Shown here: in pieces, positions 1 through 60,495 of the stretch | Layout: every line of letters begins with the position of its first letter | Position numbering within the stretch: the first letter of the stretch is position 1 | From: a virus | IMG/VR virus record: IMGVR_UViG_3300020202_000083 | Coordinates: 1 to 60,495 of that record | Reading direction: 5' to 3' (one strand) | DNA: 60,495 bases | Notes under the pieces: model-generated | What the model was told of the DNA's origin: nothing | The model's input: the letters and a program-made list of their open reading frames with translations, nothing else | Databases searched by the model: none | Position numbers and translations under genes: made by a program

Positions 1-127
1 ATCGAAAAGCCGCCCGTGTCGTTCTCGGACGATCGAGGCTACATCAAGAACCTGCTGAACCGGCCGTGCGGTGGCGTGCAATTCATCTTCAGTCGAGCAG
101 GCTCTAAACGCAGCTCGCACTGGCACA
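1..127. repeat. Terminal overlap, left copy
   Basis: Bases 1-127 are identical to the last 127 bases of the window (60369-60495). This is a direct terminal repeat created by a circular or circularly permuted genome. The length of 127 matches a common largest assembler k-mer, so it is probably not a biological terminal repeat. The cupin gene reads without interruption through the join. Confidence 0.97.
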
Positions 128-369
128 AGACAGACGGGCATGTGCTCTACGTGCTGGAAGGAATGTTCGAGTACTGGGAAAGGCCGGTGGGCAGCACAGA
201 ACCGCCAAATCGGCTGCTGGTGATGCAGGGCGAGCAGATCTACACCGGTCCCGGCATTGAACATTGGACTCGGTTTTGTGTCGATACGCAGCTCATCAGC
301 ATGAGCGACAAGGCGAGGACGCATGCCGAGCATGAGGCAGATCTTGTGCGTGTGGAGTGGGTGCCGTGA
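1..369 (+). CDS. Cupin-fold sugar-modifying protein (3' part; start lies at 60318)
   Basis: Single-domain cupin. The metal-binding pattern HWH, four residues later H, then VLEG is visible, followed by a second histidine in GPGIEHW. Such proteins act as sugar-nucleotide isomerases or epimerases or simply bind sugars; which of these applies cannot be told here. The gene starts outside this end: on the closed circle a GTG at 60318, preceded by GGAGG, runs through the junction and gives about 139 residues. A linear reading would place a false start at the GTG at base 16. It lies between a glycosyltransferase and a sugar C-methyltransferase-like gene, which supports a role in deoxysugar formation. 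The next gene starts in a GTGA overlap with its stop. Confidence 0.75.
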   Translation: MEKPPVSFSDDRGYIKNLLNRPCGGVQFIFSRAGSKRSSHWHKTDGHVLYVLEGMFEYWERPVGSTEPPNRLLVMQGEQIYTGPGIEHWTRFCVDTQLISMSDKARTHAEHEADLVRVEWVP

Positions 370-539
370 AGAGCGACAAGCAACGCGAGGTGGACATTGT
401 GCAGGTAAACGACGGCTACGTAGGCGAGGCGTTCCCCGGCGGGAAGGGATACCCAGGTACACACTTCTTGGCGAGAGACTTCGACGACCTGGTCGACAAG
501 CTACGCAGGCTGTTCAAGGTGGAGCCAGGCAATGGCTGA
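366..539 (+). CDS. Small hypothetical protein, 57 aa
   Basis: Starts at a GTG overlapping the cupin stop (GTGA) and overlaps the start of the methyltransferase gene by 8 bases, so it is part of the same tightly packed operon. The product is soluble and mixed charged, with a glycine-rich centre (GGKGYPG) and an amphipathic C-terminal helix rich in Asp, Leu and Arg. No family was recognised. An alternative in-frame GTG lies at 357. Confidence 0.6.
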   Translation: MKSDKQREVDIVQVNDGYVGEAFPGGKGYPGTHFLARDFDDLVDKLRRLFKVEPGNG

Positions 540-1665
540 TCATTCGGTCCGTTCCACGTGTCGCCTGTGCTCCTCCCCCAGCCTCACCACCGTCCTCGAG
601 CTGAACCCGACACCGCTCGCAAACGAGCTTCTAAGCGACCCAGACGAGAGCGCGAAGCAAGAGCGGTTCCCGTTGCTGTTGGTCCAGTGCTGCGCCTGTG
701 GCCATGTGCAGCTGCCGGTGGTGGTGAAGCCCGAGAGGTTGTTTCCGCCGAGCTACCCCTACCAAAGCGGGACGAGCGCGGTGTTTAGGGAGCACTTAGC
801 GGAGCTCCACGGTGTCGTACAGCGGCTGCTGAAGCATAGTTACCCCGGTGTCGTGCTCGACGTCGGGTGCAATGACGGCACATTCGCGAGCATGTTCGTG
901 GACAAGGCTTTCGGCGTAGACCCGGCGGCTCCGGAGCGGATGGGTTTCTTCCGCGGCTTCTTTGGTATGGAATGGGCCAAGAAGAATAGCCCGTACGCGC
1001 GCTTCGAAGTGGTCACTGCGCTGAACGTGTTCGCCCACGTCGATGACCTCAACGACTTCGCCGGGGCCGCCTCGTTCGTGCTCGAGCCCGACGGCCTCTT
1101 TCTCATCGAAGTTGGCTACCTCCCCGATGTCATCGCGACCCGGAACTATCCGGTCATCTACCACGAGCACCTGAGCTACCACACGCTGCGCCCGCTCGTT
1201 TCGTTCTTCGAGCGTCACGGCATGACGATGGTGGATGCGCATCGCATCGATAGCCAGGGCGGCTCGGTGCGCATCTTCGTCAGGAACGGTCCGGGCGAGC
1301 AGAGCGACAGGCTTCAGAAGCTGATTGCGGAAGAGCCGGAGACGTTCGAGTTCAAGGTGCTTTCGGAGAAGATGCTGGAGGACCGGGCGACACTAAACGG
1401 TTTGGGCTGGTATTGGGGCTATGGAGCGCCGGCCAAGCTGACAACGCTATTGCATGCCACCGGAGCCGAGAAGCCTGTAGGTGTCCTCGATGACAATCCG
1501 CTCAAGGTCGGCAAGTTCGTGCCCGGTACCGATGTGCCAATCATCCGGGCATCCAATGTCGATTTGCTGAGCGAGAAGAGAGACGCGGTCATCTTCTCCG
1601 CCAACTTCGCCGACGACATCAAGGCGCGGCATCCGGAGTTCAAAGGAAGGTGGGTGGTGTTGTGA
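532..1665 (+). CDS. Sugar-nucleotide C-methyltransferase-like protein
   Basis: 377 residues with the layout of NovU/TylC3-type dTDP-4-keto-deoxysugar C-methyltransferases. An N-terminal zinc-binding segment (CRLC near residue 11, CCACGH near 55) is followed by a SAM-binding core with VLDVGCNDGTF at about residues 107-117 and the segment VGYLPDVI...YHEHLSY typical of the family. The C-terminal third carries GYGAPAKLTTLL and a DDNP segment. The family adds a methyl group to C-3 (or C-5) of a keto sugar. The 4-keto substrate could come from the dehydratase encoded at 3533-4495. Length is somewhat short of the usual roughly 400 residues. Substrate and position of methylation are inferred. Confidence 0.82.
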   Translation: MADHSVRSTCRLCSSPSLTTVLELNPTPLANELLSDPDESAKQERFPLLLVQCCACGHVQLPVVVKPERLFPPSYPYQSGTSAVFREHLAELHGVVQRLLKHSYPGVVLDVGCNDGTFASMFVDKAFGVDPAAPERMGFFRGFFGMEWAKKNSPYARFEVVTALNVFAHVDDLNDFAGAASFVLEPDGLFLIEVGYLPDVIATRNYPVIYHEHLSYHTLRPLVSFFERHGMTMVDAHRIDSQGGSVRIFVRNGPGEQSDRLQKLIAEEPETFEFKVLSEKMLEDRATLNGLGWYWGYGAPAKLTTLLHATGAEKPVGVLDDNPLKVGKFVPGTDVPIIRASNVDLLSEKRDAVIFSANFADDIKARHPEFKGRWVVL

Positions 1666-1901
1666 ATCCGGCGTTCCTCGCGGTCTGGGTCACTGGTGCG
1701 GTCGTGGGGCTCTGTGTGTACGGCTACATCAAGGGCGAGAACGAATACGGCAACGTTTTTGAGCAAGATCGTAGGCTCGCGGTGTCGGCTTCGATATGTG
1801 TATGGCCGGTTACGGTGGCCATTGCGGTTGCTGTAGCTGTGCTGGTGGGGCCGTTCTTCGCTGGCAAGTGGCTACGGAGGCGAAGGGAGTCGCCACGATG
1901 A
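1662..1901 (+). CDS. Small membrane protein, 79 aa, two predicted TM helices
   Basis: Begins at a GTG sharing GTGA with the preceding stop. Two hydrophobic stretches are visible, AFLAVWVTGAVVGLCVYGY near the start and VWPVTVAIAVAVAVLVGPFF near the end, separated by a charged loop and ending in an Arg-rich tail ([11 protein letters not shown]). Topology suggests both ends in the cytoplasm. Its place in the sugar operon would fit a flippase accessory or membrane anchor, but no family similarity was recognised. Confidence 0.6.
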   Translation: MNPAFLAVWVTGAVVGLCVYGYIKGENEYGNVFEQDRRLAVSASICVWPVTVAIAVAVAVLVGPFFAGKWLRRRRESPR

Positions 1902-2146
1902 AACCGCAGCACTTACACGTGCTCCGTGAGCAGTACAACAAGGGGGCGATGCTGTTCGGCAGCGAAGAGCATGAGGCTTGGGTCGAGTCCATCACAGAAG
2001 CGGCGCCGGCTCTGTTCGAGGCAGCAGAGCTATTGATGGATCTCCACGAGGTCGGTGAGCACCCACCTGTCAAGTTCTACCCGGTGGCGCCGAAGTGGCC
2101 ACCGGAGCGCATCGAGCGGCTCGTCCGCTGGCTGAGGGCGCCATGA
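1898..2146 (+). CDS. Hypothetical protein, 82 aa
   Basis: ATG overlaps the previous stop (ATGA), and the gene ends in an ATGA overlap with the oxidoreductase. The product looks like a soluble helical protein ([24 protein letters not shown]...). No known domain was recognised. Confidence 0.6.
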
Positions 2147-2886
2147 ACCTCGGCCTCATCGGCCCCGGCCGCCACGGCAAGCGCTACCTGGAAGAACGCA
2201 ACGGCGGCCGGCACGTCGTCGCTGTCTGCCGGCGCGGTGACTCCCTTGACGATCTGCTAGCCAAGGTGGACGGGGTCATCGTGGCGACGCCTCCCAACAC
2301 GCACCGAGACATCGTTCTGGCGGCGCTCAGGGCGGGCAAGGACGTGCTTTGCGAGAAGCCACTGGCTCTGACCTGGGAAGACTGCAAAGCGATGCTGGAC
2401 GCCGCTGAGGCGGCGGGACGGCGGCTTGTGATCGCGCACCAGCATCTTTGGGCGGATGGGTTTGCCAAGCACCTGGGCGCTCCTGTGAGTCACGTGGGAG
2501 CCGTAAGCGGTGGCGCGTATGGTCACGACTACTCGGCCTGGTTCGACTGGGGCACTCATGATGTGGCAATGGCTATCGCCGCGTTTGGAGTGGCCCCGGT
2601 GCGCGTCTGGATAGCCGAGGAAGGGCGCAGGCTGTATGGCGCACGGCTGCAATTTGAGTGCGGTGGCGCCGACATTCTTACGGGTTTGCTACCGGCGAAA
2701 GTGCGCGCGTTCCAAGCTCAGACTACTCGCGGCGGCTGGTCCTACGACGGCACCTTCGAGCCCGGCCGCGAACCCATGCGGCTGATGGTGGAAGCGTTCG
2801 TCGAGGGTGAGACGGCTTGGCGTTCGAGCATCGACTTCGGGCGTGCGGTGTGTAGGGCGCTGTTTGGCGTTGGAGGCACGGAATGA
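2143..2886 (+). CDS. Gfo/Idh/MocA-type oxidoreductase
   Basis: 247 residues. An N-terminal Rossmann fold ([13 protein letters not shown]) and the family signature [13 protein letters not shown]...[14 protein letters not shown] are clear; the CEKPLA lysine is the usual catalytic/cofactor residue. It is shorter than the usual 330-390 residues, so the C-terminal beta-sheet domain is reduced. These enzymes reduce or oxidise keto groups on sugars with NAD(P). Between a C-methyltransferase-like gene and a 4,6-dehydratase-like gene, reduction of a keto-deoxysugar is a reasonable inference. Confidence 0.82.
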
Positions 2887-3536
2887 AGTCGTGTGAGCAC
2901 TGTGGCAAGGATTTCAAACCAGTGAAGAGATCGAGGCGCTTCTGCTCGAAGTGGTGCTCGACCAAGGCCACAGCTATCGGTCGCGTACTGGTCGGCAAGT
3001 GTCAGCTGTGCGGCACTGCATGCGTCGGCGCGACGGTCGTATTCTGCGCTGCCTGCCGGCACGGAGATGTCTTGCGCGTGCATGAGGAGCGGCGCTTTTG
3101 GTCAAAGGTGAGACGCGGGAACGCTGAAGAATGCTGGGAGTGGGTAGGTGGCAGTTGGAACAAGAACGGTTACGGCCTGTTTCATACCTCAGAACCACGG
3201 AAGATGGTCACGGCTCACAGGTTCTCGTGGAAACTGAGCAATGGCGACGCCGGCGATCGATTGGTCTGCCACCACTGCGACAACCCCAAGTGCGTGAACC
3301 CCGCACACCTGTTTCTCGGCACACAGCAGGACAACATGGCGGACAAGTGCCGCAAGGGCCGTCAGGCGCGCGGTGAGCGCTCCGGCCATGTGCGCCTGAC
3401 GGAAGCGGTGGTCATGGATATTAGAGCGCGTCGCGCTGCAGGCGCTGTAATGCGTGAGATCGCGGAGGCGCTGGGGCTGAGCATTAGCACCGTGACGAAG
3501 GTCGCGAATCGACAGACATGGAGGCACGTAGGATGA
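2883..3536 (+). CDS. HNH endonuclease with zinc-finger and HTH ends
   Basis: 217 residues. The N-terminus has two Cys-rich segments (CEHCGKDF...FCSKWC and CQLCGTAC...FCAAC). The central HNH_3-like nuclease core is marked by [29 protein letters not shown] and DNMADK. The C-terminal part resembles a helix-turn-helix ([25 protein letters not shown]). This is the architecture of free-standing homing-type endonucleases in phages. It sits between two sugar genes with 4-base overlaps on both sides, which suggests insertion into the operon. Confidence 0.82.
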
Positions 3537-4495
3537 AGAATCTTCTTTTAACCGGCGGCTGCGGCTTCGTAGGCTCAGCGTTCTGTCGGCACATTCTCCA
3601 GACGACGGACTGGAAGGTGACGGTGCTCGATAAGCTCGATGAAGCGGGCTATCAGGGACGCATTGCGGGACTGAAGCAAGACTACCCGGAGCGCCTGCGA
3701 AGCTTCTGGCACGACCTTCGAGCGCCCATCAATCCGGTTATGCTCCGCTCACACGGAGAGTTTCACTACGTGGCGCACCTCGCTGCAAACTCGCATGTCG
3801 ACCGCAGCATCGTGGACCCAGCAGGCGCAGTGCTCGATAACGTCTTGGGCACGTGCCACCTGTTCGACTACGTGCGCAACCATCACCCGTACGCCAAGGT
3901 CTTGTACAAAAGTACGGACGAGGTTTTTGGACCCGCGCCGGATGGCGTCGAGTACGACGAGTATGGGCCACACTGCCCCCACAACCCCTATAGCGCCGCA
4001 AAATCGGGAGGCGAGGCGCTGTGTCCGGCGTTTGCGAACACATACGGCATGCAGATCGTGGTCTCGCATTGCACAAATATTTACGGACCGCAGCAGTACC
4101 GCGAAAAGTTCATTCCCATGACTGCGGAGAAGATCTTGCGCGGCGAGATGGTGCAGATTCATTCGCGCAACGGCGTGTCGTCGAGTCGCTACTACCTGCA
4201 CGTTGACGACGTGTCACGCGGGCTGGTGACTATTCTCGAGCGCGGCGGGGTCATCTGCGGACCAGGCACGGGCAAGTACAATCTGACCGGCGACCGCGAG
4301 TACACGAACGCCGAGGTCGCGCTTCGCATCGCTGAGCTGCTCGGCCGCGAACTCCGTTACGAGCTCGTCGAGAACCCACCCAATCGCCCTCGTCCCGACA
4401 TGCGCTACGCACTCAGCGGCAAGAAACTCGAAGCCCTCGGTTGGCGCCCAGAAGTGCCATTCGAAGTCGGACTGAGGGATGCGCTGGGTGTGTGA
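3533..4495 (+). CDS. dTDP-glucose 4,6-dehydratase-like SDR enzyme
   Basis: 320 residues of the extended short-chain dehydrogenase family. NAD-binding TGGCGFVGS is at residues 6-14. The dehydratase triad context STDEVFG and the catalytic pattern YSAAK are present, as are SHCTNIYGPQQYREKFIP and YYLHVDDV, all typical of RmlB. The conserved Asp-Glu of STDEV marks a working 4,6-dehydratase rather than an epimerase. The expected product is a 4-keto-6-deoxy sugar nucleotide. No thymidylyltransferase (RmlA) was seen, so the activated sugar must come from the host. The start overlaps the HNH stop (ATGA). Confidence 0.88.
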   Translation: MKNLLLTGGCGFVGSAFCRHILQTTDWKVTVLDKLDEAGYQGRIAGLKQDYPERLRSFWHDLRAPINPVMLRSHGEFHYVAHLAANSHVDRSIVDPAGAVLDNVLGTCHLFDYVRNHHPYAKVLYKSTDEVFGPAPDGVEYDEYGPHCPHNPYSAAKSGGEALCPAFANTYGMQIVVSHCTNIYGPQQYREKFIPMTAEKILRGEMVQIHSRNGVSSSRYYLHVDDVSRGLVTILERGGVICGPGTGKYNLTGDREYTNAEVALRIAELLGRELRYELVENPPNRPRPDMRYALSGKKLEALGWRPEVPFEVGLRDALGV

Positions 4496-4734
4496 TGGCA
4501 GCGCCTGAGCCAGAGCTACACGGCTGGCTGCCACCCGAGATCCCATGGGGCGAGGAGCTGTTGCTCACGCTAGCCACCGTCTACGCTTGCGTCTGGGTGG
4601 TGCGTTGGTGTCGCAGTTGGGCAGCGCAGAGGCAGCTCTCCGCGCAGCAGTACAGGCGCTCGGTGAGTCCAGGTGCAGCCTACGTGCTGCTATTCGTCTA
4701 CTTGGTGTGGGCGACGCACTGGTGTCTGCGCTGA
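4495..4734 (+). CDS. Small membrane protein, 79 aa
   Basis: Start and stop overlap by one base (TGATG) with the dehydratase gene. Two hydrophobic helices are likely (LLLTLATVYACVWVVRW and AAYVLLFVYLVWATHWCL) with a basic loop between them. It is the last clear gene of the glycan operon before a non-coding gap. Function unknown. Confidence 0.6.
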   Translation: MAAPEPELHGWLPPEIPWGEELLLTLATVYACVWVVRWCRSWAAQRQLSAQQYRRSVSPGAAYVLLFVYLVWATHWCLR

Positions 4735-4973
4735 TAAACGGCCAGCGACCGACACCACAGCTGGTAGCTCACAAGCGCCGGGCTCATTGCCAGGCGGCCA
4801 CGGACGAAGGGTACTGGGGAACGGTGCACAGGACCTCGCATGGGCCGGCTGGTGAGCAGGAGCTGTGCCAGAGTGAGCCACCGGAACGAGCCTGCTGGAT
4901 ACCGCGCGACCGTGCAACCTTTTCAGCGAAGTAGTCAAGTAGGATAAGAATTCTGGTGGGTATAGGTGCGCAG

Positions 4974-5012
4974 TTGCGCAAACGCCCGAGGTACTCGCGC
5001 AGGCTTGCGCAA
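4974..5012. promoter_or_regulatory. Pair of TTGCGCAA palindromes
   Basis: Perfect 8-base palindromes at 4974-4981 and 5005-5012 are spaced 31 bases apart, about three helical turns. This spacing suits two protein dimers binding the same face of the DNA upstream of the late genes. No protein partner is known from the sequence. Confidence 0.4.
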
Positions 5013-5032
5013 CCGGCCGCTTGACTCAAATC

Positions 5033-5072
5033 GTGCCATTGTGCCACCCTGTGCCAGGAATGCACGTGGCAC
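5033..5072. repeat. GTGCCA repeat cluster with inverted copy
   Basis: GTGCCA occurs at 5033, 5041 and 5051, and its reverse complement TGGCAC at 5067-5072. Repeated short sites just before a small-terminase gene could be a terminase recognition (pac) region. This is inference only. Confidence 0.35.
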
Positions 5073-5225
5073 ACGTGACCCATTGCGGCGAGAGCGAGGC
5101 TCAGAGCGGGCTCATAACCCGTTTTGGCTTGGTGCGACTCCAGGCGCCGCAACCCGTGCGGGGGGCCTCCCGATCCACAGGACTAACCCTCCGGTCGCGC
5201 GCGCGCGCGGACTCACAGGACGGCA

Positions 5226-5756
5226 TTGGCCGAGGTCGATGACCGCATCCGGGAGGTCCTCAAGCTGCAGCTCGCTGGCAAGTGGCGGGCGGGTAAGTCT
5301 CACATCGATTTCGCTCAGCGCTACGGCGTCGCGATCAAGACGGTGCAGGACTGGGCCACGCAAGCCAGTCGCTTTCAGCGCATGTGCCTCGGAGACGACG
5401 ACGAGGTGCGGATGCAGATCCTCGCCAACGTCGCTCGGGCGGGGCGGATCGCACTCAAGCAGTCTCGCACCTACGAGACCAGGAACGGAGACACCAGGAC
5501 CTACGACTGCCCTGATGTCCGCTCTTACCTGGCAGCTCAGGAGCTTTCCGCGAAGTTGCTGCGGCTGTTCGACAATCCCGAGCGAGACGAGGGCGCGGAC
5601 GAGCAAGTCCCAGTGGAGCAACTAGCGGCCGCGCTTCGGGCGCTTGGCCATGAGGTAAAGCTGAATGAGCGACCAAGATCTGAGCCAGCACCCATTAGCG
5701 CAGCCGGTGAAACCGACCGGGAAGAACGGGAAGAAGGCGGAGCCGGAGAAGACTGA
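5226..5756 (+). CDS. Candidate terminase small subunit
   Basis: 176 residues, starting at TTG because no in-frame ATG or GTG fits. The N-terminal half holds a helix-turn-helix-like segment (FAQRYGVAIKTVQDWATQASRF, residues about 29-50), the usual DNA-binding element of small terminases. The C-terminus is strongly acidic (EEREEGGAGED). It is the first gene of the packaging/head region, about 2 kb before the large terminase. The assignment rests on position and HTH; it could instead be another DNA-binding protein. It overlaps the next gene by 92 bases. Confidence 0.55.
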   Translation: MAEVDDRIREVLKLQLAGKWRAGKSHIDFAQRYGVAIKTVQDWATQASRFQRMCLGDDDEVRMQILANVARAGRIALKQSRTYETRNGDTRTYDCPDVRSYLAAQELSAKLLRLFDNPERDEGADEQVPVEQLAAALRALGHEVKLNERPRSEPAPISAAGETDREEREEGGAGED

Positions 5757-6015
5757 ACCGGCAGCCCCGCCCGACGTGACCAAGCCCTTCAAGCTGCGCA
5801 TGGTGCGCACCTCTGAGGTCTTTCTGAACGCGCAGAACGGCAGCAAGATGCTCGCGGTGGGCGTGTACATGGCCAACGACGCAGGCGTCGATGGAGTGGT
5901 CGAGGAGCTCGTCCATCACCCGAGCGGCACTGTCGTTGCGAAGGTGGTCAACTCGCGCAGCGGCGCTGTGAAGTACGTCGTGATCCGCGGTGAAATCGTG
6001 GCCGAGGTGCTTTGA
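5665..6015 (+). CDS. Hypothetical protein, 116 aa
   Basis: The first 40 residues are a charged, Pro/Lys-rich linker (KPTGKNGKKAEPEKTEPAAPP). The rest is a beta-rich small domain (SKMLAVGVYMAND...VVIRGEIVAEVL). It overlaps the end of the small-terminase candidate in another frame. No family recognised. Confidence 0.55.
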   Translation: MSDQDLSQHPLAQPVKPTGKNGKKAEPEKTEPAAPPDVTKPFKLRMVRTSEVFLNAQNGSKMLAVGVYMANDAGVDGVVEELVHHPSGTVVAKVVNSRSGAVKYVVIRGEIVAEVL

Positions 6016-6245
6016 TGGCGAACTACAGCGGTCTAGTCGCTGAGAGGCGTATCCCTAGTGCGGCCGAGGAGCAAGAGGCTGGCATCCGTGTTCAGGCCGC
6101 AATCGAGCGGCAAAGACACCGCTGCAGAGAGTGCAAGGCAGCACTGCGCGATGGCGAACAGTGCGGCTTTTGGAAGCGTCGCGTGGCTGCCGACGACAGG
6201 GTGGTATGTGAGCGCTGTGCAGGTCGCGGGAGGACGCTCAGTTGA
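6015..6245 (+). CDS. Small zinc-ribbon protein, 76 aa
   Basis: Starts in a TGATG overlap. CRECKAAL near residue 37 and CERCAGRG near the C-terminus give a CxxC...CxxC arrangement likely to bind one zinc ion. Function unknown; ends in a TTGA overlap with the GroES-like gene. Confidence 0.6.
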   Translation: MANYSGLVAERRIPSAAEEQEAGIRVQAAIERQRHRCRECKAALRDGEQCGFWKRRVAADDRVVCERCAGRGRTLS

Positions 6246-6898
6246 GCGCCAATCTGGCCCCCCGCCTCCGCCCCACTGGTAATCACCTGCTGGTCCGCCG
6301 TGTCGAACCGCAGTCGGTTTCGAAGGGCGGCATCATCATCCCCGAGACGGCGAAGAAAAAGCCGTTCGAGGGAGAGGTGCTCGCAGTCGGCCCAGGCTGG
6401 CGCGATGAGCGCGGCGTCCTTCACCTGGTCGGTATCCGCCCGGGCGAGCGTGTGTTCTTCGGGGCCTACACCGGCACTGAGATCGGACAAGAACTGTTTC
6501 TTTCCGAGGACCAGGTGCTCGCAGTGATGGGCTCCGACGGCGAGAGCCTGCGCGCTCATCAAGACAACGTGATTCTGATGTTCGAGCCGCTGCAGAGCAT
6601 GTCGAGTCTGCTCACGATCATGGATCGCAAGCCCAAGCATCGTCTCGCGCGGGTGATGTTGAGCGGGCCTGGGTACGTCACCAAGCAGGGTGTGTTGGTC
6701 GAGAACACCGTGCGCGTGCGTGACCGCGTCGTGGTCGATGCGCTTGCTGGACAGGACTACGACCTGGACGTCACGGTTCCACGTCACAACAAGGGAAGCG
6801 AGTTCGAGTCGCTCTTCGGGGAGTCGGGAAACTTCAGGGTGGTCCGAGAAGAAGAGATCCTGGGCATCGTCGGGCAGAGCGTGGGAGCGGTGGAGTGA
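6242..6898 (+). CDS. Two-domain GroES (Cpn10)-like co-chaperonin
   Basis: 218 residues. Residues about 7-97 show a Cpn10 beta-barrel pattern (GNHLLVRRVEPQ...GGIIIPETAKKKPFEGEVLAVGPG...RPGERVFFGAYTGTEI...FLSEDQVLAVM). Residues about 105-212 read as a second, more divergent copy (DNVILMFEP...LARVMLSGPGY...VRVRDRVVV...REEEILGIV). Normal GroES has a single domain of about 97 residues. Phage co-chaperonins such as T4 gp31 replace host GroES to fold the capsid protein. Here the gene lies just before the terminase and head genes. No GroEL-like gene was found, so it would work with host GroEL. TTG start in a TTGA overlap. Confidence 0.75.
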   Translation: MSANLAPRLRPTGNHLLVRRVEPQSVSKGGIIIPETAKKKPFEGEVLAVGPGWRDERGVLHLVGIRPGERVFFGAYTGTEIGQELFLSEDQVLAVMGSDGESLRAHQDNVILMFEPLQSMSSLLTIMDRKPKHRLARVMLSGPGYVTKQGVLVENTVRVRDRVVVDALAGQDYDLDVTVPRHNKGSEFESLFGESGNFRVVREEEILGIVGQSVGAVE

Positions 6899-7137
6899 TA
6901 GAGCTAGCCAGCGAGGACGAACTAGCGACCGAGTGGGCTAAACGCTTCCGGTGTTGGATGGCCTCGCGCGGGCTGTCCACGGGCGTGCCTGTGACCGCTG
7001 AACACTTCCCCGTCCTCCGTCTCCCTGACGAGGTGACCTGGAAGCGTGGCGCGCGCTCTGGCGCTGGCTTCACAGCGGTGCTGAGCACGCTGATGCGCGC
7101 TTGGCTGCCGCTCTTGGTGTTCGGGAGGGAGCTGTGA
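6895..7137 (+). CDS. Hypothetical protein, 80 aa
   Basis: GTG start overlapping the co-chaperonin stop. Acidic N-terminus, then Trp/Arg-rich segments, ending in a hydrophobic stretch (AWLPLLVFG). No family recognised. Confidence 0.5.
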   Translation: MIELASEDELATEWAKRFRCWMASRGLSTGVPVTAEHFPVLRLPDEVTWKRGARSGAGFTAVLSTLMRAWLPLLVFGREL

Positions 7138-7373
7138 GCAGCAACACCATCGGCCCCATTACTGGGCGCGACTGGGACCGGGCTCTCGGCCTCGACAGGC
7201 CAGAGGTGCGCAAGATCATCGAGGAGGCCTCAGCGCGGCTACTGCTGTTCCTGGGCTCTGCTTGCGCAGCTTCCGACCTAAGATGCAGCGGCGTCGATAA
7301 GCAACCGGGCGAGGGTTACAGCTACCTCGCGCGGTGGAGCTCCTACGAAGATCGCAAGGTGGGGTGCGTATGA
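7134..7373 (+). CDS. Hypothetical protein, 79 aa
   Basis: GTG start sharing GTGA with the previous gene. Mainly helical, with a hydrophobic patch (ARLLLFLGSACAAS) and two cysteines. No domain recognised. Confidence 0.5.
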   Translation: MSSNTIGPITGRDWDRALGLDRPEVRKIIEEASARLLLFLGSACAASDLRCSGVDKQPGEGYSYLARWSSYEDRKVGCV

Positions 7374-7678
7374 CCGACGCCCTCCAGCCCCTGCCGCCCA
7401 TCGAGGAGCCGCAACCGCCTCCGCCTCCGAAGCGTTGGTATCTGTTTGTCTGCGACAGTCCGAATCCGGATAGCCACATTGGGCAGGCTGCCGGCAATGG
7501 CTACTTGAACGGCCCGTTCACCCCGACCATTCGGCGAGCGACCGCGGAAGACGTGGAGCGCTTCTGTGCGGCTCGTCCACCGAGAACGCTCGAAGAGGTC
7601 GAGCCGTTCTTCGACAAGCTAACGGCGTTGCAGCGCAACACTTTGATAACGCTGCTGCAGGAGCGTTACGGGGAATGA
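7370..7678 (+). CDS. Hypothetical protein, 102 aa, with proline stretch
   Basis: A proline-rich N-terminus (EEPQPPPPPKR) is followed by a small domain RWYLFVCDSPNPDSH...TPTIRRATAEDVERF. The pattern resembles part of the protein encoded at 49839-50057 (YLYIADSASP...LRRATNADLEAL). Function unknown. Overlaps neighbours by 4 bases. Confidence 0.55.
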   Translation: MTDALQPLPPIEEPQPPPPPKRWYLFVCDSPNPDSHIGQAAGNGYLNGPFTPTIRRATAEDVERFCAARPPRTLEEVEPFFDKLTALQRNTLITLLQERYGE

Positions 7679-7914
7679 ACCGCCGCCAGTTCCTCGGGGC
7701 CTTCATCGCTGCCGTCATCATGACGCTCATGCTGCCGTTCGAGCGGTTTGCGGAGTGGTGCAAGGGGTGGCTGAAGTCGTCGGCGCGCACTGTCTCCTTC
7801 GAGGATCTCAAGCGTGACAGCTACGAATACCGACTGACGACTTATCCGTCCTGGACGATTCACGTCTACCGCGCGAACTGGCCACTTGGCGCGACTTACA
7901 CGGTGAACGCATGA
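7675..7914 (+). CDS. Hypothetical membrane or secreted protein, 79 aa
   Basis: Starts with NRRQFLGAFIAAVIMTLMLPF, a basic end plus a hydrophobic segment that could be a signal peptide or membrane anchor. The remainder is soluble. It overlaps the large terminase gene by 4 bases. Confidence 0.5.
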   Translation: MNRRQFLGAFIAAVIMTLMLPFERFAEWCKGWLKSSARTVSFEDLKRDSYEYRLTTYPSWTIHVYRANWPLGATYTVNA

Positions 7915-9422
7915 CCGCCACCGTCGCGATCCCATCCCGCGCTTGGCGTGCCGTCCGCAAGGCCATCGGTGCAACACAGAGCCACATCAGCGACTGTCAC
8001 CCGAAGCAGCTCGCGCTGGTCAACGATCCGCGCCGGCGCATCGCTGTGCAGGGTGGGCGGCGGGGTGGCAAAAGTCACGCGCTCGGGCGTCGCTTGCTCG
8101 CCGCCTGTGAGAAACACCCGGGCGAAACCGCCTGCTATGTCACCCTCACCCGCGGCCGAGCTCGGGACATCCTGTGGGACAAGTGCCTTGCGCGCATCAA
8201 CCGCAAGCACGAGCTGGGGCTCAAACTGGTCCAGCGCGAAGATCTCTTCATTGAGCACCCGAACGGCGCGCGCATCTGGCTCGTGGGAGTCGACGACAAG
8301 GGGCAAATCGACAAGCTCCGCGGCGGTTTCTTTTCCGAGGTGGTGATCGATGAAGCAATGGCCATGCAGGACTACCTGCAGGAGCTCGTCACCGAGGCGA
8401 TTGAGCCGGCGCTGATGGATCTTCGCGGTGCGCTGGTCATTGCCGGTACTCCGAGTCCCATCATGGTGGGCTACTTCTGGGAGGCGACGACTGGAGGCAA
8501 TCCGGACGTAGAGCAGTGGCCCGTGCACCGGTTCACGATCCTCGACAACCCCTACCTTCCGCACGGCGCAGCAGATCTTCAGGAGAAGCTCGAGAAGGAC
8601 TACGGCGGCGACCCAACCCACCCTACCTATCGCCGTGAGTGGCTGGGCGAGTGGGTCGAAGATCTCGGCGCTCTGGTCTACCCGTTCACGTACGAAAAGA
8701 ACGCTTGGGAGCCATGCGGGGATGTGAACTTTGGCCTGCCGCCAGGCGAATACCTCTTCGGGCTCGGCGTGGACGTGGGCTTTAGCGAGCGGTCAACGGC
8801 GTTCACTCTGGGTGCTCTGCGACGCGGCACAGGTCAGATCTACCTGCTCCGTTCCTATACGCGAAGCCGGCTCATCCCGACGGCGCTGGCGGCTCATTGC
8901 CAGCAGGTCCGTGAAGAGGTCGCGCAAGAGACCAAGACGCTTGAGCGCCCCAATGGGCTGCCGCTTACCATCGTGGTCGACGAAGGCGCCTTGGGTAAAG
9001 GCTTCGCTGAGCAGATGCGCGACATGGGCGTAGGCTGCGAAGCGGCGGAGAAGAGCGAGAAACGCGCCTATCAAGAGTACGTGGGCGGGCTCATCCGCTC
9101 GAGTTCCCCGCCTTACCGTACCGATGACGGCAGCTGGGAAGGCGGTTTCGGTGTGCTCGTGAACTTCAAAGAGTGCCGCGAGCTCATCGAGGAAGCGCGC
9201 AAGCTCCAATTCGATGAGGAGACAGGCAAGGAGAGCGAGCTTTACCGACGCCACTGCGCGGACGCGAGCCTGTACCTCATTCGCAAGATGATGCCGCGCT
9301 ACGAGCCGAAGGAGAACGAGCCAAAGCCGGGCACTCCCGAAGCGGTGCGGCTCGAGATGAAGCGACTGAAGGAACGCGAGATCGCCAAGCGACAGAAGGC
9401 GAGGGTGAGCAAGTATGGCTAA
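7911..9422 (+). CDS. terL: Terminase large subunit
   Basis: 503 residues, the usual length. The N-terminal ATPase has Walker A GGRRGGKS at residues 48-55 and Walker B VVIDE at 144-148 with the catalytic Glu. The C-terminal RNase H-like nuclease shows the expected acidic residues in GLGVDVGFSE (Asp288) and TIVVDEGALG (Asp357), with a third likely in the CADASLYL segment. It powers DNA entry into the prohead through the portal and cuts the DNA. Followed by two small genes and the portal. Confidence 0.95.
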   Translation: MTATVAIPSRAWRAVRKAIGATQSHISDCHPKQLALVNDPRRRIAVQGGRRGGKSHALGRRLLAACEKHPGETACYVTLTRGRARDILWDKCLARINRKHELGLKLVQREDLFIEHPNGARIWLVGVDDKGQIDKLRGGFFSEVVIDEAMAMQDYLQELVTEAIEPALMDLRGALVIAGTPSPIMVGYFWEATTGGNPDVEQWPVHRFTILDNPYLPHGAADLQEKLEKDYGGDPTHPTYRREWLGEWVEDLGALVYPFTYEKNAWEPCGDVNFGLPPGEYLFGLGVDVGFSERSTAFTLGALRRGTGQIYLLRSYTRSRLIPTALAAHCQQVREEVAQETKTLERPNGLPLTIVVDEGALGKGFAEQMRDMGVGCEAAEKSEKRAYQEYVGGLIRSSSPPYRTDDGSWEGGFGVLVNFKECRELIEEARKLQFDEETGKESELYRRHCADASLYLIRKMMPRYEPKENEPKPGTPEAVRLEMKRLKEREIAKRQKARVSKYG

Positions 9423-9798
9423 TCCCTCCCTTTCCGAGCTGCGCGCCATGTTGGCCTCCGGTCGAAAAGTGCATCCGCGCACGGGACTCGCGATCGAGAA
9501 GCATATCCGAAGCGAAGAGGCGGCCATGCGTCGTGCGCTGTACAGAGCAAAGGCTGACATCGCACGCCGAGAGAGAACCCTCACCAAGCTGGTCGGTGGC
9601 GTGGATGAGGCACGGCGCGATTACCTTGCCGCGAAGGCCAAGCGAAGGCGAAGGCAGGAAGCAGAAAGGGACAGCTGGTCGGCATTCCTTGCCGAGGAAA
9701 CAACTCGGGTGGCGGTCCCACGTGGTGCGAGGGCGAGGCAACGGAAGCTCCGCATGGAGGAACTCGGCTTCACCGGTAGGGAGATGGGTTATGGCTAA
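9415..9798 (+). CDS. Hypothetical basic protein, 127 aa
   Basis: Lies between terminase and portal. Highly basic and helical (AKADIARRERTL...AAKAKRRRRQEAERD), compatible with DNA binding or a coiled coil. Overlaps terminase by 8 bases. No family recognised. Confidence 0.6.
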   Translation: MANPSLSELRAMLASGRKVHPRTGLAIEKHIRSEEAAMRRALYRAKADIARRERTLTKLVGGVDEARRDYLAAKAKRRRRQEAERDSWSAFLAEETTRVAVPRGARARQRKLRMEELGFTGREMGYG

Positions 9799-10135
9799 GC
9801 GCAATCCTTTCAGGTTCACGTGGCGCGACCACGTCCGCAGGTGGTGGTACCGCTGGCGGCCGTACGAGGATAGCTACACGCGGCACGGCCGACGGCGCGT
9901 CTGGGCTACGCCCGCGGGTTACGCTGAGCTGCTCTGGCACCGACTCGGCTGCTGGTTGGGGTGGGTCCCGCACGCGAAGAACGACGCGCTGGGACCAGAG
10001 AACGCCTTCTACGCGCGGCACCCACAATGGGCGAAGAATCGCGAGAACGACCGCCGGACGATACGTGAGCTGCAGGCTGTTCAAGACAAGCGCAACGAGC
10101 AGGCCGAGCGCCTCTTGAGGTACCGCAATGGCTAA
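9791..10135 (+). CDS. Hypothetical Arg/Trp-rich protein, 114 aa
   Basis: Starts at ATG in an 8-base overlap and ends 8 bases into the portal gene. Very rich in Arg, Trp and Tyr (HVRRWWYRWRPYEDSYTRHGRRR). Function unknown; its place suggests a minor head protein. Confidence 0.55.
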   Translation: MAKRNPFRFTWRDHVRRWWYRWRPYEDSYTRHGRRRVWATPAGYAELLWHRLGCWLGWVPHAKNDALGPENAFYARHPQWAKNRENDRRTIRELQAVQDKRNEQAERLLRYRNG

Positions 10136-12137
10136 GCGCAAAGTCCCCAACGTCACCCGTGATGCGGGCAGCATCGGAGAGTTCGACAAGCCCTGGCATC
10201 AGCTCGACAAGAAAGAGATGGGCGTCGAAGTCTCGCGCCTATTCGACACTTTCCGCAAAGAGCAGGCTGGTAGACGCGCGCGCTACGTCAAGAACCTCGA
10301 GATGTACGAGAACCGTTCGCTCGGCGGCCACACGGCGCACAGCTACATGGGCGATGGCGCGAAGGATTGGCAGAACCCAGACCGCCTCGGGATCCTGCGC
10401 TCCATGGTGAGCAGCGCTGTAGCCAGTATCTACGCGCCTCAGAAGCCCAAGCCCCAGTTTCAGACGCTCGGCGCCACTTGGGCCACGCGCCGCAAAGCGT
10501 ATCGACTTGACCGTATCTGCGAAGGCATCATCAACCAGCGGCAGGACGATTACGTCAACACCTGGGCGTTCACGCTCGACGCTGCAGTCGATTGCGTGCT
10601 CCAGGGTGTGGCCCCCATCAAGGTCATTGCCGACACGGAGGAGATGCGGATCACGCACAAGCTGGTCCCGCACCCCGACATCTATACGGACCCGGCCGAG
10701 GGACGGAACCCGAAGAACCTATTCCAGCGCGAGCCAATCGACGCGAGTCTAGCCATCAAGCTTTGGCCCAAGGCACGTCAGGCCATCGTCGGCGCGCGCC
10801 CCTACGAGTGGTTCGGGCGCGCCTCCACGCAGCGCCCACGGTCGACCAAGGTCATCGAGCTGCAGTATGCGTGGCGGCTGCCGTTCGGTCCGAAGAAACC
10901 TGGCCGCTGGTGCGCTGTCATCAACTCTGAGGTCGTCGACGAAGGAGAATGGACAGCGCCGGCCTTCCCGTTCGTCTGGCTTGGCTGGGAAAGGCACCGG
11001 GACGGCTTTTGGTGGAGCGGCCTCGGCGACGAGGTGGGTGGTATGGCCGCTAATGCGGCTGAGGTCGACTTGCGTCTGTACTACCGGATGCTCGTCGCGA
11101 GCGGGAAGAAGGTTTTTTACCACTCCGGCGCGGTCTCTAACCCTGACGATCTCATGCTGAACGAGGCCGTTACGGGAGTCGCAATCACGGACGGCGCTCC
11201 GTTCCCGCAAGAGAGCCTAACCCCGCCCTTCTCGCCAATGGAGCTCGAGTTCCGAGACAGCAAGGTGCGTGACGTGTGGGACGCGGCCGGCATCTCGCAA
11301 ACCAGTGCTGCCGCGCGTCGAGAGCCGAATATCACGAGCGGCATCGCGCAACTCACGCTGAACGACACCAAGGCGGGCCGGCAGCTCACCAAGGGTCAGC
11401 GCTACGAGAACCTCTTCGTTGACCTGGCTCACCAATACATGTGGCGCCTGCGCGAGCTCGCTGAGAAGGACAAGAATTTCGCGGTCAAGTACCCGGGGAA
11501 GAACATGCTCCGGAGTTACAAGGTAGCCGACAGCGATCTGCCGGACGATGAGTTCTCGGTAACGGTCGCGCCGAGCTCGGCACTGCCTCACGACCCGGCA
11601 GGCAGGCAGGAGATGGTGAGCCAGCTGTTCTCTGCTGGACTCGTTGATCAGGAGCAGGCGAAAAACCTCATCGGCTGGCCCGACCTCGAGGGCGAGCTGA
11701 ACATCGAGAACGCCGAAAGCGAGTACGTCGATATGTTGATCGACAAGTACCTCGATGCCGACGAGGACAAGTGGGGCATGGGCGACTACCAGGGGCCCGA
11801 GGGCTTCCTGATGAACAAGATGTATGCGCTCCGGCGCTTTGTTAGCGCTTGGGCCAGGGCACGCGTCGACCAAGCCGTGCTTCCGCCGGACGAGCAAGCG
11901 AAGGCAGACTTCAACATCGACCTGCTGGTCCGCTACATCAAGGAGCTCGTGGCCATGCTGGCGCCGCCTGTGGAGCGCTCGGGCCCTGGGCCACAAGTAC
12001 AAGGCCCGCCGCCACCGGTGATGCCGCCTGGAGCCCCTGGGCCGGGCCCAATGCCCGGAGCGCCGCCTGTTGGCGGACCGCCGAGGCCGCCAGGCCCACC
12101 GATGATGCCACCCGGAGCGCCGCCCATCGCGGCCTAG
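10128..12137 (+). CDS. Portal protein (podovirus type)
   Basis: 669 residues. Located directly after the terminase block and before scaffold. The long portal-like core includes conserved-looking segments such as MRITHKLVPHPDIYTDPAEGRN, PFVWLGWERHRDGFWWSGLGDEV, and the helix ANITSGIAQLTLND-like region near the middle. The last 60 residues are almost only Pro, Gly and Met, an unusual low-complexity tail. The portal forms the dodecameric DNA channel at one capsid vertex. Size fits podovirus head-tail connectors. Assignment rests on size, order and general pattern. Confidence 0.8.
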   Translation: MAKRKVPNVTRDAGSIGEFDKPWHQLDKKEMGVEVSRLFDTFRKEQAGRRARYVKNLEMYENRSLGGHTAHSYMGDGAKDWQNPDRLGILRSMVSSAVASIYAPQKPKPQFQTLGATWATRRKAYRLDRICEGIINQRQDDYVNTWAFTLDAAVDCVLQGVAPIKVIADTEEMRITHKLVPHPDIYTDPAEGRNPKNLFQREPIDASLAIKLWPKARQAIVGARPYEWFGRASTQRPRSTKVIELQYAWRLPFGPKKPGRWCAVINSEVVDEGEWTAPAFPFVWLGWERHRDGFWWSGLGDEVGGMAANAAEVDLRLYYRMLVASGKKVFYHSGAVSNPDDLMLNEAVTGVAITDGAPFPQESLTPPFSPMELEFRDSKVRDVWDAAGISQTSAAARREPNITSGIAQLTLNDTKAGRQLTKGQRYENLFVDLAHQYMWRLRELAEKDKNFAVKYPGKNMLRSYKVADSDLPDDEFSVTVAPSSALPHDPAGRQEMVSQLFSAGLVDQEQAKNLIGWPDLEGELNIENAESEYVDMLIDKYLDADEDKWGMGDYQGPEGFLMNKMYALRRFVSAWARARVDQAVLPPDEQAKADFNIDLLVRYIKELVAMLAPPVERSGPGPQVQGPPPPVMPPGAPGPGPMPGAPPVGGPPRPPGPPMMPPGAPPIAA

Positions 12138-12144
12138 GAGACGT

Positions 12145-13452
12145 ATGTCCGACACCGCAACCGCAGCAGCAGCCGAACCCCAAGCACCACCGACCGCAGA
12201 GCCCGCACAGCCGGCAGCAGACAAGCCAGCGGGCATCGTGCGCGGCCCAGGGGGGCGTTTCCAGAAGGCCAAAGAGCTGCCGACGCTGTCCGAGCGCATG
12301 GCGGCCAAGGAGCGCGAGCTCGCCAAAAAGCCGGCGCCCAAGGTGCCCGGTGACACGGACGATGATGGCGACGAGGAGCAGCCCGCGAAGCCGCAGAAGA
12401 GCTCTGTCGGTGAAAAGAAGCCGACCGTAGCGAAGTCAGTCACGAAGCAGGAATCGGAGGAGGGCGACGACGAGGAGACCACTGGGCAACCCAAGCCACG
12501 TCGGGAGACTGTAGAGTCCGACGAGCCGGAAAAGCCAGAAAAGCCCGAGAATTTCACGCAAGAGCGGCTGCGTTTCACTGAGTGGAAGCGCCGGCAGCGA
12601 GAAGCGTTCGAGTCGCAGCTGCGAGCGGAGCGACAGAAGTTCGAAGAAGAGATCAAGACGGAGCGCAGCAAATTCGACGAAGAGCGTACCAAGTTCACGC
12701 CGCGCATGGAGAAGGCCGAGCGCGTGCTGCAGCTCATGGAGTCTGCGGCCTATGAGGAGCTCGCAAAAGAAGCCGGCTACGAGGACTGGGAGAAGTTCCA
12801 GGGACACGTGCTGGGCGTCATCACCGACCCGAACTACAAGCGCACGCGCGAGCTAGAACGACATCTCCAAGAGCGCGACGCGCGCGAGAAGAAGGAGCGC
12901 GAAGAGCGGGAGACGCGCGAAAAGACCGAGCGCGAGAAGGCCGAACAGAGGGCGAGGGCAGAGCAGCGCGCCCGGGCAATCGCTGGCCACAAGAAGGCAC
13001 TCAGCGAGGCCATGGCCAAGAGCTCCGATCGTACGGTGGCGGCGATGGCGGACGATCCGGTGTTCGTCGGCACCGTGTTCGAGATCCAGCGCCAGAATTA
13101 CGACCCAAGCACGCAGACTACGGTCACGCCCGAGCAGGCGGTCCGTATGGCGATGCGTGGAGCCCCGCGAACGTTGCTCGAAGAGCTGACGGTGCTCCGC
13201 AATCGTCTGAACAAGGCACTGGGCGAGGCGGCCGAACAGACTACGGCAGCGCCACCTGCTACGCCTGTAGCGAAGCCGCCCAAGACCGCTGTCGTTCCAT
13301 CCACTGCGACAGTCGAGCCGGCCGGAGCCGGCAAGTTCAAGGGGCCGAAAGATCCGGCCTGGAAGGCCTACATGGCCAAGCGCTTGGCTGAAGCCGCCGA
13401 CGAGGAGGAGAAGGAGCTCTTCGAGCGTCGGGCGAAGAAGGCTGCGCGCTAG
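12145..13452 (+). CDS. Scaffold protein
   Basis: 435 residues, very rich in Ala, Glu, Lys and Pro. A disordered N-terminal 140 residues lead to a long charged coiled coil (EAFESQLRAERQKFEEEIKTERSKFDEERTKF; REKKEREERETREKTEREKAEQ) and a short C-terminal basic segment. This composition and the portal-scaffold order are typical of prohead scaffolds. Start ATG has GGAG close upstream. No prohead protease was found. Confidence 0.75.
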   Translation: MSDTATAAAAEPQAPPTAEPAQPAADKPAGIVRGPGGRFQKAKELPTLSERMAAKERELAKKPAPKVPGDTDDDGDEEQPAKPQKSSVGEKKPTVAKSVTKQESEEGDDEETTGQPKPRRETVESDEPEKPEKPENFTQERLRFTEWKRRQREAFESQLRAERQKFEEEIKTERSKFDEERTKFTPRMEKAERVLQLMESAAYEELAKEAGYEDWEKFQGHVLGVITDPNYKRTRELERHLQERDAREKKEREERETREKTEREKAEQRARAEQRARAIAGHKKALSEAMAKSSDRTVAAMADDPVFVGTVFEIQRQNYDPSTQTTVTPEQAVRMAMRGAPRTLLEELTVLRNRLNKALGEAAEQTTAAPPATPVAKPPKTAVVPSTATVEPAGAGKFKGPKDPAWKAYMAKRLAEAADEEEKELFERRAKKAAR

Positions 13453-13667
13453 CCCCTCAACCTCCGCTTCGCCCGTCTGAGCTCCTCCCGCTCGACCAGT
13501 TCCTGAACGAGCTCGCCCATGCTTACGTCGCTGGCCTTGGCTAGTGCGGCCAGGCGCTCGCGGTAGCCTGGCATCACCCGGACCTTGAGCTGAACCTGGC
13601 CGCGCTTGCTACGCTCGGCTTCGGGAATGGTCGGGCCGGAGGGGCCGGAGGGGCGGGGCTTGGTCAC
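13449..13667 (-). CDS. Small ribbon-helix-helix-like protein, 72 aa
   Basis: Opposite strand to the head genes. Starts at GTG sharing GTGA with the upstream gene. A Pro-rich N-terminus is followed by a possible RHH DNA-binding motif (QVQLKVRVMPGYRERLAALAKASDVSMGELVQELVEREELR): one beta strand and two helices. Last gene of a four-gene leftward cassette; its stop overlaps the end of the scaffold gene. May be the cassette's own regulator. Confidence 0.6.
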   Translation of the reverse strand: MTKPRPSGPSGPTIPEAERSKRGQVQLKVRVMPGYRERLAALAKASDVSMGELVQELVEREELRRAKRRLRG

Positions 13668-13867
13668 CGGTCGCCCCCCTCGCCCACGGGCGTGGTCGCG
13701 AACCGCGATTCCCACAACGTAACGAGAAACGCCTCTAGCTTGTCGTGCGCCGTCTGCGCGTGCTCAATGCCGATCGGCTCGTCGTTCTCAGTGTCTGCGT
13801 TGTCGATGCACTGGCCGAGCGCTTCCCAGATCGCCTTGAGCTCGTCGTATGTGAATTGCGGTCCCAT
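13664..13867 (-). CDS. Hypothetical acidic protein, 67 aa
   Basis: Begins at ATG in a TGATG overlap. Acidic helical product (YDELKAIWEALGQCIDNADTENDEPIGIEHAQTAHDKLEAFL). Second last gene of the leftward cassette. No family recognised. Confidence 0.6.
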   Translation of the reverse strand: MGPQFTYDELKAIWEALGQCIDNADTENDEPIGIEHAQTAHDKLEAFLVTLWESRFATTPVGEGGDR

Positions 13868-14106
13868 CACTCCCCCTCGCTCGCGGGCTTGGTGGCGGCC
13901 AGCGCATCGGGTACGCGCCAACCGCGCGACTCGTACGCGCGGCGGTAAAACTCAACCGTGCAACGAACCACGGGCTCCCCTGGGAGAGCCTGTCCGTTCG
14001 CGTGTCGGTCTGACACCAACGTCTCCAGGCGCTTGCGGTCGAAGTCCCACACGTTGATCGCCGGGACGCCTAAATCCGAAAATGCTGCATAAAGAGTCGT
14101 TCGCAT
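13867..14106 (-). CDS. Hypothetical protein, 79 aa
   Basis: ATG at 14106 is preceded by AGGAGG at good spacing, which decides the start. Soluble product of mixed charge. No family recognised. Confidence 0.6.
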   Translation of the reverse strand: MRTTLYAAFSDLGVPAINVWDFDRKRLETLVSDRHANGQALPGEPVVRCTVEFYRRAYESRGWRVPDALAATKPASEGE

Positions 14107-14127
14107 CTTTCCTCCTAGCTGCCTCAA

Positions 14128-14322
14128 CTAGCGGGTATTTTTCGCAAGACACGCCGTGCAAGTGACGTGCTTCCGGTTGGAGGAGCCGCATGCCGCATCG
14201 GGGTCCCAGTCGCTAGGGCCACCGACGCGAGTACGGACACCACACAGGGCGATACGCTCTGACTTATCGAGCGTCGGGCCATTGGCGATCGGTACGTAGT
14301 GCGTGATTGCAGTCGTGCTCAT
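14128..14322 (-). CDS. Hypothetical Cys-containing protein, 64 aa
   Basis: First gene of the leftward cassette, with AGGAG before its ATG. A C...C...CTAC pattern in the second half could bind zinc (LCGVRT, ACGSS, VTCTACLA). Resembles small zinc-binding proteins found in many phages, without a named family. Confidence 0.55.
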   Translation of the reverse strand: MSTTAITHYVPIANGPTLDKSERIALCGVRTRVGGPSDWDPDAACGSSNRKHVTCTACLAKNTR

Positions 14323-14342
14323 GCTGGTCTCCTAACCACCAA

Positions 14343-14380
14343 AGCCCTCCGAGCATGACGCCGGGAGGGCTGGGGGTTTT
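14343..14380 (+). terminator. Rho-independent terminator, rightward
   Basis: Perfect 8-bp stem AGCCCTCC (14343-14350) with GGAGGGCT (14364-14371), 13-base loop, then GGGGGTTTT. The T run follows only on the + strand. It would stop rightward transcripts coming through the scaffold gene, so the capsid gene probably has its own promoter. Confidence 0.7.
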
Positions 14381-14906
14381 CTCAGTCGGTTGTCTCCGCT
14401 TGCCACTGCGTCCGCGGCGCGACGGTCCTGATTCGCCGGCTTCCCGCTAGGGCTGTCATCACCGCTACAGCCTCCAAAGTTCAGCCGTTCTGCTCTCGGC
14501 TGTCCGTCAGCATCGCTGCCAACACAATCAATCTAACCACCGGTACCCCGCGCGCAAGGGGTGCCTGTCGCTTTGTGTGGCCGGACGGAACGGGCAGCCG
14601 GCGCCGATGGCGACCGGTGTATTTCACTGCCGAGGAATGCCTCCGCCGAGCCGTTCCGGCACAGAAGATTACACGCGGGGTACCAATCGGTGGTTGAGCA
14701 CGGCATATCGCTGCTGCGTACATTGCCGCACCCATTGTACTGTTGACGTTTACAGTCGCGCCGACCTGTGCCACAATGGTCGGGCCACAGTCGAGTAATC
14801 CTCAGCAGTGGCTTTGTCCTGGCGAGAGCCAGTGAGAGCGGTCCGGGCCGCGTACCCAAGCCCGAGAAAACAACGAAAGGCGCTCCGTGCGCCGAGAGGT
14901 TTTCTC
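14381..14906. other. Non-coding gap upstream of the major capsid gene
   Basis: About 525 bases without a convincing gene. It should hold the promoter of the capsid gene (rightward) and that of the leftward cassette. A TTGACG lies at 14743-14748 and CACAAT at 14772-14777, but their spacing is too long for a standard sigma-70 promoter. ACTGT...ACAGT forms a small inverted repeat around 14739-14756. Confidence 0.5.
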
Positions 14907-16178
14907 ATGGCTGGCTCGTCTCTCACCACATTCGCTGCTCTGATGAAGGAGAAGTACGAAGACTCCGACATCGTCGAGCAGCTCGTCTATCCGCAAAACG
15001 TTCTCCTTGGCATGCTCGAAAAGCGCGGGGACGAAGGCATGGTCGGCAACGTCATGCCGGTGCCGTACTTCACGGCCAACCCGCAGGGCGTCAGCGGCAC
15101 CTTCGCGGATACCCAGACGGTTGCGGCGCTCACCGCCGGCAACACTGTCTCGCATCAGCTCAACATCGAAGCCGGCGAGTATTACGGCGACGTCGAGATC
15201 GGTGACAAGGTTCTGAAGATGTCCCGGACCAACCGGGGCGCATTCTTGGCCAACAAGGAGGTCGAAATCGACGGCTTGTGGGAGACCGCGGGCGAGTCGC
15301 TCAACCTCTACGCCTGGGGCAACGGTGGTCAGGCACTTGGACGGATCAAGGCCATCAGCGGCAACCTGGTCACGCTGGAGAACGCCTCTGACGCGGCCAA
15401 TTTCGAGTCGGGAATGCTCGTTGTGGCCTCGGCTGATGACGGTTCCGTGTCGACGCACTCGCTCCGGTCTGGCTCCGACGCCATCGACGGCATTAACCGC
15501 GCGACCGGTGTACTCGATTTCGACAACGTGGCCGACATCACTGGTCTCGCGGTCGGCGATTACCTGTTCCGCAAGGGCGACTTCTTCGGCGACCAGGGGG
15601 TCGTTGTGGTCAAGGGTGTCGAAGCCTTCATCACCCGTACGGACAGTCCGGCGGCTCTCTGGGGCGTGGCCGCGGCAACCCGCGCGCTCGACCCGCAGCG
15701 CCATGCTGGCTACCGCCTCGACTCGGCTGAGCTCATCGGCAAGAACATCGAGGAGCGTATCCGTATCCTGTGCGCACAGGGCACGAGTCGTTTCAAGGCG
15801 CGTCCGTTCACGGCTGGCTTCCTCCATCCCGAGGATTTCGTCGTGCTCGAAACGCTCATGGCGGCTCGCGGTACTCGGGCACTCGAAGATCAGAATACGA
15901 AGTTCGGGTATATGAAGATCGACGTAGTGACGGGCTCCGGCAGGATCCCGATCTACTGCGATCGTCACTGCCCGCGCGGCCACTTCTTCGGTCTCCGGAT
16001 GGAAGATTGGTGGCTCTCGAGCGTTGGTGAGCTGTTCCACCCGCAGGAAGAAGATGGTCTCGTCATCCTGCGCAAGCACAACTCGACCAACTACGAGTAT
16101 CGCCTGCTCTCCTACCCGCTCATTGCTTGCCGCGCGATGAAGAACAGCGGCCGAGTACCGATCTCGGCGGCCGCGTAA
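14907..16178 (+). CDS. Major capsid protein
   Basis: 423 residues. The ATG at 14907 has GAGAGG seven bases upstream; upstream in-frame codons are not likely used. Sequence features fit a HK97-fold capsid protein of podovirus size: short N-terminal helical arm (LTTFAALMKEKYEDSDIVEQLVYPQNVLLGMLEKR), a beta-rich core, and the late segment YRLLSYPLIACRAMKNSGRVPIS. It follows portal and scaffold and precedes the adaptor. It is the likely client of the phage GroES-like protein. Confidence 0.85.
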   Translation: MAGSSLTTFAALMKEKYEDSDIVEQLVYPQNVLLGMLEKRGDEGMVGNVMPVPYFTANPQGVSGTFADTQTVAALTAGNTVSHQLNIEAGEYYGDVEIGDKVLKMSRTNRGAFLANKEVEIDGLWETAGESLNLYAWGNGGQALGRIKAISGNLVTLENASDAANFESGMLVVASADDGSVSTHSLRSGSDAIDGINRATGVLDFDNVADITGLAVGDYLFRKGDFFGDQGVVVVKGVEAFITRTDSPAALWGVAAATRALDPQRHAGYRLDSAELIGKNIEERIRILCAQGTSRFKARPFTAGFLHPEDFVVLETLMAARGTRALEDQNTKFGYMKIDVVTGSGRIPIYCDRHCPRGHFFGLRMEDWWLSSVGELFHPQEEDGLVILRKHNSTNYEYRLLSYPLIACRAMKNSGRVPISAAA

Positions 16179-16188
16179 GGAGCCGCCC

Positions 16189-16638
16189 ATGCCCGTCAAC
16201 CACCTGAGCGAAGTCGAGCAGTTTCCGCTGAACGTCATCGGACCGAAGGGCCCGCATGCGTTCGTCGGCAGTCATCAGGCGCTCTTTCAGGGCCCCACCG
16301 GGCTCGTGGCAACGAGTTTCGGCATCGCCGGCGTCACGATTGGGCGCCTGCGAACGGGCGTCTACGGCGTCAAGCACCCGCCTATCCAACATGCACAGAT
16401 CTGGCCGTCGATTCAGACGCCTTCGGGTCTTGGGTACGACGTCACATATCGCGGCATGAGTGGGCGCCCCTACAACTCGCACTCGGGTTACGCCGAGATC
16501 GCGATCACCAGGCCGGAGCAGGCGCCTGTCGTGACCGGAACCAATCCGAGCACGCTGGCGATGCACCACAACCCGCCAACCGGAGCCGTATTGGACCTGT
16601 TCTTCTACGCCTCCACGAGCAGTCCGCTTGGCTACTGA
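16189..16638 (+). CDS. Hypothetical virion protein, 149 aa
   Basis: Preceded by AAGGAG and 10 bases after the capsid gene. Gly- and Pro-rich, beta-type sequence, which together with the location suggests a head decoration or head-completion protein. No family recognised. Confidence 0.6.
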   Translation: MPVNHLSEVEQFPLNVIGPKGPHAFVGSHQALFQGPTGLVATSFGIAGVTIGRLRTGVYGVKHPPIQHAQIWPSIQTPSGLGYDVTYRGMSGRPYNSHSGYAEIAITRPEQAPVVTGTNPSTLAMHHNPPTGAVLDLFFYASTSSPLGY

Positions 16639-16876
16639 CGCCTACAAGGATGAGGAGGCTGGCTTTTCCGAAGAGGAGGAGCCGGCCTCCGATTTTGACA
16701 CCTTCGGCGCCGAGGCGCTCGGGATCTCCCTGGATGATCCAGATGCTCCCACGCGTCTCGCAGCGCTGAAGGAGGCCGTCATGGCCTGCATGGGCACGGA
16801 CTACAGCAAGGACGAGAAGAAGAAGAGCAAAGGAAAGACGGACGAGGGTTTCGCTCTGATTTTCGGAGAGGACTGA
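16628..16876 (+). CDS. Hypothetical acidic protein, 82 aa
   Basis: No in-frame ATG or GTG fits near the beginning, so a TTG overlapping the previous gene is the likely start. Very acidic N-terminus (KDEEAGFSEEEEPASDFD) and a Lys-rich patch (DEKKKSKGKTDEG). Function unknown. Confidence 0.55.
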   Translation: MATDAYKDEEAGFSEEEEPASDFDTFGAEALGISLDDPDAPTRLAALKEAVMACMGTDYSKDEKKKSKGKTDEGFALIFGED

Positions 16877-16879
16877 CTC

Positions 16880-17608
16880 GTGAGCCGCAACGTCAGTTTG
16901 GGTCAGCTCATGGCTGACGTGAAAGACCAAGCGGACGTCATGGGTCTGGAGGCTCGTCACACGGCGAGCCTCCTCACCCGACGCATCAACCAGAGCATCC
17001 AGCGCTTCCGCGAGCGGCTTTCAACCGAGGGTTGCCAGCACTTCCTGACGAGCGCCACCAAGACGCTCTCAGCGGGTGCGACGAGTCCCTACCCCTTCTA
17101 CGCGCTTGATCTCTCCGGAGAGAACCCGAGCGTAGTACGTACCTACGCGGTGGATCTAACGGTGAACGGGGTCGTCAAGACCCTGGTCCACGTGCCGTTT
17201 GAAGACCGTGGGCGCTTTGGCGGCCCGAGCGCGCTTGGTGAGCCGCGTGCGTGGTGCAACTACCAGACTGCCAAAGTGGCCATCATGCCTGCGCCAGGCA
17301 GCGAGTATCAGGCGGTCGTCTGGTACTTGCCGGTGCTCCCAGACTTAGCGCTCGCCTCGGACACCTTCGACGGCGTAGCGGGCTGGGAAGAGTACATCGT
17401 TTGGGACGTGGTCTGCCAAGTCACCGTACGCGACCAGAACCCCGACGCGTACATGATGGTTGAGCAGACCCGCAACCGCATCTTCGTAGACATCTTGCGG
17501 TCGGCAACGAAGGTCAGCCGCGCGGGCGGCGCTGTTGTCGGGCGTGATCATCTCGGAGAACGCCTGGGCCTTGGCGTTGGGAGGGGCCGGCTCCTGCCGC
17601 CGCCTTAG
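16880..17608 (+). CDS. Head-tail adaptor/connector-like protein
   Basis: 242 residues, GTG start. An N-terminal helical bundle (LGQLMADVKDQADVMG...TRRINQSIQRFRERL) followed by a beta-rich middle and a C-terminal helical part (GWEEYIVWDVVCQVTVRDQNPDAYMMVEQTRNRI) is the usual pattern of phage adaptor proteins that sit under the portal. Its position after the capsid gene agrees. The last 30 residues are Gly/Arg-rich. Confidence 0.65.
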   Translation: MSRNVSLGQLMADVKDQADVMGLEARHTASLLTRRINQSIQRFRERLSTEGCQHFLTSATKTLSAGATSPYPFYALDLSGENPSVVRTYAVDLTVNGVVKTLVHVPFEDRGRFGGPSALGEPRAWCNYQTAKVAIMPAPGSEYQAVVWYLPVLPDLALASDTFDGVAGWEEYIVWDVVCQVTVRDQNPDAYMMVEQTRNRIFVDILRSATKVSRAGGAVVGRDHLGERLGLGVGRGRLLPPP

Positions 17609-17612
17609 CTCC

Positions 17613-17975
17613 ATGCGCATCGTTGTCCTGGATGATGAGACCTATCGCCACGAGTATTACCGCCAGGTGCACTCGGAGCACGACGTCGTTGCGTGCAAGA
17701 CCGTGGGTGAGTGCCGTGAGGCGCTGAAGAAGCCGTGCGACCTGCTTCTGCTCGACTACGACCTGGAACGCGGCAACTCCGCCGGTATCATTGCTGAGGT
17801 AGCCAGGCTCAAACATCGGCCTGGACGCATCGTCGTGCACTCGCGCAGCGAGCGTGGGGGGCCGTTTCTGGTGCGTGCGCTCAGGAACATCGGGATTCAG
17901 GCGGATAGCGAGCGCTTCTCCTACCGAAAAGCAAAGGAGCTGCTCGGTTATTTCCCCGCGAAGAGGGCCGGCTGA
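17613..17975 (+). CDS. Receiver-like protein of the cREC type
   Basis: 120 residues. MRIVVLDDETYRHEYYRQ, then LLLLDYDLERGNSAG and RIVVHSRSERGG follow the plan of the cyclic-phosphate-processing receiver family (cREC), a CheY-like fold with an acidic pocket (Asp7, Asp8 and the Asp residues of LDYD) that lacks a partner kinase. The family is linked by others to processing of 2',3'-cyclic phosphates on RNA; that role here is inference. It is immediately followed, with an ATGA-type overlap, by a P-loop kinase-like protein. The two lie oddly among virion genes. Confidence 0.65.
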   Translation: MRIVVLDDETYRHEYYRQVHSEHDVVACKTVGECREALKKPCDLLLLDYDLERGNSAGIIAEVARLKHRPGRIVVHSRSERGGPFLVRALRNIGIQADSERFSYRKAKELLGYFPAKRAG

Positions 17976-18412
17976 TGCGCATCGCTGTGTGCGGAGGTCC
18001 CAGGACCGGCAAGAGTACCTTTGCCAGCAAGCTCGCGCGAGAGCTTGGTATCGAGCTTTTCTCAACTGGCAAGAAGGCGGTCGTCGCTACCGACAACTTC
18101 ATCGGTGTCGGTTGGGACAACGTGCCGAAGTGCGTCATGGAGCGACTCGGTGAGCTCGACGACTGGATCCTCGAGGGCACACAGGCAACGCGCGTGCTGC
18201 GCCACTGGTACCGCACCGCTCCCGAGACGCTGAAGCTTGACCGCGTCCACTTCTTTGATCGCCCGTGGGTGCCGCGCAACGCCGGGCAACAGGCGATGGC
18301 GAAGGGCGTCAAGACCATCTGGCGCGAGGTGCGGCTCGAGCTCTTAAAGCGCGAGATCCCGATCATCTACGGCGTGGAGCAGGATCCAGCGCTCGGGCGG
18401 AGGAGCGCGTGA
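17975..18412 (+). CDS. P-loop NTPase/kinase-like protein
   Basis: 145 residues. Walker A CGGPRTGKSTFA at residues 6-17 and the order of elements (LIEGTQ-like WILEGTQATRVL, DRVHFFDRPWVPR) resemble small nucleoside/nucleotide or polynucleotide kinases. The substrate is unknown. Coupled to the receiver-like gene before it and, by GTGA, to the fibre gene after it. A lid region rich in Arg is present but short. Confidence 0.65.
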   Translation: MRIAVCGGPRTGKSTFASKLARELGIELFSTGKKAVVATDNFIGVGWDNVPKCVMERLGELDDWILEGTQATRVLRHWYRTAPETLKLDRVHFFDRPWVPRNAGQQAMAKGVKTIWREVRLELLKREIPIIYGVEQDPALGRRSA

Positions 18413-19536
18413 CGCGCATCCAACGCCTCAAAACCAACCAGTTCAAGACTGAGACGCTCCCTCAGGATGCTTCGCGGCTCTTTGAAGAGCTCCGCGACGA
18501 GTTCGCGCAGCTTGCTGGCCTATTCCGCGAGCGGCTCTACCGAGACAAGAACATCATCACAGCGAGCACGACGCGTCCTGTCCTGAAGTTCGGACAGATG
18601 CCGCTCGTGGACACCCTGGCCGGTGACGTGGACCTACGCCTGCCGGAAGCGAAGCCGCGGGATGCGGGGCGCGTGCTCGGTTTCGTCAAGCGCTACGCCG
18701 ATGGCTTCGTTTCGGTACAGACGGGCGACGGCAGCGCCATCAACGGGCATTACCAGCGCGCGCACGGCTTCACCCAAGCTGGGATGCATGAGTTCCTGTG
18801 GGATGGCTCGGGGTGGTGGTTTCAGGAGCCGACGGCGCACGTGCGCGCCCATAGCGACCGGCTACGACCGCTAGGCCTGTGGCAATTCAGCGCCGACTCC
18901 TTACTCACTGACTCGAGCGGTAACAGCTACACCCTGACGGTCGAGACTGGCACCGAGCGCTACACGCGCATCAACACGCACCTGCATGCGTTCTTCTTCG
19001 ACGGTGCAACGTCCCTCTGGCACAACGCCGCGGTTGCCGCTCTGCGCATCACTGGGGACGTAACCTTCATGTGCCTGTGGGTGCTCGACACTGCGGTTGC
19101 GCTGGCACCTTGGGTGAGCCACCTCGCAAGCGGCGAGGGCGAGGCACAAAATATCCTTTACCGCTTCGGGTTCACGAGCGGCACCTATGGCACTCAGTGG
19201 CTGACGGAGAGCGGGGCCGGCGTCGACTCGAGCTACTCGATTGACTCCCACATGAGCCCGCCGGGGCAGCTCTGCCACGTGGCGGTCACCCGCACGAGTG
19301 ACGTCATTCAGATGTACCAGCAGGGCCGCACGTTCGGCGATGCGAGCACCGCGCTGACGACTCCCACGGGCGGCGCCGACGGGCGACACAGGCTCGGCAG
19401 CACCGGGAGCACACACATCCGGGGGGCGATGGCGTCGGCTGTGCTCTACAACCGCGCGCTCAGCGCCCAAGAAATCCGCGACGAATACCATTACACGATG
19501 GGCCAGGCGCATGGCTTCATCACGGAGTTCCCGTAG
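18409..19536 (+). CDS. Tail fibre protein with LamG/ConA-like lectin domain
   Basis: 375 residues from a GTG that shares GTGA with the kinase gene. The N-terminal 70 residues are helical and may attach to the tail. Residues about 150-370 form a concanavalin A-like (Laminin_G_3) beta-sandwich, with the hallmark ending GAMASAVLYNRALSAQEIRDEYH. Such domains in phage fibres bind glycans on the host surface. Confidence 0.75.
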   Translation: MTRIQRLKTNQFKTETLPQDASRLFEELRDEFAQLAGLFRERLYRDKNIITASTTRPVLKFGQMPLVDTLAGDVDLRLPEAKPRDAGRVLGFVKRYADGFVSVQTGDGSAINGHYQRAHGFTQAGMHEFLWDGSGWWFQEPTAHVRAHSDRLRPLGLWQFSADSLLTDSSGNSYTLTVETGTERYTRINTHLHAFFFDGATSLWHNAAVAALRITGDVTFMCLWVLDTAVALAPWVSHLASGEGEAQNILYRFGFTSGTYGTQWLTESGAGVDSSYSIDSHMSPPGQLCHVAVTRTSDVIQMYQQGRTFGDASTALTTPTGGADGRHRLGSTGSTHIRGAMASAVLYNRALSAQEIRDEYHYTMGQAHGFITEFP

Positions 19537-22500
19537 TGCCCGATCAGCAAGTCGTCATTCGGCCAGGCATGAGCGAGGCGCTCGACCCTCGGCACTTGCC
19601 CATCGGAACGCCACGCTTGCTGCAGAACGTGCGCATACGGCAGGGCGCGCGCTTCGAGAAGCGGCCAGGGACGGCGAGCTTGGGTACCACGGGGTTACCT
19701 ACAAGCAACTTTGCGACGTGGATCGGCTCGTATGGCGGAAACCCAGTTGTAGGCATTGAGGAGACGACAACTACTACACGCCGTGACATGGGTATCTACC
19801 TGAGTGATGGGGCTCAGTGGAATTACTTGGGTCGTCATGGCGTGTGTGTGCCGGAGCGTCGATTTGGAATCGCGTCCAAGGAAGAAGACCCTTCGCTCGG
19901 CCTCGATTACGGCTACTGCTCGGTCGCTGTCATTAGCGACATCATCTACGCGTGCTACACGCAGCGCTCCTCGAATTTGGTGACACTTGTTGCGCTGACG
20001 CCTGAGGGCGTTCAGTTGCGCAGCGCCACGCTTGCGGACGCCAGTGGGGGGCGGCTCATCTACACCGGCGGAGTTCTGTACCTGGTCACACGACTCACTA
20101 CCGGCGCTGGGACGAGCATCCAAATACGCACCGTCACGGCAAGTTCACTAGCCATGAGTGCAGCGACGACCCTAGCGACGACGCTGCGCGGCAGCGGTCT
20201 CCCCTTCGATGTCGCTCCCCTAGAGAGCTCCAATGATTGGCTGCTCGCTCACCCGGAAACGGCCACCAAAATTCGCGTCAACCGGATGACGGGCACCTCT
20301 GTCACCAACACGGCGCAAATCACGACGACCAGTGCCCCCGAACGAGTAGGCGTTGCAGGTCAACTGGGGCAGAAAATCGCTGTGGTCCATGACGATGGCT
20401 CCGCTGCTGAGGTCGTCATGTTTGCCGACGACCTGTCGACTTCCGCGGCAGTGACCGTTGTCACACTGACCACCGAGAGCTGGATAACTGGGTTCGGTAT
20501 TACCCGTGTCTCGAACTCCGCGTATGCCGTCTTGCTCGGCGCGTACAACTCTACGGCAGCGCCGGCGATAGCCAGCAATCTAACGGAGCACGCCGTGGTG
20601 AGCACTGGCGCCAGCGTTACGGCGGGTCCCTACCGGGTCTATCACTACCACCCGCAAACAAAGCCTTTCGTGGTTGGTTCTGCTGATGAAAGGCAGGTAC
20701 TGGCGTGGTGCCACAACGAAGCAGGGGACGCTCACCAATGGGACGACCAAGCGGACCATGTACTGGTTTCATTCGAGCCCACGTCAGCTACTGGGGGCGG
20801 AGCGCAGATAGTAGCGATCAGCTACGAGCACACGGCCAACACGGACGACCCGCAGTGGCTTCACAACTGTGAGGTGGTCGCGCTTTCTGGTGGCCGGTAC
20901 GCAACTCTTATTACTTGGACGGATCCTGCCCTATTGACGGGCATCGACTGTCTCGTTTGGACAGCAGGCACTGCCAACACCTCCGGCACTGGTGGCAACT
21001 CCCGTGTTTACCGCAGGGTCACGGAGAGCGGAGGCGGGCTCTACGTCTCTGGCGGGGCCCTGTATGACATCGGCGACCCGGCCCTGAGCACGACTCATTA
21101 CATTCCCGAAAACGGGTTTGTGCATGCGCCCGTAATCAAGACCGCGGCAGCGGCGGGCGGTTCACTGACGGCCGGCACCGAGTACAGTTACCGCGCGGTC
21201 TATCGCCGAGTGGACTCAGTCGGCCGCGTGCACCGCTCCGCGCCCAGCGCCGTAGACACCGTTACGACTACGTCTGCGAACAAGACGGTCACGGTGCGCG
21301 TGGCTACCCTAGGCCTATCCGGCAGATGGGGTTGTCCCGGCGCGGCCACCGTGGCGGAAATCTATCGGTCTTGGAATGGCGGCCCCTATTACTACGTGGG
21401 GAGCACGGGCACGGTCGCGCCGACAGCGCAGACCATCACGTACTCCGACGATGATGCCGATGCAGACGTCGAAGAGAACTTCGTTCTGTATACAGACCTA
21501 GGCGTAATTCCCAACGAACCGCCCAGCGGTGCGCGGCTCATGTGCGTCGGCGGCAACCGCATGTTTTGCGTGGGTTGGCGTGAGAACGTCGTTCAGTTCT
21601 CGAAGCTCTACATACCTACGACGCCGTGGGAATTCTGCGACGACGACGCGTTCCGCATTTTCGTGCCAGAGCCCATCACCGCGCTCGCGTGGCTGGATGG
21701 CGCCTTGGTTATCTTCAGCAGCACGCGCGTCTACGTCGTTACCGGCGATGGTCCTAACGACCAAGGAACCGGTGGCTTCAGCGACCCGCGAGAGTTGCCA
21801 ACGGCAGTAGGCGCCGACAGCCCGCACGTCGTGGAAGTGCCGCAGGGCCTCATGTTCAAGGGCGCCGGCACGATCTGGTTACTACCCCGCGGCTTCGGCC
21901 CGCCGCAGCCTGTGGGCGACGACATCCAGGAGACGTTGGCGAGTTACCCGCACCTGCGCGCAGCCGTGCGCTGTGCGAACGGCGACGACGACTGCACGCA
22001 CTTCGTGCTCGCCGCTTCGGACAACGCAAACGCCGACACGCGCGTGGCCGTTTGGGATAACCGTCTCATGTCATGGTCGCTCGATAATATTGCCGGCGGC
22101 GTCGGAGCGGCCGGCAGCGTTGACGGCCAGTTCACGTGGGCGCTCGGCACCTGGAACGCACTTGCGGACATTCCCGTTCGTCAGTTCTCGACCGCACAGC
22201 ACCAGGACTATGACGGCGACGGTAACGCGCGATGGATTGAAAGTCGCTGGGGCTTCGGCGACTGGCGTCCCTGGGGGCCGCTCGGTTGGGGCAGGCTCGA
22301 TCGGCTGCAGATCCATGGCGAGGTTGCCGGTATCTGCGACATGAAGGTCATTGCGGTGACCGACGGTGTAACCGGGATGCATTCCGTCGGGCACACGATC
22401 CTTTCAACCAAGCACATGACTGGGCTCGGCCAGTTCTACGCCGAGAACCAGGTTCAGTACCCGCCCGGTGGCGCGTACACGTTCGACATTTACGACAGTG

Positions 22501-22601
22501 CACCGACCGGGGCGACCCGCGGTCTTGTGCTGCACTCAGTGGCCTTCAGTGCGAGCGAGCCGGACGGACTCCGGCGCGTCAGCAAGGCGGAGAGGTTCTA
22601 A
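19536..22601 (+). CDS. Large tail nozzle-like protein
   Basis: 1021 residues, GTG start overlapping the fibre stop. The beginning (VVIRPGMSEALDPRHLPIGTPRLLQNVRIRQGARFEKRPG) is the pattern shared by podovirus nozzle or tail tubular B proteins, in which repeated beta blades form the tail tip. A fibronectin-like segment (YSYRAVYRRVDSVGRVHRSAPSA...AEIYRSWNGGPYYYVGS) lies near residues 545-635. Length exceeds T7 gp12 (about 790). Function assigned by pattern and position. Confidence 0.65.
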   Translation: MPDQQVVIRPGMSEALDPRHLPIGTPRLLQNVRIRQGARFEKRPGTASLGTTGLPTSNFATWIGSYGGNPVVGIEETTTTTRRDMGIYLSDGAQWNYLGRHGVCVPERRFGIASKEEDPSLGLDYGYCSVAVISDIIYACYTQRSSNLVTLVALTPEGVQLRSATLADASGGRLIYTGGVLYLVTRLTTGAGTSIQIRTVTASSLAMSAATTLATTLRGSGLPFDVAPLESSNDWLLAHPETATKIRVNRMTGTSVTNTAQITTTSAPERVGVAGQLGQKIAVVHDDGSAAEVVMFADDLSTSAAVTVVTLTTESWITGFGITRVSNSAYAVLLGAYNSTAAPAIASNLTEHAVVSTGASVTAGPYRVYHYHPQTKPFVVGSADERQVLAWCHNEAGDAHQWDDQADHVLVSFEPTSATGGGAQIVAISYEHTANTDDPQWLHNCEVVALSGGRYATLITWTDPALLTGIDCLVWTAGTANTSGTGGNSRVYRRVTESGGGLYVSGGALYDIGDPALSTTHYIPENGFVHAPVIKTAAAAGGSLTAGTEYSYRAVYRRVDSVGRVHRSAPSAVDTVTTTSANKTVTVRVATLGLSGRWGCPGAATVAEIYRSWNGGPYYYVGSTGTVAPTAQTITYSDDDADADVEENFVLYTDLGVIPNEPPSGARLMCVGGNRMFCVGWRENVVQFSKLYIPTTPWEFCDDDAFRIFVPEPITALAWLDGALVIFSSTRVYVVTGDGPNDQGTGGFSDPRELPTAVGADSPHVVEVPQGLMFKGAGTIWLLPRGFGPPQPVGDDIQETLASYPHLRAAVRCANGDDDCTHFVLAASDNANADTRVAVWDNRLMSWSLDNIAGGVGAAGSVDGQFTWALGTWNALADIPVRQFSTAQHQDYDGDGNARWIESRWGFGDWRPWGPLGWGRLDRLQIHGEVAGICDMKVIAVTDGVTGMHSVGHTILSTKHMTGLGQFYAENQVQYPPGGAYTFDIYDSAPTGATRGLVLHSVAFSASEPDGLRRVSKAERF

Positions 22602-22604
22602 TCA

Positions 22605-24473
22605 ATGGGACTCTATGACTATCTCAACTACTGGATGCAACGTGGCGAGGCGCCGCCGACCAACCCGTACGGTGGTTTTGGCGACAGCGGTGAAGAGGGC
22701 TCGTGGGTTGACCAGACAGCTGCTCAATACCAGGAGTCGCAGGGCGGCAATCAGGGAAGCGCTGCCGGCAGCGACGACCTAGACCCATTCACTTCGAATC
22801 CGGTGGGCACAGCGGCTTACGACAGCATGGTCAATTACGCCAAGGGCAACCCTATGGGGTCGGCAATTCACAGCAACCCAAGGATGGATGAGACATCGGC
22901 GATGCGCGGCGACCAGACCAAGGGTGAGCGCACCGCGCACCAAGAGGCAAACTACACGTACGGGAACTACGAGGGCGCCGCTCAGGACGCCATCAACACG
23001 GCGCGAACGAACCTGGCCCCGTACACGGGGCAACTCAGCAGCATGGGCAGTGGCTTTTACAACACGGGTATGGCCGCTGGCGGCCGCGAAGCGCCCATCG
23101 ACGAATACAACCTGGGCCAGCACGGATACGGCACCGGGAACATGTTCAACACCGCCGACATGATGTTGGATGCGGCTAATCGTGGCCCTGGCGCGAGCTA
23201 CGCCCAGGCCATGCACGACGCGAACACCGCGCAGGCTATGCGTCAGCAGCTGGCTCTGGCTGGCAGTGGTCGAGGCGCAGGAGGCGGCGCCGCAGCGTTC
23301 CGTCAGGCGCAAGCGAACCAGGCACAGATTCAGGGTGCGGCCAATGCGCAGACCGGGGCGCTGCAAGCACAGGAGGATCAAATGTGGCGGCAGCACCAAG
23401 CCAACCTGCTTGGCCAGGCAGGTGCGCTCTACGGCTCCGGCGCAGAGACGGCCCTCTCTGGCGCTCAGTACACAACGGGGGCTCATCAGGCGCAAACAAA
23501 CATGAATGACGCCTTCACGGTGGGCATGGGCAACCTCGCCAATGACTCGATCTATAACGCCGGGCAGTTGGCCACAGGTGCCGAACAGTTGGCGCATCAA
23601 ATCAATATGGGGAACCTCACCGGCAACATGGCCTACGAGGACAACCTTACAGCCATCTACAACATCAACGAAGGCGGGAAACAGCCGAACGGGGGAATGG
23701 ATCCTTACGTTGCGGCCGGCCTCGAAACGGCAGGGAATGTGCTGCCCATCATCGCCGATGGCACGGATGACGATAAGAAGTCCTCCGACATCCGTGCCAA
23801 GAAAAACATCGAGCCAGCATCAGCGCTCGACGCGGTGAGCGGTGCCGACGGATACACCTACAACTACCTTGATCCAGAGCGGCACGGAGACGGCACGTAT
23901 CTCGGCCCGATGGCGCAAGACCTCGAGGGTGCGCCGGGCGTCGTCAAAGAAGACAAAAACGGCACCAAGCAAATCGATACGAGCCGCTTGTCACTGCTCA
24001 ATACCAGTGCCCTCGCCGAGCTCAACGAAAAGGTGGACAACGCGATCGCGGACAAGAAGGGTGCCCCCAAAAAGTCCAAGTGGGATGTGAGCATCGGAGA
24101 CGCTCAGGTCGAGTCGCCCGGCTACGACGTAGAGTTTGGCGAGGCGCAAATCGAAAGCCCTCACTACGACCTAGTCTTTGAGCCCGCCGAGTTCCCGCAG
24201 CAGGCAGCGACGCTAGGGTCTGGGCCCACCCAGCCGACTGAATACAGCGGGGATCCTGTGCGCCTTCAGCAGGAGGCCATGCGGTACGGCACGCCCGTCT
24301 ATGGGGCTCCTCCGCCAGAAGCGGCTGCCAGTGAAGCGGGACCGAGTTACTTCGATCGCTTTCTAGGCCCCAACCTCGGTCAGCACGCTTCCGATGTCAC
24401 CGAGGAGGAGTACCAGAACGAATTGCTGCGGCAGTACTTCCGTCGACCGCCTCGGCAGGACATCGGGTTGTGA
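22605..24473 (+). CDS. Internal virion/ejection-type protein with an S74 chaperone domain
   Basis: 622 residues. Residues 1-390 are low in hydrophobic content and rich in Ala, Gly, Gln, Asn and Met, as in podovirus internal proteins. Residues about 394-475 form an intramolecular chaperone (peptidase S74) domain: SDIRAKKNIEP with Ser394 and Lys399 five apart as in the self-cleaving endosialidase chaperone, then YLGPMAQDLEG and LSLLNTSALAELNEKV. Unusually about 145 residues follow, including a near repeat (VSIGDAQVESPGYDVEFGEAQIESPHYDL). S74 domains usually end fibre or spike proteins, so the protein could also be a spike. Confidence 0.7.
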   Translation: MGLYDYLNYWMQRGEAPPTNPYGGFGDSGEEGSWVDQTAAQYQESQGGNQGSAAGSDDLDPFTSNPVGTAAYDSMVNYAKGNPMGSAIHSNPRMDETSAMRGDQTKGERTAHQEANYTYGNYEGAAQDAINTARTNLAPYTGQLSSMGSGFYNTGMAAGGREAPIDEYNLGQHGYGTGNMFNTADMMLDAANRGPGASYAQAMHDANTAQAMRQQLALAGSGRGAGGGAAAFRQAQANQAQIQGAANAQTGALQAQEDQMWRQHQANLLGQAGALYGSGAETALSGAQYTTGAHQAQTNMNDAFTVGMGNLANDSIYNAGQLATGAEQLAHQINMGNLTGNMAYEDNLTAIYNINEGGKQPNGGMDPYVAAGLETAGNVLPIIADGTDDDKKSSDIRAKKNIEPASALDAVSGADGYTYNYLDPERHGDGTYLGPMAQDLEGAPGVVKEDKNGTKQIDTSRLSLLNTSALAELNEKVDNAIADKKGAPKKSKWDVSIGDAQVESPGYDVEFGEAQIESPHYDLVFEPAEFPQQAATLGSGPTQPTEYSGDPVRLQQEAMRYGTPVYGAPPPEAAASEAGPSYFDRFLGPNLGQHASDVTEEEYQNELLRQYFRRPPRQDIGL

Positions 24474-24482
24474 GGAGGACCA

Positions 24483-26204
24483 TTGGCCTACGGTAACCTC
24501 ATCAGCTACGAGCCCGCGCCGACGCCCGGCGCGTACCACTTCACCACACGTGACGGACGGAAGCTGTTCGCGTTCGGCGCGCAGGCTGAGGTGATGAAGC
24601 GGCGTCTTGATCAGGCGAACGCGGTGGGCCCGCAAAAGACAGCTCAGCTCGGCCCGATGGCGAACATGTCCTCAGCATTGAGCGGCGGACCACCTGCTGC
24701 TCCACCTCCAACGCGTGCAGACGTCAAGCGCTGGCCAGCCGCGCCAGCTACGGCAGCTGCGGCGCCAGCAGCTCCCGGCGCCAGCGCGTCTGCACCTGTG
24801 GCACCCGCGACCGCGCCAACTGCGCCAGCGCAATCGTCAGAGCCCGAAGCGCTCGGACTCGGTTTCTACAAGGACCCGAAGACAGGCATGATCCTGCAAT
24901 ACGACCCCGGCTCTCCTGGATCAAAGGGCGGGCCTGTCGAGCGTTCGCGAACGGAACGCGGCGGATTCGATCCCGATCCTGCGTACAAGGCGGCCAAGTG
25001 GGAACTCCTGCAAGCGCAAACTGACAACATCGACGAGCAGCGCCGGCAACACGCCGAGAACTTTGAAGCCGATCAAACGCTTCTGCAGGACCAGCGCGTG
25101 ATGGCAATCGATGCGATACAGGAAGAGCACGCTCGCAAACGCGCCATTGATCAGGGGGTCGAGGAAGCAACCGCGAAGCACGACGCTGTCGTTCAAGAAT
25201 ACACAAGCGCGAAGGAGGACCCTAGCCGGGCTCTGTCCGGTGGCAAGAACTGGATCTACGGACTTGCCATCGGCCTCGGCACATTCGGCGCCGCCATGAA
25301 CAAGCGCCAGAGTCAAGCGGTCGACATTGTGCAAAAGCAGATCGACCGCGACATCGCTGCACAGAGAACAGAGATCGCGATCAAGCGCGACGCTGCCGAC
25401 AATGCACTTGCCGATCTGACACGGAAACTTGGCTCCCAAGAACGCGCAGAGAACGCACTAAAGCAAATTCAAAACCAGCTGATACAGAACAGCCTCGCTC
25501 AGCAAGCCAGCCGTGAGAAGAACGCCGAAAAACTCGCGAGCCTAAAGGCTCTGCAGCTCGGCCTGCAAGAACGCTTCCTCGATCTGAACGAGCAGGATCG
25601 TCGCCTGGCTCAAGGCGAGGTCACTAAGCACATCGTCAACGCCCCAGCGGAACCGCCGCGGCAACCTGGTCTGCGTCCGGTGAAGGATCAGACTGGTACG
25701 GCCAGAGCGTTGGCGGATCTGCGTAACGCAGAAGGCAAGGCGCAGGGTGATGGTAAGACGCCCGCAGCAGTGCCAACCGAGCGCACTAACAAGGTAGCGC
25801 TCAATTCTCAGATCATTGAGCAGGCCGACGGGATCGTGTCGCAGCTGCCCCCAGAGGAGGACGAGTGGGGCGACCCCGCATCCGGTCCTGTCGATTCCAC
25901 GTGGAACAAGGGTGAATCGAACAAGCTCAATGAAGCGACGAGCGCTCTCGCTACCAGTGTGCAGATCGGTTCAGGCGCCGGTTCTACCGCAGATGATAGA
26001 AAACAGGCGGGAGAGCTCGTCGGCGAAGGCGGTTCGGTCTCTGCCCGTCGTCGAGGCGCCCAGCGCGCCGCAAGCGAAGCGGCTCAACGCATCGCAATCG
26101 AGATCGCGACGCTGCCGCCAGAACAGCAGGAGCAGGCGATCAAGGCCATGCCGAGGGCAACACAGAAAGCCGTGCTGGATGCCCTGAAGAAAGGTGGCCA
26201 GTGA
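24483..26204 (+). CDS. Internal virion/ejection-type protein, coiled coil
   Basis: 573 residues from a TTG with GAGGA upstream. A long Ala/Pro linker (about residues 70-120) is followed by extended coiled coils (AENFEADQTLLQDQRVMAIDAIQEEHARKRAIDQG; EKLASLKALQLGLQERFLDLNEQDRRLAQ). One hydrophobic glycine-rich stretch (WIYGLAIGLGTFGAAM) could insert in a membrane. Between two other very large Ala-rich proteins, the most likely role is a DNA-ejection protein released from the capsid. Confidence 0.6.
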   Translation: MAYGNLISYEPAPTPGAYHFTTRDGRKLFAFGAQAEVMKRRLDQANAVGPQKTAQLGPMANMSSALSGGPPAAPPPTRADVKRWPAAPATAAAAPAAPGASASAPVAPATAPTAPAQSSEPEALGLGFYKDPKTGMILQYDPGSPGSKGGPVERSRTERGGFDPDPAYKAAKWELLQAQTDNIDEQRRQHAENFEADQTLLQDQRVMAIDAIQEEHARKRAIDQGVEEATAKHDAVVQEYTSAKEDPSRALSGGKNWIYGLAIGLGTFGAAMNKRQSQAVDIVQKQIDRDIAAQRTEIAIKRDAADNALADLTRKLGSQERAENALKQIQNQLIQNSLAQQASREKNAEKLASLKALQLGLQERFLDLNEQDRRLAQGEVTKHIVNAPAEPPRQPGLRPVKDQTGTARALADLRNAEGKAQGDGKTPAAVPTERTNKVALNSQIIEQADGIVSQLPPEEDEWGDPASGPVDSTWNKGESNKLNEATSALATSVQIGSGAGSTADDRKQAGELVGEGGSVSARRRGAQRAASEAAQRIAIEIATLPPEQQEQAIKAMPRATQKAVLDALKKGGQ

Positions 26205-28939
26205 CGCAGCCGGTTTACCCGAGTCTGTTGCCACAGAACGCGCCTTCGCTGCTGACTGGCGGCGCTCCTGGCGCGCCTCTGCCGGTGGCACCGCAAGGCG
26301 CTCGCGCTCTTCTTGAGCAGCGCGCAGCACAAGGTGCATTCAGTGAGCTCGACGAACGCAAGCGCGTCGAAGAAGAGGCCGCGCGTCAGCACGCCGCAAG
26401 CCAGGCCCGCTGGGGCGACGGGCGCGGCGCAGCGGCGACAGGTCTCACCTACTTTACGAAAGGGGTGCTCGACGTTGTGCTGGCCCCGGGAGCACTCCTT
26501 GGGGCCACACTCGAAGGTGTCGGCTGGCTCGCTGACAGCGAGGGACTAGAAGACTTTGGGCGAGATCTTGGGAGAGCATCGAGCGGCCGAGAGGCGCTCT
26601 CTGCCCTGACAGCCGCCCCTGAGGCACTGTCGGCACTGGCCAGCACGCCTGATCGTGCACGCGACCGCAGCGCGCTTCACTCCTACGAATCCGCTCGAAA
26701 AGACCTGGCCGCGCAGGCCGAAGCTTGGCCGCTTCTTTCTACCGTGTCGGCGCTCGCCGGCGAGGCCGCAACGGGTTTAGCGCTGGGAGGGCTCGCGACC
26801 GGGGCCAAGGGGCTCGTAGGCGTTGCCGCGTTCGAGGGCGCCAGCGGCGGTGCGCAGACGGCCTACGAACGCTCGGCTTCGTATCGCGATGTCTTGGCCG
26901 CAGCCGGAACCGGGGCACTGCTGGCGACTGGGCTAGCCTGGGGTGGTGAAGCTGCCGTGGGCGCCCTGCAGCGCCGCGGTGCACGCATCGAAGCTGCGCG
27001 CTCTGCGTTCGGTGAGGTCGCTGAAGCAGAGACCAAGGCGGCGGCTCGGACAGGCGCGAAGGTCCCGGTCGACAAGGCCGGGGGGCGTGAAGCGCAGTCT
27101 GTGATTTCTGAGCTCGAAGCTGCGCGGGAAACAGCTCACAAGGCGGTCAAGGCTGCCGGCGATAACCCGATCAAGCGTCAGAGCGCTTTGCAGGAGGCGC
27201 TCGGCACAGTTCGCGCAGAACTCGCCGAGAAGGCCGGCAAGTTCCAACCCGAACGCTGGACCAGCCAGACACCGACGCCGCTGCAACGCGTGCTCTACAG
27301 GACGGAACTGCTCGACAGGATAGCTGATGATGTGGCTACTGCAGCGAGCCACTCGATCCGCACTGCACCGGACTTCAGCTTTCAGGTCTCCCCCAAGCAT
27401 CTCACGCGCGTACTCAAAAATGCCGACGGGCCCGCCGCGATCGGTTCGCTACAACAGCGGATCGCTGCTGGTATTCAGGAGGCCCCACATACCGAGCTAG
27501 CGGGTGCTGTGGTGACCGACCTGCGCGCGACCTTCGCGCGTCTCGCCGAGGCTGAGCTGCCCGAGGCATTTGTCGAGAGCCATAAGCTTTCGCAACGGCT
27601 CATGGCTGTGGCCGCCCGGGGCGACGAGCTTACGGCCGCTTACGCCAAGCGACAGGCAGGGAGTCTTGCGCAGACCCTCTCAAGCGAGTCGTTCGGCACG
27701 GCCGGCAAGCTCTACGGCGACGCTCTTCAAACGGCCTCGGAGCGAGCGGCGAAACTAGCAGACGCGAAGCTTGTGCGTGAGGCGCTTCGCACGGCAGACC
27801 TCCGCGGCAATCTCCCTGCTATCGCCCGAGAGCACTCTGACACAGTAGCAAGGGCTCTGGACGCACAGGCGAAGCTAGCGGGCCGCTCAGCACCGACGGC
27901 CGCGGTGGCGGATCTGCACGAGCTAGAACGGCTGCTCACTAAAGCTGAAGAGGCCGCTACGCTTGACGGTGGCCCAGTGAGACGGGTGGTCGATTGGTTC
28001 CGCAACAAGGCCGAGGACAAGGCCGCAAACGCCGTGAGTGCGGCCGTTGGCGGCGCCATCGGCGGCTACCCTGGTGCAGCTGCCGGTTACCTCGTTTCGA
28101 GCTTTCTGCGCCCTCGCATGGGCAGCATTCTCGGCGCTGTCCGGAACGCTGCGCGTCGTGGTGGTCGCGGCATCCAGAAAGCAGTCGCGCGAACCGGCAA
28201 ACCCGCCAACGAGTACCTGCAGGCGCTTGCTTCTGACCTCGGCGAGAACGCAACGCTCGACACGATGGCGACCATACGTCCCAGCGCATTGAGTGGCCGC
28301 GCCGTCGCACAAAAGGAAAAGCACGCTCAATTCGAGGCCAGAACTGCCGCACTTGCTCGCTTGAGCACCGACACGAGTGCACTCGATCAGCCGCTACAGG
28401 CGCTCGATTCCATCATTCCGAGCTCGAGTGCGCTCGCAGCCGCTGAGATTGCCGGCAAGATGCAGACTCTGATCGCGGACTGGCCCAAGTCATCGACCGA
28501 TTTTCGCGGGCGGAGCAGTGGCAAGTCCTCGGACGAGATCCGCAAAGCGAGCGCCATGTGGGAGGCGACCTTTGACCCCGGAAGTGTGTTCGAAGAGCTA
28601 GCCGCTGGGCGTCTCGATCCGGAGAAAGCACGTTACGTCTGGAAGCAATACCCAGGACTGAAGCAAGCGGCGCAGATGGCGCTGCTTGACGTGTTTCATA
28701 ACCAGCTGAGCGAAGAAGAGCTTGCGGCAGTGCCGGAGACGGTCGTGTCGCAGCTCGATCGCTTTCTCGATCTTGAGGGAGCGCTTCAAGAGACGCTCAG
28801 GCCGGAGTTCGTTCAGGCCGTGACCGCTATCGCTGAGCAAGCAGCGTCCAAGCAAAAGCCTACCGTCAAGAAGCCGCTCGACTTGCCTACTAGCAGGCCG
28901 ACACCGATGCAGAGAATTTCAGGGCAGCGCAAAGGATAA
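26201..28939 (+). CDS. Large internal virion/ejection-type protein
   Basis: 912 residues, Ala-rich (GTG start in a GTGA overlap). Several hydrophobic Ala/Gly segments occur in the first 250 residues (GVLDVVLAPGALLGATLEGVGWL; AGEAATGLALGGLATGAKGLVGVAAFEG; AAAGTGALLATGLAWGGEA) and one near 610-630 (AVGGAIGGYPGAAAGYLVSSFL), with coiled coils between. This is the pattern of the largest podovirus ejection proteins that build a channel across the envelope. No lytic enzyme motif was seen in it. Confidence 0.6.
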   Translation: MTQPVYPSLLPQNAPSLLTGGAPGAPLPVAPQGARALLEQRAAQGAFSELDERKRVEEEAARQHAASQARWGDGRGAAATGLTYFTKGVLDVVLAPGALLGATLEGVGWLADSEGLEDFGRDLGRASSGREALSALTAAPEALSALASTPDRARDRSALHSYESARKDLAAQAEAWPLLSTVSALAGEAATGLALGGLATGAKGLVGVAAFEGASGGAQTAYERSASYRDVLAAAGTGALLATGLAWGGEAAVGALQRRGARIEAARSAFGEVAEAETKAAARTGAKVPVDKAGGREAQSVISELEAARETAHKAVKAAGDNPIKRQSALQEALGTVRAELAEKAGKFQPERWTSQTPTPLQRVLYRTELLDRIADDVATAASHSIRTAPDFSFQVSPKHLTRVLKNADGPAAIGSLQQRIAAGIQEAPHTELAGAVVTDLRATFARLAEAELPEAFVESHKLSQRLMAVAARGDELTAAYAKRQAGSLAQTLSSESFGTAGKLYGDALQTASERAAKLADAKLVREALRTADLRGNLPAIAREHSDTVARALDAQAKLAGRSAPTAAVADLHELERLLTKAEEAATLDGGPVRRVVDWFRNKAEDKAANAVSAAVGGAIGGYPGAAAGYLVSSFLRPRMGSILGAVRNAARRGGRGIQKAVARTGKPANEYLQALASDLGENATLDTMATIRPSALSGRAVAQKEKHAQFEARTAALARLSTDTSALDQPLQALDSIIPSSSALAAAEIAGKMQTLIADWPKSSTDFRGRSSGKSSDEIRKASAMWEATFDPGSVFEELAAGRLDPEKARYVWKQYPGLKQAAQMALLDVFHNQLSEEELAAVPETVVSQLDRFLDLEGALQETLRPEFVQAVTAIAEQAASKQKPTVKKPLDLPTSRPTPMQRISGQRKG

Positions 28940-28953
28940 AAAGGAGAAGCGCC

Positions 28954-29409
28954 ATGAGTTTGGTTGAATACGAAGCGAACAATGTCATTCCGCCGCTAAA
29001 GAACAGCGACGCAATGAAGAGTCAGGCCTGTGTGGTGGTGAGCACTGCCGGGATCGTGCAAGGGCTGTCGGGACTGTTCGGGAACTCCCTCGGCGACGGG
29101 CACTTTCTCACCCTCGAGGCTGACGGGACAAAGATTTATGTCGCGTTCTCGCCGAACAGTTCGGGCAGCATCAACCCAGCAGCAACGGGTAACGGGGCAA
29201 CTATCTGCTATCCCATTCCTGATGGGGTGATGATGTCCGTGCGTCCCATTGCTGGCAGGGAAGTCGGCACTGGGATCGCGACGATGTGCCGTTATGACTT
29301 CTTGCACGCGCGCGTACCCACGACGGCCGCTGTGGCCACGGGCTACCTTAGGATCTATCGCAGCAGTCTGGCGCCGACCCAAGACGCTGGGGAGTTCAGG
29401 GCACCATGA
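28954..29409 (+). CDS. Hypothetical virion protein, 151 aa
   Basis: Strong ribosome binding site (AAAAAGGAG) 9 bases before the ATG; a rare non-overlapping gene here, suggesting high expression. Beta-rich product (KIYVAFSPNSSGSINPAATGNGATICYPIPDGVMMSVRPI). Similar in style to small tail or head-decoration proteins; no named family. Confidence 0.6.
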   Translation: MSLVEYEANNVIPPLKNSDAMKSQACVVVSTAGIVQGLSGLFGNSLGDGHFLTLEADGTKIYVAFSPNSSGSINPAATGNGATICYPIPDGVMMSVRPIAGREVGTGIATMCRYDFLHARVPTTAAVATGYLRIYRSSLAPTQDAGEFRAP

Positions 29410-30125
29410 GACGGGTAGCAAATGGACCTGGTATTCCCGGCGCTCCTCTACAGTGGGCCACTGCTGGCTTCCCGTCGAATGGGAAGCTAGGGAGACTCGA
29501 GATCATCGAGCTGTTCACCCTGGCCGCCTCGTTGAATGGCATGAACAGCAGCGCTAGCGGCACTGGCGCCACTTTCACCGACGACGAGACCGAAAGCGGC
29601 CGTATTGGTATCGCGAACTGCCGGACGGGCACGACCACCACAGGCCGCGCTGGCGTCATCTCTCGAGCAGACACGGTGCTGTTTGGCGGCGGTCGGCATC
29701 GTATTCGCTGGGACACAAAAGCTGCCCACCTGAGCGACGGCACGGATACGCTTACGGACAGGCTGGGCTTTCTGGACTCGATATCTGGCGAGCCCACGGA
29801 CGGCTGCTATTTCCGCTACACGCACGGCACGAACAGCGGCAAGTGGGAAGCCGTCACCCGTGCCGCTGGCGTCGAGACTGCGACGGATACGGGCATCGCG
29901 GCGTCTACTAATTGGGTTTGCTTCGAGATTGAAGTGAACGCGGCCGGGACCAGCGTCGTGTTCTACATCAACGGCTCCGTCGTCGCGACGAACACCACGA
30001 ACATCCCTACCGGCGGTAACCGCACCGGTTTCGGCGCTGGGGTCATCAAGTCTGCCGGCACCAATGACCGTGAGTTCCGCCTGGACACGATGGCCTACAG
30101 CTTCGAGCCGACGTCGCCGCTATGA
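29406..30125 (+). CDS. Lectin-like (ConA-fold) virion protein
   Basis: 239 residues, beta-rich, starting in an ATGA overlap. The middle and C-terminal parts look like a jelly-roll sandwich (HRIRWDTKAAHLSDGTDTL...YFRYTHGTNSGKWEAVTR...WVCFEIEVNAAGTSVVFYINGSVVATNTTNIP). This pattern is common in phage receptor-binding or fibre-tip proteins. Assignment by fold pattern only. Confidence 0.6.
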   Translation: MRRVANGPGIPGAPLQWATAGFPSNGKLGRLEIIELFTLAASLNGMNSSASGTGATFTDDETESGRIGIANCRTGTTTTGRAGVISRADTVLFGGGRHRIRWDTKAAHLSDGTDTLTDRLGFLDSISGEPTDGCYFRYTHGTNSGKWEAVTRAAGVETATDTGIAASTNWVCFEIEVNAAGTSVVFYINGSVVATNTTNIPTGGNRTGFGAGVIKSAGTNDREFRLDTMAYSFEPTSPL

Positions 30126-30469
30126 CCCGGCTAGCCCTCCTCCTGCTCTCGTGCGCGGACGCCTCCGTCCACATGCCCGACCCGTTTAGCGACTGCAACC
30201 GGGTCGAGGTGGCCGCGTACACGGCAGGAGACGAGTGCATCCGACTCGAGGACACGAACGGGCGGACGCTGTTCAAGCTCTCGACCAGTGAGAGCTGCGG
30301 CGGGCCGCCCTGCATCACGATTCACCCCGGCGAGACGGCGTACGCGCTCGAGCTCGACCGGTTCATTGCTGAAGCCGCCGATTGGACTGTCCAGACTGGA
30401 CCTTGCGAGTCACTCGGCGAGTGCTGCGCGGACTTCTACGAACCATGTGGGGGCCCGTGCTGCTGGTGA
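30122..30469 (+). CDS. Cys-rich putative lipoprotein, 115 aa
   Basis: MTRLALLLLSC carries a short lipobox-like end (LLSC), so the mature protein could be lipid-anchored. It contains 11 cysteines, with a cluster at the C-terminus (ECCADFYEPCGGPCCW). First gene of the lysis-type cassette. Position would suit an outer-membrane spanin subunit, but no Rz/Rz1 similarity is visible. The signal segment is unusually short. Confidence 0.5.
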   Translation: MTRLALLLLSCADASVHMPDPFSDCNRVEVAAYTAGDECIRLEDTNGRTLFKLSTSESCGGPPCITIHPGETAYALELDRFIAEAADWTVQTGPCESLGECCADFYEPCGGPCCW

Positions 30470-30476
30470 GACTCAT

Positions 30477-30548
30477 ATGCGCGCCCTAGCTCTCATAGCC
30501 CTACTCCTCATCAAACGCAGCCGCCTGCGCGGCCTGCTCTGGAGGTAA
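30477..30548 (+). CDS. Tiny hydrophobic peptide, 23 aa
   Basis: ATG at 30477 to stop at 30548. Sequence MRALALIALLLIKRSRLRGLLWR: one short hydrophobic segment followed by a basic end. It ends 3 bases before the next start, inside the lysis cassette. Could be a small lysis-timing peptide or not translated at all. Confidence 0.3.
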   Translation: MRALALIALLLIKRSRLRGLLWR

Positions 30549-30551
30549 CCA

Positions 30552-30734
30552 ATGCCGCCATCCACCGAACACCTGAGCCGTACGCCTCGCGTTACCAGAA
30601 CCAACATGACGGCAGTCGCCGTTGTGCTCCAAGCTGTTGCCCCGGTCGTTCCGGAGCCGTGGGGCTACGTGCTAACTGCACTCGCCTGGCTGCTGGCCGG
30701 CGGCGCGCATATCCCGCAACCGGGCCAGCGGTGA
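30552..30734 (+). CDS. Holin-like candidate, 60 aa
   Basis: Preceded by GGAGG. One or two hydrophobic stretches (TAVAVVLQAVAPVVPEPWGYVLTALAWLLAGG) with a basic N-terminus. It overlaps the cell-wall hydrolase gene by 4 bases. Size, hydrophobicity and context suggest a holin, but these features are not specific. Confidence 0.45.
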   Translation: MPPSTEHLSRTPRVTRTNMTAVAVVLQAVAPVVPEPWGYVLTALAWLLAGGAHIPQPGQR

Positions 30735-31351
30735 CCGGCGAGGAGTTATACGCGCGGCAGGCCCTCGTACAGCGCCTGCTGGACTGGGCCTGTGACGGCG
30801 AGCGCGGCGTCAGCGAGGACCACCCGCATTACGTCGACGTGACCGAGGGCAGGGACGTGGGCGCCATGCGCGCGAAGTACAGCTCTTGCGGCGACCTTGC
30901 ACACTGGCTGCTCTACCGTCTCGGCTGCCGCGCCCCGTGGGTCAACCGCAAGGAGCACCGCGGATGGAAGGTTGGCGCGAATGTCTCGCTACTGGCGACG
31001 GCTCCGCAGTCCGTCCGGCAGCTGCCAGTGCCCGGCTCGCGCTTCGAACCTGGTGATGTGCTCATCGTGTGGAACGACACGCAGGGCAGGGACGCCCACG
31101 TGATGGTCTGCTACGAGCACAGGCCCGACCTCGCGCGGCTCGTGGTCAGCGAGTACGGGCAGCCGGGCGGGCACACGCGCAAGCGCCTGATGGTCGCGCA
31201 GAACGGACTGCTTTGGATTGGCACCCGCAAGCTCCAGCGCTGGTTGCCGCTTCACCTGGTTCTCGCAAACACTGAAACGGCAGGGGTGTCCCTGCCATGG
31301 GCCGCCGACACCGACCCAGCCCCAGCACCCGAGGGGGAGGACGATGCCTGA
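30731..31351 (+). CDS. Cys/His peptidoglycan hydrolase-like endolysin
   Basis: 206 residues from a GTG overlapping the previous stop. SSCGDLAHWLLYRLG (Cys53) and PGDVLIVWNDTQGRDAHVMV (His123) match the Cys and His positions of CHAP or NlpC/P60-type endopeptidases or amidases, with the GDV...AHV pattern of that fold. No signal peptide, so it would need a holin. The last 20 residues are acidic and Pro-rich. Lies at the end of the late region, where endolysins are usual. Confidence 0.65.
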   Translation: MTGEELYARQALVQRLLDWACDGERGVSEDHPHYVDVTEGRDVGAMRAKYSSCGDLAHWLLYRLGCRAPWVNRKEHRGWKVGANVSLLATAPQSVRQLPVPGSRFEPGDVLIVWNDTQGRDAHVMVCYEHRPDLARLVVSEYGQPGGHTRKRLMVAQNGLLWIGTRKLQRWLPLHLVLANTETAGVSLPWAADTDPAPAPEGEDDA

Positions 31352-31583
31352 CCGCACCCGCGCACAAATTACCGCCGAGGGTTTCCGCGAAATCGACTCC
31401 CGACTGGAGCGGATGGAAACCATGCTCGCGGATATCCGTCGCATCATCGTGGACCTGGCTGACGGCCACTCAGAGCATCGCCACGCGACCAGGGACGCGG
31501 TGGACCGGCTTGGCACCAGGGTCAGGGCGCTCGAGCTCGTAGTGCCGCAGAGGGGGGTGGCCAATGGCAACGGGGGAGAATAA
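31344..31583 (+). CDS. Small coiled-coil protein, 79 aa
   Basis: Overlaps the hydrolase gene by 8 bases. Predicted coiled coil (GFREIDSRLERMETMLADIRRIIVDLADGH). No membrane segment. A possible lysis-accessory or tail protein; function not known. Confidence 0.5.
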   Translation: MPDRTRAQITAEGFREIDSRLERMETMLADIRRIIVDLADGHSEHRHATRDAVDRLGTRVRALELVVPQRGVANGNGGE

Positions 31584-31899
31584 GAGCCGCCTCGGGCAGC
31601 TTGCCGACGAGCTGGAGGGCATCGACGCAGACGAAGTCACCGGTACGAACATTCAGGCTCTGCCCGGCTCGACCGTTGTCGTCACCACCGGCAAGCACCA
31701 GGCACTCAGTCCCGACGACCTACCAACGAGGCCCGACATGATGATACCGCCGAAGCCTGACAGTACTGCGCCGAAAGCCCGCTTTGCCCTCGCTGTGCTC
31801 GACCGGATTCAGCCGCCGTGGTTACGGGTCCCGGTGGTCCTCGCTGTCATCGGAGCTGTCGTGTTCCTGGTCGAGCGGGGTGTGCGGCTGTGGCCGTAG
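31564..31899 (+). CDS. Membrane protein with C-terminal TM helix, 111 aa
   Basis: Long soluble N-terminus, then LRVPVVLAVIGAVVFLVERGVRLWP as a single C-terminal transmembrane segment. Last gene of the rightward late region. A C-tail-anchored protein in a lysis cassette could be a holin or spanin-type component. Its 3' end overlaps that of the opposing gene by 78 bases. Confidence 0.5.
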   Translation: MATGENKSRLGQLADELEGIDADEVTGTNIQALPGSTVVVTTGKHQALSPDDLPTRPDMMIPPKPDSTAPKARFALAVLDRIQPPWLRVPVVLAVIGAVVFLVERGVRLWP

Positions 31900-32130
31900 C
31901 CAGTAGAAGTACAGCGGTTCTCTGTTCAGGTCACGTATAGTCGGCCCGACAATGCCGCAGCGATGGCACTTGCCGGCGTCGGTGTACATGGGCAGGAGCT
32001 CACGCTCAGCGTCAGTCAGGCAGTTGCCGCAGACATAGGCCATCCTCGCCACTGTATCACCACTCTTGCTGGACTGCTCGGCGCACTCCTCGCAGATGTA
32101 GCCGTAGTATGATTCGCACCGGCAGCCCAT
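31822..32130 (-). CDS. Zinc-ribbon protein, 102 aa
   Basis: Start chosen at ATG 32130, which shares a base with the previous stop. Many CxxC pairs (CRCES, CEECAE, CGNCLT, CHRCGI) suggest two zinc ribbons. The acidic C-terminus (DQEHDSSDDSEDH) is encoded in the region overlapping the opposing late gene. Last gene of the leftward early operon. Function unknown. Confidence 0.6.
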   Translation of the reverse strand: MGCRCESYYGYICEECAEQSSKSGDTVARMAYVCGNCLTDAERELLPMYTDAGKCHRCGIVGPTIRDLNREPLYFYWLRPQPHTPLDQEHDSSDDSEDHRDP

Positions 32131-32345
32131 CACCCCGACCCGCCCCGGTCCCGATTGCCGAGGATCCGCTTGGCCTGCGCGAGCGCCCAGCTGGCTTGAG
32201 CCAGTGACGGACCGATGTCGTCGCACTTCAGGCCGGCCTTAAAGAGCTCCCACGGATTGGTGATGGTCAGCACCTTCGGGCCAAGAGCGACGATTCGCCT
32301 GGTGAGCTCGTCAGCCGTCGCCGCGTAGTCGTTGCTGGTGCTCAT
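32130..32345 (-). CDS. Hypothetical protein, 71 aa
   Basis: ATG at 32345 overlaps the stop of the upstream gene by 4 bases. Soluble helical product. No family recognised. Confidence 0.6.
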   Translation of the reverse strand: MSTSNDYAATADELTRRIVALGPKVLTITNPWELFKAGLKCDDIGPSLAQASWALAQAKRILGNRDRGGSG

Positions 32346-33109
32346 GTCGCCCCGCCGCGGGCTTGGCCGGTGCCTGACCCGTCGCAATGCTCGCACCAAA
32401 GGCCGGCGTTCGTCTGGCCCCAGCCCCCGCACGCCCCGCACACCTCCCCGCCCCGCTCGGGTGGCTCGTCATTGCGGGCAAATTCCGGCGCTTCCCTTTC
32501 GCGCTCGGCAATCTCGGCCATGCGTGCCTCGTGCTGCTTTTGCTGCTCGTCAACGGCCTGCTGCCATGCCGGCTCGCCCGCCTCCCCCGGGCTTGCGGCG
32601 AGGGTGGCTAGCGGCGTCGTGGATAGCTGCACACCGGATGCTCTCACGGCCGCTTGCAGCATCTCGGCAAGGCCCCTCGGGTTGACGCGCACGTTGACGC
32701 CGTCCGCTATCAGGCACTGGTTCGCCGCGTGTGTCGCCTCGAATGCCAGCGCTCGGAGCTTTTCGCTCAGCTCCGCCACGCGCGACCGGAGCCGGTCGGC
32801 TTCGGCCTTGGTCCTGATGACGTGGTCACGTAGCCGCCAGGCGTCGCACGGAACCTCGTCTAGCTTGTCGCCGAAGTGTTCGCACATCTGCGCCACGTAG
32901 CCGCAGAGCTCATCGAACAGCGCCTTGTAGTTCGCCGCCGTGTTCTTCAGTACCTCGACCGCGGCGGCCTGGTCGGCGCGGCCTAGGTTGTATATTGCCC
33001 GAAGTAGGGTCGGCTGCGCGGTGCCATCAATTGGCCACCCAGGCGGATAGTACGCCTCCAGCGCATCGCCATAGGCCTTGCTCAGCTCTTCGTCCGTCCG
33101 TGTCGTCAT
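32342..33109 (-). CDS. Coiled-coil protein with DnaJ-type zinc finger, 255 aa
   Basis: The central part is helical (RLRSRVAELSEKLRALAFEATHAANQC). The C-terminus has CGACGGWG and CEHCDGSG, the CxxCxG repeats of DnaJ central domains, here only two and without a J domain. The family is not named; a protein- or nucleic-acid-binding role is possible. Confidence 0.6.
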   Translation of the reverse strand: MTTRTDEELSKAYGDALEAYYPPGWPIDGTAQPTLLRAIYNLGRADQAAAVEVLKNTAANYKALFDELCGYVAQMCEHFGDKLDEVPCDAWRLRDHVIRTKAEADRLRSRVAELSEKLRALAFEATHAANQCLIADGVNVRVNPRGLAEMLQAAVRASGVQLSTTPLATLAASPGEAGEPAWQQAVDEQQKQHEARMAEIAEREREAPEFARNDEPPERGGEVCGACGGWGQTNAGLWCEHCDGSGTGQARGGAT

Positions 33110-33122
33110 GGTCGTTTCCTCG

Positions 33123-33719
33123 CTAGCTCGCCTTCAGCTTCTCAATCGAGCGCACGACCTTGGCCATGTCGCCCTTGTAGTGACGGACGCGACCCCACAT
33201 CTCGTGATAAGTCACGGCGAACCGGTCGGCCCATTCTGCTACCGGCAACGTCTCACCCTGCCAGGTGGCCAGGTTGTTGTTGCGCTTGTTGCGACCGTTC
33301 TTCTTCTTGGTCGACCACTGCACATTGCCGGGCTCGTAGTCGCCAGCGTTGTCTTTGCGGTCTAGCTCGTAGTCCGGGCCAGGACACTCGCCAACGTCGG
33401 CGACGAACGTCCAGAAGTCATCGTTCCAGGCCGCGCACACCCGCACGCCTCGGCCACCGTAGCGCGGATAGTCCTTGTGCTTCACGTCGTAGCAACGTGC
33501 GCGCATTCCCTTCCAGCGCTGGTACAGTGGATGTTCCGTTGTCTTGATGCCTGGCACGCGCGCCGCCAGCTTGCGTTTTGCTCGCTGACGCAGGTCTAGG
33601 GGAACACCGAGGTCAGCGCGCTTGGCCAGCGTGCTCTCTGGGATATCGAGTCGCTTCGACCACTCAGAGAGTGTCAGCGTTTCGCCGTTGAAGGTGATAT
33701 AGCGGGCTGGTCTGCTCAT
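33123..33719 (-). CDS. HNH/AP2-type homing endonuclease-like protein
   Basis: 198 residues. HPLYQRWKGMRARCYDVKHKDYPRYGGRGVRVCAAWND and LDRKDNAGDYEPGNVQWSTKKKNGRNKRNNN follow the pattern of a wide phage family of HNH-like proteins with AP2/NUMOD elements. The N-terminal and C-terminal segments resemble helix-turn-helix elements that recognise DNA (LSEWSKRLDIPESTLAKRADLG; VAEWADRFAVTYHEMWGRVRHYK). The usual catalytic His pair is not obvious, so it may be a DNA-binding or inactive version. Confidence 0.65.
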   Translation of the reverse strand: MSRPARYITFNGETLTLSEWSKRLDIPESTLAKRADLGVPLDLRQRAKRKLAARVPGIKTTEHPLYQRWKGMRARCYDVKHKDYPRYGGRGVRVCAAWNDDFWTFVADVGECPGPDYELDRKDNAGDYEPGNVQWSTKKKNGRNKRNNNLATWQGETLPVAEWADRFAVTYHEMWGRVRHYKGDMAKVVRSIEKLKAS

Positions 33720-33991
33720 GGCTCACTCGGGGGAACCGCTGTTTTTCTGCGGCGCCGTGGGCGGGTTTTCTCGGGGGCTCCCAGTAACCCGCGCAAGCCT
33801 AGCCACCGCTGGGCGTGCGCCTGTGCTTCGGGGTCCGGTGGTGAGTCGGTCCAGCGCTTGCGGTAGCTCCGGTGCTCTCCCTCGTGGCCATCTTCCAGGA
33901 TGCAAAACCACGCTGTGGCCTTGCCGTTGCGACTCCGGAAAGCGTACGCCGGGCACTGCTTGCGCTTGAACGGCTCAAGTGGCTTTGTCAC
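33716..33991 (-). CDS. Hypothetical protein, 91 aa
   Basis: Start GTG at 33991 in a GTGA overlap. Central segment KRKQCPAYAFRSRNGKATAWFCILEDGHEGEHRSYR resembles small phage proteins with a CxxxxH-like metal site. The C-terminus is very basic. Function unknown. Confidence 0.55.
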   Translation of the reverse strand: MTKPLEPFKRKQCPAYAFRSRNGKATAWFCILEDGHEGEHRSYRKRWTDSPPDPEAQAHAQRWLGLRGLLGAPEKTRPRRRRKTAVPPSEP

Positions 33992-34233
33992 GAGCGTGCC
34001 CCGCGTAGCAGCGCGGCGGTTGCTTCGATGTGCCACCATCGCTCCAGCCCAGGAACAACGTCGACTGCGCGACGGACCAGCGCGCGCAAGCGCTCGATTT
34101 CCTGGTCGCGCCACGCTAACTGCGCCGCGATCTCAGACTTTTCATGTAGCCCCTCCGCGGTCATCGCTTCCACGTGACGGCAGTAGTGCGGTTCCAGGGT
34201 CATCGGGTCCACGTCCGGATAGGTCCTGCTCAT
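33988..34233 (-). CDS. Hypothetical protein, 81 aa
   Basis: ATG at 34233 with GAGGAAA upstream. Helical, with a likely short coiled coil (KSEIAAQLAWRDQEIERLRALVRRAV). Overlaps the next gene by GTGA. No family recognised. Confidence 0.55.
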   Translation of the reverse strand: MSRTYPDVDPMTLEPHYCRHVEAMTAEGLHEKSEIAAQLAWRDQEIERLRALVRRAVDVVPGLERWWHIEATAALLRGARS

Positions 34234-34256
34234 AGTTTCCTCACTAGTCTCGGCCG

Positions 34257-34532
34257 CTAGCGCGGCTCGCTGTTTTGCTCGGCGTTCGAGCGGTCGTTTT
34301 CTTGGGACGCCCCTGCAACACAACCGTGCGGGTAACAGGTCAGCACGTACACGCCGCGGCGCGCTGGCGGCCCATAAAACACCTCGCAAAGTTCGTCATC
34401 CCGCAAGGTGCCGTAACAAGTCACTGCGACGCCCTGCAGTCCGTTCAGCTCCGCCCACTGTCGGGCCTTCTCCGTGTGCTCGGCGTCGGGAAAGCAGCCT
34501 ACCAGGGCGAGTGCTACGAGTAGGTGCCTCAC
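34257..34532 (-). CDS. Putative lipoprotein, 91 aa
   Basis: Starts at GTG 34532 overlapping the previous stop. MRHLLVALALVGC is a compact signal peptide with lipobox LVGC. The mature part has four further cysteines (TCYG, LCEV, TCYP, GCVA). Probably lipid-anchored in the envelope; a role in superinfection exclusion is possible but not shown. Confidence 0.55.
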   Translation of the reverse strand: MRHLLVALALVGCFPDAEHTEKARQWAELNGLQGVAVTCYGTLRDDELCEVFYGPPARRGVYVLTCYPHGCVAGASQENDRSNAEQNSEPR

Positions 34533-34780
34533 GACCGCCCCTCGCTGTTCTCGGCGGGCGGTTCGTCGGGCCTGCTGCCGGGCTGACGGACGTACGCCTC
34601 CACACCCCGCACCAGCGGTAAGTCCTCGATGTAAAAGATATCGTCGCAGTGGTGGAACGTTGTGCCGTTCGCTATTAGCTGGCACAGCCGCTGCTGAGGC
34701 GCAGCAAGCCAAGCCGCGTACAGCCGCTCAATGACAGCGCGCTTCTGCTCGGGCGTTTCAGCTCTGTCGTTCATGGCCAT
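34529..34780 (-). CDS. Hypothetical protein, 83 aa
   Basis: ATG 34780 with a GGAGAAA site upstream; a second ATG lies two codons later. Helical N-terminal half, Pro-rich C-terminus. No family recognised. Confidence 0.55.
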   Translation of the reverse strand: MAMNDRAETPEQKRAVIERLYAAWLAAPQQRLCQLIANGTTFHHCDDIFYIEDLPLVRGVEAYVRQPGSRPDEPPAENSEGRS

Positions 34781-34812
34781 GGTTTTCTCCCTAGCTTCGG
34801 ACGCTAGCGGGT

Positions 34813-35241
34813 TTACTTCTCCGCCGCCGTGGGCGAGGTGAGGGCTAGCAGCTGCGGAAGGGCGTCGCGCACCGCGATAACCAGCTCCCAATGCCTCCAA
34901 GGCGCTCGCGTTGAGGTCTCGTCCAACTCCCTGAGCGGCGCCAGCACAGCCTCCACCGCCGCCAGGCGCTGTTCAGCGAGTTCGGCACGTTCGTGCAAGC
35001 GCAGGGTTTCGTCGAGGTACACATCCGCCGTGCGCTTAACGGACTGTGCCGCTTCGACGATGTCCCGTCCCTGCTCTACGTCTTCGCCAACTCCCAAGGC
35101 GTTCACGATAGCCGCCAGGCGCTGTTCTAGGGCGGCGATGTGGGCGATGGTTTCGTCGAGCAGCGGCACGTCCGGCCCAACCCGGTCGTTCTCGGCGTGG
35201 TACTGGCGCTCTTCCTTTAGTCGTTCGATTAGGTCACCCAT
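34813..35241 (-). CDS. Coiled-coil protein, 142 aa
   Basis: Long heptad-rich helices (LIERLKEERQYHAEN; IAHIAALEQRLAAIVNAL; LHERAELAEQRLAAVEAVLAPLREL). It resembles Ead/Ea22-like accessory phage proteins in style. Overlaps the upstream gene by 8 bases. Confidence 0.55.
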   Translation of the reverse strand: MGDLIERLKEERQYHAENDRVGPDVPLLDETIAHIAALEQRLAAIVNALGVGEDVEQGRDIVEAAQSVKRTADVYLDETLRLHERAELAEQRLAAVEAVLAPLRELDETSTRAPWRHWELVIAVRDALPQLLALTSPTAAEK

Positions 35242-35443
35242 CGCTCAACCACCTTTCCGCCGCCTGTAGCCGCTCAGTGTGTTCGACGCCGCGCGTGTAT
35301 GCCTGCTGCTCGATGCCGCGTCGCCACCAGTGCAGGAGCAGACGCTGTCCGCGTTCGCTGTCACAGAGCAGGTCATAGAGCAGCATCTCCAGCATCTCCG
35401 CCGCGCTCAACGGCTCCCGCCTGAACCGGACGTCACGTACCAT
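35234..35443 (-). CDS. Hypothetical protein, 69 aa
   Basis: Soluble, helical, Arg/Leu-rich (AAEMLEMLLYDLLCDSERGQRLLLHWWRRG). Overlaps both neighbours. No family recognised. Confidence 0.5.
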   Translation of the reverse strand: MVRDVRFRREPLSAAEMLEMLLYDLLCDSERGQRLLLHWWRRGIEQQAYTRGVEHTERLQAAERWLSDG

Positions 35444-35732
35444 TCTTCACCTCGGCAACTTTCGCCAGGTACTCCCTCAGATGGGCAGCAGCGGCACCAT
35501 AGCCCTCCGCTTTGGCCTGCAGGTACGCGGCACGTGCGTATTTATCGCGCACACCAGCCGCTTCCGCCGCCTGCGCATCAAGTTGCATGGCTCGGTGCTC
35601 AAAGTGGCGCGCCATGCCAGCAATGGCGTGGAGCACGTCGATTCTGCCCGTTGCGTAGGCAACCTCGCAGGCCGCCTCCAGCTCCTCCTGGTTGCACAAG
35701 CGTGGGCCGGCGTACGTAACCTCACCCGCCAT
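35433..35732 (-). CDS. Hypothetical protein, 99 aa
   Basis: Ala-rich helical product (DAQAAEAAGVRDKYARAAYLQAKAEGYGAAAAHLREYLAKV). It ends in AEVKNG, as does the neighbouring gene at 35722-35997, because both share a 19-base repeat at their 3' ends. Confidence 0.55.
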   Translation of the reverse strand: MAGEVTYAGPRLCNQEELEAACEVAYATGRIDVLHAIAGMARHFEHRAMQLDAQAAEAAGVRDKYARAAYLQAKAEGYGAAAAHLREYLAKVAEVKNGT

Positions 35733-35747
35733 TCTTCACCTCGGCAA
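35440..35747. repeat. 19-base direct repeat at two successive gene junctions
   Basis: CCATTCTTCACCTCGGCAA occurs at 35440-35458 and 35729-35747. Each copy covers the 3' end of one gene and the start codon of the next on the minus strand. It marks equal boundaries of one small-gene unit. Confidence 0.8.
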
Positions 35748-35997
35748 TGGCGGCGCGGAGTTCTCCCGCCGGGTCGATGTACCCGACGTCGTCAAGCTCA
35801 CGAGCCAACGCCTCCAACCTTCGCTCCCAGCGAGCAGCCTCTGCGGCGCGGATGGCGGCGTCTCTGGACTGGACCATGTCGGCCGCTCCGGCGTAGTCGC
35901 AGACAACACGGAAGCTGCCGTCAATGCTGCCCTCGGCATCCGTGCACTCGTCCAGCAACCGCTCAGCGAATGATTCCGGCGATTCGAGGTGAGACAT
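35722..35997 (-). CDS. Hypothetical protein, 91 aa
   Basis: ATG at 35997, within the end of the upstream gene. Starts SHLESPESF and ends AEVKNGG. Helical C-terminal half (SRDAAIRAAEAARWERRLEALAREL). No family recognised. Confidence 0.55.
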   Translation of the reverse strand: MSHLESPESFAERLLDECTDAEGSIDGSFRVVCDYAGAADMVQSRDAAIRAAEAARWERRLEALARELDDVGYIDPAGELRAAIAEVKNGG

Positions 35998-36175
35998 CTT
36001 CACCCTCCCAGTCAGAATCGAAGCCCCACTCCGACTCGTCTCCGTATCGTGCATCCTCTTCGCGTGCCCGCTGGATGCGGAGGTCGATGCAGTATGGAGC
36101 GCACGGCTCACTGTTTACCGCGTAGCAGCCAGGGCAGACCCAAGGCTGGCCTTCCGCGGATTCGAGGTCAGGCAT
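35963..36175 (-). CDS. Hypothetical acidic protein, 70 aa
   Basis: Start ATG 36175. CPGCYAVNSEPCAPYC near the N-terminus may bind zinc; the remainder is acidic (EEDARYGDESEWGFDSDWEGED). The first residues (PDLESAEG) recall the start of its neighbour, suggesting shared gene-boundary sequence. Confidence 0.5.
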   Translation of the reverse strand: MPDLESAEGQPWVCPGCYAVNSEPCAPYCIDLRIQRAREEDARYGDESEWGFDSDWEGEDVSPRIAGIIR

Positions 36176-36470
36176 GCGAGGCTCCCTCATTGGCAATGCG
36201 AGCCAACACGTCACCGTGACAGGACTGCGGCGCGCACCAGCAGCCGAGCACCTTGCCGCGTAGTTCGGCTTTTGCCTTCGCGACGAGTTCGGGCTGGTCG
36301 AGCAACCACTCCTCGTACGCCGCGAGCGCTTCGGCCCGGGTTTTGACCACGTACCCGGCAACCGTGCCATGCTTGTGTGAGAACGGGTTACCCCAGACCG
36401 AGCCGCGGCCACGACCGATGTAGACATCGAAGGGTGCGCGCTTGCAGTGAACGACCAGAGGGTGCGCCAT
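36168..36470 (-). CDS. DUF4326 family protein
   Basis: 100 residues. APFDVYIGRGRGSVWGNPFSHKH, then EALAAYEEWLLDQPELVAKAKAELRGKVLGCWCAPQSCHGDVLARIAN is the clear signature of DUF4326, a family common in phages and with no settled function. Start chosen at ATG 36470. Domain fills the whole protein. Confidence 0.85.
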   Translation of the reverse strand: MAHPLVVHCKRAPFDVYIGRGRGSVWGNPFSHKHGTVAGYVVKTRAEALAAYEEWLLDQPELVAKAKAELRGKVLGCWCAPQSCHGDVLARIANEGASHA

Positions 36471-36471
36471 C

Positions 36472-37356
36472 TCAGCCGCCCCCGTTCGCTCGGTTGGCTG
36501 CGTTGACGCAGGCGACGATGAAGCGGGCATCATCCATCTCGTCGCACTGTGCGACGAACCCGTCGTTCGCGTCGTAGATGTTTGGGGCTAACAGGTCGAC
36601 ATGCCACGGCAACGGGCTCTCCTTGTCAGGCCCCACCCTCTCCTCCTCCGGCGCCGCACCCTTGCCCTGCTGCTGGCGAAGGTGGGCGATAACGTGGCCG
36701 AGCGACTCAGTCAGCGTCTCGTTGTCACGCACGTGGCCTAGCTGCGACGAGAACGCCTGCTCGGCGGCCGCCAGGTAGTCGCGAGAAGCAGCGGACCCGG
36801 CTGGCTGAGCGGAGGTACGAACTCCGCACGACTGCTCGGAGCGCGAATGAGCAGAACCAGCCGGGCCGCTGGCATATCTGTCGAGCGCTCGCGTCACAAC
36901 GCCGCTGATGCGCTCGATGGTAACCGGTACTGGATAGTGTGCGCACAGCCAACCCCACACGTCACGAACGGCGCTAGCGAGGGCAGCCAGCTCCCGCCTC
37001 GCCTGCTCGAGCTCGCCCCGCAACCGCTCCGCCTCCTCGTAATACCGCTTCGCAAGCCCAGCCTCCCTGAGTGCGTCCGTACGCCAGCCGTCCAGGTCGC
37101 GCTTGCACTGCTCGAGCTCGGCGCGGGCGGTGTCAGCATCGGCCTTCGCCTTGCGCTCTTGTTCCTCGTAGCACTCGACGGTGGCAATCGCGCTCCTTGC
37201 CAGGTCTAGCAGCGACAGCCCCGACGGCTTTGCCGAGTAGTGTTGCGCCAGATATTGCCAGCATTCTTCGCGCTCGTTCGCAGCAGCCCGCAGCCTCTCG
37301 CACTCATCCTCCAGGGCGCGGACGGAGTCGGAGAGGCTATTCGTGTTCACTTCCAT
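36472..37356 (-). CDS. Coiled-coil protein, 294 aa
   Basis: Start ATG at 37356. Two coiled-coil segments (SLSDSVRALEDECERLRAAANEREECW; RKAKADADTARAELEQCKRDL, EEAERLRGELEQARRELAAL). The C-terminal segment (PLPWHVDLLAPNIYDANDGFVAQCDEMDDARFIVACVNAANR) matches a small domain found at the end of many phage Ead/Ea22-like proteins. Function unknown. Confidence 0.6.
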   Translation of the reverse strand: MEVNTNSLSDSVRALEDECERLRAAANEREECWQYLAQHYSAKPSGLSLLDLARSAIATVECYEEQERKAKADADTARAELEQCKRDLDGWRTDALREAGLAKRYYEEAERLRGELEQARRELAALASAVRDVWGWLCAHYPVPVTIERISGVVTRALDRYASGPAGSAHSRSEQSCGVRTSAQPAGSAASRDYLAAAEQAFSSQLGHVRDNETLTESLGHVIAHLRQQQGKGAAPEEERVGPDKESPLPWHVDLLAPNIYDANDGFVAQCDEMDDARFIVACVNAANRANGGG

Positions 37357-37826
37357 CGCCAGAAACCCCTTCCGACCAAGCCGAACTGAAAGCTCGTGAG
37401 AACCACGTCTTTGGGAAAAGGGTTCTTCCCGTCGAAGCTCAGCCTCGGCGCCAGATCGAGCACGTAGCCGTAGCGCACGCAGTAGCTCTGGAACCAGTCC
37501 GCGCCCGAGCTCGCCGGCGTTAGCAACAGGATCCGGGCGCCCCGTTGCGATTCCTCGGCGCACTTCTTGGCCCAGGGGGTGACATTGCCGAACGGCGGGT
37601 TGCAAAAGAGCAGCCCGCTGATATCTGCCCAGCTCTGCTTGAGTGAATCTCGCGGCTCGTCGAAGAACGCCCCGGGCGTGATTGCGTTGTTGATATCAGC
37701 AGCCAGGTCGAAGTCAGGCCAGCCGAAACGCTTATCGACCGCAGCCAAGAAATCGCGCGGCGTGCAGTAATCCTGCTTCGACCTGCCGCGGTTCATGGAG
37801 GCGCCCGTTTTGACTAAGTCGTTCAT
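37347..37826 (-). CDS. Phage DNA N6-adenine methyltransferase (Dam-like)
   Basis: 159 residues. SKQDYCTPRDFLAAVDKRFG at the start and the catalytic LLFCNPPFGNVTPWAKK (motif IV NPPF) in the middle are typical of the phage N6A-methyltransferase family. ATG preceded by AAGGAG. The family methylates adenine in phage DNA, often to escape host restriction. Recognition sequence cannot be read from the gene. Confidence 0.88.
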   Translation of the reverse strand: MNDLVKTGASMNRGRSKQDYCTPRDFLAAVDKRFGWPDFDLAADINNAITPGAFFDEPRDSLKQSWADISGLLFCNPPFGNVTPWAKKCAEESQRGARILLLTPASSGADWFQSYCVRYGYVLDLAPRLSFDGKNPFPKDVVLTSFQFGLVGRGFWRWK

Positions 37827-37913
37827 CTCACTCCTTCTGCTCTCATGCCAACGAGTCGAGCGGCTACAAGTCAGGTTGAGGGGTGGGCCTGGTGGTTGTA
37901 GCGAAACGCTCGA

Positions 37914-37934
37914 CCCGCGGGCATGAACCGCGGG
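37914..37934. other. GC-rich inverted repeat between SSB-like and Dam-like genes
   Basis: CCCGCGG (37914-37920) and CCGCGGG (37928-37934) form a perfect 7-bp stem with a 7-base loop. No T run follows on either strand, so it is not a standard terminator. It could protect or attenuate the leftward transcript. Confidence 0.45.
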
Positions 37935-37941
37935 TGATTTC

Positions 37942-38427
37942 TCAGAAGCCTAGTTCGTCATCATCGCCAGGTTCACGCATGCGCTTTTGGTTGCTGTTGC
38001 CTGACCCTGAAGCCTTGCGCTGCCGACGATCGAGCATGGCGCCCTTCATGCGCTCTTCGAGAGAGGCCACCTCATGGCTCTCCATCTTTTCTTTGACGTT
38101 CAGGCCGCCGCCGAGTGAGTTGACCCAGCGCACGCGCGAGTAGGTTTTGCCGTCCTGTCCGGTCTCGTGTTCGACGACGATCACGCACGGGCGGGAGCCG
38201 AGTCCACCGAGCTTGGCAAGGCTCTGCCCGTCCCAACCGGCGTTTTCGAGACTGTCGAGCGTGCGTTCATAGGTAGCGTCTGTGAAGAAGCCATACCAGG
38301 TGATCCGTTGGCCCTTGTCGTCGCCGTCGGCGATCTCGAAAACGATTGCGACTTGTTCCGTTCCCTTCGACGTTTTGCCGAAGGTCCATTCGCGCGCGAG
38401 CGCTTGGTAATGTCCTGGTTTGAGCAT
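37942..38427 (-). CDS. Single-stranded DNA-binding-like protein
   Basis: 161 residues, ATG overlapping the stop of the nuclease/ATPase gene by one base (TGATG). Beta-rich N-terminal 110 residues (AIVFEIADGDDKGQRITWYGFFTD...) fit an OB-fold or DUF669-like domain. The C-terminus is a flexible, basic linker ending in DDDELGF, the acidic-hydrophobic tail by which SSBs recruit partners. Coupling to a Sak4-like ATPase is a common phage recombination pair. Confidence 0.7.
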   Translation of the reverse strand: MLKPGHYQALAREWTFGKTSKGTEQVAIVFEIADGDDKGQRITWYGFFTDATYERTLDSLENAGWDGQSLAKLGGLGSRPCVIVVEHETGQDGKTYSRVRWVNSLGGGLNVKEKMESHEVASLEERMKGAMLDRRQRKASGSGNSNQKRMREPGDDDELGF

Positions 38428-40013
38428 CAAGCAGCCTCACTCTCAGCTAGTTTGGTTTTCAGAAAATCAACGAGTTGACAGAGCTTGCGGGTGTCGTTCC
38501 CGGCCCGTTCGATGGCGGCTTTCGCCCTGTCCTGTAGTTTCGGGTTTGCTCTGTCGATCAGCTGCTTGATCTCGACCATAACTTTCTCGACATCGAGGGC
38601 GCCGGCGCGCGTCGCCTGCTCAAACTCCTCCCAGTCGAGCGCCATCTCGTAAGGCAAGTTGTACTTGTTCTTTGCGTCCCAAGCTGGGCGATGTTCCGTG
38701 TACACCACGCGCGAGCCATCGCCGACGCCACGGACTCGGCCATCTTTCTCGCGGGTGTATATCCTGTAGTTGGCAAACAGCACAGCCTTCGGCCACTCTT
38801 TGATTAGGGCTGCCGCTTTGCCGTGGAGCTTGAGCTCGTAGCGGTCGTAGTCATCACCGACCGGGTTTCGGAAGGTCTTCACCTGACTGTGTGCCAGGAC
38901 AATGACGTGCATTCCCTTCTGCATATGCAGAACATCGAGCTTGTCCGTCAGTCTGCGCCACTCCTCGAGAGCGAGCACATAACCTTTGCCATAGCCGAAA
39001 TCCTCGATGGAGTCCTTCTTGCCCTCGCGACAGACGTAGTCATGGATCAACGGCTCGAGCCAATCGACCGTATCGATGGCAATCGTCTTGAAGTCGTGAT
39101 TGCTGTTGGCGAGCTCGTCTAGTGCTTCCACGCACCCTTCCCAACTGTCTGGTTTCGGGAATCGCGCGACATCGAGCTCTGACGTTCCGTTCTCCGAATC
39201 GAGAAAGACGGGGTTAGGAGCATTGGCGGCGAACGTGCTCTTTCCGATCCCTTCTGGGCCGTAGAGCACTACACGGAGCGGCGTTTGAAGGCGCCCCTTT
39301 CTCACATTCGATAGCTTCATGTTGGACATTCGGTTCTCCTTGCCTTGTTGCAGGTGTGATGTGTAGGCAGAGCACTTCGGGCGCGCACGACAGTAGAATG
39401 CGTCGCAATGCGGACCGGGATTCGCTGGCGTACGCTTGGCCAGTAGGTCTCCCATCAGTACGACCAACCGCGCCCTGTCATTCTCGATGTCGGCAGTCGA
39501 TCGTGCGACAACGTCGACCACGACCTTGCCAGTCTGCTTGTCGACGTAGTGAAACTCTGTGCGCTGCACGCCGGTCACGACGCTGGCGAAACGGAGCTGC
39601 CAGGCTTCGGTCGCGGGCACTCGTTTTTTCCCGGTCTTTAAGTCGATTATTGTCGTCTTGCTGACAATGTCGAGCGTCCCGGCAATGCCACTAACCAGGC
39701 CGTAGCCTCGACCGATGCGCTCGCCAATCTCTCGAGCTGAGCCGTCGGGTAGCAGCTCGTAGGCTACCTCGTGACGACGTGGCGACGGGAGGAGCGGCTT
39801 TCCGTGCCGCAGCCAGCCTTCGTACATAGCACGCACCAGACGTTCGGTTTCTTCGTCCTGTAGCTCAAGGCGGGCGCCGTATCCGTTTTCCACGAGCGAG
39901 TGGAATGCGGTACCAAACTGCGCGGCTGGCCCTGGGCGATCTGGAACGTAGATGTCCGTCCAGTGGAGGCACTGCACAGCTAGATCAAGTTTGGACGCGG
40001 TGAGTTTAGCCAC
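38427..40013 (-). CDS. Fusion: Cas4/RecB-like nuclease plus Sak4-like RecA-fold ATPase
   Basis: 528 residues from GTG 40013, which has GGAGG upstream. Residues 1-220 are a PD-(D/E)XK nuclease: His38, Asp115 in GTLDIV, and Asp124-x-Lys126 in IIDLKTGKK. Cysteines 15, 203, 208 and 214 are placed as in the Fe-S cluster of Cas4/AddB nucleases. Residues 230-528 are a RecA-like ATPase of the Sak4 type with Walker A GPEGIGKS (252-259) and Walker B IAIDT (311-315). Met229 has its own AAGGAG six bases upstream, so a separate 300-residue ATPase may also be made. Followed by an SSB-like gene. Together this is a likely DNA end-processing and strand-annealing module. Confidence 0.8.
   Translation of the reverse strand: MAKLTASKLDLAVQCLHWTDIYVPDRPGPAAQFGTAFHSLVENGYGARLELQDEETERLVRAMYEGWLRHGKPLLPSPRRHEVAYELLPDGSAREIGERIGRGYGLVSGIAGTLDIVSKTTIIDLKTGKKRVPATEAWQLRFASVVTGVQRTEFHYVDKQTGKVVVDVVARSTADIENDRARLVVLMGDLLAKRTPANPGPHCDAFYCRARPKCSAYTSHLQQGKENRMSNMKLSNVRKGRLQTPLRVVLYGPEGIGKSTFAANAPNPVFLDSENGTSELDVARFPKPDSWEGCVEALDELANSNHDFKTIAIDTVDWLEPLIHDYVCREGKKDSIEDFGYGKGYVLALEEWRRLTDKLDVLHMQKGMHVIVLAHSQVKTFRNPVGDDYDRYELKLHGKAAALIKEWPKAVLFANYRIYTREKDGRVRGVGDGSRVVYTEHRPAWDAKNKYNLPYEMALDWEEFEQATRAGALDVEKVMVEIKQLIDRANPKLQDRAKAAIERAGNDTRKLCQLVDFLKTKLAESEAA
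39327..39341 (-). promoter_or_regulatory. Internal ribosome binding site and start codon in the nuclease-ATPase gene
   Basis: On the minus strand AAGGAGAA (about 39341-39334) precedes an in-frame ATG at 39329-39327 with ideal spacing. It lies exactly at the boundary between the nuclease and ATPase domains, so translation may begin a second time here. Confidence 0.6.
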
Positions 40014-40200
40014 GCCCCCGCCCCTCCGGCATCGCCCTGCCCTTGTCGGTGAGTGCATACCCGATCGGCCGATTGCTCTCGGGCAAGTAGAACTCTAGCC
40101 AACGATGCACGTTGACGCGTTCAGCCTCGGACAGGGCCACAGCGAGCACGTGGGATAGTTCCGCGCCCTTACAGGCGATTCCGACGACGCGCTCAGTCAT
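40006..40200 (-). CDS. Hypothetical protein, 64 aa
   Basis: Overlaps the nuclease-ATPase start by 8 bases. Ala/Val-rich N-terminus and a Gly/Arg-rich end. No family recognised. Confidence 0.55.
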   Translation of the reverse strand: MTERVVGIACKGAELSHVLAVALSEAERVNVHRWLEFYLPESNRPIGYALTDKGRAMPEGRGRG

Positions 40201-40248
40201 GGCTCACCGTGTGGCTCTTCGGCCATGCCGGGCCGCGTTTGGCGGTAA

Positions 40249-40572
40249 TCATCGCCAGACCCTCACGGTCGCATCGGGATTGTCTTCGCAGGCCGCGAGA
40301 TAGCGCCGGGTGAATTCCAGTAAGCCCTCGTAACTTCCCCAACCGTTCTCTGGATTGAACTTCCGGAACCCATCAGGGTCGGCGGTTAGCCGCTCGATGC
40401 CGGCTCGCAGGATTGGTATTAGCTGCCCAGCCTCTTCGATACCGTGCTCCTCCGGCTCCCAGAGAGCTTCGTAGATGCCTGCCTCGCGCGCCATGCGTCC
40501 AACGTTGTGAGTGATGTTGGCCGTAAACACCTCGATTGGGCGCTTCGCTTCCAAGTAAACATCTAGGCTCAC
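40249..40572 (-). CDS. Conserved phage protein of unknown function, 107 aa
   Basis: MSLDVYLEAKRPIEVFTANITHNVGRMAREAGIYEALWEPEEHG...RKFNPENGWGSYEGLLEFTRRYLAACEDNPDATVRV belongs to a recognisable family seen in many phages (pattern NITHN...A.EAGIY...LW.P, NP.NGWG.Y..L..F). Its function is not known to me. Confidence 0.7.
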   Translation of the reverse strand: MSLDVYLEAKRPIEVFTANITHNVGRMAREAGIYEALWEPEEHGIEEAGQLIPILRAGIERLTADPDGFRKFNPENGWGSYEGLLEFTRRYLAACEDNPDATVRVWR

Positions 40573-40742
40573 TTCAGCACCCTCCTCACATACTCCGTCA
40601 CCATCGGATGCCCCTCGACGCGCTCAGCTCGCGCACGGAGCTCCTTCAGCACCGGCCCCGAGAAGCGCCGCCCAGCGGCGAAGCCAATCCAGTAGGCAAT
40701 AAAGGCGCCGAGCGCGCTGCCGATGACTGAGCCCCAGTCCAT
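40569..40742 (-). CDS. Small membrane protein, 57 aa
   Basis: ATG 40742 overlaps the previous stop (TAATG). One N-terminal membrane helix (SVIGSALGAFIAYWIGFAAG) followed by a basic cytoplasmic tail. Function unknown. Confidence 0.55.
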   Translation of the reverse strand: MDWGSVIGSALGAFIAYWIGFAAGRRFSGPVLKELRARAERVEGHPMVTEYVRRVLK

Positions 40743-40996
40743 TAGACAGCCTCCTTCATCTGACACTCCAGCATCGCGACCTGAAGCGCGTGCGCCCAGG
40801 CGTCGAGCCGGTCAGGTCGGTCGATGCTGACCGTTACGTCCCTGAGCATGCAGCGCAGGTACACGTGCCATCCGCCTTCGTGAGTCATCCACTCGGTAGC
40901 CACGCGACCGGAGTCGGCTGTGAGCCACTGCTCCCGCATGGTGTCGATGCGCATCGCGTGGGCGAGGCGAGTAACGGTGTCGAGGGTGGCGGTCAT
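40742..40996 (-). CDS. Hypothetical protein, 84 aa
   Basis: ATG 40996 in an overlap with the upstream gene. Soluble mixed helix/strand product. No family recognised. Confidence 0.55.
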   Translation of the reverse strand: MTATLDTVTRLAHAMRIDTMREQWLTADSGRVATEWMTHEGGWHVYLRCMLRDVTVSIDRPDRLDAWAHALQVAMLECQMKEAV

Positions 40997-41190
40997 CGTC
41001 GTCGCTCCCGTAGTCGCGCGTAACGCTCTGCAACTTCCGTCGACAGACCGTGGCGGCGGCAATGCCGGTCCACGTCACAGTGGCCACCGGCGCAAGGCCG
41101 ATACGCGATGGTCATGCAGATATCGATGAGCCACGCCGTGCGGGCGTACTTGTTCGGCCAGCGTTGATAGAACTCGAGTTGGGCGTTCAT
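40993..41190 (-). CDS. Hypothetical Cys/His-containing protein, 65 aa
   Basis: Contains CAGGHCDVDRHCRRH, a possible small zinc site, and a very basic C-terminus. Overlaps both neighbours. No family recognised. Confidence 0.5.
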   Translation of the reverse strand: MNAQLEFYQRWPNKYARTAWLIDICMTIAYRPCAGGHCDVDRHCRRHGLSTEVAERYARLRERRR

Positions 41191-41354
41191 TACGCAACCT
41201 TCCTCCCTCTCATCCGTTCAAGCCGGTACGCCACTGCTGCAGTCCGTGCGTGGCGCTTGCACGGGCGTCCCTCGTCACAGCCGCTGCCGATGCAGGGCCT
41301 GTCACGGAGGCGCAGGCTGGTATCAACCAGGCGGGTTAGGAGGGCGCGGTTCAT
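41190..41354 (-). CDS. Hypothetical protein, 54 aa
   Basis: Start ATG 41354. Basic, with CIGSGCDEGRPCKRH as a possible zinc site like that of its neighbour. No family recognised. Confidence 0.5.
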   Translation of the reverse strand: MNRALLTRLVDTSLRLRDRPCIGSGCDEGRPCKRHARTAAVAYRLERMRGRKVA

Positions 41355-41893
41355 GACGACCTCTCGCTTGTTGGCGCAGCGTCGTCCCGTGCGGCACGCG
41401 CTGCAGCCTGCGCCTCCTGCCACGTGGCGAAGGTTGCATTGTCTGGCAAGCGGTCGCGGAATCGCTCGGGGATATCTCCCTGGCACCAAAGATTGCGCGT
41501 CAACACTTCGCGCCCGTCGTGGAAGCGCACGAGAAACGGCCTGCCGCTGTGCCCGCTACCCCATCCTGGTTGCGGTGCATCCGGCGCGATCCAGTAGTGG
41601 ACTCCGTCCACGATTACCGAGCGCTGGCAACCTTCGGCTTTCCACTGGAGTTTGCCGTGCCAGAAGTGGCAACGGTGACAGAGCTGCGCGGCGGCGAATT
41701 CTTCGCCGGCTTCCGGTATCCAAAACTTGGCGCGATCAAACTCTCCGCACTCGCGGCACTGGAAGCCGTCTCCCCACGCTTTCGCGGCGCATGAGCTGCA
41801 GAGCGTGCGGTCCGCGTCCGGACCGTCCCGGAAGTCGTTCGTGTGCTTGGTCTGTTTGCACTCGTCACACGTGCGATGCAGTTGATAGGTCAT
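41351..41893 (-). CDS. Zinc-ribbon-rich protein, 180 aa
   Basis: Four CxxC pairs in the first 80 residues (CDECKQ, CSSCAA, CRECGE, CHRCHFW) suggest two zinc ribbons. The family resembles HNH-like or RNA-binding zinc proteins, but no catalytic site was identified. The C-terminal third is a separate helical segment. Confidence 0.6.
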   Translation of the reverse strand: MTYQLHRTCDECKQTKHTNDFRDGPDADRTLCSSCAAKAWGDGFQCRECGEFDRAKFWIPEAGEEFAAAQLCHRCHFWHGKLQWKAEGCQRSVIVDGVHYWIAPDAPQPGWGSGHSGRPFLVRFHDGREVLTRNLWCQGDIPERFRDRLPDNATFATWQEAQAAARAARDDAAPTSERSS

Positions 41894-41895
41894 CG

Positions 41896-42162
41896 TTACG
41901 CAACCCCCAGACTAACCAGCATCACCGGCGCCATGATGTAGCTAGCCCGCAAGTCAGCCGCGCACGCGCTGCACAGGCGCTCGCCGACAGCAACCGGCTC
42001 CGTGCACACCTCGCACGCACTGCGACAGCGCCCGCAGTACGCATCGACGCGACCGAAGATAGTAGCGACGTGCTCGAAGCAGTCACTGCAGGTCGGGCAT
42101 TCGCAGGCGTCGACGTGAAGCGAGCAGTGGAGGCAGTAGGTGCCGGGGAGGGAGGAACTCAT
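41896..42162 (-). CDS. Zinc-ribbon protein, 88 aa
   Basis: Start ATG 42162 with GGAGG upstream. CLHCSL, CECPTCSDC, CGRCRSACEVC and CSACAA give at least 11 cysteines in 60 residues, likely binding two or more zinc ions. Overlaps its neighbour by 4 bases. Function unknown. Confidence 0.55.
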   Translation of the reverse strand: MSSSLPGTYCLHCSLHVDACECPTCSDCFEHVATIFGRVDAYCGRCRSACEVCTEPVAVGERLCSACAADLRASYIMAPVMLVSLGVA

Positions 42163-42623
42163 GGCCCGACCCCTCGAGGCATGGCCGGGCATTCGCCGCG
42201 TCCGCACCAACCAGAAACTGAGTAGCGGCTTGGCTTGCCACAGGGGCACCGCTTAGCGCCGGCCCCGCCCAGGGAACGCTCCAAAAGCTGGTCCTGGGCG
42301 GGACCTATTCCGTTCTCTTCCGGTTGCCCAGACGAGTCGGCCGAGTCTGCGCGACCAGCCGCCAGTCGTCGCTTTAGCCACTTGCTCAACAGCCCGAGTG
42401 GTCCTGGTGTGTATTCCATCGGAACGGATGCGCCGTGCACGATGCGCGCGACGGCCTTGAGCCAGTCCGCCTCGATACGCTCTTCGCGGGCATCCTTGCG
42501 GACGACAATGTCAGCAGAGCGCGCGGTGCGAAGACGCGTGTCGTACTGCAGCGTGCGCACCATGTACTGGTACGTACGGCGGCCGAGCGCGAGCCGAAGC
42601 AGCAAGCGGCATACGGCACTCAT
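42159..42623 (-). CDS. Hypothetical protein, 154 aa
   Basis: Start ATG 42623. Basic helical N-terminal half and a short C-terminal Cys cluster (RCPCGKPSRYSVSGWCGRGEC). No family recognised. Confidence 0.55.
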   Translation of the reverse strand: MSAVCRLLLRLALGRRTYQYMVRTLQYDTRLRTARSADIVVRKDAREERIEADWLKAVARIVHGASVPMEYTPGPLGLLSKWLKRRLAAGRADSADSSGQPEENGIGPAQDQLLERSLGGAGAKRCPCGKPSRYSVSGWCGRGECPAMPRGVGP

Positions 42624-42952
42624 CGCACCCGCCTCCGTCTCTCCTTCAGGCTCGCTACCTCTGCGTGACACACATAGAGCGAGTCGGTGATCTGCTTTAG
42701 CGCCTCTTCGAAGGCCTCGTTGAGTGTCGCTGCGGCAGCGTGGCCAAATGGGATTTGCCCGGCGCCGTTCTCGGCCCCACTGAGCGTCAACCGGACAGAC
42801 CAGCGGACCTTGCTCTCTACCAATGCGGTAGCGACGACGGCACTAACTGAAGCATCGTGAGCGCGCATCGCTTCGAGCCATTCGAGGACTCGCTGCATTG
42901 CGGCAGCCGCGCCGTCAGCCGCGACTGCTGCGGCCAGCACCTCGGCGGTCAT
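42620..42952 (-). CDS. Hypothetical protein, 110 aa
   Basis: Ala-rich, mainly helical (VLAAAVAADGAAAAMQRVLEWLEAMRAH). No membrane segment. Overlaps both neighbours by 4 bases. Confidence 0.55.
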   Translation of the reverse strand: MTAEVLAAAVAADGAAAAMQRVLEWLEAMRAHDASVSAVVATALVESKVRWSVRLTLSGAENGAGQIPFGHAAAATLNEAFEEALKQITDSLYVCHAEVASLKERRRRVR

Positions 42953-43278
42953 GACGCTCTCCGAACGGGCGCGGAGGCCTCACTGTGCTTCGCGGCATCA
43001 CGAGCGCGTTCGCGATAGAACTGCGCAACGGCCTGGCGTGTCTCCGCGCTCGGTAGCTTGCCGCTCTTCGGGATGACACCGGCGGCTTCTGCTACCGCGC
43101 GCCAGTATTCATCGGGCCAAGTCGCTAGGTTACTGGCGATGCGCTCGCCGTCGCGAACAGGATGAAGCACCGGCTGACGGCTGCGATCACTGCAGATGCC
43201 ATCGATGACGCGCACGAGGGCGGTCGCTTTACGGTAGCGACCGGCTCGTTCGAACGGATTGCGTGCGGTGATGTTCAT
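42949..43278 (-). CDS. Hypothetical protein, 109 aa
   Basis: Start ATG 43278. The second half (ATWPDEYWRAVAEAAGVIPKSGKLPSAETRQAVAQFYRERARDAA) could hold a helical DNA-binding element. No named family. Confidence 0.55.
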   Translation of the reverse strand: MNITARNPFERAGRYRKATALVRVIDGICSDRSRQPVLHPVRDGERIASNLATWPDEYWRAVAEAAGVIPKSGKLPSAETRQAVAQFYRERARDAAKHSEASAPVRRAS

Positions 43279-43451
43279 TGCGCGATCTTTCGGAGAGGGA
43301 CGACATTCGACGGGCATTTCGTCAGCGCCGGTTTCGGCATGGGCACCGATCGGGGCGCCTCATCGATCGTTTCGCCCGACACGTCGGCCGTGCGCGGCGG
43401 TTCGCTTTCGCGCTCCTCCACAACGAGAAGCACCAGCACTGTGCGTTTCAA
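43275..43451 (-). CDS. Small protein, 58 aa; first gene of the leftward operon
   Basis: TTG at 43451 is preceded by a full AAGGAGG at 5-base spacing, which decides the start over the upstream ATG at 43490. A hydrophobic start (KRTVLVLLVVEE) leads to a soluble, Pro-rich remainder. It lies about 100 bases downstream of the leftward promoter/operator. Function unknown. Confidence 0.5.
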   Translation of the reverse strand: MKRTVLVLLVVEERESEPPRTADVSGETIDEAPRSVPMPKPALTKCPSNVVPLRKIAQ

Positions 43452-43557
43452 CAGGACCTCCTTCGGCAGCTGGGCCGAAGTCGGGTGCATCTCGGGACCG
43501 GGGGGGGACAGTCGCGCGAGACGCGCCCGCTTCGGAGCAGGGCCGGCTGACACACAA

Positions 43558-43587
43558 CAAGTAGCGCACTGGCTACGCAGTAGTCAA
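43558..43587 (-). promoter_or_regulatory. Leftward early promoter/operator
   Basis: Reading leftward: TTGACTACT, two bases, GTAGC, one base, AGTGCGCTACTTG. 27 of 30 positions equal the rightward element at 45549-45578. TTGACT is a good -35; the -10 is weak (TACTTG or CTACTT). GTAGC...GCTAC forms an inverted repeat suitable for repressor binding, and another CTAC/GTAG pair extends to about 43595. Confidence 0.7.
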
Positions 43588-43682
43588 CTAGCTACTAGAG
43601 CAATTCGACACGAGGGCAAAGAACGGCCGCTCGGCCGAGCTGTGTGGACATTGCTCGTCACTGGGTGCGGTACGACTCGTGG

Positions 43683-43691
43683 TTATCCACA
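43683..43691. promoter_or_regulatory. Single DnaA-box-like sequence
   Basis: TTATCCACA is a perfect match to the DnaA box consensus, in the gap between the leftward promoter and the ImmA-type gene. One nine-base match can occur by chance in a genome this size. Confidence 0.3.
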
Positions 43692-43714
43692 GCCGATGGA
43701 GTTATCGCTGACGC

Positions 43715-44314
43715 ATGGGCGGTATTTCAGCAGCAGAGATTGAAGGCGCTGCCGATGGGCTGCTTCGCTGGGCCGGAGATCAGGCCCCAGGCATTGTGGC
43801 CTTGGCGGAACGGTTGCTCGGGGCCGGTTGTGTGCGCGCAGTGCACGCTGGGGCGTTGCCCGGAGTGGCCGCTGTGGCCCGCGTGGGAGGCAACTGGCGG
43901 ATCTACATCCGCGCTAGGGCATCTGCGGAACAACAGACCTTCGCAATCGCGCACGAGCTCGCTCACTGGTGCTTAGGGGAAACGGCGACTGAGACCGAAT
44001 GCGATGCATTGGCTGCCGCCCTGGTGATGCCCTGGCGGCCGTACCTCGCCGCGGCGCGTTCTATCGGTCAGTCGTGGTCTGTTCTTGCTCAGCGGTTCGT
44101 CTGTACGGAGAGTGCCGTTGCGCTCCGCTGGGGTGAAGTTGTACATGATCCGCTGGTACTGATAGCGCCACGCGTTGTTCGTGTGCGGGGTGCCCCGTGG
44201 ACATGGCCGCATGATGAGCGCCAGCTACGCGGGTTGGCCAAGGCGAGCCGCGAAAACGTTAGCGTTTCGACCCTTGACGGCGATCACCGACGCGTCCTGC
44301 TCATCGCGGTCTGA
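43715..44314 (+). CDS. immA: ImmA/IrrE-type zinc metallopeptidase
   Basis: 199 residues. FAIAHELAHWCLGE carries the HExxH zinc motif typical of the ImmA/IrrE family, with a downstream segment TETECDALAAALVMPW giving the third metal ligand region. These enzymes cut phage or element repressors to start excision. Convergent with the XRE regulator gene (3-base gap). The neighbouring 259-residue repressor has no self-cleaving domain, which makes it a good candidate substrate. Confidence 0.85.
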   Translation: MGGISAAEIEGAADGLLRWAGDQAPGIVALAERLLGAGCVRAVHAGALPGVAAVARVGGNWRIYIRARASAEQQTFAIAHELAHWCLGETATETECDALAAALVMPWRPYLAAARSIGQSWSVLAQRFVCTESAVALRWGEVVHDPLVLIAPRVVRVRGAPWTWPHDERQLRGLAKASRENVSVSTLDGDHRRVLLIAV

Positions 44315-44316
44315 TT

Positions 44317-44586
44317 CTAGGTTTTGCGCGGTCTTCCGGTGCGTCTTGGTGTTTTCAGCCGTGGTTGCTCGAAGAGCGTCCCAACGTTGACGCCTAGGAC
44401 CTTGCTCAGGCGAACAAGGCTGCGCACACTCAGGTTTTCTGTGCCGCGTTCGATGGCCTGCCAGTAGCCAAGGCTCACGTTTGCCAGTTCTGAGATCTGT
44501 GCTTGCGTAAAACCACGCAGTCGGCGAAGCTCGGCGATCTTCCGGCCCAAGTTGACAAGGACTTGGTCCGCATCCTGTTGGGGCAC
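44317..44586 (-). CDS. XRE-family HTH regulator, 89 aa
   Basis: LGRKIAELRRLRGFTQAQISELANVSLGYWQAIERGTENLSVRSLVRLSKVLGVNVGTLFE is a complete HTH_3 domain (residues about 11-72). GTG start. A basic C-terminal tail (KTPRRTGRPRKT) follows. It may act with the larger repressor at the early operators or regulate immA. An AT-richer segment upstream (44610-44660) is a likely promoter. Confidence 0.85.
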   Translation of the reverse strand: MPQQDADQVLVNLGRKIAELRRLRGFTQAQISELANVSLGYWQAIERGTENLSVRSLVRLSKVLGVNVGTLFEQPRLKTPRRTGRPRKT

Positions 44587-44661
44587 CGGGCCGCAGTACA
44601 GGAGCGACGCTGGAGAAAAGACTTACTTTTAGGTGAGGCTTTGAAAGGAAACAGGCGGGAG

Positions 44662-44892
44662 ATGCAGCACAGACCAAAGGGGGACTACTGGGTGGGCTAT
44701 GCTCGGTGTGGCCGTTACTGGTCGGCGGCCATTTATCTTCATGATTGCGGTGAGTACCACCTAGCGCACGTTGCGACGGGGTCGTGGAGGCACGTTCGAA
44801 GGGCGGCTTGTTTCGCCCCCGCCCTTGCCTCGCTTCTTGCCGCCGAGCGTGGCGGGCCACATCTTGACGCTGCTCCGCGCGTCGTCCGCTGA
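44662..44892 (+). CDS. Doubtful small protein, 76 aa
   Basis: ATG 44662 has GGGAG directly upstream and the frame fills the short gap between the XRE and repressor genes, but the last 132 bases overlap the end of the repressor on the other strand. The first 40 residues (HRPKGDYWVGYARCGRYWSAAIYLHDCGEYHLAHVA) look protein-like. It may not be expressed. Confidence 0.3.
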   Translation: MQHRPKGDYWVGYARCGRYWSAAIYLHDCGEYHLAHVATGSWRHVRRAACFAPALASLLAAERGGPHLDAAPRVVR

Positions 44893-45540
44893 GACCCCCT
44901 TCTCGGTGTCCTTTGTGACAACTCGTTCACCTGGAGGGGCTTGGCGGTGCTTCTTAGCGAAGCGCTCTGCCGCGAGCTGATTGTCAAAGAAGATGAACGC
45001 GTCGATTTCGTCGATCTGTTCTGCGTCGATGAAGTCCGACGAGCCGACCAGTTCGTCCACCTTGCGCTTATCGTACCGCTCGTAGAGACGCTCGCGCACC
45101 TTTTTGAGGCTGCCCCGACGGTCAGCTTCACGCTCCGTCTCGTAGACGCGGGTAATGCCGGGCGATGGTGTGTCCGCAGGAGGCGCCACGACCTCCCGCC
45201 GCGGTGGCTTCACTTCCTCTTGTCCAGCATGGGTAACGACCCTCGGTGGCACCGGCACGCTTGGCGACGGCCAGGGACCTCGACCGAAGGCCAGCCATTC
45301 TTCAGAAACACCGAACGCGTTGGCTAACTTCTTGATGACCGGCGGCTTTGCTTCGTGTTGCCTTCCGTTGAAAAGCTTTCCCAGGAGACCGCGCGAGATT
45401 TCGTGCTCCTCCTCGACCCTCGTTGCAGGTGGGAGCTTCCCCGTATCCGGATCAAGCGGAAGGCAGTGGTAGGCATACCAGACGCGAGCGCCCAAGCTCA
45501 TGTCCACATGTTGCCATGTAGCTACCTGAAGAATCGACAT
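44761..45540 (-). CDS. Phage repressor (CI-like), 259 aa
   Basis: Residues about 40-90 hold an HTH_3-like domain (ISRGLLGKLFNGRQHEAKPPVIKKLANAFGVSEEWLAFG). The middle is a Pro-rich linker; the rest is charged and helical (SLKKVRERLYERYDKRKVDELVGSSDF), with a Lys/Arg/Gly-rich end. No peptidase S24 (LexA-type) self-cleavage domain is visible. Start may be ATG 45540 or 45501. It lies divergent from the Cro-like gene, with a shared operator between them, the classic repressor position. Confidence 0.72.
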   Translation of the reverse strand: MSILQVATWQHVDMSLGARVWYAYHCLPLDPDTGKLPPATRVEEEHEISRGLLGKLFNGRQHEAKPPVIKKLANAFGVSEEWLAFGRGPWPSPSVPVPPRVVTHAGQEEVKPPRREVVAPPADTPSPGITRVYETEREADRRGSLKKVRERLYERYDKRKVDELVGSSDFIDAEQIDEIDAFIFFDNQLAAERFAKKHRQAPPGERVVTKDTEKGVSADDARSSVKMWPATLGGKKRGKGGGETSRPSNVPPRPRRNVR

Positions 45541-45548
45541 GAAGCGGA

Positions 45549-45583
45549 TTGACTACTAGGTAGCGAGTGCGCTACTTGGTAGT
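45549..45583 (+). promoter_or_regulatory. Rightward early promoter/operator
   Basis: Reading rightward: TTGACTACT, two bases, GTAGC, one base, AGTGCGCTACTTG, then GTAG. It contains two near-equal palindromes CTACTAGGTAG (45553-45563) and CTACTTGGTAG (45573-45583), 20 bases apart. GTAGCTAC at 45518-45525, inside the start region of the repressor, may be a third site. The leftward early promoter carries the same element. Confidence 0.7.
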
Positions 45584-45587
45584 GGAG

Positions 45588-45872
45588 ATGGTCGCGCAAT
45601 ACGTCAGCCGCTCGAGCACCGCGCTCGCGAAAGTCATGGATGAGATCGGCGTCGGAAAGCTCGCCGAGGACACCGACATCCACCGAACGCAGCTCTGGCG
45701 GTATTCGACGGGCCGCAGCAAGCCAGACGCTGATCAGATCGCGAAGCTGCATCGGGCTACCGGCGGTCGAGTTGCGGCCGACGGCTGGGAGACACTCGCC
45801 CAGTCTGACACCGAAGAAGACGCGCGACCTGCTGAGCCTAAGCCGGCCGGCAACCCAAGCGCTGCGGAGTAA
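45588..45872 (+). CDS. Cro-like HTH regulator, 94 aa
   Basis: LAKVMDEIGVGKLAEDTDIHRTQLWRYSTGRSKPDADQIAKLHRATGG forms a Cro/CI-type helix-turn-helix. ATG 45588 was chosen because the upstream in-frame GTG (45567) lies inside the operator. If the promoter at 45549 is used, the message would start almost at the ATG, so it may be leaderless. First gene of the rightward early operon. Confidence 0.7.
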   Translation: MVAQYVSRSSTALAKVMDEIGVGKLAEDTDIHRTQLWRYSTGRSKPDADQIAKLHRATGGRVAADGWETLAQSDTEEDARPAEPKPAGNPSAAE

Positions 45873-45948
45873 CCAAATGTCGTTCACTCCTGAAGCCATT
45901 CGTGTACCTAGACCACCGAGAGCGGACTTTGGCGCTGGGCGTCTGTGC

Positions 45949-46155
45949 CTAAGATCCAGCGCCCAACGTCCGGGAAGCACGCGCAGCGGCCTCGTAGCAG
46001 ACGATCTGCCCGCCGTCGCAGCTCACAGCAACTATGTCCCCGTTGGTGGGGTCGCGCGTGAGTCGGTCGTAGTACCAAGCTGGCCCCCCGCTCCGTCCGC
46101 ACGCGAGCAAGAACGCCAGGACGGTGGCCAATCCAAGAAGAGCGGTTCTCGCCAT
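45949..46155 (-). CDS. Small lipoprotein, 68 aa
   Basis: ARTALLGLATVLAFLLACGRSGG is a signal peptide with lipobox LLAC. The mature part is short with two further cysteines. It is the second gene of a two-gene unit on the opposite strand to the early genes, 3 bases after the larger lipoprotein. This is a typical place for lysogen-expressed genes. Confidence 0.6.
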   Translation of the reverse strand: MARTALLGLATVLAFLLACGRSGGPAWYYDRLTRDPTNGDIVAVSCDGGQIVCYEAAARASRTLGAGS

Positions 46156-46158
46156 GGT

Positions 46159-46596
46159 TCATTGGCGGGTGGCAACCTGGTCGTAAGTGCTCGCGCACCC
46201 ATCGCCGCTGAACGGGTCCGTGATGACGATCGAAAGCGTACCTGTGATGCGCTCGCCGTCGGCGTCCTGCTGCTCAGTAAAAGCGACTATCTCGGAAACG
46301 AAGCCCGTTTCGGGATCCAGGCACCGAATCGATCTGTCGAGTCGGCAGCCGTCAGAGCTCCATTGGTCAGGCTGGACGAACTCGCAGTCAGCAAGAGCCT
46401 CGCCTTCACCACCCGCCTCGTAGCGAACGACCTGGTCCGGAAACTCGCCGCACGTGCCGTTAGCGCGCTGGTCGTAGCTGATGACGTACGTGCCCACGCG
46501 ATCGGTCTCCGGATCGCACGTGAACGAGTTTTCATCTTCGCCTCCACAGCCGACAAGCCAAACCGTCAACAGTGCCGCAATTGAGAGTTTTTCCAT
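46159..46596 (-). CDS. Cys-rich lipoprotein, 145 aa
   Basis: EKLSIAALLTVWLVGCGGEDENSFTC has a signal peptide with lipobox LVGC and a following acidic GGEDE. Six more cysteines (FTC, GTC, ADC, DGC, IRC, DGC) and the pattern VGTYVISYDQRANGTCGEFPDQVV...CASTYDQVATR resemble small lipoproteins common in Myxococcota. Start ATG 46596; ATG 46614 is possible. Likely made in lysogens; exclusion of other phages is a plausible but unproven role. Confidence 0.6.
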   Translation of the reverse strand: MEKLSIAALLTVWLVGCGGEDENSFTCDPETDRVGTYVISYDQRANGTCGEFPDQVVRYEAGGEGEALADCEFVQPDQWSSDGCRLDRSIRCLDPETGFVSEIVAFTEQQDADGERITGTLSIVITDPFSGDGCASTYDQVATRQ

Positions 46597-46849
46597 GATC
46601 GCTGCGAAAACCATGACCACCTGCGGAAATCAAGCAACGCCAGCCTTGACGTTGCGCAGGGCCGCTGCTGCCCGTTTGCGTCGCCTGGTGTGCGCTTCTG
46701 GTCTCAGCACGGAAGAGATCGCGCGGCGTTACGGGCTTGGCGTGCGGACTGTGCAGCGACTGATCGCCGGTAAAACCAGGATGACGGGACTCGAGCTCCT
46801 GTGTGCGCTCGAAGCTGACGTGGCGAATGACGTGAAGGAGGCGGCGTAG
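46595..46849 (+). CDS. Small HTH protein, 84 aa
   Basis: LRRLVCASGLSTEEIARRYGLGVRTVQRLIAGKTRMTGLELLCALEADVA is a helix-turn-helix DNA-binding domain. Its ATG overlaps that of the divergent lipoprotein (CATG); a second ATG at 46613 would avoid this. Could serve as a CII- or control-type regulator in the early operon. Confidence 0.65.
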   Translation: MIAAKTMTTCGNQATPALTLRRAAAARLRRLVCASGLSTEEIARRYGLGVRTVQRLIAGKTRMTGLELLCALEADVANDVKEAA

Positions 46850-46852
46850 GTC

Positions 46853-47245
46853 ATGACCAAGGTTGCTGGCTCGCGAGCTTTTCATGGGGCGCTGCGCGCT
46901 CAGATCGACGCAGCCTGGGAAGATCACATAGCGGGCAAGCGTGCGTCTCATTCAGCTAGCCTGCTCTACGGTTACGCGCCTGCTGATGCCACTGACCTGC
47001 GGGGCACTCCCTGGGTCCCATCTGTTCCCGTCCCCGTAGCTCAAATGCAGCGCCCGGTATGCGGCTGCGGGCAAACCCTTCTTCGGTCGTTTCCGGACTG
47101 GCCAGGCATGTGCGGCGACTGCGCGGCGGTGGTCGAAAAGTACGGCGACCACCTCGGCGACAGGGACAGACTCGAAGAACCAGCGGACCCCGATCCCACG
47201 AGCAACTGGGCCGCGTGGGCGCACCCGAACTCGGAGGGCCCATGA
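46853..47245 (+). CDS. Hypothetical Cys-containing protein, 130 aa
   Basis: AAGGAGG lies upstream in the end of the preceding gene. CGCGQTLL and GMCGDCAAVV suggest a zinc site near residues 70-95. It overlaps the tiny membrane peptide by ATGA. No family recognised. Confidence 0.6.
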   Translation: MTKVAGSRAFHGALRAQIDAAWEDHIAGKRASHSASLLYGYAPADATDLRGTPWVPSVPVPVAQMQRPVCGCGQTLLRSFPDWPGMCGDCAAVVEKYGDHLGDRDRLEEPADPDPTSNWAAWAHPNSEGP

Positions 47246-47322
47246 CCATCGCCACCAACATCGTCATGGGCCTTGGTCTCACGGTGGTAACGATGCTCGT
47301 CGCCAGGCGGGTGCTCGCATGA
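47242..47322 (+). CDS. Tiny transmembrane peptide, 26 aa
   Basis: Coupled by ATGA overlaps at both ends. The product (TIATNIVMGLGLTVVTMLVA then RRVLA) is essentially one membrane helix with a basic tail. It immediately precedes a lysozyme-like gene, which suggests a pinholin- or anchor-like role; it could also be only a coupling peptide. Confidence 0.45.
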   Translation: MTIATNIVMGLGLTVVTMLVARRVLA

Positions 47323-47831
47323 TCCCGAAGGCGCTGCTTATCGCCATCGGCCTATTGCCGGTGTTCCACGAAGATAAGGCCGACGATCGCAAGGGCGCAC
47401 AGCTCGTGACCGTGGCTGCCGCCGTGCACGAAGCAGCGCGCGAGCAGAAGCGCTGGCCGGGCACTCGACGCGAGCTTGAGCTCCTGCTGTTCACCATCGG
47501 ATGGCATGAGTCCGCGTTCTCGCTTCGCATCGGCGAAGGTCGCTGTAAGCCCCACGAGTGTGACCGCGGCAGAGCGGCCGGCCATTGGCAGATGCATCGC
47601 GCAACAAGCTCGAGCGAGGCTGCCTGGGTCGCTTCAAAGACCGACATCCGTATCGCTGCGCGCGAAGCCGCTCGGGCTCTCACACGGGCCAGGTGGGTGT
47701 GCAAGGGCACGTCCGGCGACTGGTTGACGGAGACTCTTAGGGGTTACGCCGGCAGTGGTTGCCGCAAGTCGTTCCGGGGCGAGGCTGCTCGGGTCGCGAC
47801 GTTCCGGCGATTGGAGAGGGGCGGTCAGTGA
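47319..47831 (+). CDS. Lysozyme/lytic transglycosylase-like protein
   Basis: 170 residues. A hydrophobic N-terminus (PKALLIAIGLLPVF) may be a signal or anchor. ELLLFTIGWHESAFSLRIGEG, with Glu64 as likely catalytic acid, followed by DRGRAAGHWQMH, follows the SLT/lysozyme pattern (ES.F...G..G..Q). It would cut peptidoglycan glycan strands. Unusually for a lysis gene it is joined by overlaps to excisionase-like and integrase genes. Confidence 0.65.
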   Translation: MIPKALLIAIGLLPVFHEDKADDRKGAQLVTVAAAVHEAAREQKRWPGTRRELELLLFTIGWHESAFSLRIGEGRCKPHECDRGRAAGHWQMHRATSSSEAAWVASKTDIRIAAREAARALTRARWVCKGTSGDWLTETLRGYAGSGCRKSFRGEAARVATFRRLERGGQ

Positions 47832-48025
47832 CCGAACCGCGTTACCTCAAGCCGGCAGAGGTGGCGGCTCTCCTCAACGTGAGCAAGCCGACGGCCATGA
47901 AGCTCGCCCGCACCGAAGGCTTGCCCATGGTTCAGCTCGGTCCACGGGTGTATCGATTCGATCGCGCGGCCGTAGAGGCATGGGTAGAGAAGCGACGCAC
48001 CGCGCAGCAAAGGAAGGCGGGCTGA
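47828..48025 (+). CDS. Excisionase-like HTH protein, 65 aa
   Basis: GTG start in a GTGA overlap. YLKPAEVAALLNVSKPTAMKLARTEGLPMVQLGPRVYRFDRAAVEAWVEKR fills the protein and is a complete HTH_17/MerR-like winged domain as found in excisionases and AlpA-type regulators. It immediately precedes the integrase, so control of excision is likely. Confidence 0.75.
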   Translation: MTEPRYLKPAEVAALLNVSKPTAMKLARTEGLPMVQLGPRVYRFDRAAVEAWVEKRRTAQQRKAG

Positions 48026-49347
48026 TGGCTGTTGTCGAACGTAGGCGCAAGCGTGGGACCGTTTACTACGTGTGTACGTCCGTCAAGGGCGCGAAGCACT
48101 GGGAAAAGGTCGGCACCAACAAGCGGGAGGCAGAGACACTCGACAGGCAGCGTCGGCGCGAGGTCAAGGAAGGGACGTTCAGACCAGGGCAGGCGACGGC
48201 GCAGATGCTAGTCGAGACGTTCGGCCGTCGCTGGCTCGAGACGCGCAAGAATCGCACGGCACACAACGACGCGCGCTTGCTTGAGATCCATGTTTTCACC
48301 GTCGCCTGGTTCGCCAAGCTTCCCATCGGTGACGTGCGCCCGAAGCACTTTCCGAAGCTGGCCGGTGAGCTGCTTGCTGCTGGCAAGCTCGGCAGCAAGA
48401 GCATCAGTCTTGTGATGGGCCTCGTGCGTGTACTGTTCCGCGATGCAGCGCTCGAGGATGTGATCGAGGCCAATCCCTACGTGATGCCGCGCGGCCTGCT
48501 CAAGCGCTCTGGCAAGAAGCGCGAGCCGTACACAGCCACGGAAGCCGTTGCCCTACTCACGGCTCCCAAAGATGCTCTGTGGCGCGCCTGGAATCACGCG
48601 GCCTTCTACACTGGCCAGCGCTGCGGCGAGCTCTGTGGGCTTCGCTGGGGCGACTGGGACGATATGCCGAAGCCGCTCGGCTCTCTCCTCTGTGAGCGTC
48701 AGTACGACGGCCAGGCTCTGAAGACAGACCGACCGCGCATCGTGCCGGTGCACCCTGAGCTACGGGCGGCTCTGCTCGTTTGGCGCGAACAGTGGGCGGC
48801 AATGTTCTGCCGGGAGCCGGAGCCCAATGATCTGATCTTCCCTGCCCCGGATGGTCAGGCCTTCTCGAAGTCGAGCGTCTACAAGGCGTGGCTTCGCGGC
48901 TGCAAGGCCGCCGAGGTCACCAACCGCTCCGTCCATTCAACGAGACACACCTTCATCACCTTCGCGCGGCGCGGTGGGGCCAACCGCGAGGTGGTCGAAC
49001 TCATCACCCACAACCCAAAGGGGACCATCGTCGACCGGTACACTACCAGGGACTGGGCCGAGCTCTGTGAGGCCGTGCTGGCCGTTCGGTACGTTGACGC
49101 GCCGGTTGACGCGGCGACGAAATCTAGCGGTTTTAAAGGCTCCAGCTCCTGGACTCGAACCTCGTCCACCTCAGAAAACCGGGAGAAAACCTGGAGCGCT
49201 CAGGAAACTGCGCGTAGCGAAAACACCGAGAGATCAGCGGTACGGCGCCACGGTGACGCGCGGGTTGACGCAAGCCAACTTGAGTTAGCCCCTGCTACCT
49301 GGGCGCTCGCCTACGCCGCCAATGACGTGCTCCGGAGGGCGGGGTGA
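48025..49347 (+). CDS. int: Tyrosine recombinase integrase
   Basis: 440 residues, ATG with AGGAAGG upstream. Arm-type and core-binding regions occupy residues 1-165. The catalytic domain shows Arg199 (TGQRCGELCGLRW), His304 and Arg307 (HSTRH), His329 (LITHN) and nucleophile Tyr339 (VDRYT). About 100 extra residues follow Tyr339, including GSSSWTRTSS, which is the translation of a tRNA-like sequence, so the end of the gene probably contains attP. It catalyses integration into and excision from the host chromosome. Confidence 0.93.
   Translation: MAVVERRRKRGTVYYVCTSVKGAKHWEKVGTNKREAETLDRQRRREVKEGTFRPGQATAQMLVETFGRRWLETRKNRTAHNDARLLEIHVFTVAWFAKLPIGDVRPKHFPKLAGELLAAGKLGSKSISLVMGLVRVLFRDAALEDVIEANPYVMPRGLLKRSGKKREPYTATEAVALLTAPKDALWRAWNHAAFYTGQRCGELCGLRWGDWDDMPKPLGSLLCERQYDGQALKTDRPRIVPVHPELRAALLVWREQWAAMFCREPEPNDLIFPAPDGQAFSKSSVYKAWLRGCKAAEVTNRSVHSTRHTFITFARRGGANREVVELITHNPKGTIVDRYTTRDWAELCEAVLAVRYVDAPVDAATKSSGFKGSSSWTRTSSTSENREKTWSAQETARSENTERSAVRRHGDARVDASQLELAPATWALAYAANDVLRRAG
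49132..49180. promoter_or_regulatory. Putative attP core with tRNA 3'-end similarity
   Basis: CTCCTGGACTCGAACC reads on the other strand as GGTTCGAGTCC, the T-loop region of a tRNA, followed by an acceptor-like end. It lies inside the 3' end of int. The translated WTRTS pattern is common at the ends of integrases whose attP overlaps a tRNA gene copy. The predicted host target is a tRNA gene; which one cannot be read from the partial arm. Confidence 0.6.
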
Positions 49348-49565
49348 GCGCCGACATCATCTCCCTCGACGACTATCGTCAGGAGCTCGCTGAGCGCGCC
49401 TGCGGGGTCGGTAAGTACTCTGGTGCCCGGCTGGTCGACGGGACGGTCGTGGTCAGCACCAGTCTTGACGATGAGGCCATGATTCTGAAGCCGGCCGCGG
49501 CTCGGACGCTGGCCCTCATGCTGCTCCACTTGGCTGATGTGGCGGATGGGGGTGACCGTGGCTAA
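49344..49565 (+). CDS. Hypothetical protein, 73 aa
   Basis: GTG start overlapping int (GTGA). Starts SADIISLDDYRQELAERAC. The order of strands and helices resembles small phage proteins adjoining replication genes; no family named. Confidence 0.55.
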   Translation: MSADIISLDDYRQELAERACGVGKYSGARLVDGTVVVSTSLDDEAMILKPAAARTLALMLLHLADVADGGDRG

Positions 49566-49842
49566 CGCACGTCGCTTGCTGCCCAGCCCCGTCCAGCTCG
49601 TCCGCAAGCGGCCGCTCATTCTCCAGCCGCACAAGTACAACGCAAGCACCGAGGACCTCGTCGGCAAGCGCTTTGGTTATGTCGTTGTTCTCTCTAGGGC
49701 TCCGACGGTAGCAATGTCTCGCTGGCGCTGTCGGTGCGACTGCGGGGCGGAGTTCGTACGCGACGGCAACTCGCTCAAGCAGTCCGAGAAGCATGGGCAC
49801 GTAGCTAGCTGTGGGTGCAGGGGTCGGAGGCGAAGCACATGA
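49552..49842 (+). CDS. Zinc-binding protein related to HNH/AP2 accessory domains, 96 aa
   Basis: RWRCRCDCGAEFVRDGNSLKQSEKHGHVASCGC is a zinc motif (CxCxCG...SCGC) often found at the N-terminus of phage HNH proteins, here alone. Two GTG starts are possible (49552 or 49558). Confidence 0.6.
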   Translation: MTVANARRLLPSPVQLVRKRPLILQPHKYNASTEDLVGKRFGYVVVLSRAPTVAMSRWRCRCDCGAEFVRDGNSLKQSEKHGHVASCGCRGRRRST

Positions 49843-50057
49843 AAAGATGGTGCCCGAATTGCGGCGTGGACTGCGATTGCGCGGATGCGTTCACAGTGAA
49901 CCAACCGCCCAAGCAACTGTATCTCTATATCGCCGACTCCGCGAGTCCAACGACATACGGAACACGCACCTACGCCACTGGACTACGTAGGGCCACCAAC
50001 GCCGACTTGGAGGCTTTGGGGCTGCAGCGCAAACGCACGAAGAGGAGGCGCACATGA
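49839..50057 (+). CDS. Hypothetical protein, 72 aa
   Basis: ATG 49839 overlaps the previous stop. CPNCGVDCDCAD may bind zinc. The later pattern YLYIADSASP...LRRATNADLEAL recalls part of the protein encoded at 7370-7678. Basic C-terminus. Confidence 0.55.
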   Translation: MKRWCPNCGVDCDCADAFTVNQPPKQLYLYIADSASPTTYGTRTYATGLRRATNADLEALGLQRKRTKRRRT

Positions 50058-50647
50058 AAGTCGCGGCCCTCTACATCGACCCTCGCGGGCCGTACCCGAA
50101 GCTGCTCGGGCCGGAGATGTGCTGGGACGAAGCCAGGGACGCGCGTACGTACGCCGGACCGTGGCCGGTGGTGGCGCATCCGCCGTGTGGTGCCTGGGGT
50201 AAGCTGAGACACCTATACGAAGGCAGCGACCGCGACTGCGCTCCGATTGCCATTGAGCAGGTCCGCCGCTTCGGCGGCGTTCTCGAGCATCCCGCTGGCT
50301 CCGAACTCTGGCGGATTTACCAACTGCCGCCGCCCGATGTGCTCATGTCGGACGGATTCGGGTTCTCGTTCGAGGTTGACCAGTGCGCCTGGGGTCATGT
50401 CGCCAGAAAGCGGACCTGGCTTTACGTCGCTCATGTCCCGCGGACGACCGTCACGGCAGGCATTCGATTCGGTGGCACGCCGACGCACTGGCTAAGCGGC
50501 GGACGCACCAGCTCGAGCCGCAAAGGCTCGCCGGTCCCACCCGGCATCAAGGTGTGCAGCGCCCAGCAGCGCCGCCGCACCCCCACCGCTTTCGCCGAGT
50601 GGCTCATCAGCTTGGCCGCGCAGGCCGGCAAGGAGCGTGCAGCGTGA
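50054..50647 (+). CDS. Phage protein with cytosine-methyltransferase-like PPC motif, 197 aa
   Basis: VVAHPPCGAWGKLRHLYEG contains PPC as in motif IV of C5-cytosine methyltransferases, followed by GGVLEHPAGSELW and GHVARKRTWLYV, which resembles the motif region with conserved Arg. The protein is half the usual length and a classic SAM-binding motif I is not evident. It belongs to a family common in phages and may be a degenerate methylase or a binding protein. Confidence 0.6.
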   Translation: MKVAALYIDPRGPYPKLLGPEMCWDEARDARTYAGPWPVVAHPPCGAWGKLRHLYEGSDRDCAPIAIEQVRRFGGVLEHPAGSELWRIYQLPPPDVLMSDGFGFSFEVDQCAWGHVARKRTWLYVAHVPRTTVTAGIRFGGTPTHWLSGGRTSSSRKGSPVPPGIKVCSAQQRRRTPTAFAEWLISLAAQAGKERAA

Positions 50648-50970
50648 ACATCCGAATCATCAATGCGAACTCCGGCGCAACCAGGACTGGCACCTTTGAA
50701 TGCTTTCACGGTGGCAAGAAGTCGCCATGGGCAGAGATTCGGCTGGGAATGGCTGGCGTCTACAACTTTTCGCTTCGGACAGGATGGTGCGAGCACAAGT
50801 CGACTGAGGCGCCGGCTTGGTTCGTACTCGCTGAAGATCTAGAACTTCTTCGAGAGGCAGCGCGCGAGAAGAAGCTGTCGTTCACTGTGGCGCCCATTCA
50901 AGCCCCGCAGCGTAGCGACGCCAAGCCGCGCAAGGCTCGTGGTCCCCAGGTTGCCCCCCCCGCTGTTTGA
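50644..50970 (+). CDS. Hypothetical protein, 108 aa
   Basis: GTG 50644 in an overlap with the previous gene. A beta-rich first half (NIRIINANSGATRTGTFECFHGG) and a Lys/Pro-rich end. No family recognised. Confidence 0.55.
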   Translation: MNIRIINANSGATRTGTFECFHGGKKSPWAEIRLGMAGVYNFSLRTGWCEHKSTEAPAWFVLAEDLELLREAAREKKLSFTVAPIQAPQRSDAKPRKARGPQVAPPAV

Positions 50971-50973
50971 ACG

Positions 50974-51381
50974 ATGAGCGACGTTGCCATCGACAACGGC
51001 TCGCGTGCGCTTTGGATCCCTCGCCGGGCCCCGAATCTGAACGACCTTATTCGGGCGCACGCGCAGCACCCGCACGTCTACGATCGAATCAAGAAGAGCT
51101 GGGCAGATACGGTGGCGCTCGTGGCAGCACCGCGCTGCATCGCCAGTCTGCGAGGCGTGCCGTGCTCCGTTCACTTTGAGCTCATCGAAAAGGATAGCCG
51201 CCGAGACCCAGACAACATCGCTGCCGGCGCTGCGAAACTCATTCTCGACGGGCTCGTGAAAGCAGGCGTAATCGAAGGCGACGGCTGGAAGCACATCAGC
51301 GGTCTGAGTTTTTCGTGGCGCGTGGGTGAGCCGGTAGGCGTGCGGGTTGTGCTTACGCCAAGTGTAGGGGTGGCGGCGTGA
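50974..51381 (+). CDS. RusA-like Holliday junction resolvase
   Basis: 135 residues. VHFELIEKDSRRDPDNIAAGAAKLILDGLVKAGVIEGDGWKHISGL is the RusA signature, with the catalytic DPDN motif and the following Asp residues. The enzyme cuts four-way junctions made during recombination or replication and frees concatemers for packaging. Lies directly upstream of the replication genes. Confidence 0.85.
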   Translation: MSDVAIDNGSRALWIPRRAPNLNDLIRAHAQHPHVYDRIKKSWADTVALVAAPRCIASLRGVPCSVHFELIEKDSRRDPDNIAAGAAKLILDGLVKAGVIEGDGWKHISGLSFSWRVGEPVGVRVVLTPSVGVAA

Positions 51382-51680
51382 AAGCTCTCGACCTCGAGGA
51401 GTTCCGCGGCGTGCTTTTTCTGACTGTGAGTCGGCGCGTGTGGCTCTTCTTCCGCGTCACCGAGGTGTGGTGGGCCAAAGACGTCAAGGACGTAAGCTTC
51501 GACGGCAAACGAAAGTGCCGAGACTGGAACCGGGAACACGACGGGAAGGCCGATTGTAGTCTCTCGTTCAGCCGACGACTTGACTGCCTGGCGGACGCCT
51601 GGATGCTTCGCACCGAGCAGGTCGAGAGTCTTTCAGTCAACGTTCATCGCCTGCCAAGGCGGGCTGGAGGCGGGACGTGA
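51378..51680 (+). CDS. Hypothetical protein, 100 aa
   Basis: GTG start overlapping rusA. Contains an aromatic-rich region (RRVWLFFRVTEVWWAKDVKDVSFD). No family recognised. Confidence 0.55.
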   Translation: MKALDLEEFRGVLFLTVSRRVWLFFRVTEVWWAKDVKDVSFDGKRKCRDWNREHDGKADCSLSFSRRLDCLADAWMLRTEQVESLSVNVHRLPRRAGGGT

Positions 51681-51690
51681 GGAACCGCGC

Positions 51691-52710
51691 GTGAGCCGTA
51701 TTCGTACCGTCAAGCCGGAGTGGCTACAGGACGAGCGCCTAGCACTCGCGAGCGCAGAGGCACGCGTGCTCTCGATCGCGCTCATCCTGCTTGCCGACGA
51801 CTACGGCAATGGTCGAGCCAACTCGGTGGTGCTCGGAGCCACTGTGTTCCCTGGCGAGGACAGTCCGCGCACGACTTTTGTCGCCGCCGCCGAAGAGCTC
51901 ATCAAAATCAGATTCGTCCGCTTCTACGAGGTCGACGGGCAGCGCTACTTCTCGATTCGCAACTGGTCGAAGCATCAGCGGGTTGATCACCCAAGCGATC
52001 CGAAGGTGCCTGCGCCACGGCCAGAAGATGACGACACTGAAACAGCGCACCTTCACACGGCCGATGGCCCTGGGGCTGGTGCACAGAATCGCGCAGGCAC
52101 GGCCGACGGCCCTGAGCAACGCGATCACGCTGCCACGACAGCTGTAAGTAAACGAAAGGACACAAAACAAGTCGACTCGCGAAACTCTCGCGAGTCCCTC
52201 GAGAATGACTCAGGAGGATTTCGATCCTCGCGCGATCCCATCCCTTCCTCTGATCTCTCCCTTCTTACAAAGCCTTTAACGGATCTACCTGAAAAGCCTG
52301 GATCTGCGCACGCGCGGAGCAAACCACAGGCCAAAGCAAAGCCGACCGAGGACCGGGTGCCGAGGCCGCTAGCGCAGGACTGGCAGCCCGAAGCCGAGCA
52401 GGTCTCGGCGCTGGCAGCGAAGCACCAGGTCACGGAGGCGCGCATTCGGGCAATGCTGCCGGAATTCGTTTGGTATTGGCGCAAGGACGGCAAAAAGACT
52501 ACCGCGCGTGGCTGGGCGCAGACGTTTTCGAACCGAATGGACACGCTGGCGAAGAACGGCCAGCTCTACATCGCTCGCCCAGGCGAGAGCGCGCCGACGA
52601 CACCAGACGACGCCGACGAGCGCCGTAAACGCGCCGCCGAGGTCGAGGCCAGGGCTCGGGCCGTCCGCGACGCCAAACCGCGTGTAGCGGGCAGCCAGGG
52701 GGCTTCGTGA
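51691..52710 (+). CDS. Replication initiator/helicase-loader-like protein
   Basis: 339 residues from GTG 51691. The N-terminal 110 residues (PEWLQDERLALASAEARVLSIALILLADDYGNGRANS...YFSIRNWSKHQRVDHPS) match the winged-helix region of phage replisome organisers. A low-complexity linker (about 120-235) is followed by a C-terminal DnaT-like segment (IRAMLPEFVWYWRKDGKKTTARGWAQTFSNRM) expected to load DnaB. The linker DNA has hairpins and direct repeats and may be the origin, as in lambda O. Overlaps dnaB by 4 bases. Confidence 0.72.
   Translation: MSRIRTVKPEWLQDERLALASAEARVLSIALILLADDYGNGRANSVVLGATVFPGEDSPRTTFVAAAEELIKIRFVRFYEVDGQRYFSIRNWSKHQRVDHPSDPKVPAPRPEDDDTETAHLHTADGPGAGAQNRAGTADGPEQRDHAATTAVSKRKDTKQVDSRNSRESLENDSGGFRSSRDPIPSSDLSLLTKPLTDLPEKPGSAHARSKPQAKAKPTEDRVPRPLAQDWQPEAEQVSALAAKHQVTEARIRAMLPEFVWYWRKDGKKTTARGWAQTFSNRMDTLAKNGQLYIARPGESAPTTPDDADERRKRAAEVEARARAVRDAKPRVAGSQGAS
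52174..52305. other. Candidate replication origin inside the initiator gene
   Basis: Perfect hairpin GACTCGCGA/TCGCGAGTC (52174-52182 with 52188-52196, 5-base loop), then GAGGAT-TTCG-ATCCTC (52214-52229). Downstream are direct repeats of AAAGCCT (52269, 52293) and GGATCT (52281, 52300). The stretch is less GC-rich than its surroundings and codes for a disordered linker. Placement copies that of lambdoid origins. Confidence 0.5.
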
Positions 52711-54125
52711 GCGAGCACCTAGTCCCGCCCAGTGATCTCGACGCTGAGGCGACCGTGCTGTCAGCCGTGCTGGTTCAGAAAGGCGCGCTGGAGGAAGTCG
52801 ACCATTTTCTGAAAGCCGCGCACTTCTACGCCGACGCCAATCGATGGATCTGGGAAGCCGTCACCGATCTCGCGAGCGCTGGCAAACCGACGGATCCCAT
52901 GATGGTCGCAGGCTGGCTACGCGACCACAACCGGCTGGCTCAGGTAGGTGGGGCCTCCTACATCGCGCAGCTCGTCGAGACAGTGCCGCCCACCGTGCGA
53001 CTCGCGGCGACGGCCATGCGCATCGTCGACAAGTGGCGATTGCGTCGCATCATCGACGAGGCACGGGCCATCGTGGCCGAGGCCTACACGAACGCGGATG
53101 ACGTGGCGGGGTTTGTGCAGAGGGCCGAGGCGCGGATCTTCGGTGCCAGCCAAAGCCTTGTGCGGACCAGCACGATCGCGTCCGCCGGCGAGGTGATGCG
53201 AGAGTGCATCGAAGAAGCCCGCGAGACGCGGGACGGGAGTCGACCGCGCGGCATATCGACCGGCTTTGCGTCTCTCGACAAGCGCATCGGTGGGCTACGC
53301 GGTGGCCGCGTCTACGTGTGCGCTGGCCGCCCCGGCATGGGCAAGACCTCCTTCGCAACCAAAGCTGCGCGCACGCTGGCCAAGTCGACTGCTGAGCGCC
53401 GTGGGGTCTTCTTTGCCTCGGTCGAGATGCCTCGAAAGCAGATTGGAGATCGGTTGATTGCTCAAGAGGCGCAGCTCGATACGCGGGCCGTCGAAATGGC
53501 GATGATGAATCGTGGCGAGTGGGAAGACTACACGAACGCTGCGAATCGTATCGCGCAGTGGCCACTCATCATCGAGGACCGCGGCGGCCTGACGCTGTCC
53601 GACCTGCGGAGTTCGCTCAGGCGAGCTGTGCGCAGGCTCGAGTCGGTGCACGAGACCAGCCTGGGGCTCATCTGCATCGACTACCTGCAGCTGATGAGCA
53701 CGGCCGACCTTGGCAAGGGCATGGACCCAAATCAGCGCCTAGAGCTTCTGAGCGCAGCTTTGGTTGCGATTGCCAAGGAGTTCGACGTGCCTGTGGTTCT
53801 GCTTTCGCAGCTCAATCGCGAGTGTGAGAAGAGGGTCGACAAGAGGCCGATCCTGGCAGATCTGCGCGGCTCTGGCGCTATCGAGCAGGACGCGCACACC
53901 ATCATCTTTTTTTACCGCGAGGACGTTTACCGCGCACCGGGCGACGCCAAGGATCGCTCCGCCGAAATCATCGTCGCCAAGGCGCGCGGAGGGCGCACCG
54001 GCACCGTGAGGGCGGACTACCTCGAATACTGCACGGAGTTTCTAGATCGAGTGGACGATGACCCACACGACGCATTCGCTCGACAGTTCGACGACTTCGT
54101 CACAAGTGAGGCTGCAGCAGAATGA
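52707..54125 (+). CDS. dnaB: Replicative DNA helicase DnaB
   Basis: 472 residues, full length for DnaB. The N-terminal domain (residues 8-150; DLDAEATVLSAVL...HFYADANRWIWEA) is followed by a RecA-like helicase domain with Walker A GRPGMGKT (207-214), Walker B IDYLQ (324-328), the SQLNRECEKR arginine region and DLRGSGAIEQDA. It unwinds the fork as a hexamer. GTG start overlaps the loader gene; its stop overlaps the start of the first glycosyltransferase, linking replication and glycan genes in one operon. Confidence 0.95.
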   Translation: MSEHLVPPSDLDAEATVLSAVLVQKGALEEVDHFLKAAHFYADANRWIWEAVTDLASAGKPTDPMMVAGWLRDHNRLAQVGGASYIAQLVETVPPTVRLAATAMRIVDKWRLRRIIDEARAIVAEAYTNADDVAGFVQRAEARIFGASQSLVRTSTIASAGEVMRECIEEARETRDGSRPRGISTGFASLDKRIGGLRGGRVYVCAGRPGMGKTSFATKAARTLAKSTAERRGVFFASVEMPRKQIGDRLIAQEAQLDTRAVEMAMMNRGEWEDYTNAANRIAQWPLIIEDRGGLTLSDLRSSLRRAVRRLESVHETSLGLICIDYLQLMSTADLGKGMDPNQRLELLSAALVAIAKEFDVPVVLLSQLNRECEKRVDKRPILADLRGSGAIEQDAHTIIFFYREDVYRAPGDAKDRSAEIIVAKARGGRTGTVRADYLEYCTEFLDRVDDDPHDAFARQFDDFVTSEAAAE

Positions 54126-56620
54126 CCACCCCAAAAATCTCCCTAGCCATGATTGTTCGGGACGACGAATCGACGATCGAGGCGTGTCTCCAGTCAGCGC
54201 GTCCGCACGTGGACGAAATCGTTATTTGTGACACTGGCAGCAGTGACCGAACGCCCGAGATCTGCCGCAAGTACGCTGACAAGTGGGAGCTGTTTTTGGG
54301 CGCGAACGACGAGGAGGGTCGAATCGTCGACTTCGCTATGGCGCGCAACAAGAGCTTCGCCATGGTGACCGGAGAGTTTGTGCTCTGGCTCGATGGCGAC
54401 GATGTTCTTCGCGGCGGTGAACACCTACGCAAACTCGCGGCAGAGTCGACTCACGAATACGTCCAATACCTCTTCCCCTACGAGTACGCACGCGATGATG
54501 CCGGCAACGTAACGCTGCTACAGATGCGCGAGCGACTGATGCACCCGCCTCACGCGCAGGTCTGGCGAAGCCCGGTGCACGAGTACTGCGTCTGCGAGTC
54601 GAACGGGGCACCCGTCCCGATGATCGTCTGTGACGAGGTCGTGGTAGAACACCATAGCCGTCAATCGACCAAGCAGCGCGAGCCTCAGCGGAACCTCCGC
54701 ATCCTAAAGAACTACGTCCAGCGCGTCGGCGAAAGTGACGTGCGAGCGCTGTACTACATTGGCGTGGAGTACGCGGCGGCCGGAGACATTGGCAATTCGC
54801 TGCGTTACCTAAAACGCTACGTTCAGCTCGCGGATTGGGACGACGAGAAGTGCAAGGCGCTGCTCTCTATCGGCGAGCACTACCGGCAGATCGGCGACCA
54901 CGACGAGGCCATCCGCTGGACCACCCAGGCCATGACCACCAAGAGCTGGCCGGAGCCCTATTTCGCGCTCGGGAGGAGCTACTACGCCATGGCTGAGCGC
55001 GGCGAGCATCCCGAGAAGAACTACCGACGCGCGGCGTTCTTCATCGTCAAGGGGCTTGAACAGCCGACAGATCCGGTGCTCTTTGCCAACCCGCTCGATC
55101 GGTTTGCGATCCACGCTTACCTGAACGTTTGCTTTCACGCAGTGGGTGACCACGAGCGTGCGCTCTGGTCGTGCGAGGAGGGACTCAAGGGTCTGCCGGG
55201 CCATGGCGTACTGCTCAATAACGCCAAGGAGTACCGGAAGGCCAAGGCGCGGAGCGCGGTAGCGAGCGGGATCGATGAGCTCGAGAGGCTAGAGGCCATC
55301 CCGCCGACACAGGTTGCGCTCCTGCGCGCTGCTCTCAAGGGGCAGCTCAACATTGAAACAGACTTGCCGGCTCAGGCGAATGGTACGCAGGGAGAACCTG
55401 CGGCGGCCGATGCTGTTGGGGCCCATGAAACAAAGCCCGAGCCCGGCTTTCTGGACGTCGTTCTCTTCTTGGGCCCCGCGCTCGAACGCTGGACGCCGGA
55501 GACGTGGGCAAAGACAGGAATGGGCGGCAGCGAAACGATGGCCTGGGAAATGGCTCGGCGGCTGCGAAAGCTCGGCCACCGCGTGCGCGTCTACACCGAC
55601 TGCACACCCGCCCAAGAGGGACTCTACGAAAACGTCGAGTGGTTGCAATGGCAGCGCTTCCGCCAGGTTGAGTGCGACGTTTTGATCGCGAGCCGGTTCC
55701 CGTGGGCGGTTGACGATGCGGTGAGGGTTAACGACGTGGAGATTGGTGGCTGCAAGGCGACGGTGCGACTCTTGTGGGTCCACGATTGTCACGTAGGTGA
55801 GCACTTGGACCTGCGGCGCGCTGCCCGGTTCGATCGAATCCTCTGTCTGAGCCAGTGGCACAAGCGCTTCTTCGTCGGTTGCTACCAGGGGATCGATGCG
55901 GACAAGGTGTACGTCACCAGAAACGGCATCGACCTCGCTCGGTTCGATGGCACCGAGGAGCGCAATCCGCATCGCGCAGTGTACAGTTCAAGCCCAGACC
56001 GCGGGCTGCTCGCCGCCGTCATGGCCTGGCCGAAGGTGCGCGAGCAGGTCCAGGACGCGGAGTTACATGTGTTCTACGGCTTCGGGAATTGGGAGAAGAG
56101 TGCGCAGGGTGACCAGGCTCAGCTAGGACAGGTCGCACACCTGAAGCAGCTGTGTCGGTCAACCGCTGGTGTGGTGCTACGCGACCGAGTGAATCAGAAG
56201 CAGCTAGCGCGAGAGTTCATGCGGGCAGGAGTGTGGTGCTACGGAACCTGGTTCTCAGAAACCTCGTGCCTGACAGCGATGGAGGCCCAGGCCGCCGGCC
56301 TTCACATCGTGACGTCGCCTATCGCTGCGCTCGTCGAAACCGTCGGCGACCGTGGCGTGATGCTGAAAGAGCCATGGGGCGGAGACAGTTTCCCGCCGCC
56401 TCCGCCTCGGACTGAGTTCGTTGCAGAGCTCGCTGAGAAAACAATCCAGGCAATGCACGCGGCCGGTATTGGCCCAAACGAGTACGGCATCGACTACGCC
56501 CGCGAGCACTTCGGCCTCGACACTCTCGCTGACAACTGGTCGGCAATGCTGATCGAGATGGTCGAGGACATGCGGGAGCGCGTGGTGCCGGCATTCAAGG
56601 ATTGGGAGGCTGCGGAGTGA
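54122..56620 (+). CDS. GT2-TPR-GT4 fusion glycosyltransferase
   Basis: 832 residues. Residues 1-190 are a GT2 family enzyme (ISLAMIVRDDESTIEACLQS...EIVICDTGSSDRT...FVLWLDGDD, with the metal-binding DGDD). Residues about 195-390 are TPR-like helical repeats (ALYYIGVEYAAAGDIGNSLRYLKRYV; ALLSIGEHYRQIGDHDEAIRWTTQAM). Residues about 445-832 are a GT4-type enzyme (MGGSETMAWEMARRLRKLGHRVRVYTD; KVYVTRNGIDLARFD; YSSSPDRGL; SCLTAMEAQAAGLHIV). Two transferases in one chain could add two sugars in sequence. Directly follows dnaB. Confidence 0.88.
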   Translation: MTTPKISLAMIVRDDESTIEACLQSARPHVDEIVICDTGSSDRTPEICRKYADKWELFLGANDEEGRIVDFAMARNKSFAMVTGEFVLWLDGDDVLRGGEHLRKLAAESTHEYVQYLFPYEYARDDAGNVTLLQMRERLMHPPHAQVWRSPVHEYCVCESNGAPVPMIVCDEVVVEHHSRQSTKQREPQRNLRILKNYVQRVGESDVRALYYIGVEYAAAGDIGNSLRYLKRYVQLADWDDEKCKALLSIGEHYRQIGDHDEAIRWTTQAMTTKSWPEPYFALGRSYYAMAERGEHPEKNYRRAAFFIVKGLEQPTDPVLFANPLDRFAIHAYLNVCFHAVGDHERALWSCEEGLKGLPGHGVLLNNAKEYRKAKARSAVASGIDELERLEAIPPTQVALLRAALKGQLNIETDLPAQANGTQGEPAAADAVGAHETKPEPGFLDVVLFLGPALERWTPETWAKTGMGGSETMAWEMARRLRKLGHRVRVYTDCTPAQEGLYENVEWLQWQRFRQVECDVLIASRFPWAVDDAVRVNDVEIGGCKATVRLLWVHDCHVGEHLDLRRAARFDRILCLSQWHKRFFVGCYQGIDADKVYVTRNGIDLARFDGTEERNPHRAVYSSSPDRGLLAAVMAWPKVREQVQDAELHVFYGFGNWEKSAQGDQAQLGQVAHLKQLCRSTAGVVLRDRVNQKQLAREFMRAGVWCYGTWFSETSCLTAMEAQAAGLHIVTSPIAALVETVGDRGVMLKEPWGGDSFPPPPPRTEFVAELAEKTIQAMHAAGIGPNEYGIDYAREHFGLDTLADNWSAMLIEMVEDMRERVVPAFKDWEAAE

Positions 56621-56916
56621 GGTGTTCTCGCAAGGAAGCGAAGTACATCGGGCGCACGGCTCTGGAGATTGTCTACTCGGGCGCCGCCGCACTGATGCGC
56701 GATGGGAAGACGTGCTCAAAGGCGTTTGTCGGGCCCAGCACCTTCCAGCTCGTGCACGATCAACTGGTATTTAGTCGAGACCCAACGCTGCGAGCCGAGT
56801 GGGACGGGAACCGCTGTTACCTGAGAGTTGCCGTATGTGGCCGAGAGTTGAGCATCCACATGGATCCGAGCCTCGAAGAGGGTGACGTCGAGTTTTCGAT
56901 GAGGAGCGACAAGTGA
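56617..56916 (+). CDS. Hypothetical protein, 99 aa
   Basis: GTG start in a GTGA overlap. Beta-rich second half with RCYLRVAVCGRELSIHMDPSLEEGDVEF. No family recognised. Confidence 0.55.
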   Translation: MRCSRKEAKYIGRTALEIVYSGAAALMRDGKTCSKAFVGPSTFQLVHDQLVFSRDPTLRAEWDGNRCYLRVAVCGRELSIHMDPSLEEGDVEFSMRSDK

Positions 56917-56984
56917 AGGATCATAGTTACGAGCTAGTTCTAGCCGTCATCACGCTGGTGTTTCTGTGGTGGGTGCTGCGATGA
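56913..56984 (+). CDS. Tiny transmembrane peptide, 23 aa
   Basis: GTG 56913 shares GTGA with the previous stop and its stop overlaps the next ATG. MKDHSYELVLAVITLVFLWWVLR is a charged start followed by one membrane helix. Too short for any family; real coding is supported only by coupling at both ends. Confidence 0.4.
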   Translation: MKDHSYELVLAVITLVFLWWVLR

Positions 56985-57226
56985 TGCAAGTGATTAACAC
57001 AGTCTCCAGCGTGCTATCGCTGCTGGCTTGCATCTACATGTATCGCGCGATGCTCGGTTACAAGCGCGCAGCGACGAACTGGGAGCAGGTTGCCTACAAG
57101 GCTACGGCGGACCTCGTGGCAGCGGAGGCGCGGGGCGACGAGTTTCGCGATGCGTACCTCGCGCTGGCCGATGAGCGCACGGCGTCACTGCTCAAGGTGG
57201 CAGGAAAACAGGCGGGGTGGTCATGA
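56981..57226 (+). CDS. Small membrane-anchored protein, 81 aa
   Basis: MMQVINTVSSVLSLLACIYMYRAML forms an N-terminal membrane helix; the rest is a charged helix (YKATADLVAAEARGDEFRDAYLALADERTASLL). Inside the glycan operon. It overlaps the methyltransferase gene by ATGA. Confidence 0.55.
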   Translation: MMQVINTVSSVLSLLACIYMYRAMLGYKRAATNWEQVAYKATADLVAAEARGDEFRDAYLALADERTASLLKVAGKQAGWS

Positions 57227-57891
57227 GAATCAACATCGCCTGTGGCGGCAACATCTTCCCCGGCTGGGTGAACTCCGACCTCGTGGACATGAACGAAGCT
57301 TATCTCCGGCACCTCCGCGGTCTCGCCGTCGCGCAGATGCACGGATGGCCACCGGGGCAGATCGAACTCTCGCGCGCCATCACGGAAGGTCGTGTGCAGT
57401 TCTTCCAGTGGGACCTGCGCAAGGGCTTTCCGATGTATGCGGACGGCAGTTGCGAGAAGCTGTACCTGGGTCAGGCCTGGGAGCATCTTCACCCGCACCG
57501 TGAAGCGCCGGCACTCGCAAAGGAGTGCTTCCGGCTGCTTGAGCTCGGCGGCGTCATGCGTATCACCACGCCGGACATCAAGAAGATCCTGGGCCTCTAC
57601 AACGACGGCAGGCTCAGCGAGATAGCCCCAGAGCAACCGGCGTTCTTCGCGTCAGCGAGCCCAGAAGCGCAGCTCTCCTACCTGCTCTTCGGGGCATCAG
57701 GCGACGACTGCACCCGCGAGGATTATCACGGCCACTTTCACGTCTGGAGTGAAGCAGATCTGACGGAGCTGCTCGTGTCAGTCGGATTCAGCAGCGTCGA
57801 GCGATGCGACGAGCCGAGCTTGGAATTCAAGTATGCCGGTGTTCAGGACTTTGGGATCTCGCACAGCATGGGAATCGAGGCGGTGAAGTGA
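57223..57891 (+). CDS. SAM-dependent methyltransferase-like protein
   Basis: 222 residues, class I methyltransferase fold: INIACGGNIFPGWVNSDLVD (motif I region of the predicted SAM-dependent type), WDLRKGFP, LYLGQAWEHLHPH and ECFRLLELGGVMRITTPDIKKI. Related proteins occur in glycan operons and methylate sugars. ATG 57223 overlaps the preceding stop. Confidence 0.8.
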   Translation: MRINIACGGNIFPGWVNSDLVDMNEAYLRHLRGLAVAQMHGWPPGQIELSRAITEGRVQFFQWDLRKGFPMYADGSCEKLYLGQAWEHLHPHREAPALAKECFRLLELGGVMRITTPDIKKILGLYNDGRLSEIAPEQPAFFASASPEAQLSYLLFGASGDDCTREDYHGHFHVWSEADLTELLVSVGFSSVERCDEPSLEFKYAGVQDFGISHSMGIEAVK

Positions 57892-58991
57892 TTCGCATCG
57901 CGATTGTCGCCACGGGCGCACATGCTCTCCCGTCGCCTAGCTTTACCGGTGACAGCCAGATCATCATCGATCTCTGCATCGCCCTGACTGAGCTCGGACA
58001 CTGGGTCACGCTACTTGCTCCGAAAGGGACGGTGTCACCGCCAGGCGTCAGGCTCTGCGAGGACCTGCCGGTCGGTGCTGGGTTCGAAGAAGCCTGCGCT
58101 GACGTTGGCCAGCTGCTAGCGATGTCTAACACGGTCGACGTCTTCCACGACTTCTCGATCGGCAAGACGGTACACGGGCAGTGTAGCCGGCACGGCTTTC
58201 CAAGCATCAGCACCATCCTCGGCGGCTGCGCCTACAAGCCCCTGCGAAATACCGTCGTGTGGTCCGAAGCCATGCGAGACCGTGTGATGCGCGGAGCGAC
58301 AGACTACGAAGGCACACAATGGCCGGACAAGGGCGGGCAGCAGTGCGAGCCGTTCAAGGACGTGCGTGTCGTTCACGGCGGAGTTGATACGGAATTCTAT
58401 TCGCCGGGCCCACCCGACCAAGTCGGGGATCACTACCTATGGCTTTCACGCTGGAGTCCCGAGAAGGGCCCGCTGGAAGCCGTCGAGCTCGCCAAGGCCA
58501 CCGGCATCGAGCTCGTGATGGCCGGGCTTTCGCCGGAAGCGTTGCCGCCTGCTGAAGGGCGCATTGCGGCGAAGTGTCTGCAGGCTGCTCAGGGTTTTAG
58601 CAACATCAGCTTCCAGTGGCTGGCGCCGGGCGCCGGACATCACGAAGCGAAGCGGGAGCTGCTGCGACAAGCTCGATGCTTCCTTGCGCCTCTGCAGTTT
58701 CAGGAGCCGTTTGGGCTAGGCATGGTGGAAGCCATGGCGTGCGGCACGCCCGTCATCGCCACCAGGATGGGTAGCGCCAGGGAACTCATCGGTGGTGGCT
58801 TGACTCTCGTTGGGATGAAAGAGCAGGCGCTTGAGAATCGTGGGCCCTTCGAGCCACTCGACAAGTGGCGCGCTCAGAAGCGGCGCAAGGCAGCACGCAA
58901 ACGCGCGGTGCGGATGTTCGACCGCAAGGTGATGGCCATGAACTACGTCAGGCTTTACGAAGAAGTGTGTGGAGGCGGCGGATGGGGATGA
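57888..58991 (+). CDS. Glycosyltransferase family 4 enzyme
   Basis: 367 residues from GTG 57888. GT-B fold: N-terminal part with DSQIIIDLCIALTELGHWVTLLAP; C-terminal part with VVHGGVDTEFYSPG, YLWLSRWSPEKG and the donor-binding EPFGLGMVEAMACGTPVIAT (EX7E). Transfers a sugar from a nucleotide donor to a growing glycan at the cytoplasmic membrane or to a protein. Confidence 0.88.
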   Translation: MIRIAIVATGAHALPSPSFTGDSQIIIDLCIALTELGHWVTLLAPKGTVSPPGVRLCEDLPVGAGFEEACADVGQLLAMSNTVDVFHDFSIGKTVHGQCSRHGFPSISTILGGCAYKPLRNTVVWSEAMRDRVMRGATDYEGTQWPDKGGQQCEPFKDVRVVHGGVDTEFYSPGPPDQVGDHYLWLSRWSPEKGPLEAVELAKATGIELVMAGLSPEALPPAEGRIAAKCLQAAQGFSNISFQWLAPGAGHHEAKRELLRQARCFLAPLQFQEPFGLGMVEAMACGTPVIATRMGSARELIGGGLTLVGMKEQALENRGPFEPLDKWRAQKRRKAARKRAVRMFDRKVMAMNYVRLYEEVCGGGGWG

Positions 58992-59257
58992 AACTTACCT
59001 ACTGCTCCTTTGCTGACGATGAGCGCTGCCGTGGCGTGGTGATCCTGGATGGTTACTTGGATCCGGTGATGGCTGCGCTTCAGGCACGCTTTCTCGGAAT
59101 CAACCCAGGCGGCCAGCTTCTTGTCTTCGAGATCCCGGAGGACTTGGAAGGCATCGACGTTTACTTCGCCAACCGGAACCGCCTGCTGACAGCCGACGAG
59201 GCTCGCACTCTCTTCGATGGGATGACGCTGAGTGAGTGGGAAGGACAGCTCAACTGA
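58988..59257 (+). CDS. Hypothetical protein, 89 aa
   Basis: ATG 58988 overlaps the GT4 stop (ATGA). Soluble mixed fold (KLTYCSFADDERCRGVVILDGYLDPVMAAL...LLVFEIPEDLEGIDVYF). No family recognised; always with glycan genes here. Confidence 0.55.
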   Translation: MKLTYCSFADDERCRGVVILDGYLDPVMAALQARFLGINPGGQLLVFEIPEDLEGIDVYFANRNRLLTADEARTLFDGMTLSEWEGQLN

Positions 59258-60369
59258 TGCGTTTCTCGCTCTTGTACGGACCCTTCTGCCTCTCGTTCCG
59301 CAAAACGCTCGACCTCGACACCTGGCGCACAGACCCGCGTGGCTTGTCGGGCTCGGAGATGTGCGCCGTCAGGCTTTACCAGGAGCTGCAGGCGCTTGGT
59401 CATGACGTCGAGTTCTTCAGCATCGGCAACGGTTGCTCACCTTGGGAGAAACGCGGCGAGTGGACTGGCGACGTCGCCATCAGCATCAACGTGCCTGACG
59501 ACCTCCGCGGAATGCGTGCCAAGGTGCGAGTCTGCTATGCGCTGTTGAACGATTTCAGCTTCTGTAAGGTCGGCTTCGAGGAGCACGTCGACCTGTTCCT
59601 CTCACCGTCTGCAGCGCACCGCGACCAGTGCCTCAACAATCCCGACTGGCGCAAAGTCGAGGTCACACCGGACCACTCGAACGGCAAGGCGCAGTGGGAC
59701 CCGTCGGGCAAGCCATGGGCGGCCGTCGCGCTTGGTTGCGATCCAGAGCGCTACGACGGCTTCGAAAAGGTCCCGGGGCGCGTCGTCTACGTGAGTTCGC
59801 CTGACCGTGGGCTGCATCTACTGCTGCAAGAGTGGCCAAAGATCCGCAAGGCCGCGCCGCACGCAACCCTCAAGGTGTTCTATCGGGTGCGCGATTGGAT
59901 CAACTCCTGGGCGGGCGTACCGTTCTATCCATCAATTGAGCGTCAGCGCCAGCGCGCCATCTACATCGACGAATGTTTGCGACGTCTCGAGGGCTACGGC
60001 GTCGAGCTCGTGGATGCGGTGAGCCGGGAGCAGCTCGAGCGGGAGTTAGGGCAGGCCGAGGTGCTGGCGTTTCCCTGCGACCCCGTTAACAACTTTACCG
60101 AGGGCTTCAGCGTGGCGACCCTCGAGGGTTGCGCCGCTCGCGCGTGCCCTGTCATCAGCGACGCAGACGCGCTCGGTAGCATCTACCACGAGGCATGTGT
60201 CGTGGTGCCGCGCGGGCGCTGGGACGAGTGGCGAGAGCATGTGATCGATGTGCTGCGCGACGAGAAGCGCCGCGAGCACGTGAACCGGATGGCAGTGGAC
60301 TTTGCCCGGAGGACAACGTGGAGTCACACAACGCAGCGAATCATGAATCTAGTGCAGGAACGCCTGTAA
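59257..60369 (+). CDS. Glycosyltransferase family 4-like enzyme
   Basis: 370 residues; ATG shares one base with the previous stop. GLSGSEMCAVRLYQELQALGHDVEFFSIGNG and YVSSPDRGLHLLLQEWPKI closely resemble the GT4 part of the 54122-56620 protein, indicating common ancestry. FTEGFSVATLEGCAARACPVISDADALGSIY is the donor-site region. Its end overlaps the true start of the cupin gene at the circular junction. Confidence 0.82.
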   Translation: MRFSLLYGPFCLSFRKTLDLDTWRTDPRGLSGSEMCAVRLYQELQALGHDVEFFSIGNGCSPWEKRGEWTGDVAISINVPDDLRGMRAKVRVCYALLNDFSFCKVGFEEHVDLFLSPSAAHRDQCLNNPDWRKVEVTPDHSNGKAQWDPSGKPWAAVALGCDPERYDGFEKVPGRVVYVSSPDRGLHLLLQEWPKIRKAAPHATLKVFYRVRDWINSWAGVPFYPSIERQRQRAIYIDECLRRLEGYGVELVDAVSREQLERELGQAEVLAFPCDPVNNFTEGFSVATLEGCAARACPVISDADALGSIYHEACVVVPRGRWDEWREHVIDVLRDEKRREHVNRMAVDFARRTTWSHTTQRIMNLVQERL

Positions 60370-60495
60370 TCGAAAAGCCGCCCGTGTCGTTCTCGGACGA
60401 TCGAGGCTACATCAAGAACCTGCTGAACCGGCCGTGCGGTGGCGTGCAATTCATCTTCAGTCGAGCAGGCTCTAAACGCAGCTCGCACTGGCACA
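60318..60495 (+). CDS. Cupin gene, 5' part (continues at base 128 through circular join)
   Basis: GTG at 60318 has GGAGG at 60308-60312. The frame overlaps the end of the glycosyltransferase gene by 52 bases, crosses the terminal overlap and joins the cupin frame at bases 1-369. The 22 residues ahead of the apparent start at base 16 are polar. This shows that the circular closure is correct. Confidence 0.75.
   Translation, partial: MESHNAANHESSAGTPVIEKPPVSFSDDRGYIKNLLNRPCGGVQFIFSRAGSKRSSHWH
60369..60495. repeat. Terminal overlap, right copy
   Basis: Identical to bases 1-127. The unique genome length is therefore 60,368 bases. Confidence 0.97.

Follow-up and report, generated by a model that had tools for sequence, protein, structure and literature searches.

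One gene of a phage recombination module with two likely starts for a nuclease–Sak4 fusion and a free Sak4 annealase

Organization of the fusion gene

The window, which is the whole stretch of DNA that we analysed, is a 60,495-base IMG/VR virus record with a GC content of 0.63. Its integrase, terminase, repressor-like and replication genes constitute a temperate phage set. On the minus strand, positions 38427–40013 form a single open frame of 528 aa without interruption. The frame begins with a GTG codon at 40013 that overlaps the 3′ end of a small preceding ORF (40006–40200) by 8 nt, and GGAGG lies 9 nt 5′ of this start. The first-pass annotation of the sequence had proposed that the frame encodes two domains in one chain, and both halves were indeed matched by Pfam and by PHROGs, the latter as exonuclease phrog_69 and Sak4 phrog_124 (E 1e-52). 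Together with four more full-length fusions described below, these matches identify the gene as a fusion of a RecB-type PD-(D/E)XK nuclease and a Sak4 ATPase.

The nuclease domain covers aa 1–216 (39366–40013, minus strand, as for all features of the module). An AAGGAG motif within K-E codons (39336–39341) and an in-frame ATG encoding M229 (39327–39329) lie between the two domains, and M232 provides a second in-frame ATG. Initiation at M229 would yield a predicted free Sak4 of 300 aa (38427–39329) containing the Walker A motif GPEGIGKS (aa 252–259, 39237–39260). The ATG of a downstream SSB-like gene (DUF669-like, 37942–38427, 161 aa) overlaps the stop codon of the fusion gene (TGATG). The full-length fusion model had a pTM of 0.57 and left the placement of the two domains relative to each other unpredicted. 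We found no nuclease–Sak4 single chain among solved structures.

The nuclease domain

PDDEXK_1 (PF12705) matched aa 28–214 with an E value of 2.6e-10 and 41.1 bits against a cutoff of 22. Alignment of 18 related nucleases revealed invariant columns at S7, C15, G34, D115, D124, K126, G128, C203, C208 and C214, which correspond to a PD-(D/E)XK site plus four cysteines. The catalytic D115...D124-x-K126 motif (aa 115–126) is encoded at 39636–39671, the first cysteine of a probable Fe-S cluster at 39969–39971 and the C-terminal triad at 39372–39407. This triad is spaced C-x4-C-x5-C in the fusion clade, as opposed to C-x2-C-x5-C in most separate relatives. Because the window nuclease departs from the typical spacing, which is not essential for the fold, we describe it as working like an Fe-S nuclease and not as a proven member of that class.

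A model of the nuclease alone (aa 1–227) had a pLDDT of 91.7. Its closest folds were AdnA (9np6; Z 14.3, rmsd 3.1 over 194 residues) and AddB (4cei; Z 11.7), followed by Cas4-like ACE1 (Z 11.6), Cas4 SSO0001 (Z 11.3), RecE (10.6) and lambda exonuclease (8.7). A PDB sequence search with the nuclease as query returned nothing usable. The nuclease domains of AddB and AdnA carry Fe-S clusters. The window nuclease shares with AddB, AdnA and Cas4 the fold (Z 14.3–11.3), the D...DxK site and the four cysteines, but differs from them in its C-x4-C-x5-C spacing and in being without a helicase domain or CRISPR context. It is thus probably of the Fe-S type (AddB/AdnA/Cas4-like), with the cluster itself predicted from the cysteines. 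Its nuclease activity and polarity are likewise predictions.

The earlier description of this domain as a Cas4-like Fe-S nuclease therefore stood as regards the PD-(D/E)XK site, the four cysteines and the AdnA/AddB fold, but the Cas4 label was too specific. The NCBI Cas4 model (TIGR00372) did not match the window protein, and its score for the relative L011 was only 17.1 bits, where the cutoff is 65. On this model a Cas4/CRISPR function was rejected, and the only PADLOC matches were weak ones to the DruK/Cas4 superfamily.

The Sak4 half and the SSB-like protein

AAA_24 (PF13479) matched aa 245–450 with an E value of 3.7e-57 and 193.8 bits against a cutoff of 27. The best match of the RecA-core fold was 8rc5, Sak4 of staphylococcal phage 52A (Z 21.8, rmsd 2.7 over 203 residues). 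Together with phrog_124, these results confirmed the initial assignment of this half as Sak4. Sak4 of phage 52A assembles into filaments (PMC11846896). Sak4 of HK620 is an ATP-dependent single-strand annealase that is stimulated by the neighbouring SSB via the last six SSB residues, and ssb adjoins up to 80% of sak4 genes (PMC5928155).

An SSB gene, the usual but not universal neighbour of Sak4, is present in the window. The predicted SSB-like partner with a DDDELGF tail was likewise upheld, in that its product matched phrog_378 (E 3e-4) and the ORF ends with this acidic motif (37945–37965). The DUF669 match of the window protein was weak and below the cutoff (E 0.0026); the corresponding protein of the related contig L234 matched above it. 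HK620 resembles the window in having a Sak4-type ATPase adjoining a DUF669 SSB with an acidic tail. Unlike the window, HK620 has no fused nuclease, and it has a homologue of Abc2, a type of protein that diverts host RecBCD.

Related fusions and integrity of the frame

Scans of IMG/VR identified four more in-frame fusions, L010 (3300045977_000165), L011 (3300037484_000944), L234 (3300046732_000050) and L262 (3300006847_000024, 1651–3393). Single-protein scans of viral contigs gave no fusion; alignment-based searches found them. Compared with the window, their nucleases are 27–49% identical and their Sak4 halves 43–62%. A stop or frameshift near 39330–39360 would split the window gene, but these four independent contigs contain the same in-frame fusion. 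Sequencing error can be excluded because there are five in-frame fusions and because GGAG precedes the junction ATG in all six members of the clade, the sixth being L173 (3300009009_000033). In this contig (3600–5202) a nuclease of the same subfamily and Sak4 are encoded in two frames, the genes overlapping by about 22 nt, out of frame, at the fusion point. A close relative split at the same place is what one would expect if an assembly had missed a stop or frameshift and joined two genes. Given the four independent contigs, that explanation is refuted for the family and has a negligible probability for the window. The L173 Sak4 gene in turn overlaps the start of its SSB gene.

As L173 illustrates, the fusion can be dispensed with. 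The trees favour neither a loss of the fusion in L173 nor its absence there from the outset. The fact that L173 retains two separate proteins, together with the separate genes of most relatives, fits an explanation in which a nuclease and a free Sak4 are the useful products, and the long protein either does no harm, having arisen through loss of a stop codon, or is cleaved by a protease. However, the five fusions keep the frame through linkers of 14, 14, 20, 26 and 27 aa between the last cysteine and the junction methionine. A second family, described below, is single-framed in 84 of 84 sequences, and fusion arose twice. We consider incidental read-through of this kind improbable.

The L262 nuclease belongs to the window clade (about 40% identical), and its Sak4 half groups with another set of separate Sak4 genes. 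L262 could possibly have exchanged its ATPase cassette, complete with a ribosome site, or could represent a third fusion.

An SSB-like gene lies 3′ of the module in all six contigs (window, L010, L011, L234, L262 and L173). The SSB tails vary inside the clade (DDDELGF in the window, and DDDIPL, DGDDLPF, LDEPHF and GDGPPV), and three of the six are missing a terminal aromatic residue.

No fusion of the window type was found among 377 genomes of Myxococcota, the phylum of L092, among 299 of the phylum of L106 and 199 of that of L094, or in the phage and plasmid collections that we searched. Two kinds of candidate were rejected. A Rhodoplanes plasmid (L004:4869–6164) encodes VRR-NUC and Sak4 as separate genes divided by a stop codon; since the two lie in one frame, a tblastn match runs across both genes and imitates a fusion. 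In L097, L109, L015, L162 and L346, the long N-terminal open frames 5′ of Sak4 appear to be out-of-frame reading of high-GC DNA. Modules with separate genes (L182, L124, L002 and Akkermansia phage Chantilly) contain the same RecB-like nuclease, Sak4 and SSB parts in adjoining genes, but there, in contrast to the window, the nuclease and Sak4 are two unfused genes in either order.

The internal start in the window clade

The first-pass annotation had also noted a ribosome site and ATG between the domains. This arrangement was confirmed as AAGGAG (39341–39336), six nucleotides and an in-frame ATG (39329–39327), in the junction AAGGAGAACCGAATG, and it was kept across the clade. The corresponding junctions are CGGAGAACACCATG in L234, AAGGAGAAGAGACCCATG in L010, AAGGAGAACACAACCATG in L011, CAGGAGAACAAGCCAATG in L262 and AAGGAGCGAACGAAGACGATG in L173. 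M229 and M232 were invariant in the four fusions that were aligned and L262 carries both (MARM), such that a second in-frame methionine occurs three codons past the junction methionine in all five fusions.

AAGGAG followed by ATG at a distance of 4–10 nt occurs at 9 sites in the 60 kb window, three others of which precede long ORFs (16189, 28954 and 37826). In close relatives, a stand-alone Sak4 gene often starts immediately ahead of the corresponding domain and has its own Shine-Dalgarno (SD) sequence, indicating that the fusion keeps an ancestral start. Synonymous resampling at the K-E codons produced an SD sequence in about half of the trials for three members and in 30% for L234. Thus the SD sequence of the six members of the window clade could in part be a by-product of the K-E codons, and by itself it is suggestive rather than proof.

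A second fusion family

The first-pass annotation held that the exonuclease and Sak4 are separate in other phages. This was wrong: most relatives are indeed separate, but PHROG 8097 is a widespread fusion, and the search for homologous fusions thus yielded this family in addition to the four window-type contigs. PHROG 8097 combines PDDEXK_1 and AAA_24 in a single chain and is found in phages of low-GC Bacillota. Examples are Staphylococcus phage PI-Sepi-HH2 (QPB07656.1) and Paenibacillus phage Wanderer, whose gp51 (YP_010080272.1; L348:2456–4264) is a full nuclease–Sak4 fusion with an SSB gene next to it. Wanderer gp51 is annotated only as an exonuclease, and its internal ATG, probably a second start, is missing from the annotation. 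An IMG/VR scan identified at least 80 loci among 263 relatives.

The window gene does not belong to this family. The phrog_8097 match to the window protein was weak and confined to positions 231–392, spanning the junction; there was neither a full-length match nor a common fusion origin. A single clade for both fusion families was rejected in the Sak4 tree, in which long branches are present (delta lnL 78, p-AU 3.65e-6), indicating that nuclease–Sak4 fusions arose at least twice. The two families have in common the nuclease–Sak4 chain and a junction ATG with an SD sequence, with SSB as the next gene in Wanderer. They differ in origin and in the linker, which in most members of PHROG 8097 has about 7 residues from the last cysteine to the junction methionine. 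Past this methionine the sequence MLLPKNERR resembles the N termini of separate Sak4 proteins from lactobacillus and streptococcus phages (MISLPK..., MSFTLPEN...).

The fusion was in a single frame in 84 of 84 sequences examined, and the junction ATG was present in every one of them as the sole fully invariant methionine column of the protein. We then compared 48 PHROG 8097 genes that were less than 85% identical, scoring SD matches of 5 nt or more that lay at start-codon spacing. These are related sequences and not independent events, with synonymous sites that are well diverged at these identities. An SD sequence was found at the junction ATG in 32 of the 48 genes (67%), as opposed to 4.2% of 476 other internal methionine codons in the same proteins. 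As a null, the eight residues 5′ of the junction were resampled synonymously for 500 rounds using the codon usage of each gene. This gave an SD sequence in a mean of 7.0 of 48 genes (15%) with a maximum of 14, and no round reached 32. The rate at the gene's own start was 67%, equal to that at the junction, and the rate at the downstream gene was lower (42% of 38 genes, with crude start calls). In part of the family the SD matches are weak or have a longer spacing.

These results bear on the possibility that only the fusion is made, with the junction SD sequence and ATG being a relic of a separate gene or a means of slowing ribosomes between domains. With no stop codon between the domains, any ribosome that translates the nuclease must yield the fusion, and the linker K-E codons account for part of the SD signal in the window clade. 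However, a relic should decay, yet the PHROG 8097 ATG is invariant and its SD sequence far exceeds synonymous resampling; the window clade also keeps the ATG despite proteins that are only 27–62% identical. A pausing signal, moreover, requires no invariant ATG at start-codon spacing. We therefore regard production of the fusion alone as unlikely. Since two fusion families of independent origin both keep an internal start, the idea of two products is much stronger than it could be from the window sequence by itself.

Proposed function of the two products

From these comparisons, we consider it quite likely that a single gene with two starts encodes both the fusion and a free Sak4 within a phage recombination module. 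Initiation at the GTG at 40013 would produce a 58-kDa nuclease–Sak4 fusion, and initiation at the retained AAGGAG-N6-ATG at 39329 would produce a free 34-kDa Sak4. The nuclease domain, with a two-metal PD-(D/E)XK site and stabilisation by an Fe-S cluster, would bare single-stranded DNA at a break. SSB would then coat the bared strand while the tethered Sak4 is brought to the new strand. Free Sak4 would lengthen the filament, SSB being displaced with the help of its tail, and homologous strands would be annealed. By diluting the bulky nuclease, free Sak4 would allow an ATP-dependent filament without a nuclease on every protomer. Synthesis of both proteins, the handover and this dosage logic are presumed. 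More generally, there is a reasonable, somewhat better than even, chance that two or more Fe-S nuclease–Sak4 fusions keep the annealase start so that two ribosome sites set the ratio, with the long form loading or seeding filaments of the short form.

Lambda Exo/Beta and RecE/RecT are exonuclease–annealase partners that cooperate as separate proteins. If correct, a covalent nuclease–annealase and a free annealase from one gene would provide a direct handle on the handover from resection to annealing, and a nuclease–Sak4 fusion could serve as a compact recombineering tool. Members of PHROG 8097 carry no annotation beyond exonuclease or NTP-binding protein, and the PHROG itself is labelled only 'exonuclease', so that database names and starts miss one of two likely products. 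The parts, the module and a fusion as a PHROG entry were known already; in the open-access literature we found no description of a nuclease–Sak4 fusion or two-start gene, and the conserved two-start design is apparently undescribed. Genes in which an internal in-frame start gives rise to a portion of the larger product are known, an example being Cas11b, which is translated from within cas8b of an archaeal type I-B CRISPR system (PMC11899642). As in the window, one gene gives a long protein and a part of it via an internal start. The proteins and their function are unrelated to those of the window, and in the Cas11b case the internal start was shown experimentally.

Genes around the module

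Downstream of the SSB gene, a Dam-type adenine methyltransferase gene (37347–37826, minus strand) has its own AAGGAG site. In L173, a gene resembling a Dam-type methyltransferase is located upstream of the module. Elsewhere in the window, an ImmA/IrrE-like metalloprotease gene lies near a repressor-like gene on the opposite strand (43715–44314, plus; 44761–45540, minus), and this pair is probably a lysogeny switch. The integrase gene is at 47755–49347.

Follow-up and report, generated by a model that had tools for sequence, protein, structure and literature searches.

Paired two-dyad elements flanking a phage immunity region: probable left and right operators of a lambda-like module with its own operator sequence

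The immunity region of the phage studied here is flanked by two near-identical elements that face outward, and we read them with good confidence as the operator-promoter regions at the left and right of a lambda-like immunity module. The window, which is the whole stretch of DNA analysed, comprises the 60,495 bases of the record; it carries a 127-base direct terminal repeat (window 1-127 and 60369-60495), which makes it probable that the phage genome is complete and circularly closed. The same two-site element is present at both early blocks, so one repressor could silence both. The initial annotation had proposed coordinated control of the OL/OR kind by an unrelated operator. This reading is supported by the uniqueness of the elements in the genome and by a dyad geometry appropriate to a helix-turn-helix (HTH) dimer, and it fits their position at the head of the two outward operons. 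Its chief support comes from a distantly related phage, MW202476.1, whose module is flanked at corresponding positions by another paired operator.

The left copy of the 30-base element lies at 43558-43587 on the minus strand (TTGACTACTGCGTAGCCAGTGCGCTACTTG) and the right copy at 45549-45578 on the plus strand (TTGACTACTAGGTAGCGAGTGCGCTACTTG). Their coordinates and outward orientations, as well as the agreement at 27 of 30 bases, are as first described. The genome scan with the motif that had been proposed as a check gives two matches in the 60,495-base window at up to three mismatches, and the 30-mer pattern has no match in 100 dinucleotide shuffles. An all-against-all 30-mer comparison identifies the pair as the sole inverted one in the 60.5-kb record with at least 25 of 30 bases equal. 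Four GTAG/CTAC words within 44 nt likewise occur only at these two places genome-wide (shuffle mean 0.095). The pair is real and far beyond chance, since it is absent from the shuffles and no other inverted pair reaches 25 of 30.

The conserved unit on each side consists of two tandem 16-bp dyads of the GTAGC-N6-GCTAC type with a 3-bp gap, giving a 19-bp period. The array includes the inverted GTAGC/GCTAC repeats reported for the 30-base unit and begins 8 bp upstream of that unit. Read on the minus strand, the left array is GTAGCTAGTTGACTAC-TGC-GTAGCCAGTGCGCTAC, with half-sites in the order GTAG-N8-CTAC-N3-GTAG-N8-CTAC. Its distal dyad, OL1, occupies 43580-43595; its proximal dyad, OL2, at 43561-43576, is a perfect GTAGC/GCTAC dyad that is also marked by half-site clusters. 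The right array reads GAAGCGGATTGACTAC-TAG-GTAGCGAGTGCGCTAC on the plus strand and is followed by TTG-GTAG. The upstream half of its distal dyad, OR1 (45541-45556), is imperfect and weaker, and support for that half alone is modest; its proximal dyad, OR2 (45560-45575), is again perfect. The proximal dyads agree with each other at 15 of 16 positions, and OL1 agrees with the other operators, its distal partner OR1 among them, at 12 of 16.

In a genome scan with a position weight matrix (PWM), the four best matches are OL1 (the top-scoring site), OL2, OR1 and OR2, with the next match at shuffle level; the matrix was built from these four sites, OR1 included, which makes the result circular for them and informative for the absence of other strong sites. 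A dyad with one mismatch (GTAGCTACATGGCAAC; 45510-45525, minus strand) lies near the repressor gene start. It is listed only as a speculative third right operator, because chance alone would give 1.5 one-mismatch dyads in the genome. Some partial matches that lie before the XRE gene, at 44683-44702, are not prominent in the PWM scan and were dropped. The half-sites of a dyad are spaced by about 11 bp, close to one turn of the helix, and the dyad therefore suits an HTH dimer. The two arrays together look like functional operators.

The left array stands before the first ORF of the leftward operon (43275-43553, minus strand, GTG start), whose 92-aa product gave no family match when one was sought. 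The same operon encodes an exonuclease-Sak4 recombination protein (exonuclease plus Sak4-like annealase) at 38427-40058. Between the arrays are genes for an ImmA/IrrE-type (Peptidase_M78) protease (43715-44314, plus strand; HEXXH motif in the form HELAH, Pfam E 1.4e-11), an 89-aa XRE-type HTH protein (44317-44586, minus strand) with the strongest HTH match of the three HTH proteins, and a 259-aa HTH protein (44761-45540, minus strand), the candidate repressor. The 259-aa protein matches PHROG repressors and, at E 9.9e-5 and just under the curated cut-off, HTH_3; its long C-terminal part has no family match. Its gene is divergent from that of a Cro-like protein (45582-45872, plus strand; start at GTG 45582 or ATG 45588), which is so assigned from weak HTH matches and from its position. 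The rightward side, which opens with this Cro-like gene, includes an integrase, a replication initiator and DnaB. Searches of Pfam, PHROGs and NCBIfam found no S24/LexA-type (self-cleaving) domain in any module protein. Codon-position GC, a weak test, is compatible with the first ORFs being genes. The structures modelled for the 259-aa protein and the Cro-like protein, with a mean pLDDT of about 48, are too poor to use.

Just downstream of the Cro-like gene, two minus-strand ORFs (45949-46155 and 46159-46620) run antisense to the rightward side. Both products are lipoprotein-like, with a signal peptide and then a cysteine, and lysogenic conversion is a possible role for them; from their style we suspect a myxobacterial host. 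The larger of the two has no relative in plasmids. A small HTH ORF downstream of these putative lipoprotein genes (46481-46849, plus strand) could encode a regulator or an excisionase-like protein. Beyond DnaB on the rightward side, PHROG matches indicate glycosyltransferase-like genes at 54122-56620 and 57804-58991 (plus strand).

A search for the ImmA-type protease in 50,697 phage records yielded a single relative, MW202476.1 (Caudoviricetes sp., Manatee Spring; 77,056 bases). Its metallopeptidase is 50% identical over 159 residues to that of the window, and further genes of the two phages match at 53%, 36% and 32% identity. The gene order is the same in both: a leftward operon, ImmA (plus strand), a repressor candidate (minus strand) and a Cro-like gene (plus strand). 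The repressor candidate of the relative (L016 9540-10064, minus strand) is our reading of the ORFs; the deposited annotation instead places different small ORFs on the other strand. A motif scan of related phages had also been proposed as a check; in MW202476.1 the module is flanked by paired operators, though not by the GTAGC motif. The GTAGC operator is absent from this phage, where one single-mismatch dyad lies well outside the module, at 31.7 kb.

MW202476.1 instead carries its own 18-bp candidate operator, CGTCMAATGTGYTTGACG, unrelated to the GTAGC motif. The copies in its left and right intergenic regions (CGTCAAATGTGTTTGACG and CGTCCAATGTGCTTGACG) are alike at 16 of 18 positions, a level that none of 150 shuffles reaches. 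The whole 77-kb sequence contains exactly two copies of the 18-mer at up to three mismatches; they face outward and are about 1.3 kb apart. After the main copies, the best-scoring matches of the 18.5-kb locus (14 of 18 and 13 of 18) lie 32 and 31 bp from them, one per side. These weaker second sites are close to the first start codon, and it follows that MW202476.1 also appears to have two sites per side. In both phages, on the left and on the right alike, the main operator contains TTGAC in its downstream half, against a chance of about 1.3% per 20-nt stretch. A separate ORF of the relative (L016 13612-14889) contains a lengthy stretch of SSLESSLGSSLWSSL-type repeats in its central part.

The two modules thus share their gene order, a homologous ImmA, paired outward operators and the position of TTGAC. 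They differ in that MW202476.1 has an operator of 18 bp with a 31-32 bp period and lacks the extra XRE gene. The layout is kept and the operator letters differ, as expected of heteroimmune relatives. No recognisable sequence similarity is seen between the repressor and Cro-like proteins of the window and those of MW202476.1. A joint change of specificity and operator would lead one to expect this; that the repressor was replaced independently is just as possible. A common repressor lineage is left unsupported by the sequences, and the relative is a single case.

The -35-like TTGACT described for both elements is present, at 43587-43582 (minus strand) inside OL1 and at 45549-45554 (plus strand) inside OR1. 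In each distal dyad it falls in the downstream half, whose half-site is ACTAC instead of GCTAC, as may be expected if a -35 box must persist inside the operator. A simple sigma70-type promoter scan passed nothing at either element. TTGACT itself is a good -35 hexamer, and the hexamers 17-18 bp further on (CTACTT/TACTTG) are poor as -10 boxes. With the scan empty and the -10 hexamers poor, the assignment of promoters rests on the -35 and on position.

By hand count, the first base of TTGACT lies 34 bases from the GTG of the left operon and either 33 (GTG 45582) or 39 (ATG 45588) bases from the Cro-like start. The first base of TTGAC in MW202476.1, also counted by hand, is 35 bases from the start codon on the left (ATG at L016 8785) and 40 bases on the right (ATG at L016 10151). 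The left side of the relative has TTGACG, 17 bp later TAATAC, and then ATTGGAC-ATG. With a normal promoter, such short distances would cause the transcript to begin at the start codon or a few bases from it. Both first genes of the window lack a well-placed Shine-Dalgarno sequence; since this is also true of about half of the sampled genes, leaderless lytic mRNAs are a prediction and not a result. Leaderless mRNAs have been described for the repressors lambda cI and paaR2 (PMC8630535); here we propose them for the lytic side.

An element that is oriented alike relative to the transcription of both early operons, and whose GTAGC-N6-GCTAC could form a 5-bp stem, might instead act in RNA, as a conserved nut/put-type hairpin that the two early transcripts share and that recruits an antiterminator. 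However, the longer hairpin on the right is not retained on the left (fold z -2.24 and -0.72, respectively), and the repeated 19-bp dyad array and the overlap with the -35 fit a DNA site. The 33-39 bases from the start of the element to the start codon also leave little room for an upstream promoter, above all on the right. We consider this reading very improbable. Even less credible to us are the ends of a transposon or invertible cassette or the sites of a recombinase, although two inverted repeats that contain internal dyads and are separated by about 2 kb could have that appearance. The cargo consists of immunity genes, neither transposase nor invertase is encoded inside, and the sequence next to the ends shows no target duplication. 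Both readings are made much less likely mainly by MW202476.1, where the same cargo is flanked by unrelated paired DNA palindromes in the same places.

The lambda-like operator reading leaves the identity of the binding protein to be weighed among the three HTH proteins encoded in or beside the module. Our most likely candidate for the main repressor, favoured with moderate confidence, is the 259-aa protein. The likeliest alternative to the reading preferred here, though we think it rather unlikely, is that the arrays are bound by the 89-aa XRE protein, whose HTH match is the strongest, or by the Cro-like protein alone, and that the 259-aa protein has another role. MW202476.1 has no separate small XRE gene in this region, and its single repressor candidate is divergent from the Cro-like gene, as is the 259-aa gene.

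In the mechanism that we propose, each 16-bp dyad would be bound by one HTH dimer. The distal dyad would cover the -35 (TTGACT) and the proximal dyad the -10/start region of the outward early promoter. In a lysogen, repressor dimers would occupy both arrays and shut both early operons, with the Cro-like protein as a probable competitor for the same sites. The right array abuts the start of the repressor gene and may allow autoregulation. Because the repressor candidate shows no self-cleaving S24 domain, induction is likely to proceed via the ImmA-type protease, with cleavage of the repressor relieving repression. What we observe is a sequence unique in the genome, the geometry of its dyads, the arrangement of the genes and the recurrence of that arrangement with another operator in the relative; binding, promoter activity, autoregulation and ImmA action are inferred.

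The module resembles the OL/OR system of lambda, with its CI and Cro proteins, in having paired arrays of several similar operators at two outward early promoters, here predicted ones, that flank the repressor gene. The HTH repressor gene is divergent from a Cro-like HTH gene, here with weak HTH matches, and recombination genes lie to the left and replication genes to the right. Lambda has three sites of 17-18 bp with unrelated letters, in contrast to the two clear 16-bp dyads per side with a 19-bp period seen here. The present module also contains an ImmA-type protease and shows no self-cleaving S24/LexA-type repressor, which is a trait of lambda itself and not of all lambda-like switches. 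The spacing of OL and OR in lambda is about 2.3 kb (PMC5880393), and that between the arrays here about 2.0 kb.

In the ImmR/ImmA modules of ICEBs1 and TnSmu1, an HTH repressor gene lies near an ImmA/IrrE metalloprotease gene, and it has been proposed that ImmA may cleave the ImmR-type repressor (PMC10233336). Here too a candidate repressor gene lies near a gene for an M78 metalloprotease with a HEXXH motif (HELAH), which by analogy is likely an anti-repressor. In contrast to those modules, the genes do not form a single operon, the module is flanked by two arrays, and the repressor candidate has its long C-terminal part without a family match. Evenly spaced palindromes at divergent promoters are also a feature of the PaaR2/YdaS system of CP-933P, where CI-like and Cro-like proteins bind them; in the excerpt considered, that array is described at one place, and its sequence is different (PMC8630535).

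Searches for further copies of the motif and for relatives of the module proteins were largely negative. An exact motif scan of viral contigs gave no match. The relaxed TTGACT-form scan gave one in-gene match in two contigs of one phage, which we attribute to chance. When viral contigs were scanned by half-site order, the left order turned up a single unrelated contig together with hicAB-like promoters; the right order matched one unrelated site and, once, the inside of a gene. No relatives of the 259-aa protein were found in viral contigs, phages or plasmids, and its sole genome-contig match (Kribbella, L007) falls within a different gene and is due to chance. Neither the Cro-like protein nor, in viral contigs, the integrase returned a relative, and a search of PDB sequences gave nothing useful. 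The exonuclease-Sak4 protein led to two distant loci, both without dyads.

Four viral contigs have two GTAG-N8-CTAC dyads with the same 3-bp gap and 19-bp period in a promoter region beside an XRE gene (L009 4165-4199, L010 325-359, L011 3009-3043 and L012 7161-7195). The genes downstream are presumably hicA/hicB-like. By analogy, these sites suggest that XRE proteins can use the two-dyad geometry; homology to the present switch is not claimed.

The lambda-type arrangement is well known, and the predicted operator sequence has no match in the collections searched. For a phage without a close known relative, the operator, the repressor and a likely route of induction could be predicted from sequence alone. 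Comparison of the two phages suggests that the dual-operator plan is retained while the operator sequence changes. This leaves the general picture of temperate-phage control as it was; a plan that is kept while its letters change is instructive, if not surprising to a specialist. More tentatively, and as a proposal that we rate at somewhat less than even, the two phages may represent a heteroimmune temperate lineage with a fixed plan of ImmA, repressor, Cro-like protein and paired operators with an embedded -35, in which operator letters and period turn over and both lytic operons are leaderless. The leaderless lytic transcripts are a prediction of interest: if it is true, the promoter would be wholly covered by the two operators.

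Follow-up and report, generated by a model that had tools for sequence, protein, structure and literature searches.

What does a phage gain from a long series of sugar-synthesis and glycan-transfer genes joined to its replication genes, and what would the resulting glycan be attached to? We addressed this question in a 60,495-nt virus record (IMGVR_UViG_3300020202_000083; positions 1–60,495), referred to here as the window. Its terminal 127 bases are identical at both ends (positions 60369–60495 repeat bases 1–127), indicating a circular genome with a length of 60,368 bp. Because 127 is a usual maximal k-mer size in assembly, the repeat is probably an assembler overlap, and a true phage end or biological terminal repeat is unlikely. 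Starting from the helicase gene dnaB (52707–54125; Pfam DnaB_C, E = 1e-75), where the next gene begins 4 bases before the dnaB end, a run of 18 ORFs, all on the + strand, crosses the circular join and ends with orf80 at 4734. A first-pass annotation had noticed overlaps of 1–4 bases between nearly all of these genes. Sixteen of the 17 junctions overlap by 1–10 bases, mostly 4; the sole gapped junction (49–121 bases) lies before a small ORF near 57,000. That annotation had placed the cassette at 54122–60495. The cassette is real, but its true end at 4734 lies beyond that range, and the gene inventory, although its enzymes are all present, needs the addition of an inserted HNH endonuclease gene (2883–3536; Pfam HNH_3; phrog_1872, E = 7e-29). 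HNH genes sit at other cassette junctions in the related loci L014, L015 and L019. Scans for promoters and terminators across the run gave counts not above those of shuffles. The role of dnaB, which opens the run, is replication and is outside the glycan function.

The sugar-synthesis genes include an RmlB-type NDP-glucose 4,6-dehydratase (3533–4495) in which the TDE region (STDEVFG), the YxxxK motif (YSAAK) and the GxxGxxG motif (TGGCGFVG) are all intact. It matches the dTDP-glucose 4,6-dehydratase 8shh (E = 2e-45) and TIGR01181 (E = 6e-67); because the latter score of 226 bits is under the equivalog cut-off of 365 bits, we assign it to the RmlB subfamily only, with dTDP-glucose or a like nucleotide sugar as the candidate substrate. 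A phage nucleotidyltransferase of the RmlA type is absent in the window and present in only 2 of the 20 records compared (the window and 19 relatives). The sugar C-methyltransferase (CMT; 532–1665) has Pfam Methyltransf_13, Methyltransf_23 and Methyltransf_14 domains and retains two CxxC pairs (zinc cysteines), the SAM motif VLDVGCNDG and YHEH, and its family profile matches TylC3 (4rv9) at E = 2.5e-106. Like TylC3, TcaB9 and NovU, it combines zinc-binding and SAM parts with a C-terminal domain carrying YHEH. Its nearest solved relatives are C3 enzymes, and by sequence the methylation site is most likely C3, with C5 possible. In contrast to TylC3, CMT is found in a cassette in which no 2,3-dehydratase was recognized, so its substrate is probably unlike that of TylC3.

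A compact Gfo/Idh/MocA oxidoreductase of 247 aa (2143–2886), a candidate ketoreductase, matches Pfam GFO_IDH_MocA and, by family profile, 3c1a (E = 2e-50). One ORF call starts mid-domain, but we rejected a frameshifted or broken gene: read from its start at 2143, the gene is full-length and keeps a GxGxxG-like start, EKP and D..GxH. The cupin gene (123 aa in total) crosses the circular join (60366–60495 and 1–369), with a GTG start at 60366 whose GTGA overlaps the stop of the preceding gene. Its AF2 model (pLDDT 94.5) has CapF as best folds (TM 0.84–0.87 by query), the HxH...H histidine pattern is conserved, and sequence matches to Cap5F and QdtA are weak (E only 0.0013). The model makes it a candidate CapF-type sugar epimerase or isomerase.

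Transfer of the sugar would fall to three proteins. GT832 (54122–56620) is an 832-aa protein with GT2, TPR and GT4 domains (Pfam). DGDD is intact in its GT2 half, as is EX7E in each GT4 of the cassette. Sequence profiles match its GT2-TPR half to GmaR and SunS, and its AF2 model (pLDDT 88) has SunS, ThuS, SPY and OGT as top folds; the protein combines a cytosolic GT2 domain and a helical repeat domain, as do protein glycosyltransferases of the SunS/GmaR type. GT832 has no membrane segments and is the sole GT2 protein of the window's cassette. Profiles and model together suggest a candidate initiating protein glycosyltransferase fused to an extending GT4. The other two are the GT4 enzymes GT367 (57888–58991; Glycos_transf_1, E = 3e-14 for the longer ORF form) and GT370 (59257–60369; Glyco_trans_1_4), the latter present in nearly all related cassettes. 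MT224 (57217–57891), kept in 13 aligned loci, gave no family match alone; a relative (L003:9088–9744) matches Methyltransf_11/23, and we predict a SAM methyltransferase that possibly caps the glycan. Profiles of MT224 and GT370 against solved structures gave no matches at the limits used. The remaining ORFs are orf99 (56617–56916; 4-base overlap, no family match for the longer form), the small ORF at 56966–57226 (start 56966 or 57038), orf91 (58982–59257; weak phrog_13485 match), orf57 (366–539), orf79 (1662–1901; two membrane segments predicted by hydropathy), orf82 (1898–2146) and the small hydrophobic orf80 (4492–4734). The conserved cassette members have no membrane segments. Domain and profile searches agree with the identities first given to the fusion, the GT4s, the C-methyltransferase, the Gfo/Idh enzyme and the RmlB-like dehydratase, and the active sites are intact in the dehydratase, CMT, the GT4s and the GT2 half. 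The set also fits the earlier prediction of a 4-keto-6-deoxy sugar that would be C-methylated, reduced and moved by several glycosyltransferases.

Single-sequence scans of IMG/VR gave no matches for CMT and one distant locus for the dehydratase; the family was opened by a scan with GT832 and then with a GT832 profile. The profile matched 23 viral loci, whereas genomes of 84,980 species yielded only two contigs, one of which (L029) has a terminase no more than 8 kb away; the fusion enzyme is almost confined to viruses. Around 20 viral contigs of up to 473 kb share, nearly unchanged, the order fusion–GT–cupin–C-methyltransferase–dehydratase–Gfo/Idh, with syntenic proteins at around 35–55% identity, and this shared series indicates that the cassette is not a chance assemblage. 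The order GT370–cupin–CMT–dehydratase–Gfo is retained in 19–21 loci. Podovirus-type phages and phages of 80–473 kb carry the cassette alike, and it is probably mobile between phages.

In most of these phages, the cassette adjoins virion genes. Podovirus cassettes lie beside GroES–terminase–portal, ejection-protein or major-capsid genes. In L004, L012–L015 and L019, the cassette is just ahead of GroES–terminase, followed in most by a portal-type gene; in L020 it comes directly after homologues of the window's virion genes at 22605–29409; and in ctxSa4 the fusion gene is immediately 3′ of the major capsid gene. Collagen-like (Gly-X-Y) genes occur in 12 of the 20 records, all within the large-phage branch, and in eight distinct large-phage loci they precede GT832 at a distance of no more than around 2 kb, although this adjacency does not amount to many independent events because these loci are related. 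In L024 that stretch ahead of GT832 also holds a major head protein; L005 and L011 carry their collagen genes 10–20 kb off, and L026 has none. The window's cassette follows replication genes, not tail genes, and that of L009 is near an integrase. The window's phage, a podovirus, has no collagen-like protein, and its virion proteins offered no clear Thr/Ser-rich or collagen-like acceptor. A GroES-like co-chaperonin gene (6242–6898, + strand; phrog_3188 and synteny) follows the cassette in the window, as in around eight podovirus-type loci; we propose no pathway role for it.

The first-pass annotation had left open whether the product alters the lysogen surface or the virion. The comparative evidence favours the virion, and on balance we lean towards a model in which the conserved cassette serves to put a C-methylated 6-deoxysugar, in the cytoplasm, on proteins of the phage's own virion. 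In the scheme that we infer for the sugar structure, the acceptor, the order of reactions and expression in the lytic phase, the host would supply the starting nucleotide sugar, dTDP-glucose or one similar to it, the phage itself having no RmlA. The RmlB-type enzyme would convert it to a 4-keto-6-deoxy sugar, which the cupin would probably epimerize or isomerize; the TylC3-type enzyme would place a methyl group on carbon, and the Gfo/Idh enzyme would reduce a ketone. The GT2-TPR half of GT832 would then link a first sugar unit to the candidate acceptor, a virion polypeptide; in large phages the site would plausibly be Thr/Ser residues in the collagen-like Gly-X-Y fibres. The GT4 half of GT832, GT370 and GT367 would lengthen the chain, and MT224 may cap it by methylation.

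The main rival, which we consider rather unlikely, is that the cassette changes the surface of the infected cell or lysogen (lipopolysaccharide, capsule or another glycan) to block superinfection. An integrase in the window's phage (also in L009 and L015) and small membrane ORFs such as orf79 would suit it, and similar clusters of cyanophages and pelagiphages have been read this way. We rejected a gtr serotype-conversion cassette: the flippase GtrA (PF04138) is absent in the window and its 19 relatives, the glycosyl-phosphate transferase Bac_transf is absent in all 20 records, and GT832 lacks GtrB-like C-terminal membrane helices. Flippases could be borrowed from the host, but the run continues from dnaB and points towards the late genes, its initiating enzyme looks like a protein glycosyltransferase, and the cassette has virion genes as neighbours and shows conservation instead of polymorphism. 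We regard as improbable a target among secreted metabolites or host proteins such as pili or flagellin: TylC3/TcaB9 relatives work in antibiotic sugar pathways and GmaR acts on flagellin, but aglycone biosynthesis genes are absent, and a host-protein target would leave unexplained why the cassette lies near virion genes in phages that are not related. Least probable of all is a sugar placed on modified phage bases against restriction, for although the cassette is contiguous with replication genes and DNA-glycosylating phage enzymes are known (cited in PMC12619734), the window proteins searched included no recognizable hydroxymethylase, TET or base kinase, the GT2-TPR architecture is typical of protein glycosyltransferases, and most relatives' cassettes adjoin virion rather than replication genes.

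Virion glycosylation can be extended, more tentatively and at somewhat less than even confidence, to a dedicated cassette that temperate podoviruses and jumbo phages exchange whole. With it a phage would produce a C-methylated branched deoxysugar itself, and the GT2-TPR-GT4 enzyme would cover virion proteins with this sugar; on large phages these would be the collagen-like fibres, and the particles would bear glycosylated collagen fibrils resembling those on mimivirus or bacterial spores. If virion glycosylation is right, many environmental phages decorate their particles with sugars that are partly self-made, which would affect how hosts are recognized, how stable the particles are and how visible they are to immunity, and a part of the many phage glycosyltransferases that lack an assignment would be accounted for. 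Literature so far mostly guesses host lipopolysaccharide or DNA as the target; the cassette provides a concrete, testable set of about nine genes in conserved order and a candidate acceptor, the collagen-like fibres.

Contrary to the initial claim, sugar synthesis does occur in phage glycan cassettes: cyanophages carry such clusters, which the authors of a review read as host O-antigen modifiers (PMC7824862). Synechococcus phage DSL-LC02 has a dehydratase, a C-methyltransferase, a fucose synthase and several glycosyltransferases, and S-SM2 has a large sugar operon. Like the window's cassette, the clusters of P-SSM2, S-SM2 and DSL-LC02 contain NAD-dependent dehydratases/epimerases, cupins, methyltransferases and several glycosyltransferases (PMC7824862), and DSL-LC02 likewise pairs a dehydratase with the C-methyltransferase family of CMT. 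The cyanophage clusters are polymorphic and, in the loci seen, without the GT2-TPR-GT4 fusion, whereas the window-type order is conserved across unrelated phages and adjoins virion genes. In mycobacteriophages, phage-encoded glycosyltransferases likewise act on virion proteins (Freeman et al. 2023, as cited in PMC12619734 and PMC11256854); what those citing accounts report are glycosyltransferase genes, whereas the cassette also carries a nucleotide-sugar branch (dehydratase, C-methyltransferase and reductase). Thr-rich collagen-like Gly-X-Y proteins are known to be glycosylated in BclA and mimivirus fibrils (PMC8968730), an analogy that would apply to the large-phage branch only, as the window has no collagen-like gene. 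SunS/ThuS and GmaR share with GT832 the GT2 fold and a cytosolic protein or peptide acceptor, here a candidate one, and SunS also has a C-terminal helical, TPR-like part; in the phage enzyme, by contrast, GT2-TPR is fused to a GT4 within one protein. Newly found here are this fusion enzyme and the conserved gene order that recurs with it across phages, in most of them adjoining virion genes.

The cassette of glycan and sugar genes in the window belongs to a run of 18 plus-strand ORFs, called in this analysis, which extends from dnaB (52707) through the circular join to 4734, with overlaps of 1–10 bases at 16 of its 17 junctions. The join itself rests on 127 bases that are identical at the start and finish of this IMG/VR virus record, a length that suggests the assembler's k-mer; closing it yields a circle of 60,368 bp. 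The cassette lies between the replication and packaging modules, all on one strand, with genes for an integrase (47980) and replication initiation (51691) before it and for GroES (6242), terminase (7911) and a major head protein (14907) after it. The window is a tailed phage with an integrase, and its relatives would make it podovirus-like. Its GroES-like protein (6242–6898, 218 amino acids) seemingly comprises two tandem GroES domains, each half matching the single-domain GroES of the related locus L004. Elsewhere, a single minus-strand protein (38427–40013) fuses a PD-(D/E)XK nuclease to a Sak4-like AAA recombinase.

Within the cassette, an 832-amino-acid protein (the fusion) combines GT2, TPR and GT4 domains, and two further enzymes, GT367 and GT370, are both GT4. 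The C-methyltransferase CMT carries all three sugar C-methyltransferase domains, and a profile built from 18 aligned sequences linked it to two C3-methyltransferases, TylC3 (E=2.5e-106) and TcaB9. Domain assignments are clear for the Gfo/Idh oxidoreductase, in which the EKP and D..GxH motif residues are kept in 14 of 14 aligned sequences, and for the RmlB-type dehydratase, which matches dTDP-glucose 4,6-dehydratases and has TDE and YxxxK. The predicted fold of the cupin (pLDDT 94.5) is nearest to the cupin domain of CapF, a domain whose substrate is a 4-keto sugar intermediate. The window has no nucleotidyltransferase of family PF00483, so the nucleotide sugar would come from the host. Because no 2,3-dehydratase was recognised in the window cassette, the sugar product that we infer could not arise by an exact copy of the TylC3 route as such.

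The cassette described in the first-pass annotation was confirmed, and the observation was extended. When the window proteins were mapped onto related loci (L numbers; mostly viral, found by our scans), the fusion, the predicted SAM methyltransferase MT224, GT370, cupin, CMT, dehydratase and Gfo/Idh were seen to recur together, with GT367 in some loci, an FkbM methyltransferase in many and GroES next in podovirus-type loci. Adjacent pairs were counted as GT370–cupin 21, cupin–CMT 21, CMT–dehydratase 20 and dehydratase–Gfo/Idh 19, including the apparent near-duplicates L017/L028, L021/L022 and L014/L019. The window is atypical, in that Gfo/Idh precedes the dehydratase with an HNH gene (2883–3536) in between; HNH genes sit at differing junctions here and in L014, L015 and L019, which suggests repeated homing into the cassette. 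Given that a UXS-like enzyme (SSSE motif) takes the place of the dehydratase in L005, L010 and L026, and another SDR does so in L011, the sugar probably varies between cassettes while CMT stays constant. Large-phage loci have further genes: a protein that joins a response-regulator receiver domain to a dual-specificity phosphatase is encoded between CMT and the dehydratase in L021 (16135–17052) and also occurs in L017, L022, L023 and L028, and a putative patatin-like protein (cluster u5, named from GGGSKG and GVSVG motifs) follows the cassette in L016, L021, L022, L024 and L025. L010 encodes a single chain (20453–21907) with HNH/endonuclease VII, Lar-like and Mom-like DNA-modification regions.

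A fusion-protein profile matched 23 viral loci, whereas only two contigs matched among 84,980 species genomes, one of them with a terminase near the fusion gene; these counts are lower bounds, because the scans pick candidates by short patterns. The fusion tree separates a podovirus-type branch, in which the window groups beside L009 (SH-aLRT 95), from a large-phage branch. The phage collection yielded only distant C-methyltransferase relatives, including one in Synechococcus phage DSL-LC02 that adjoins a 4,6-dehydratase, a fucose synthase and many glycosyltransferases. Dehydratase relatives occur in 259 of its records, cyanophages being closest among the matches listed.

Three lines of evidence point to virion proteins as the target; these would be the acceptors. 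First, the GT2-TPR half of the fusion resembles the cytosolic protein or peptide glycosyltransferases GmaR and SunS in sequence, and SunS, ThuS, SPY and OGT in fold, a ranking partly driven by the TPR and GT combination itself. Second, in eight loci (L010, L016, L017, L018, L021, L023, L024 and L025) collagen-like genes, whose Gly-X-Y runs reach 278 triplets, precede the fusion gene at a distance of 55 bases to about 2.1 kb. In L024 a major head protein shares this stretch; in L020 the fusion comes after genes homologous to virion genes of the window itself, and in podovirus ctxSa4 after the major capsid gene. Third, neither a GtrA flippase nor a Bac_transf glycosyl-phosphate transferase was found in the window and 19 related records. 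Against a virion target, however, the large phages share ancestry, collagen genes are not close in L005, L011 and L026, and neither a collagen-like gene nor an acceptor was found in the window.

The first-pass annotation had argued for novelty on the grounds that known phage glycan cassettes (gtr) lack sugar synthesis. As stated this was wrong, because gene clusters joining sugar synthesis to glycosyltransferases have been described in phages, where they are generally interpreted as modifying host LPS (PMC7824862, PMC7029224); it is the broader pattern, missed in that annotation, that gives the cassette real interest. In mycobacteriophages, virion glycosylation is established, according to papers citing Freeman et al. 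2023. We found no published description of the present cassette in the open-access literature searched. New relative to these systems are the conservation of a cassette that pairs a GT2-TPR-GT4 fusion enzyme with a C-methyltransferase branch, its presence in phages of unrelated types, and its position near genes for virion and collagen-like proteins.
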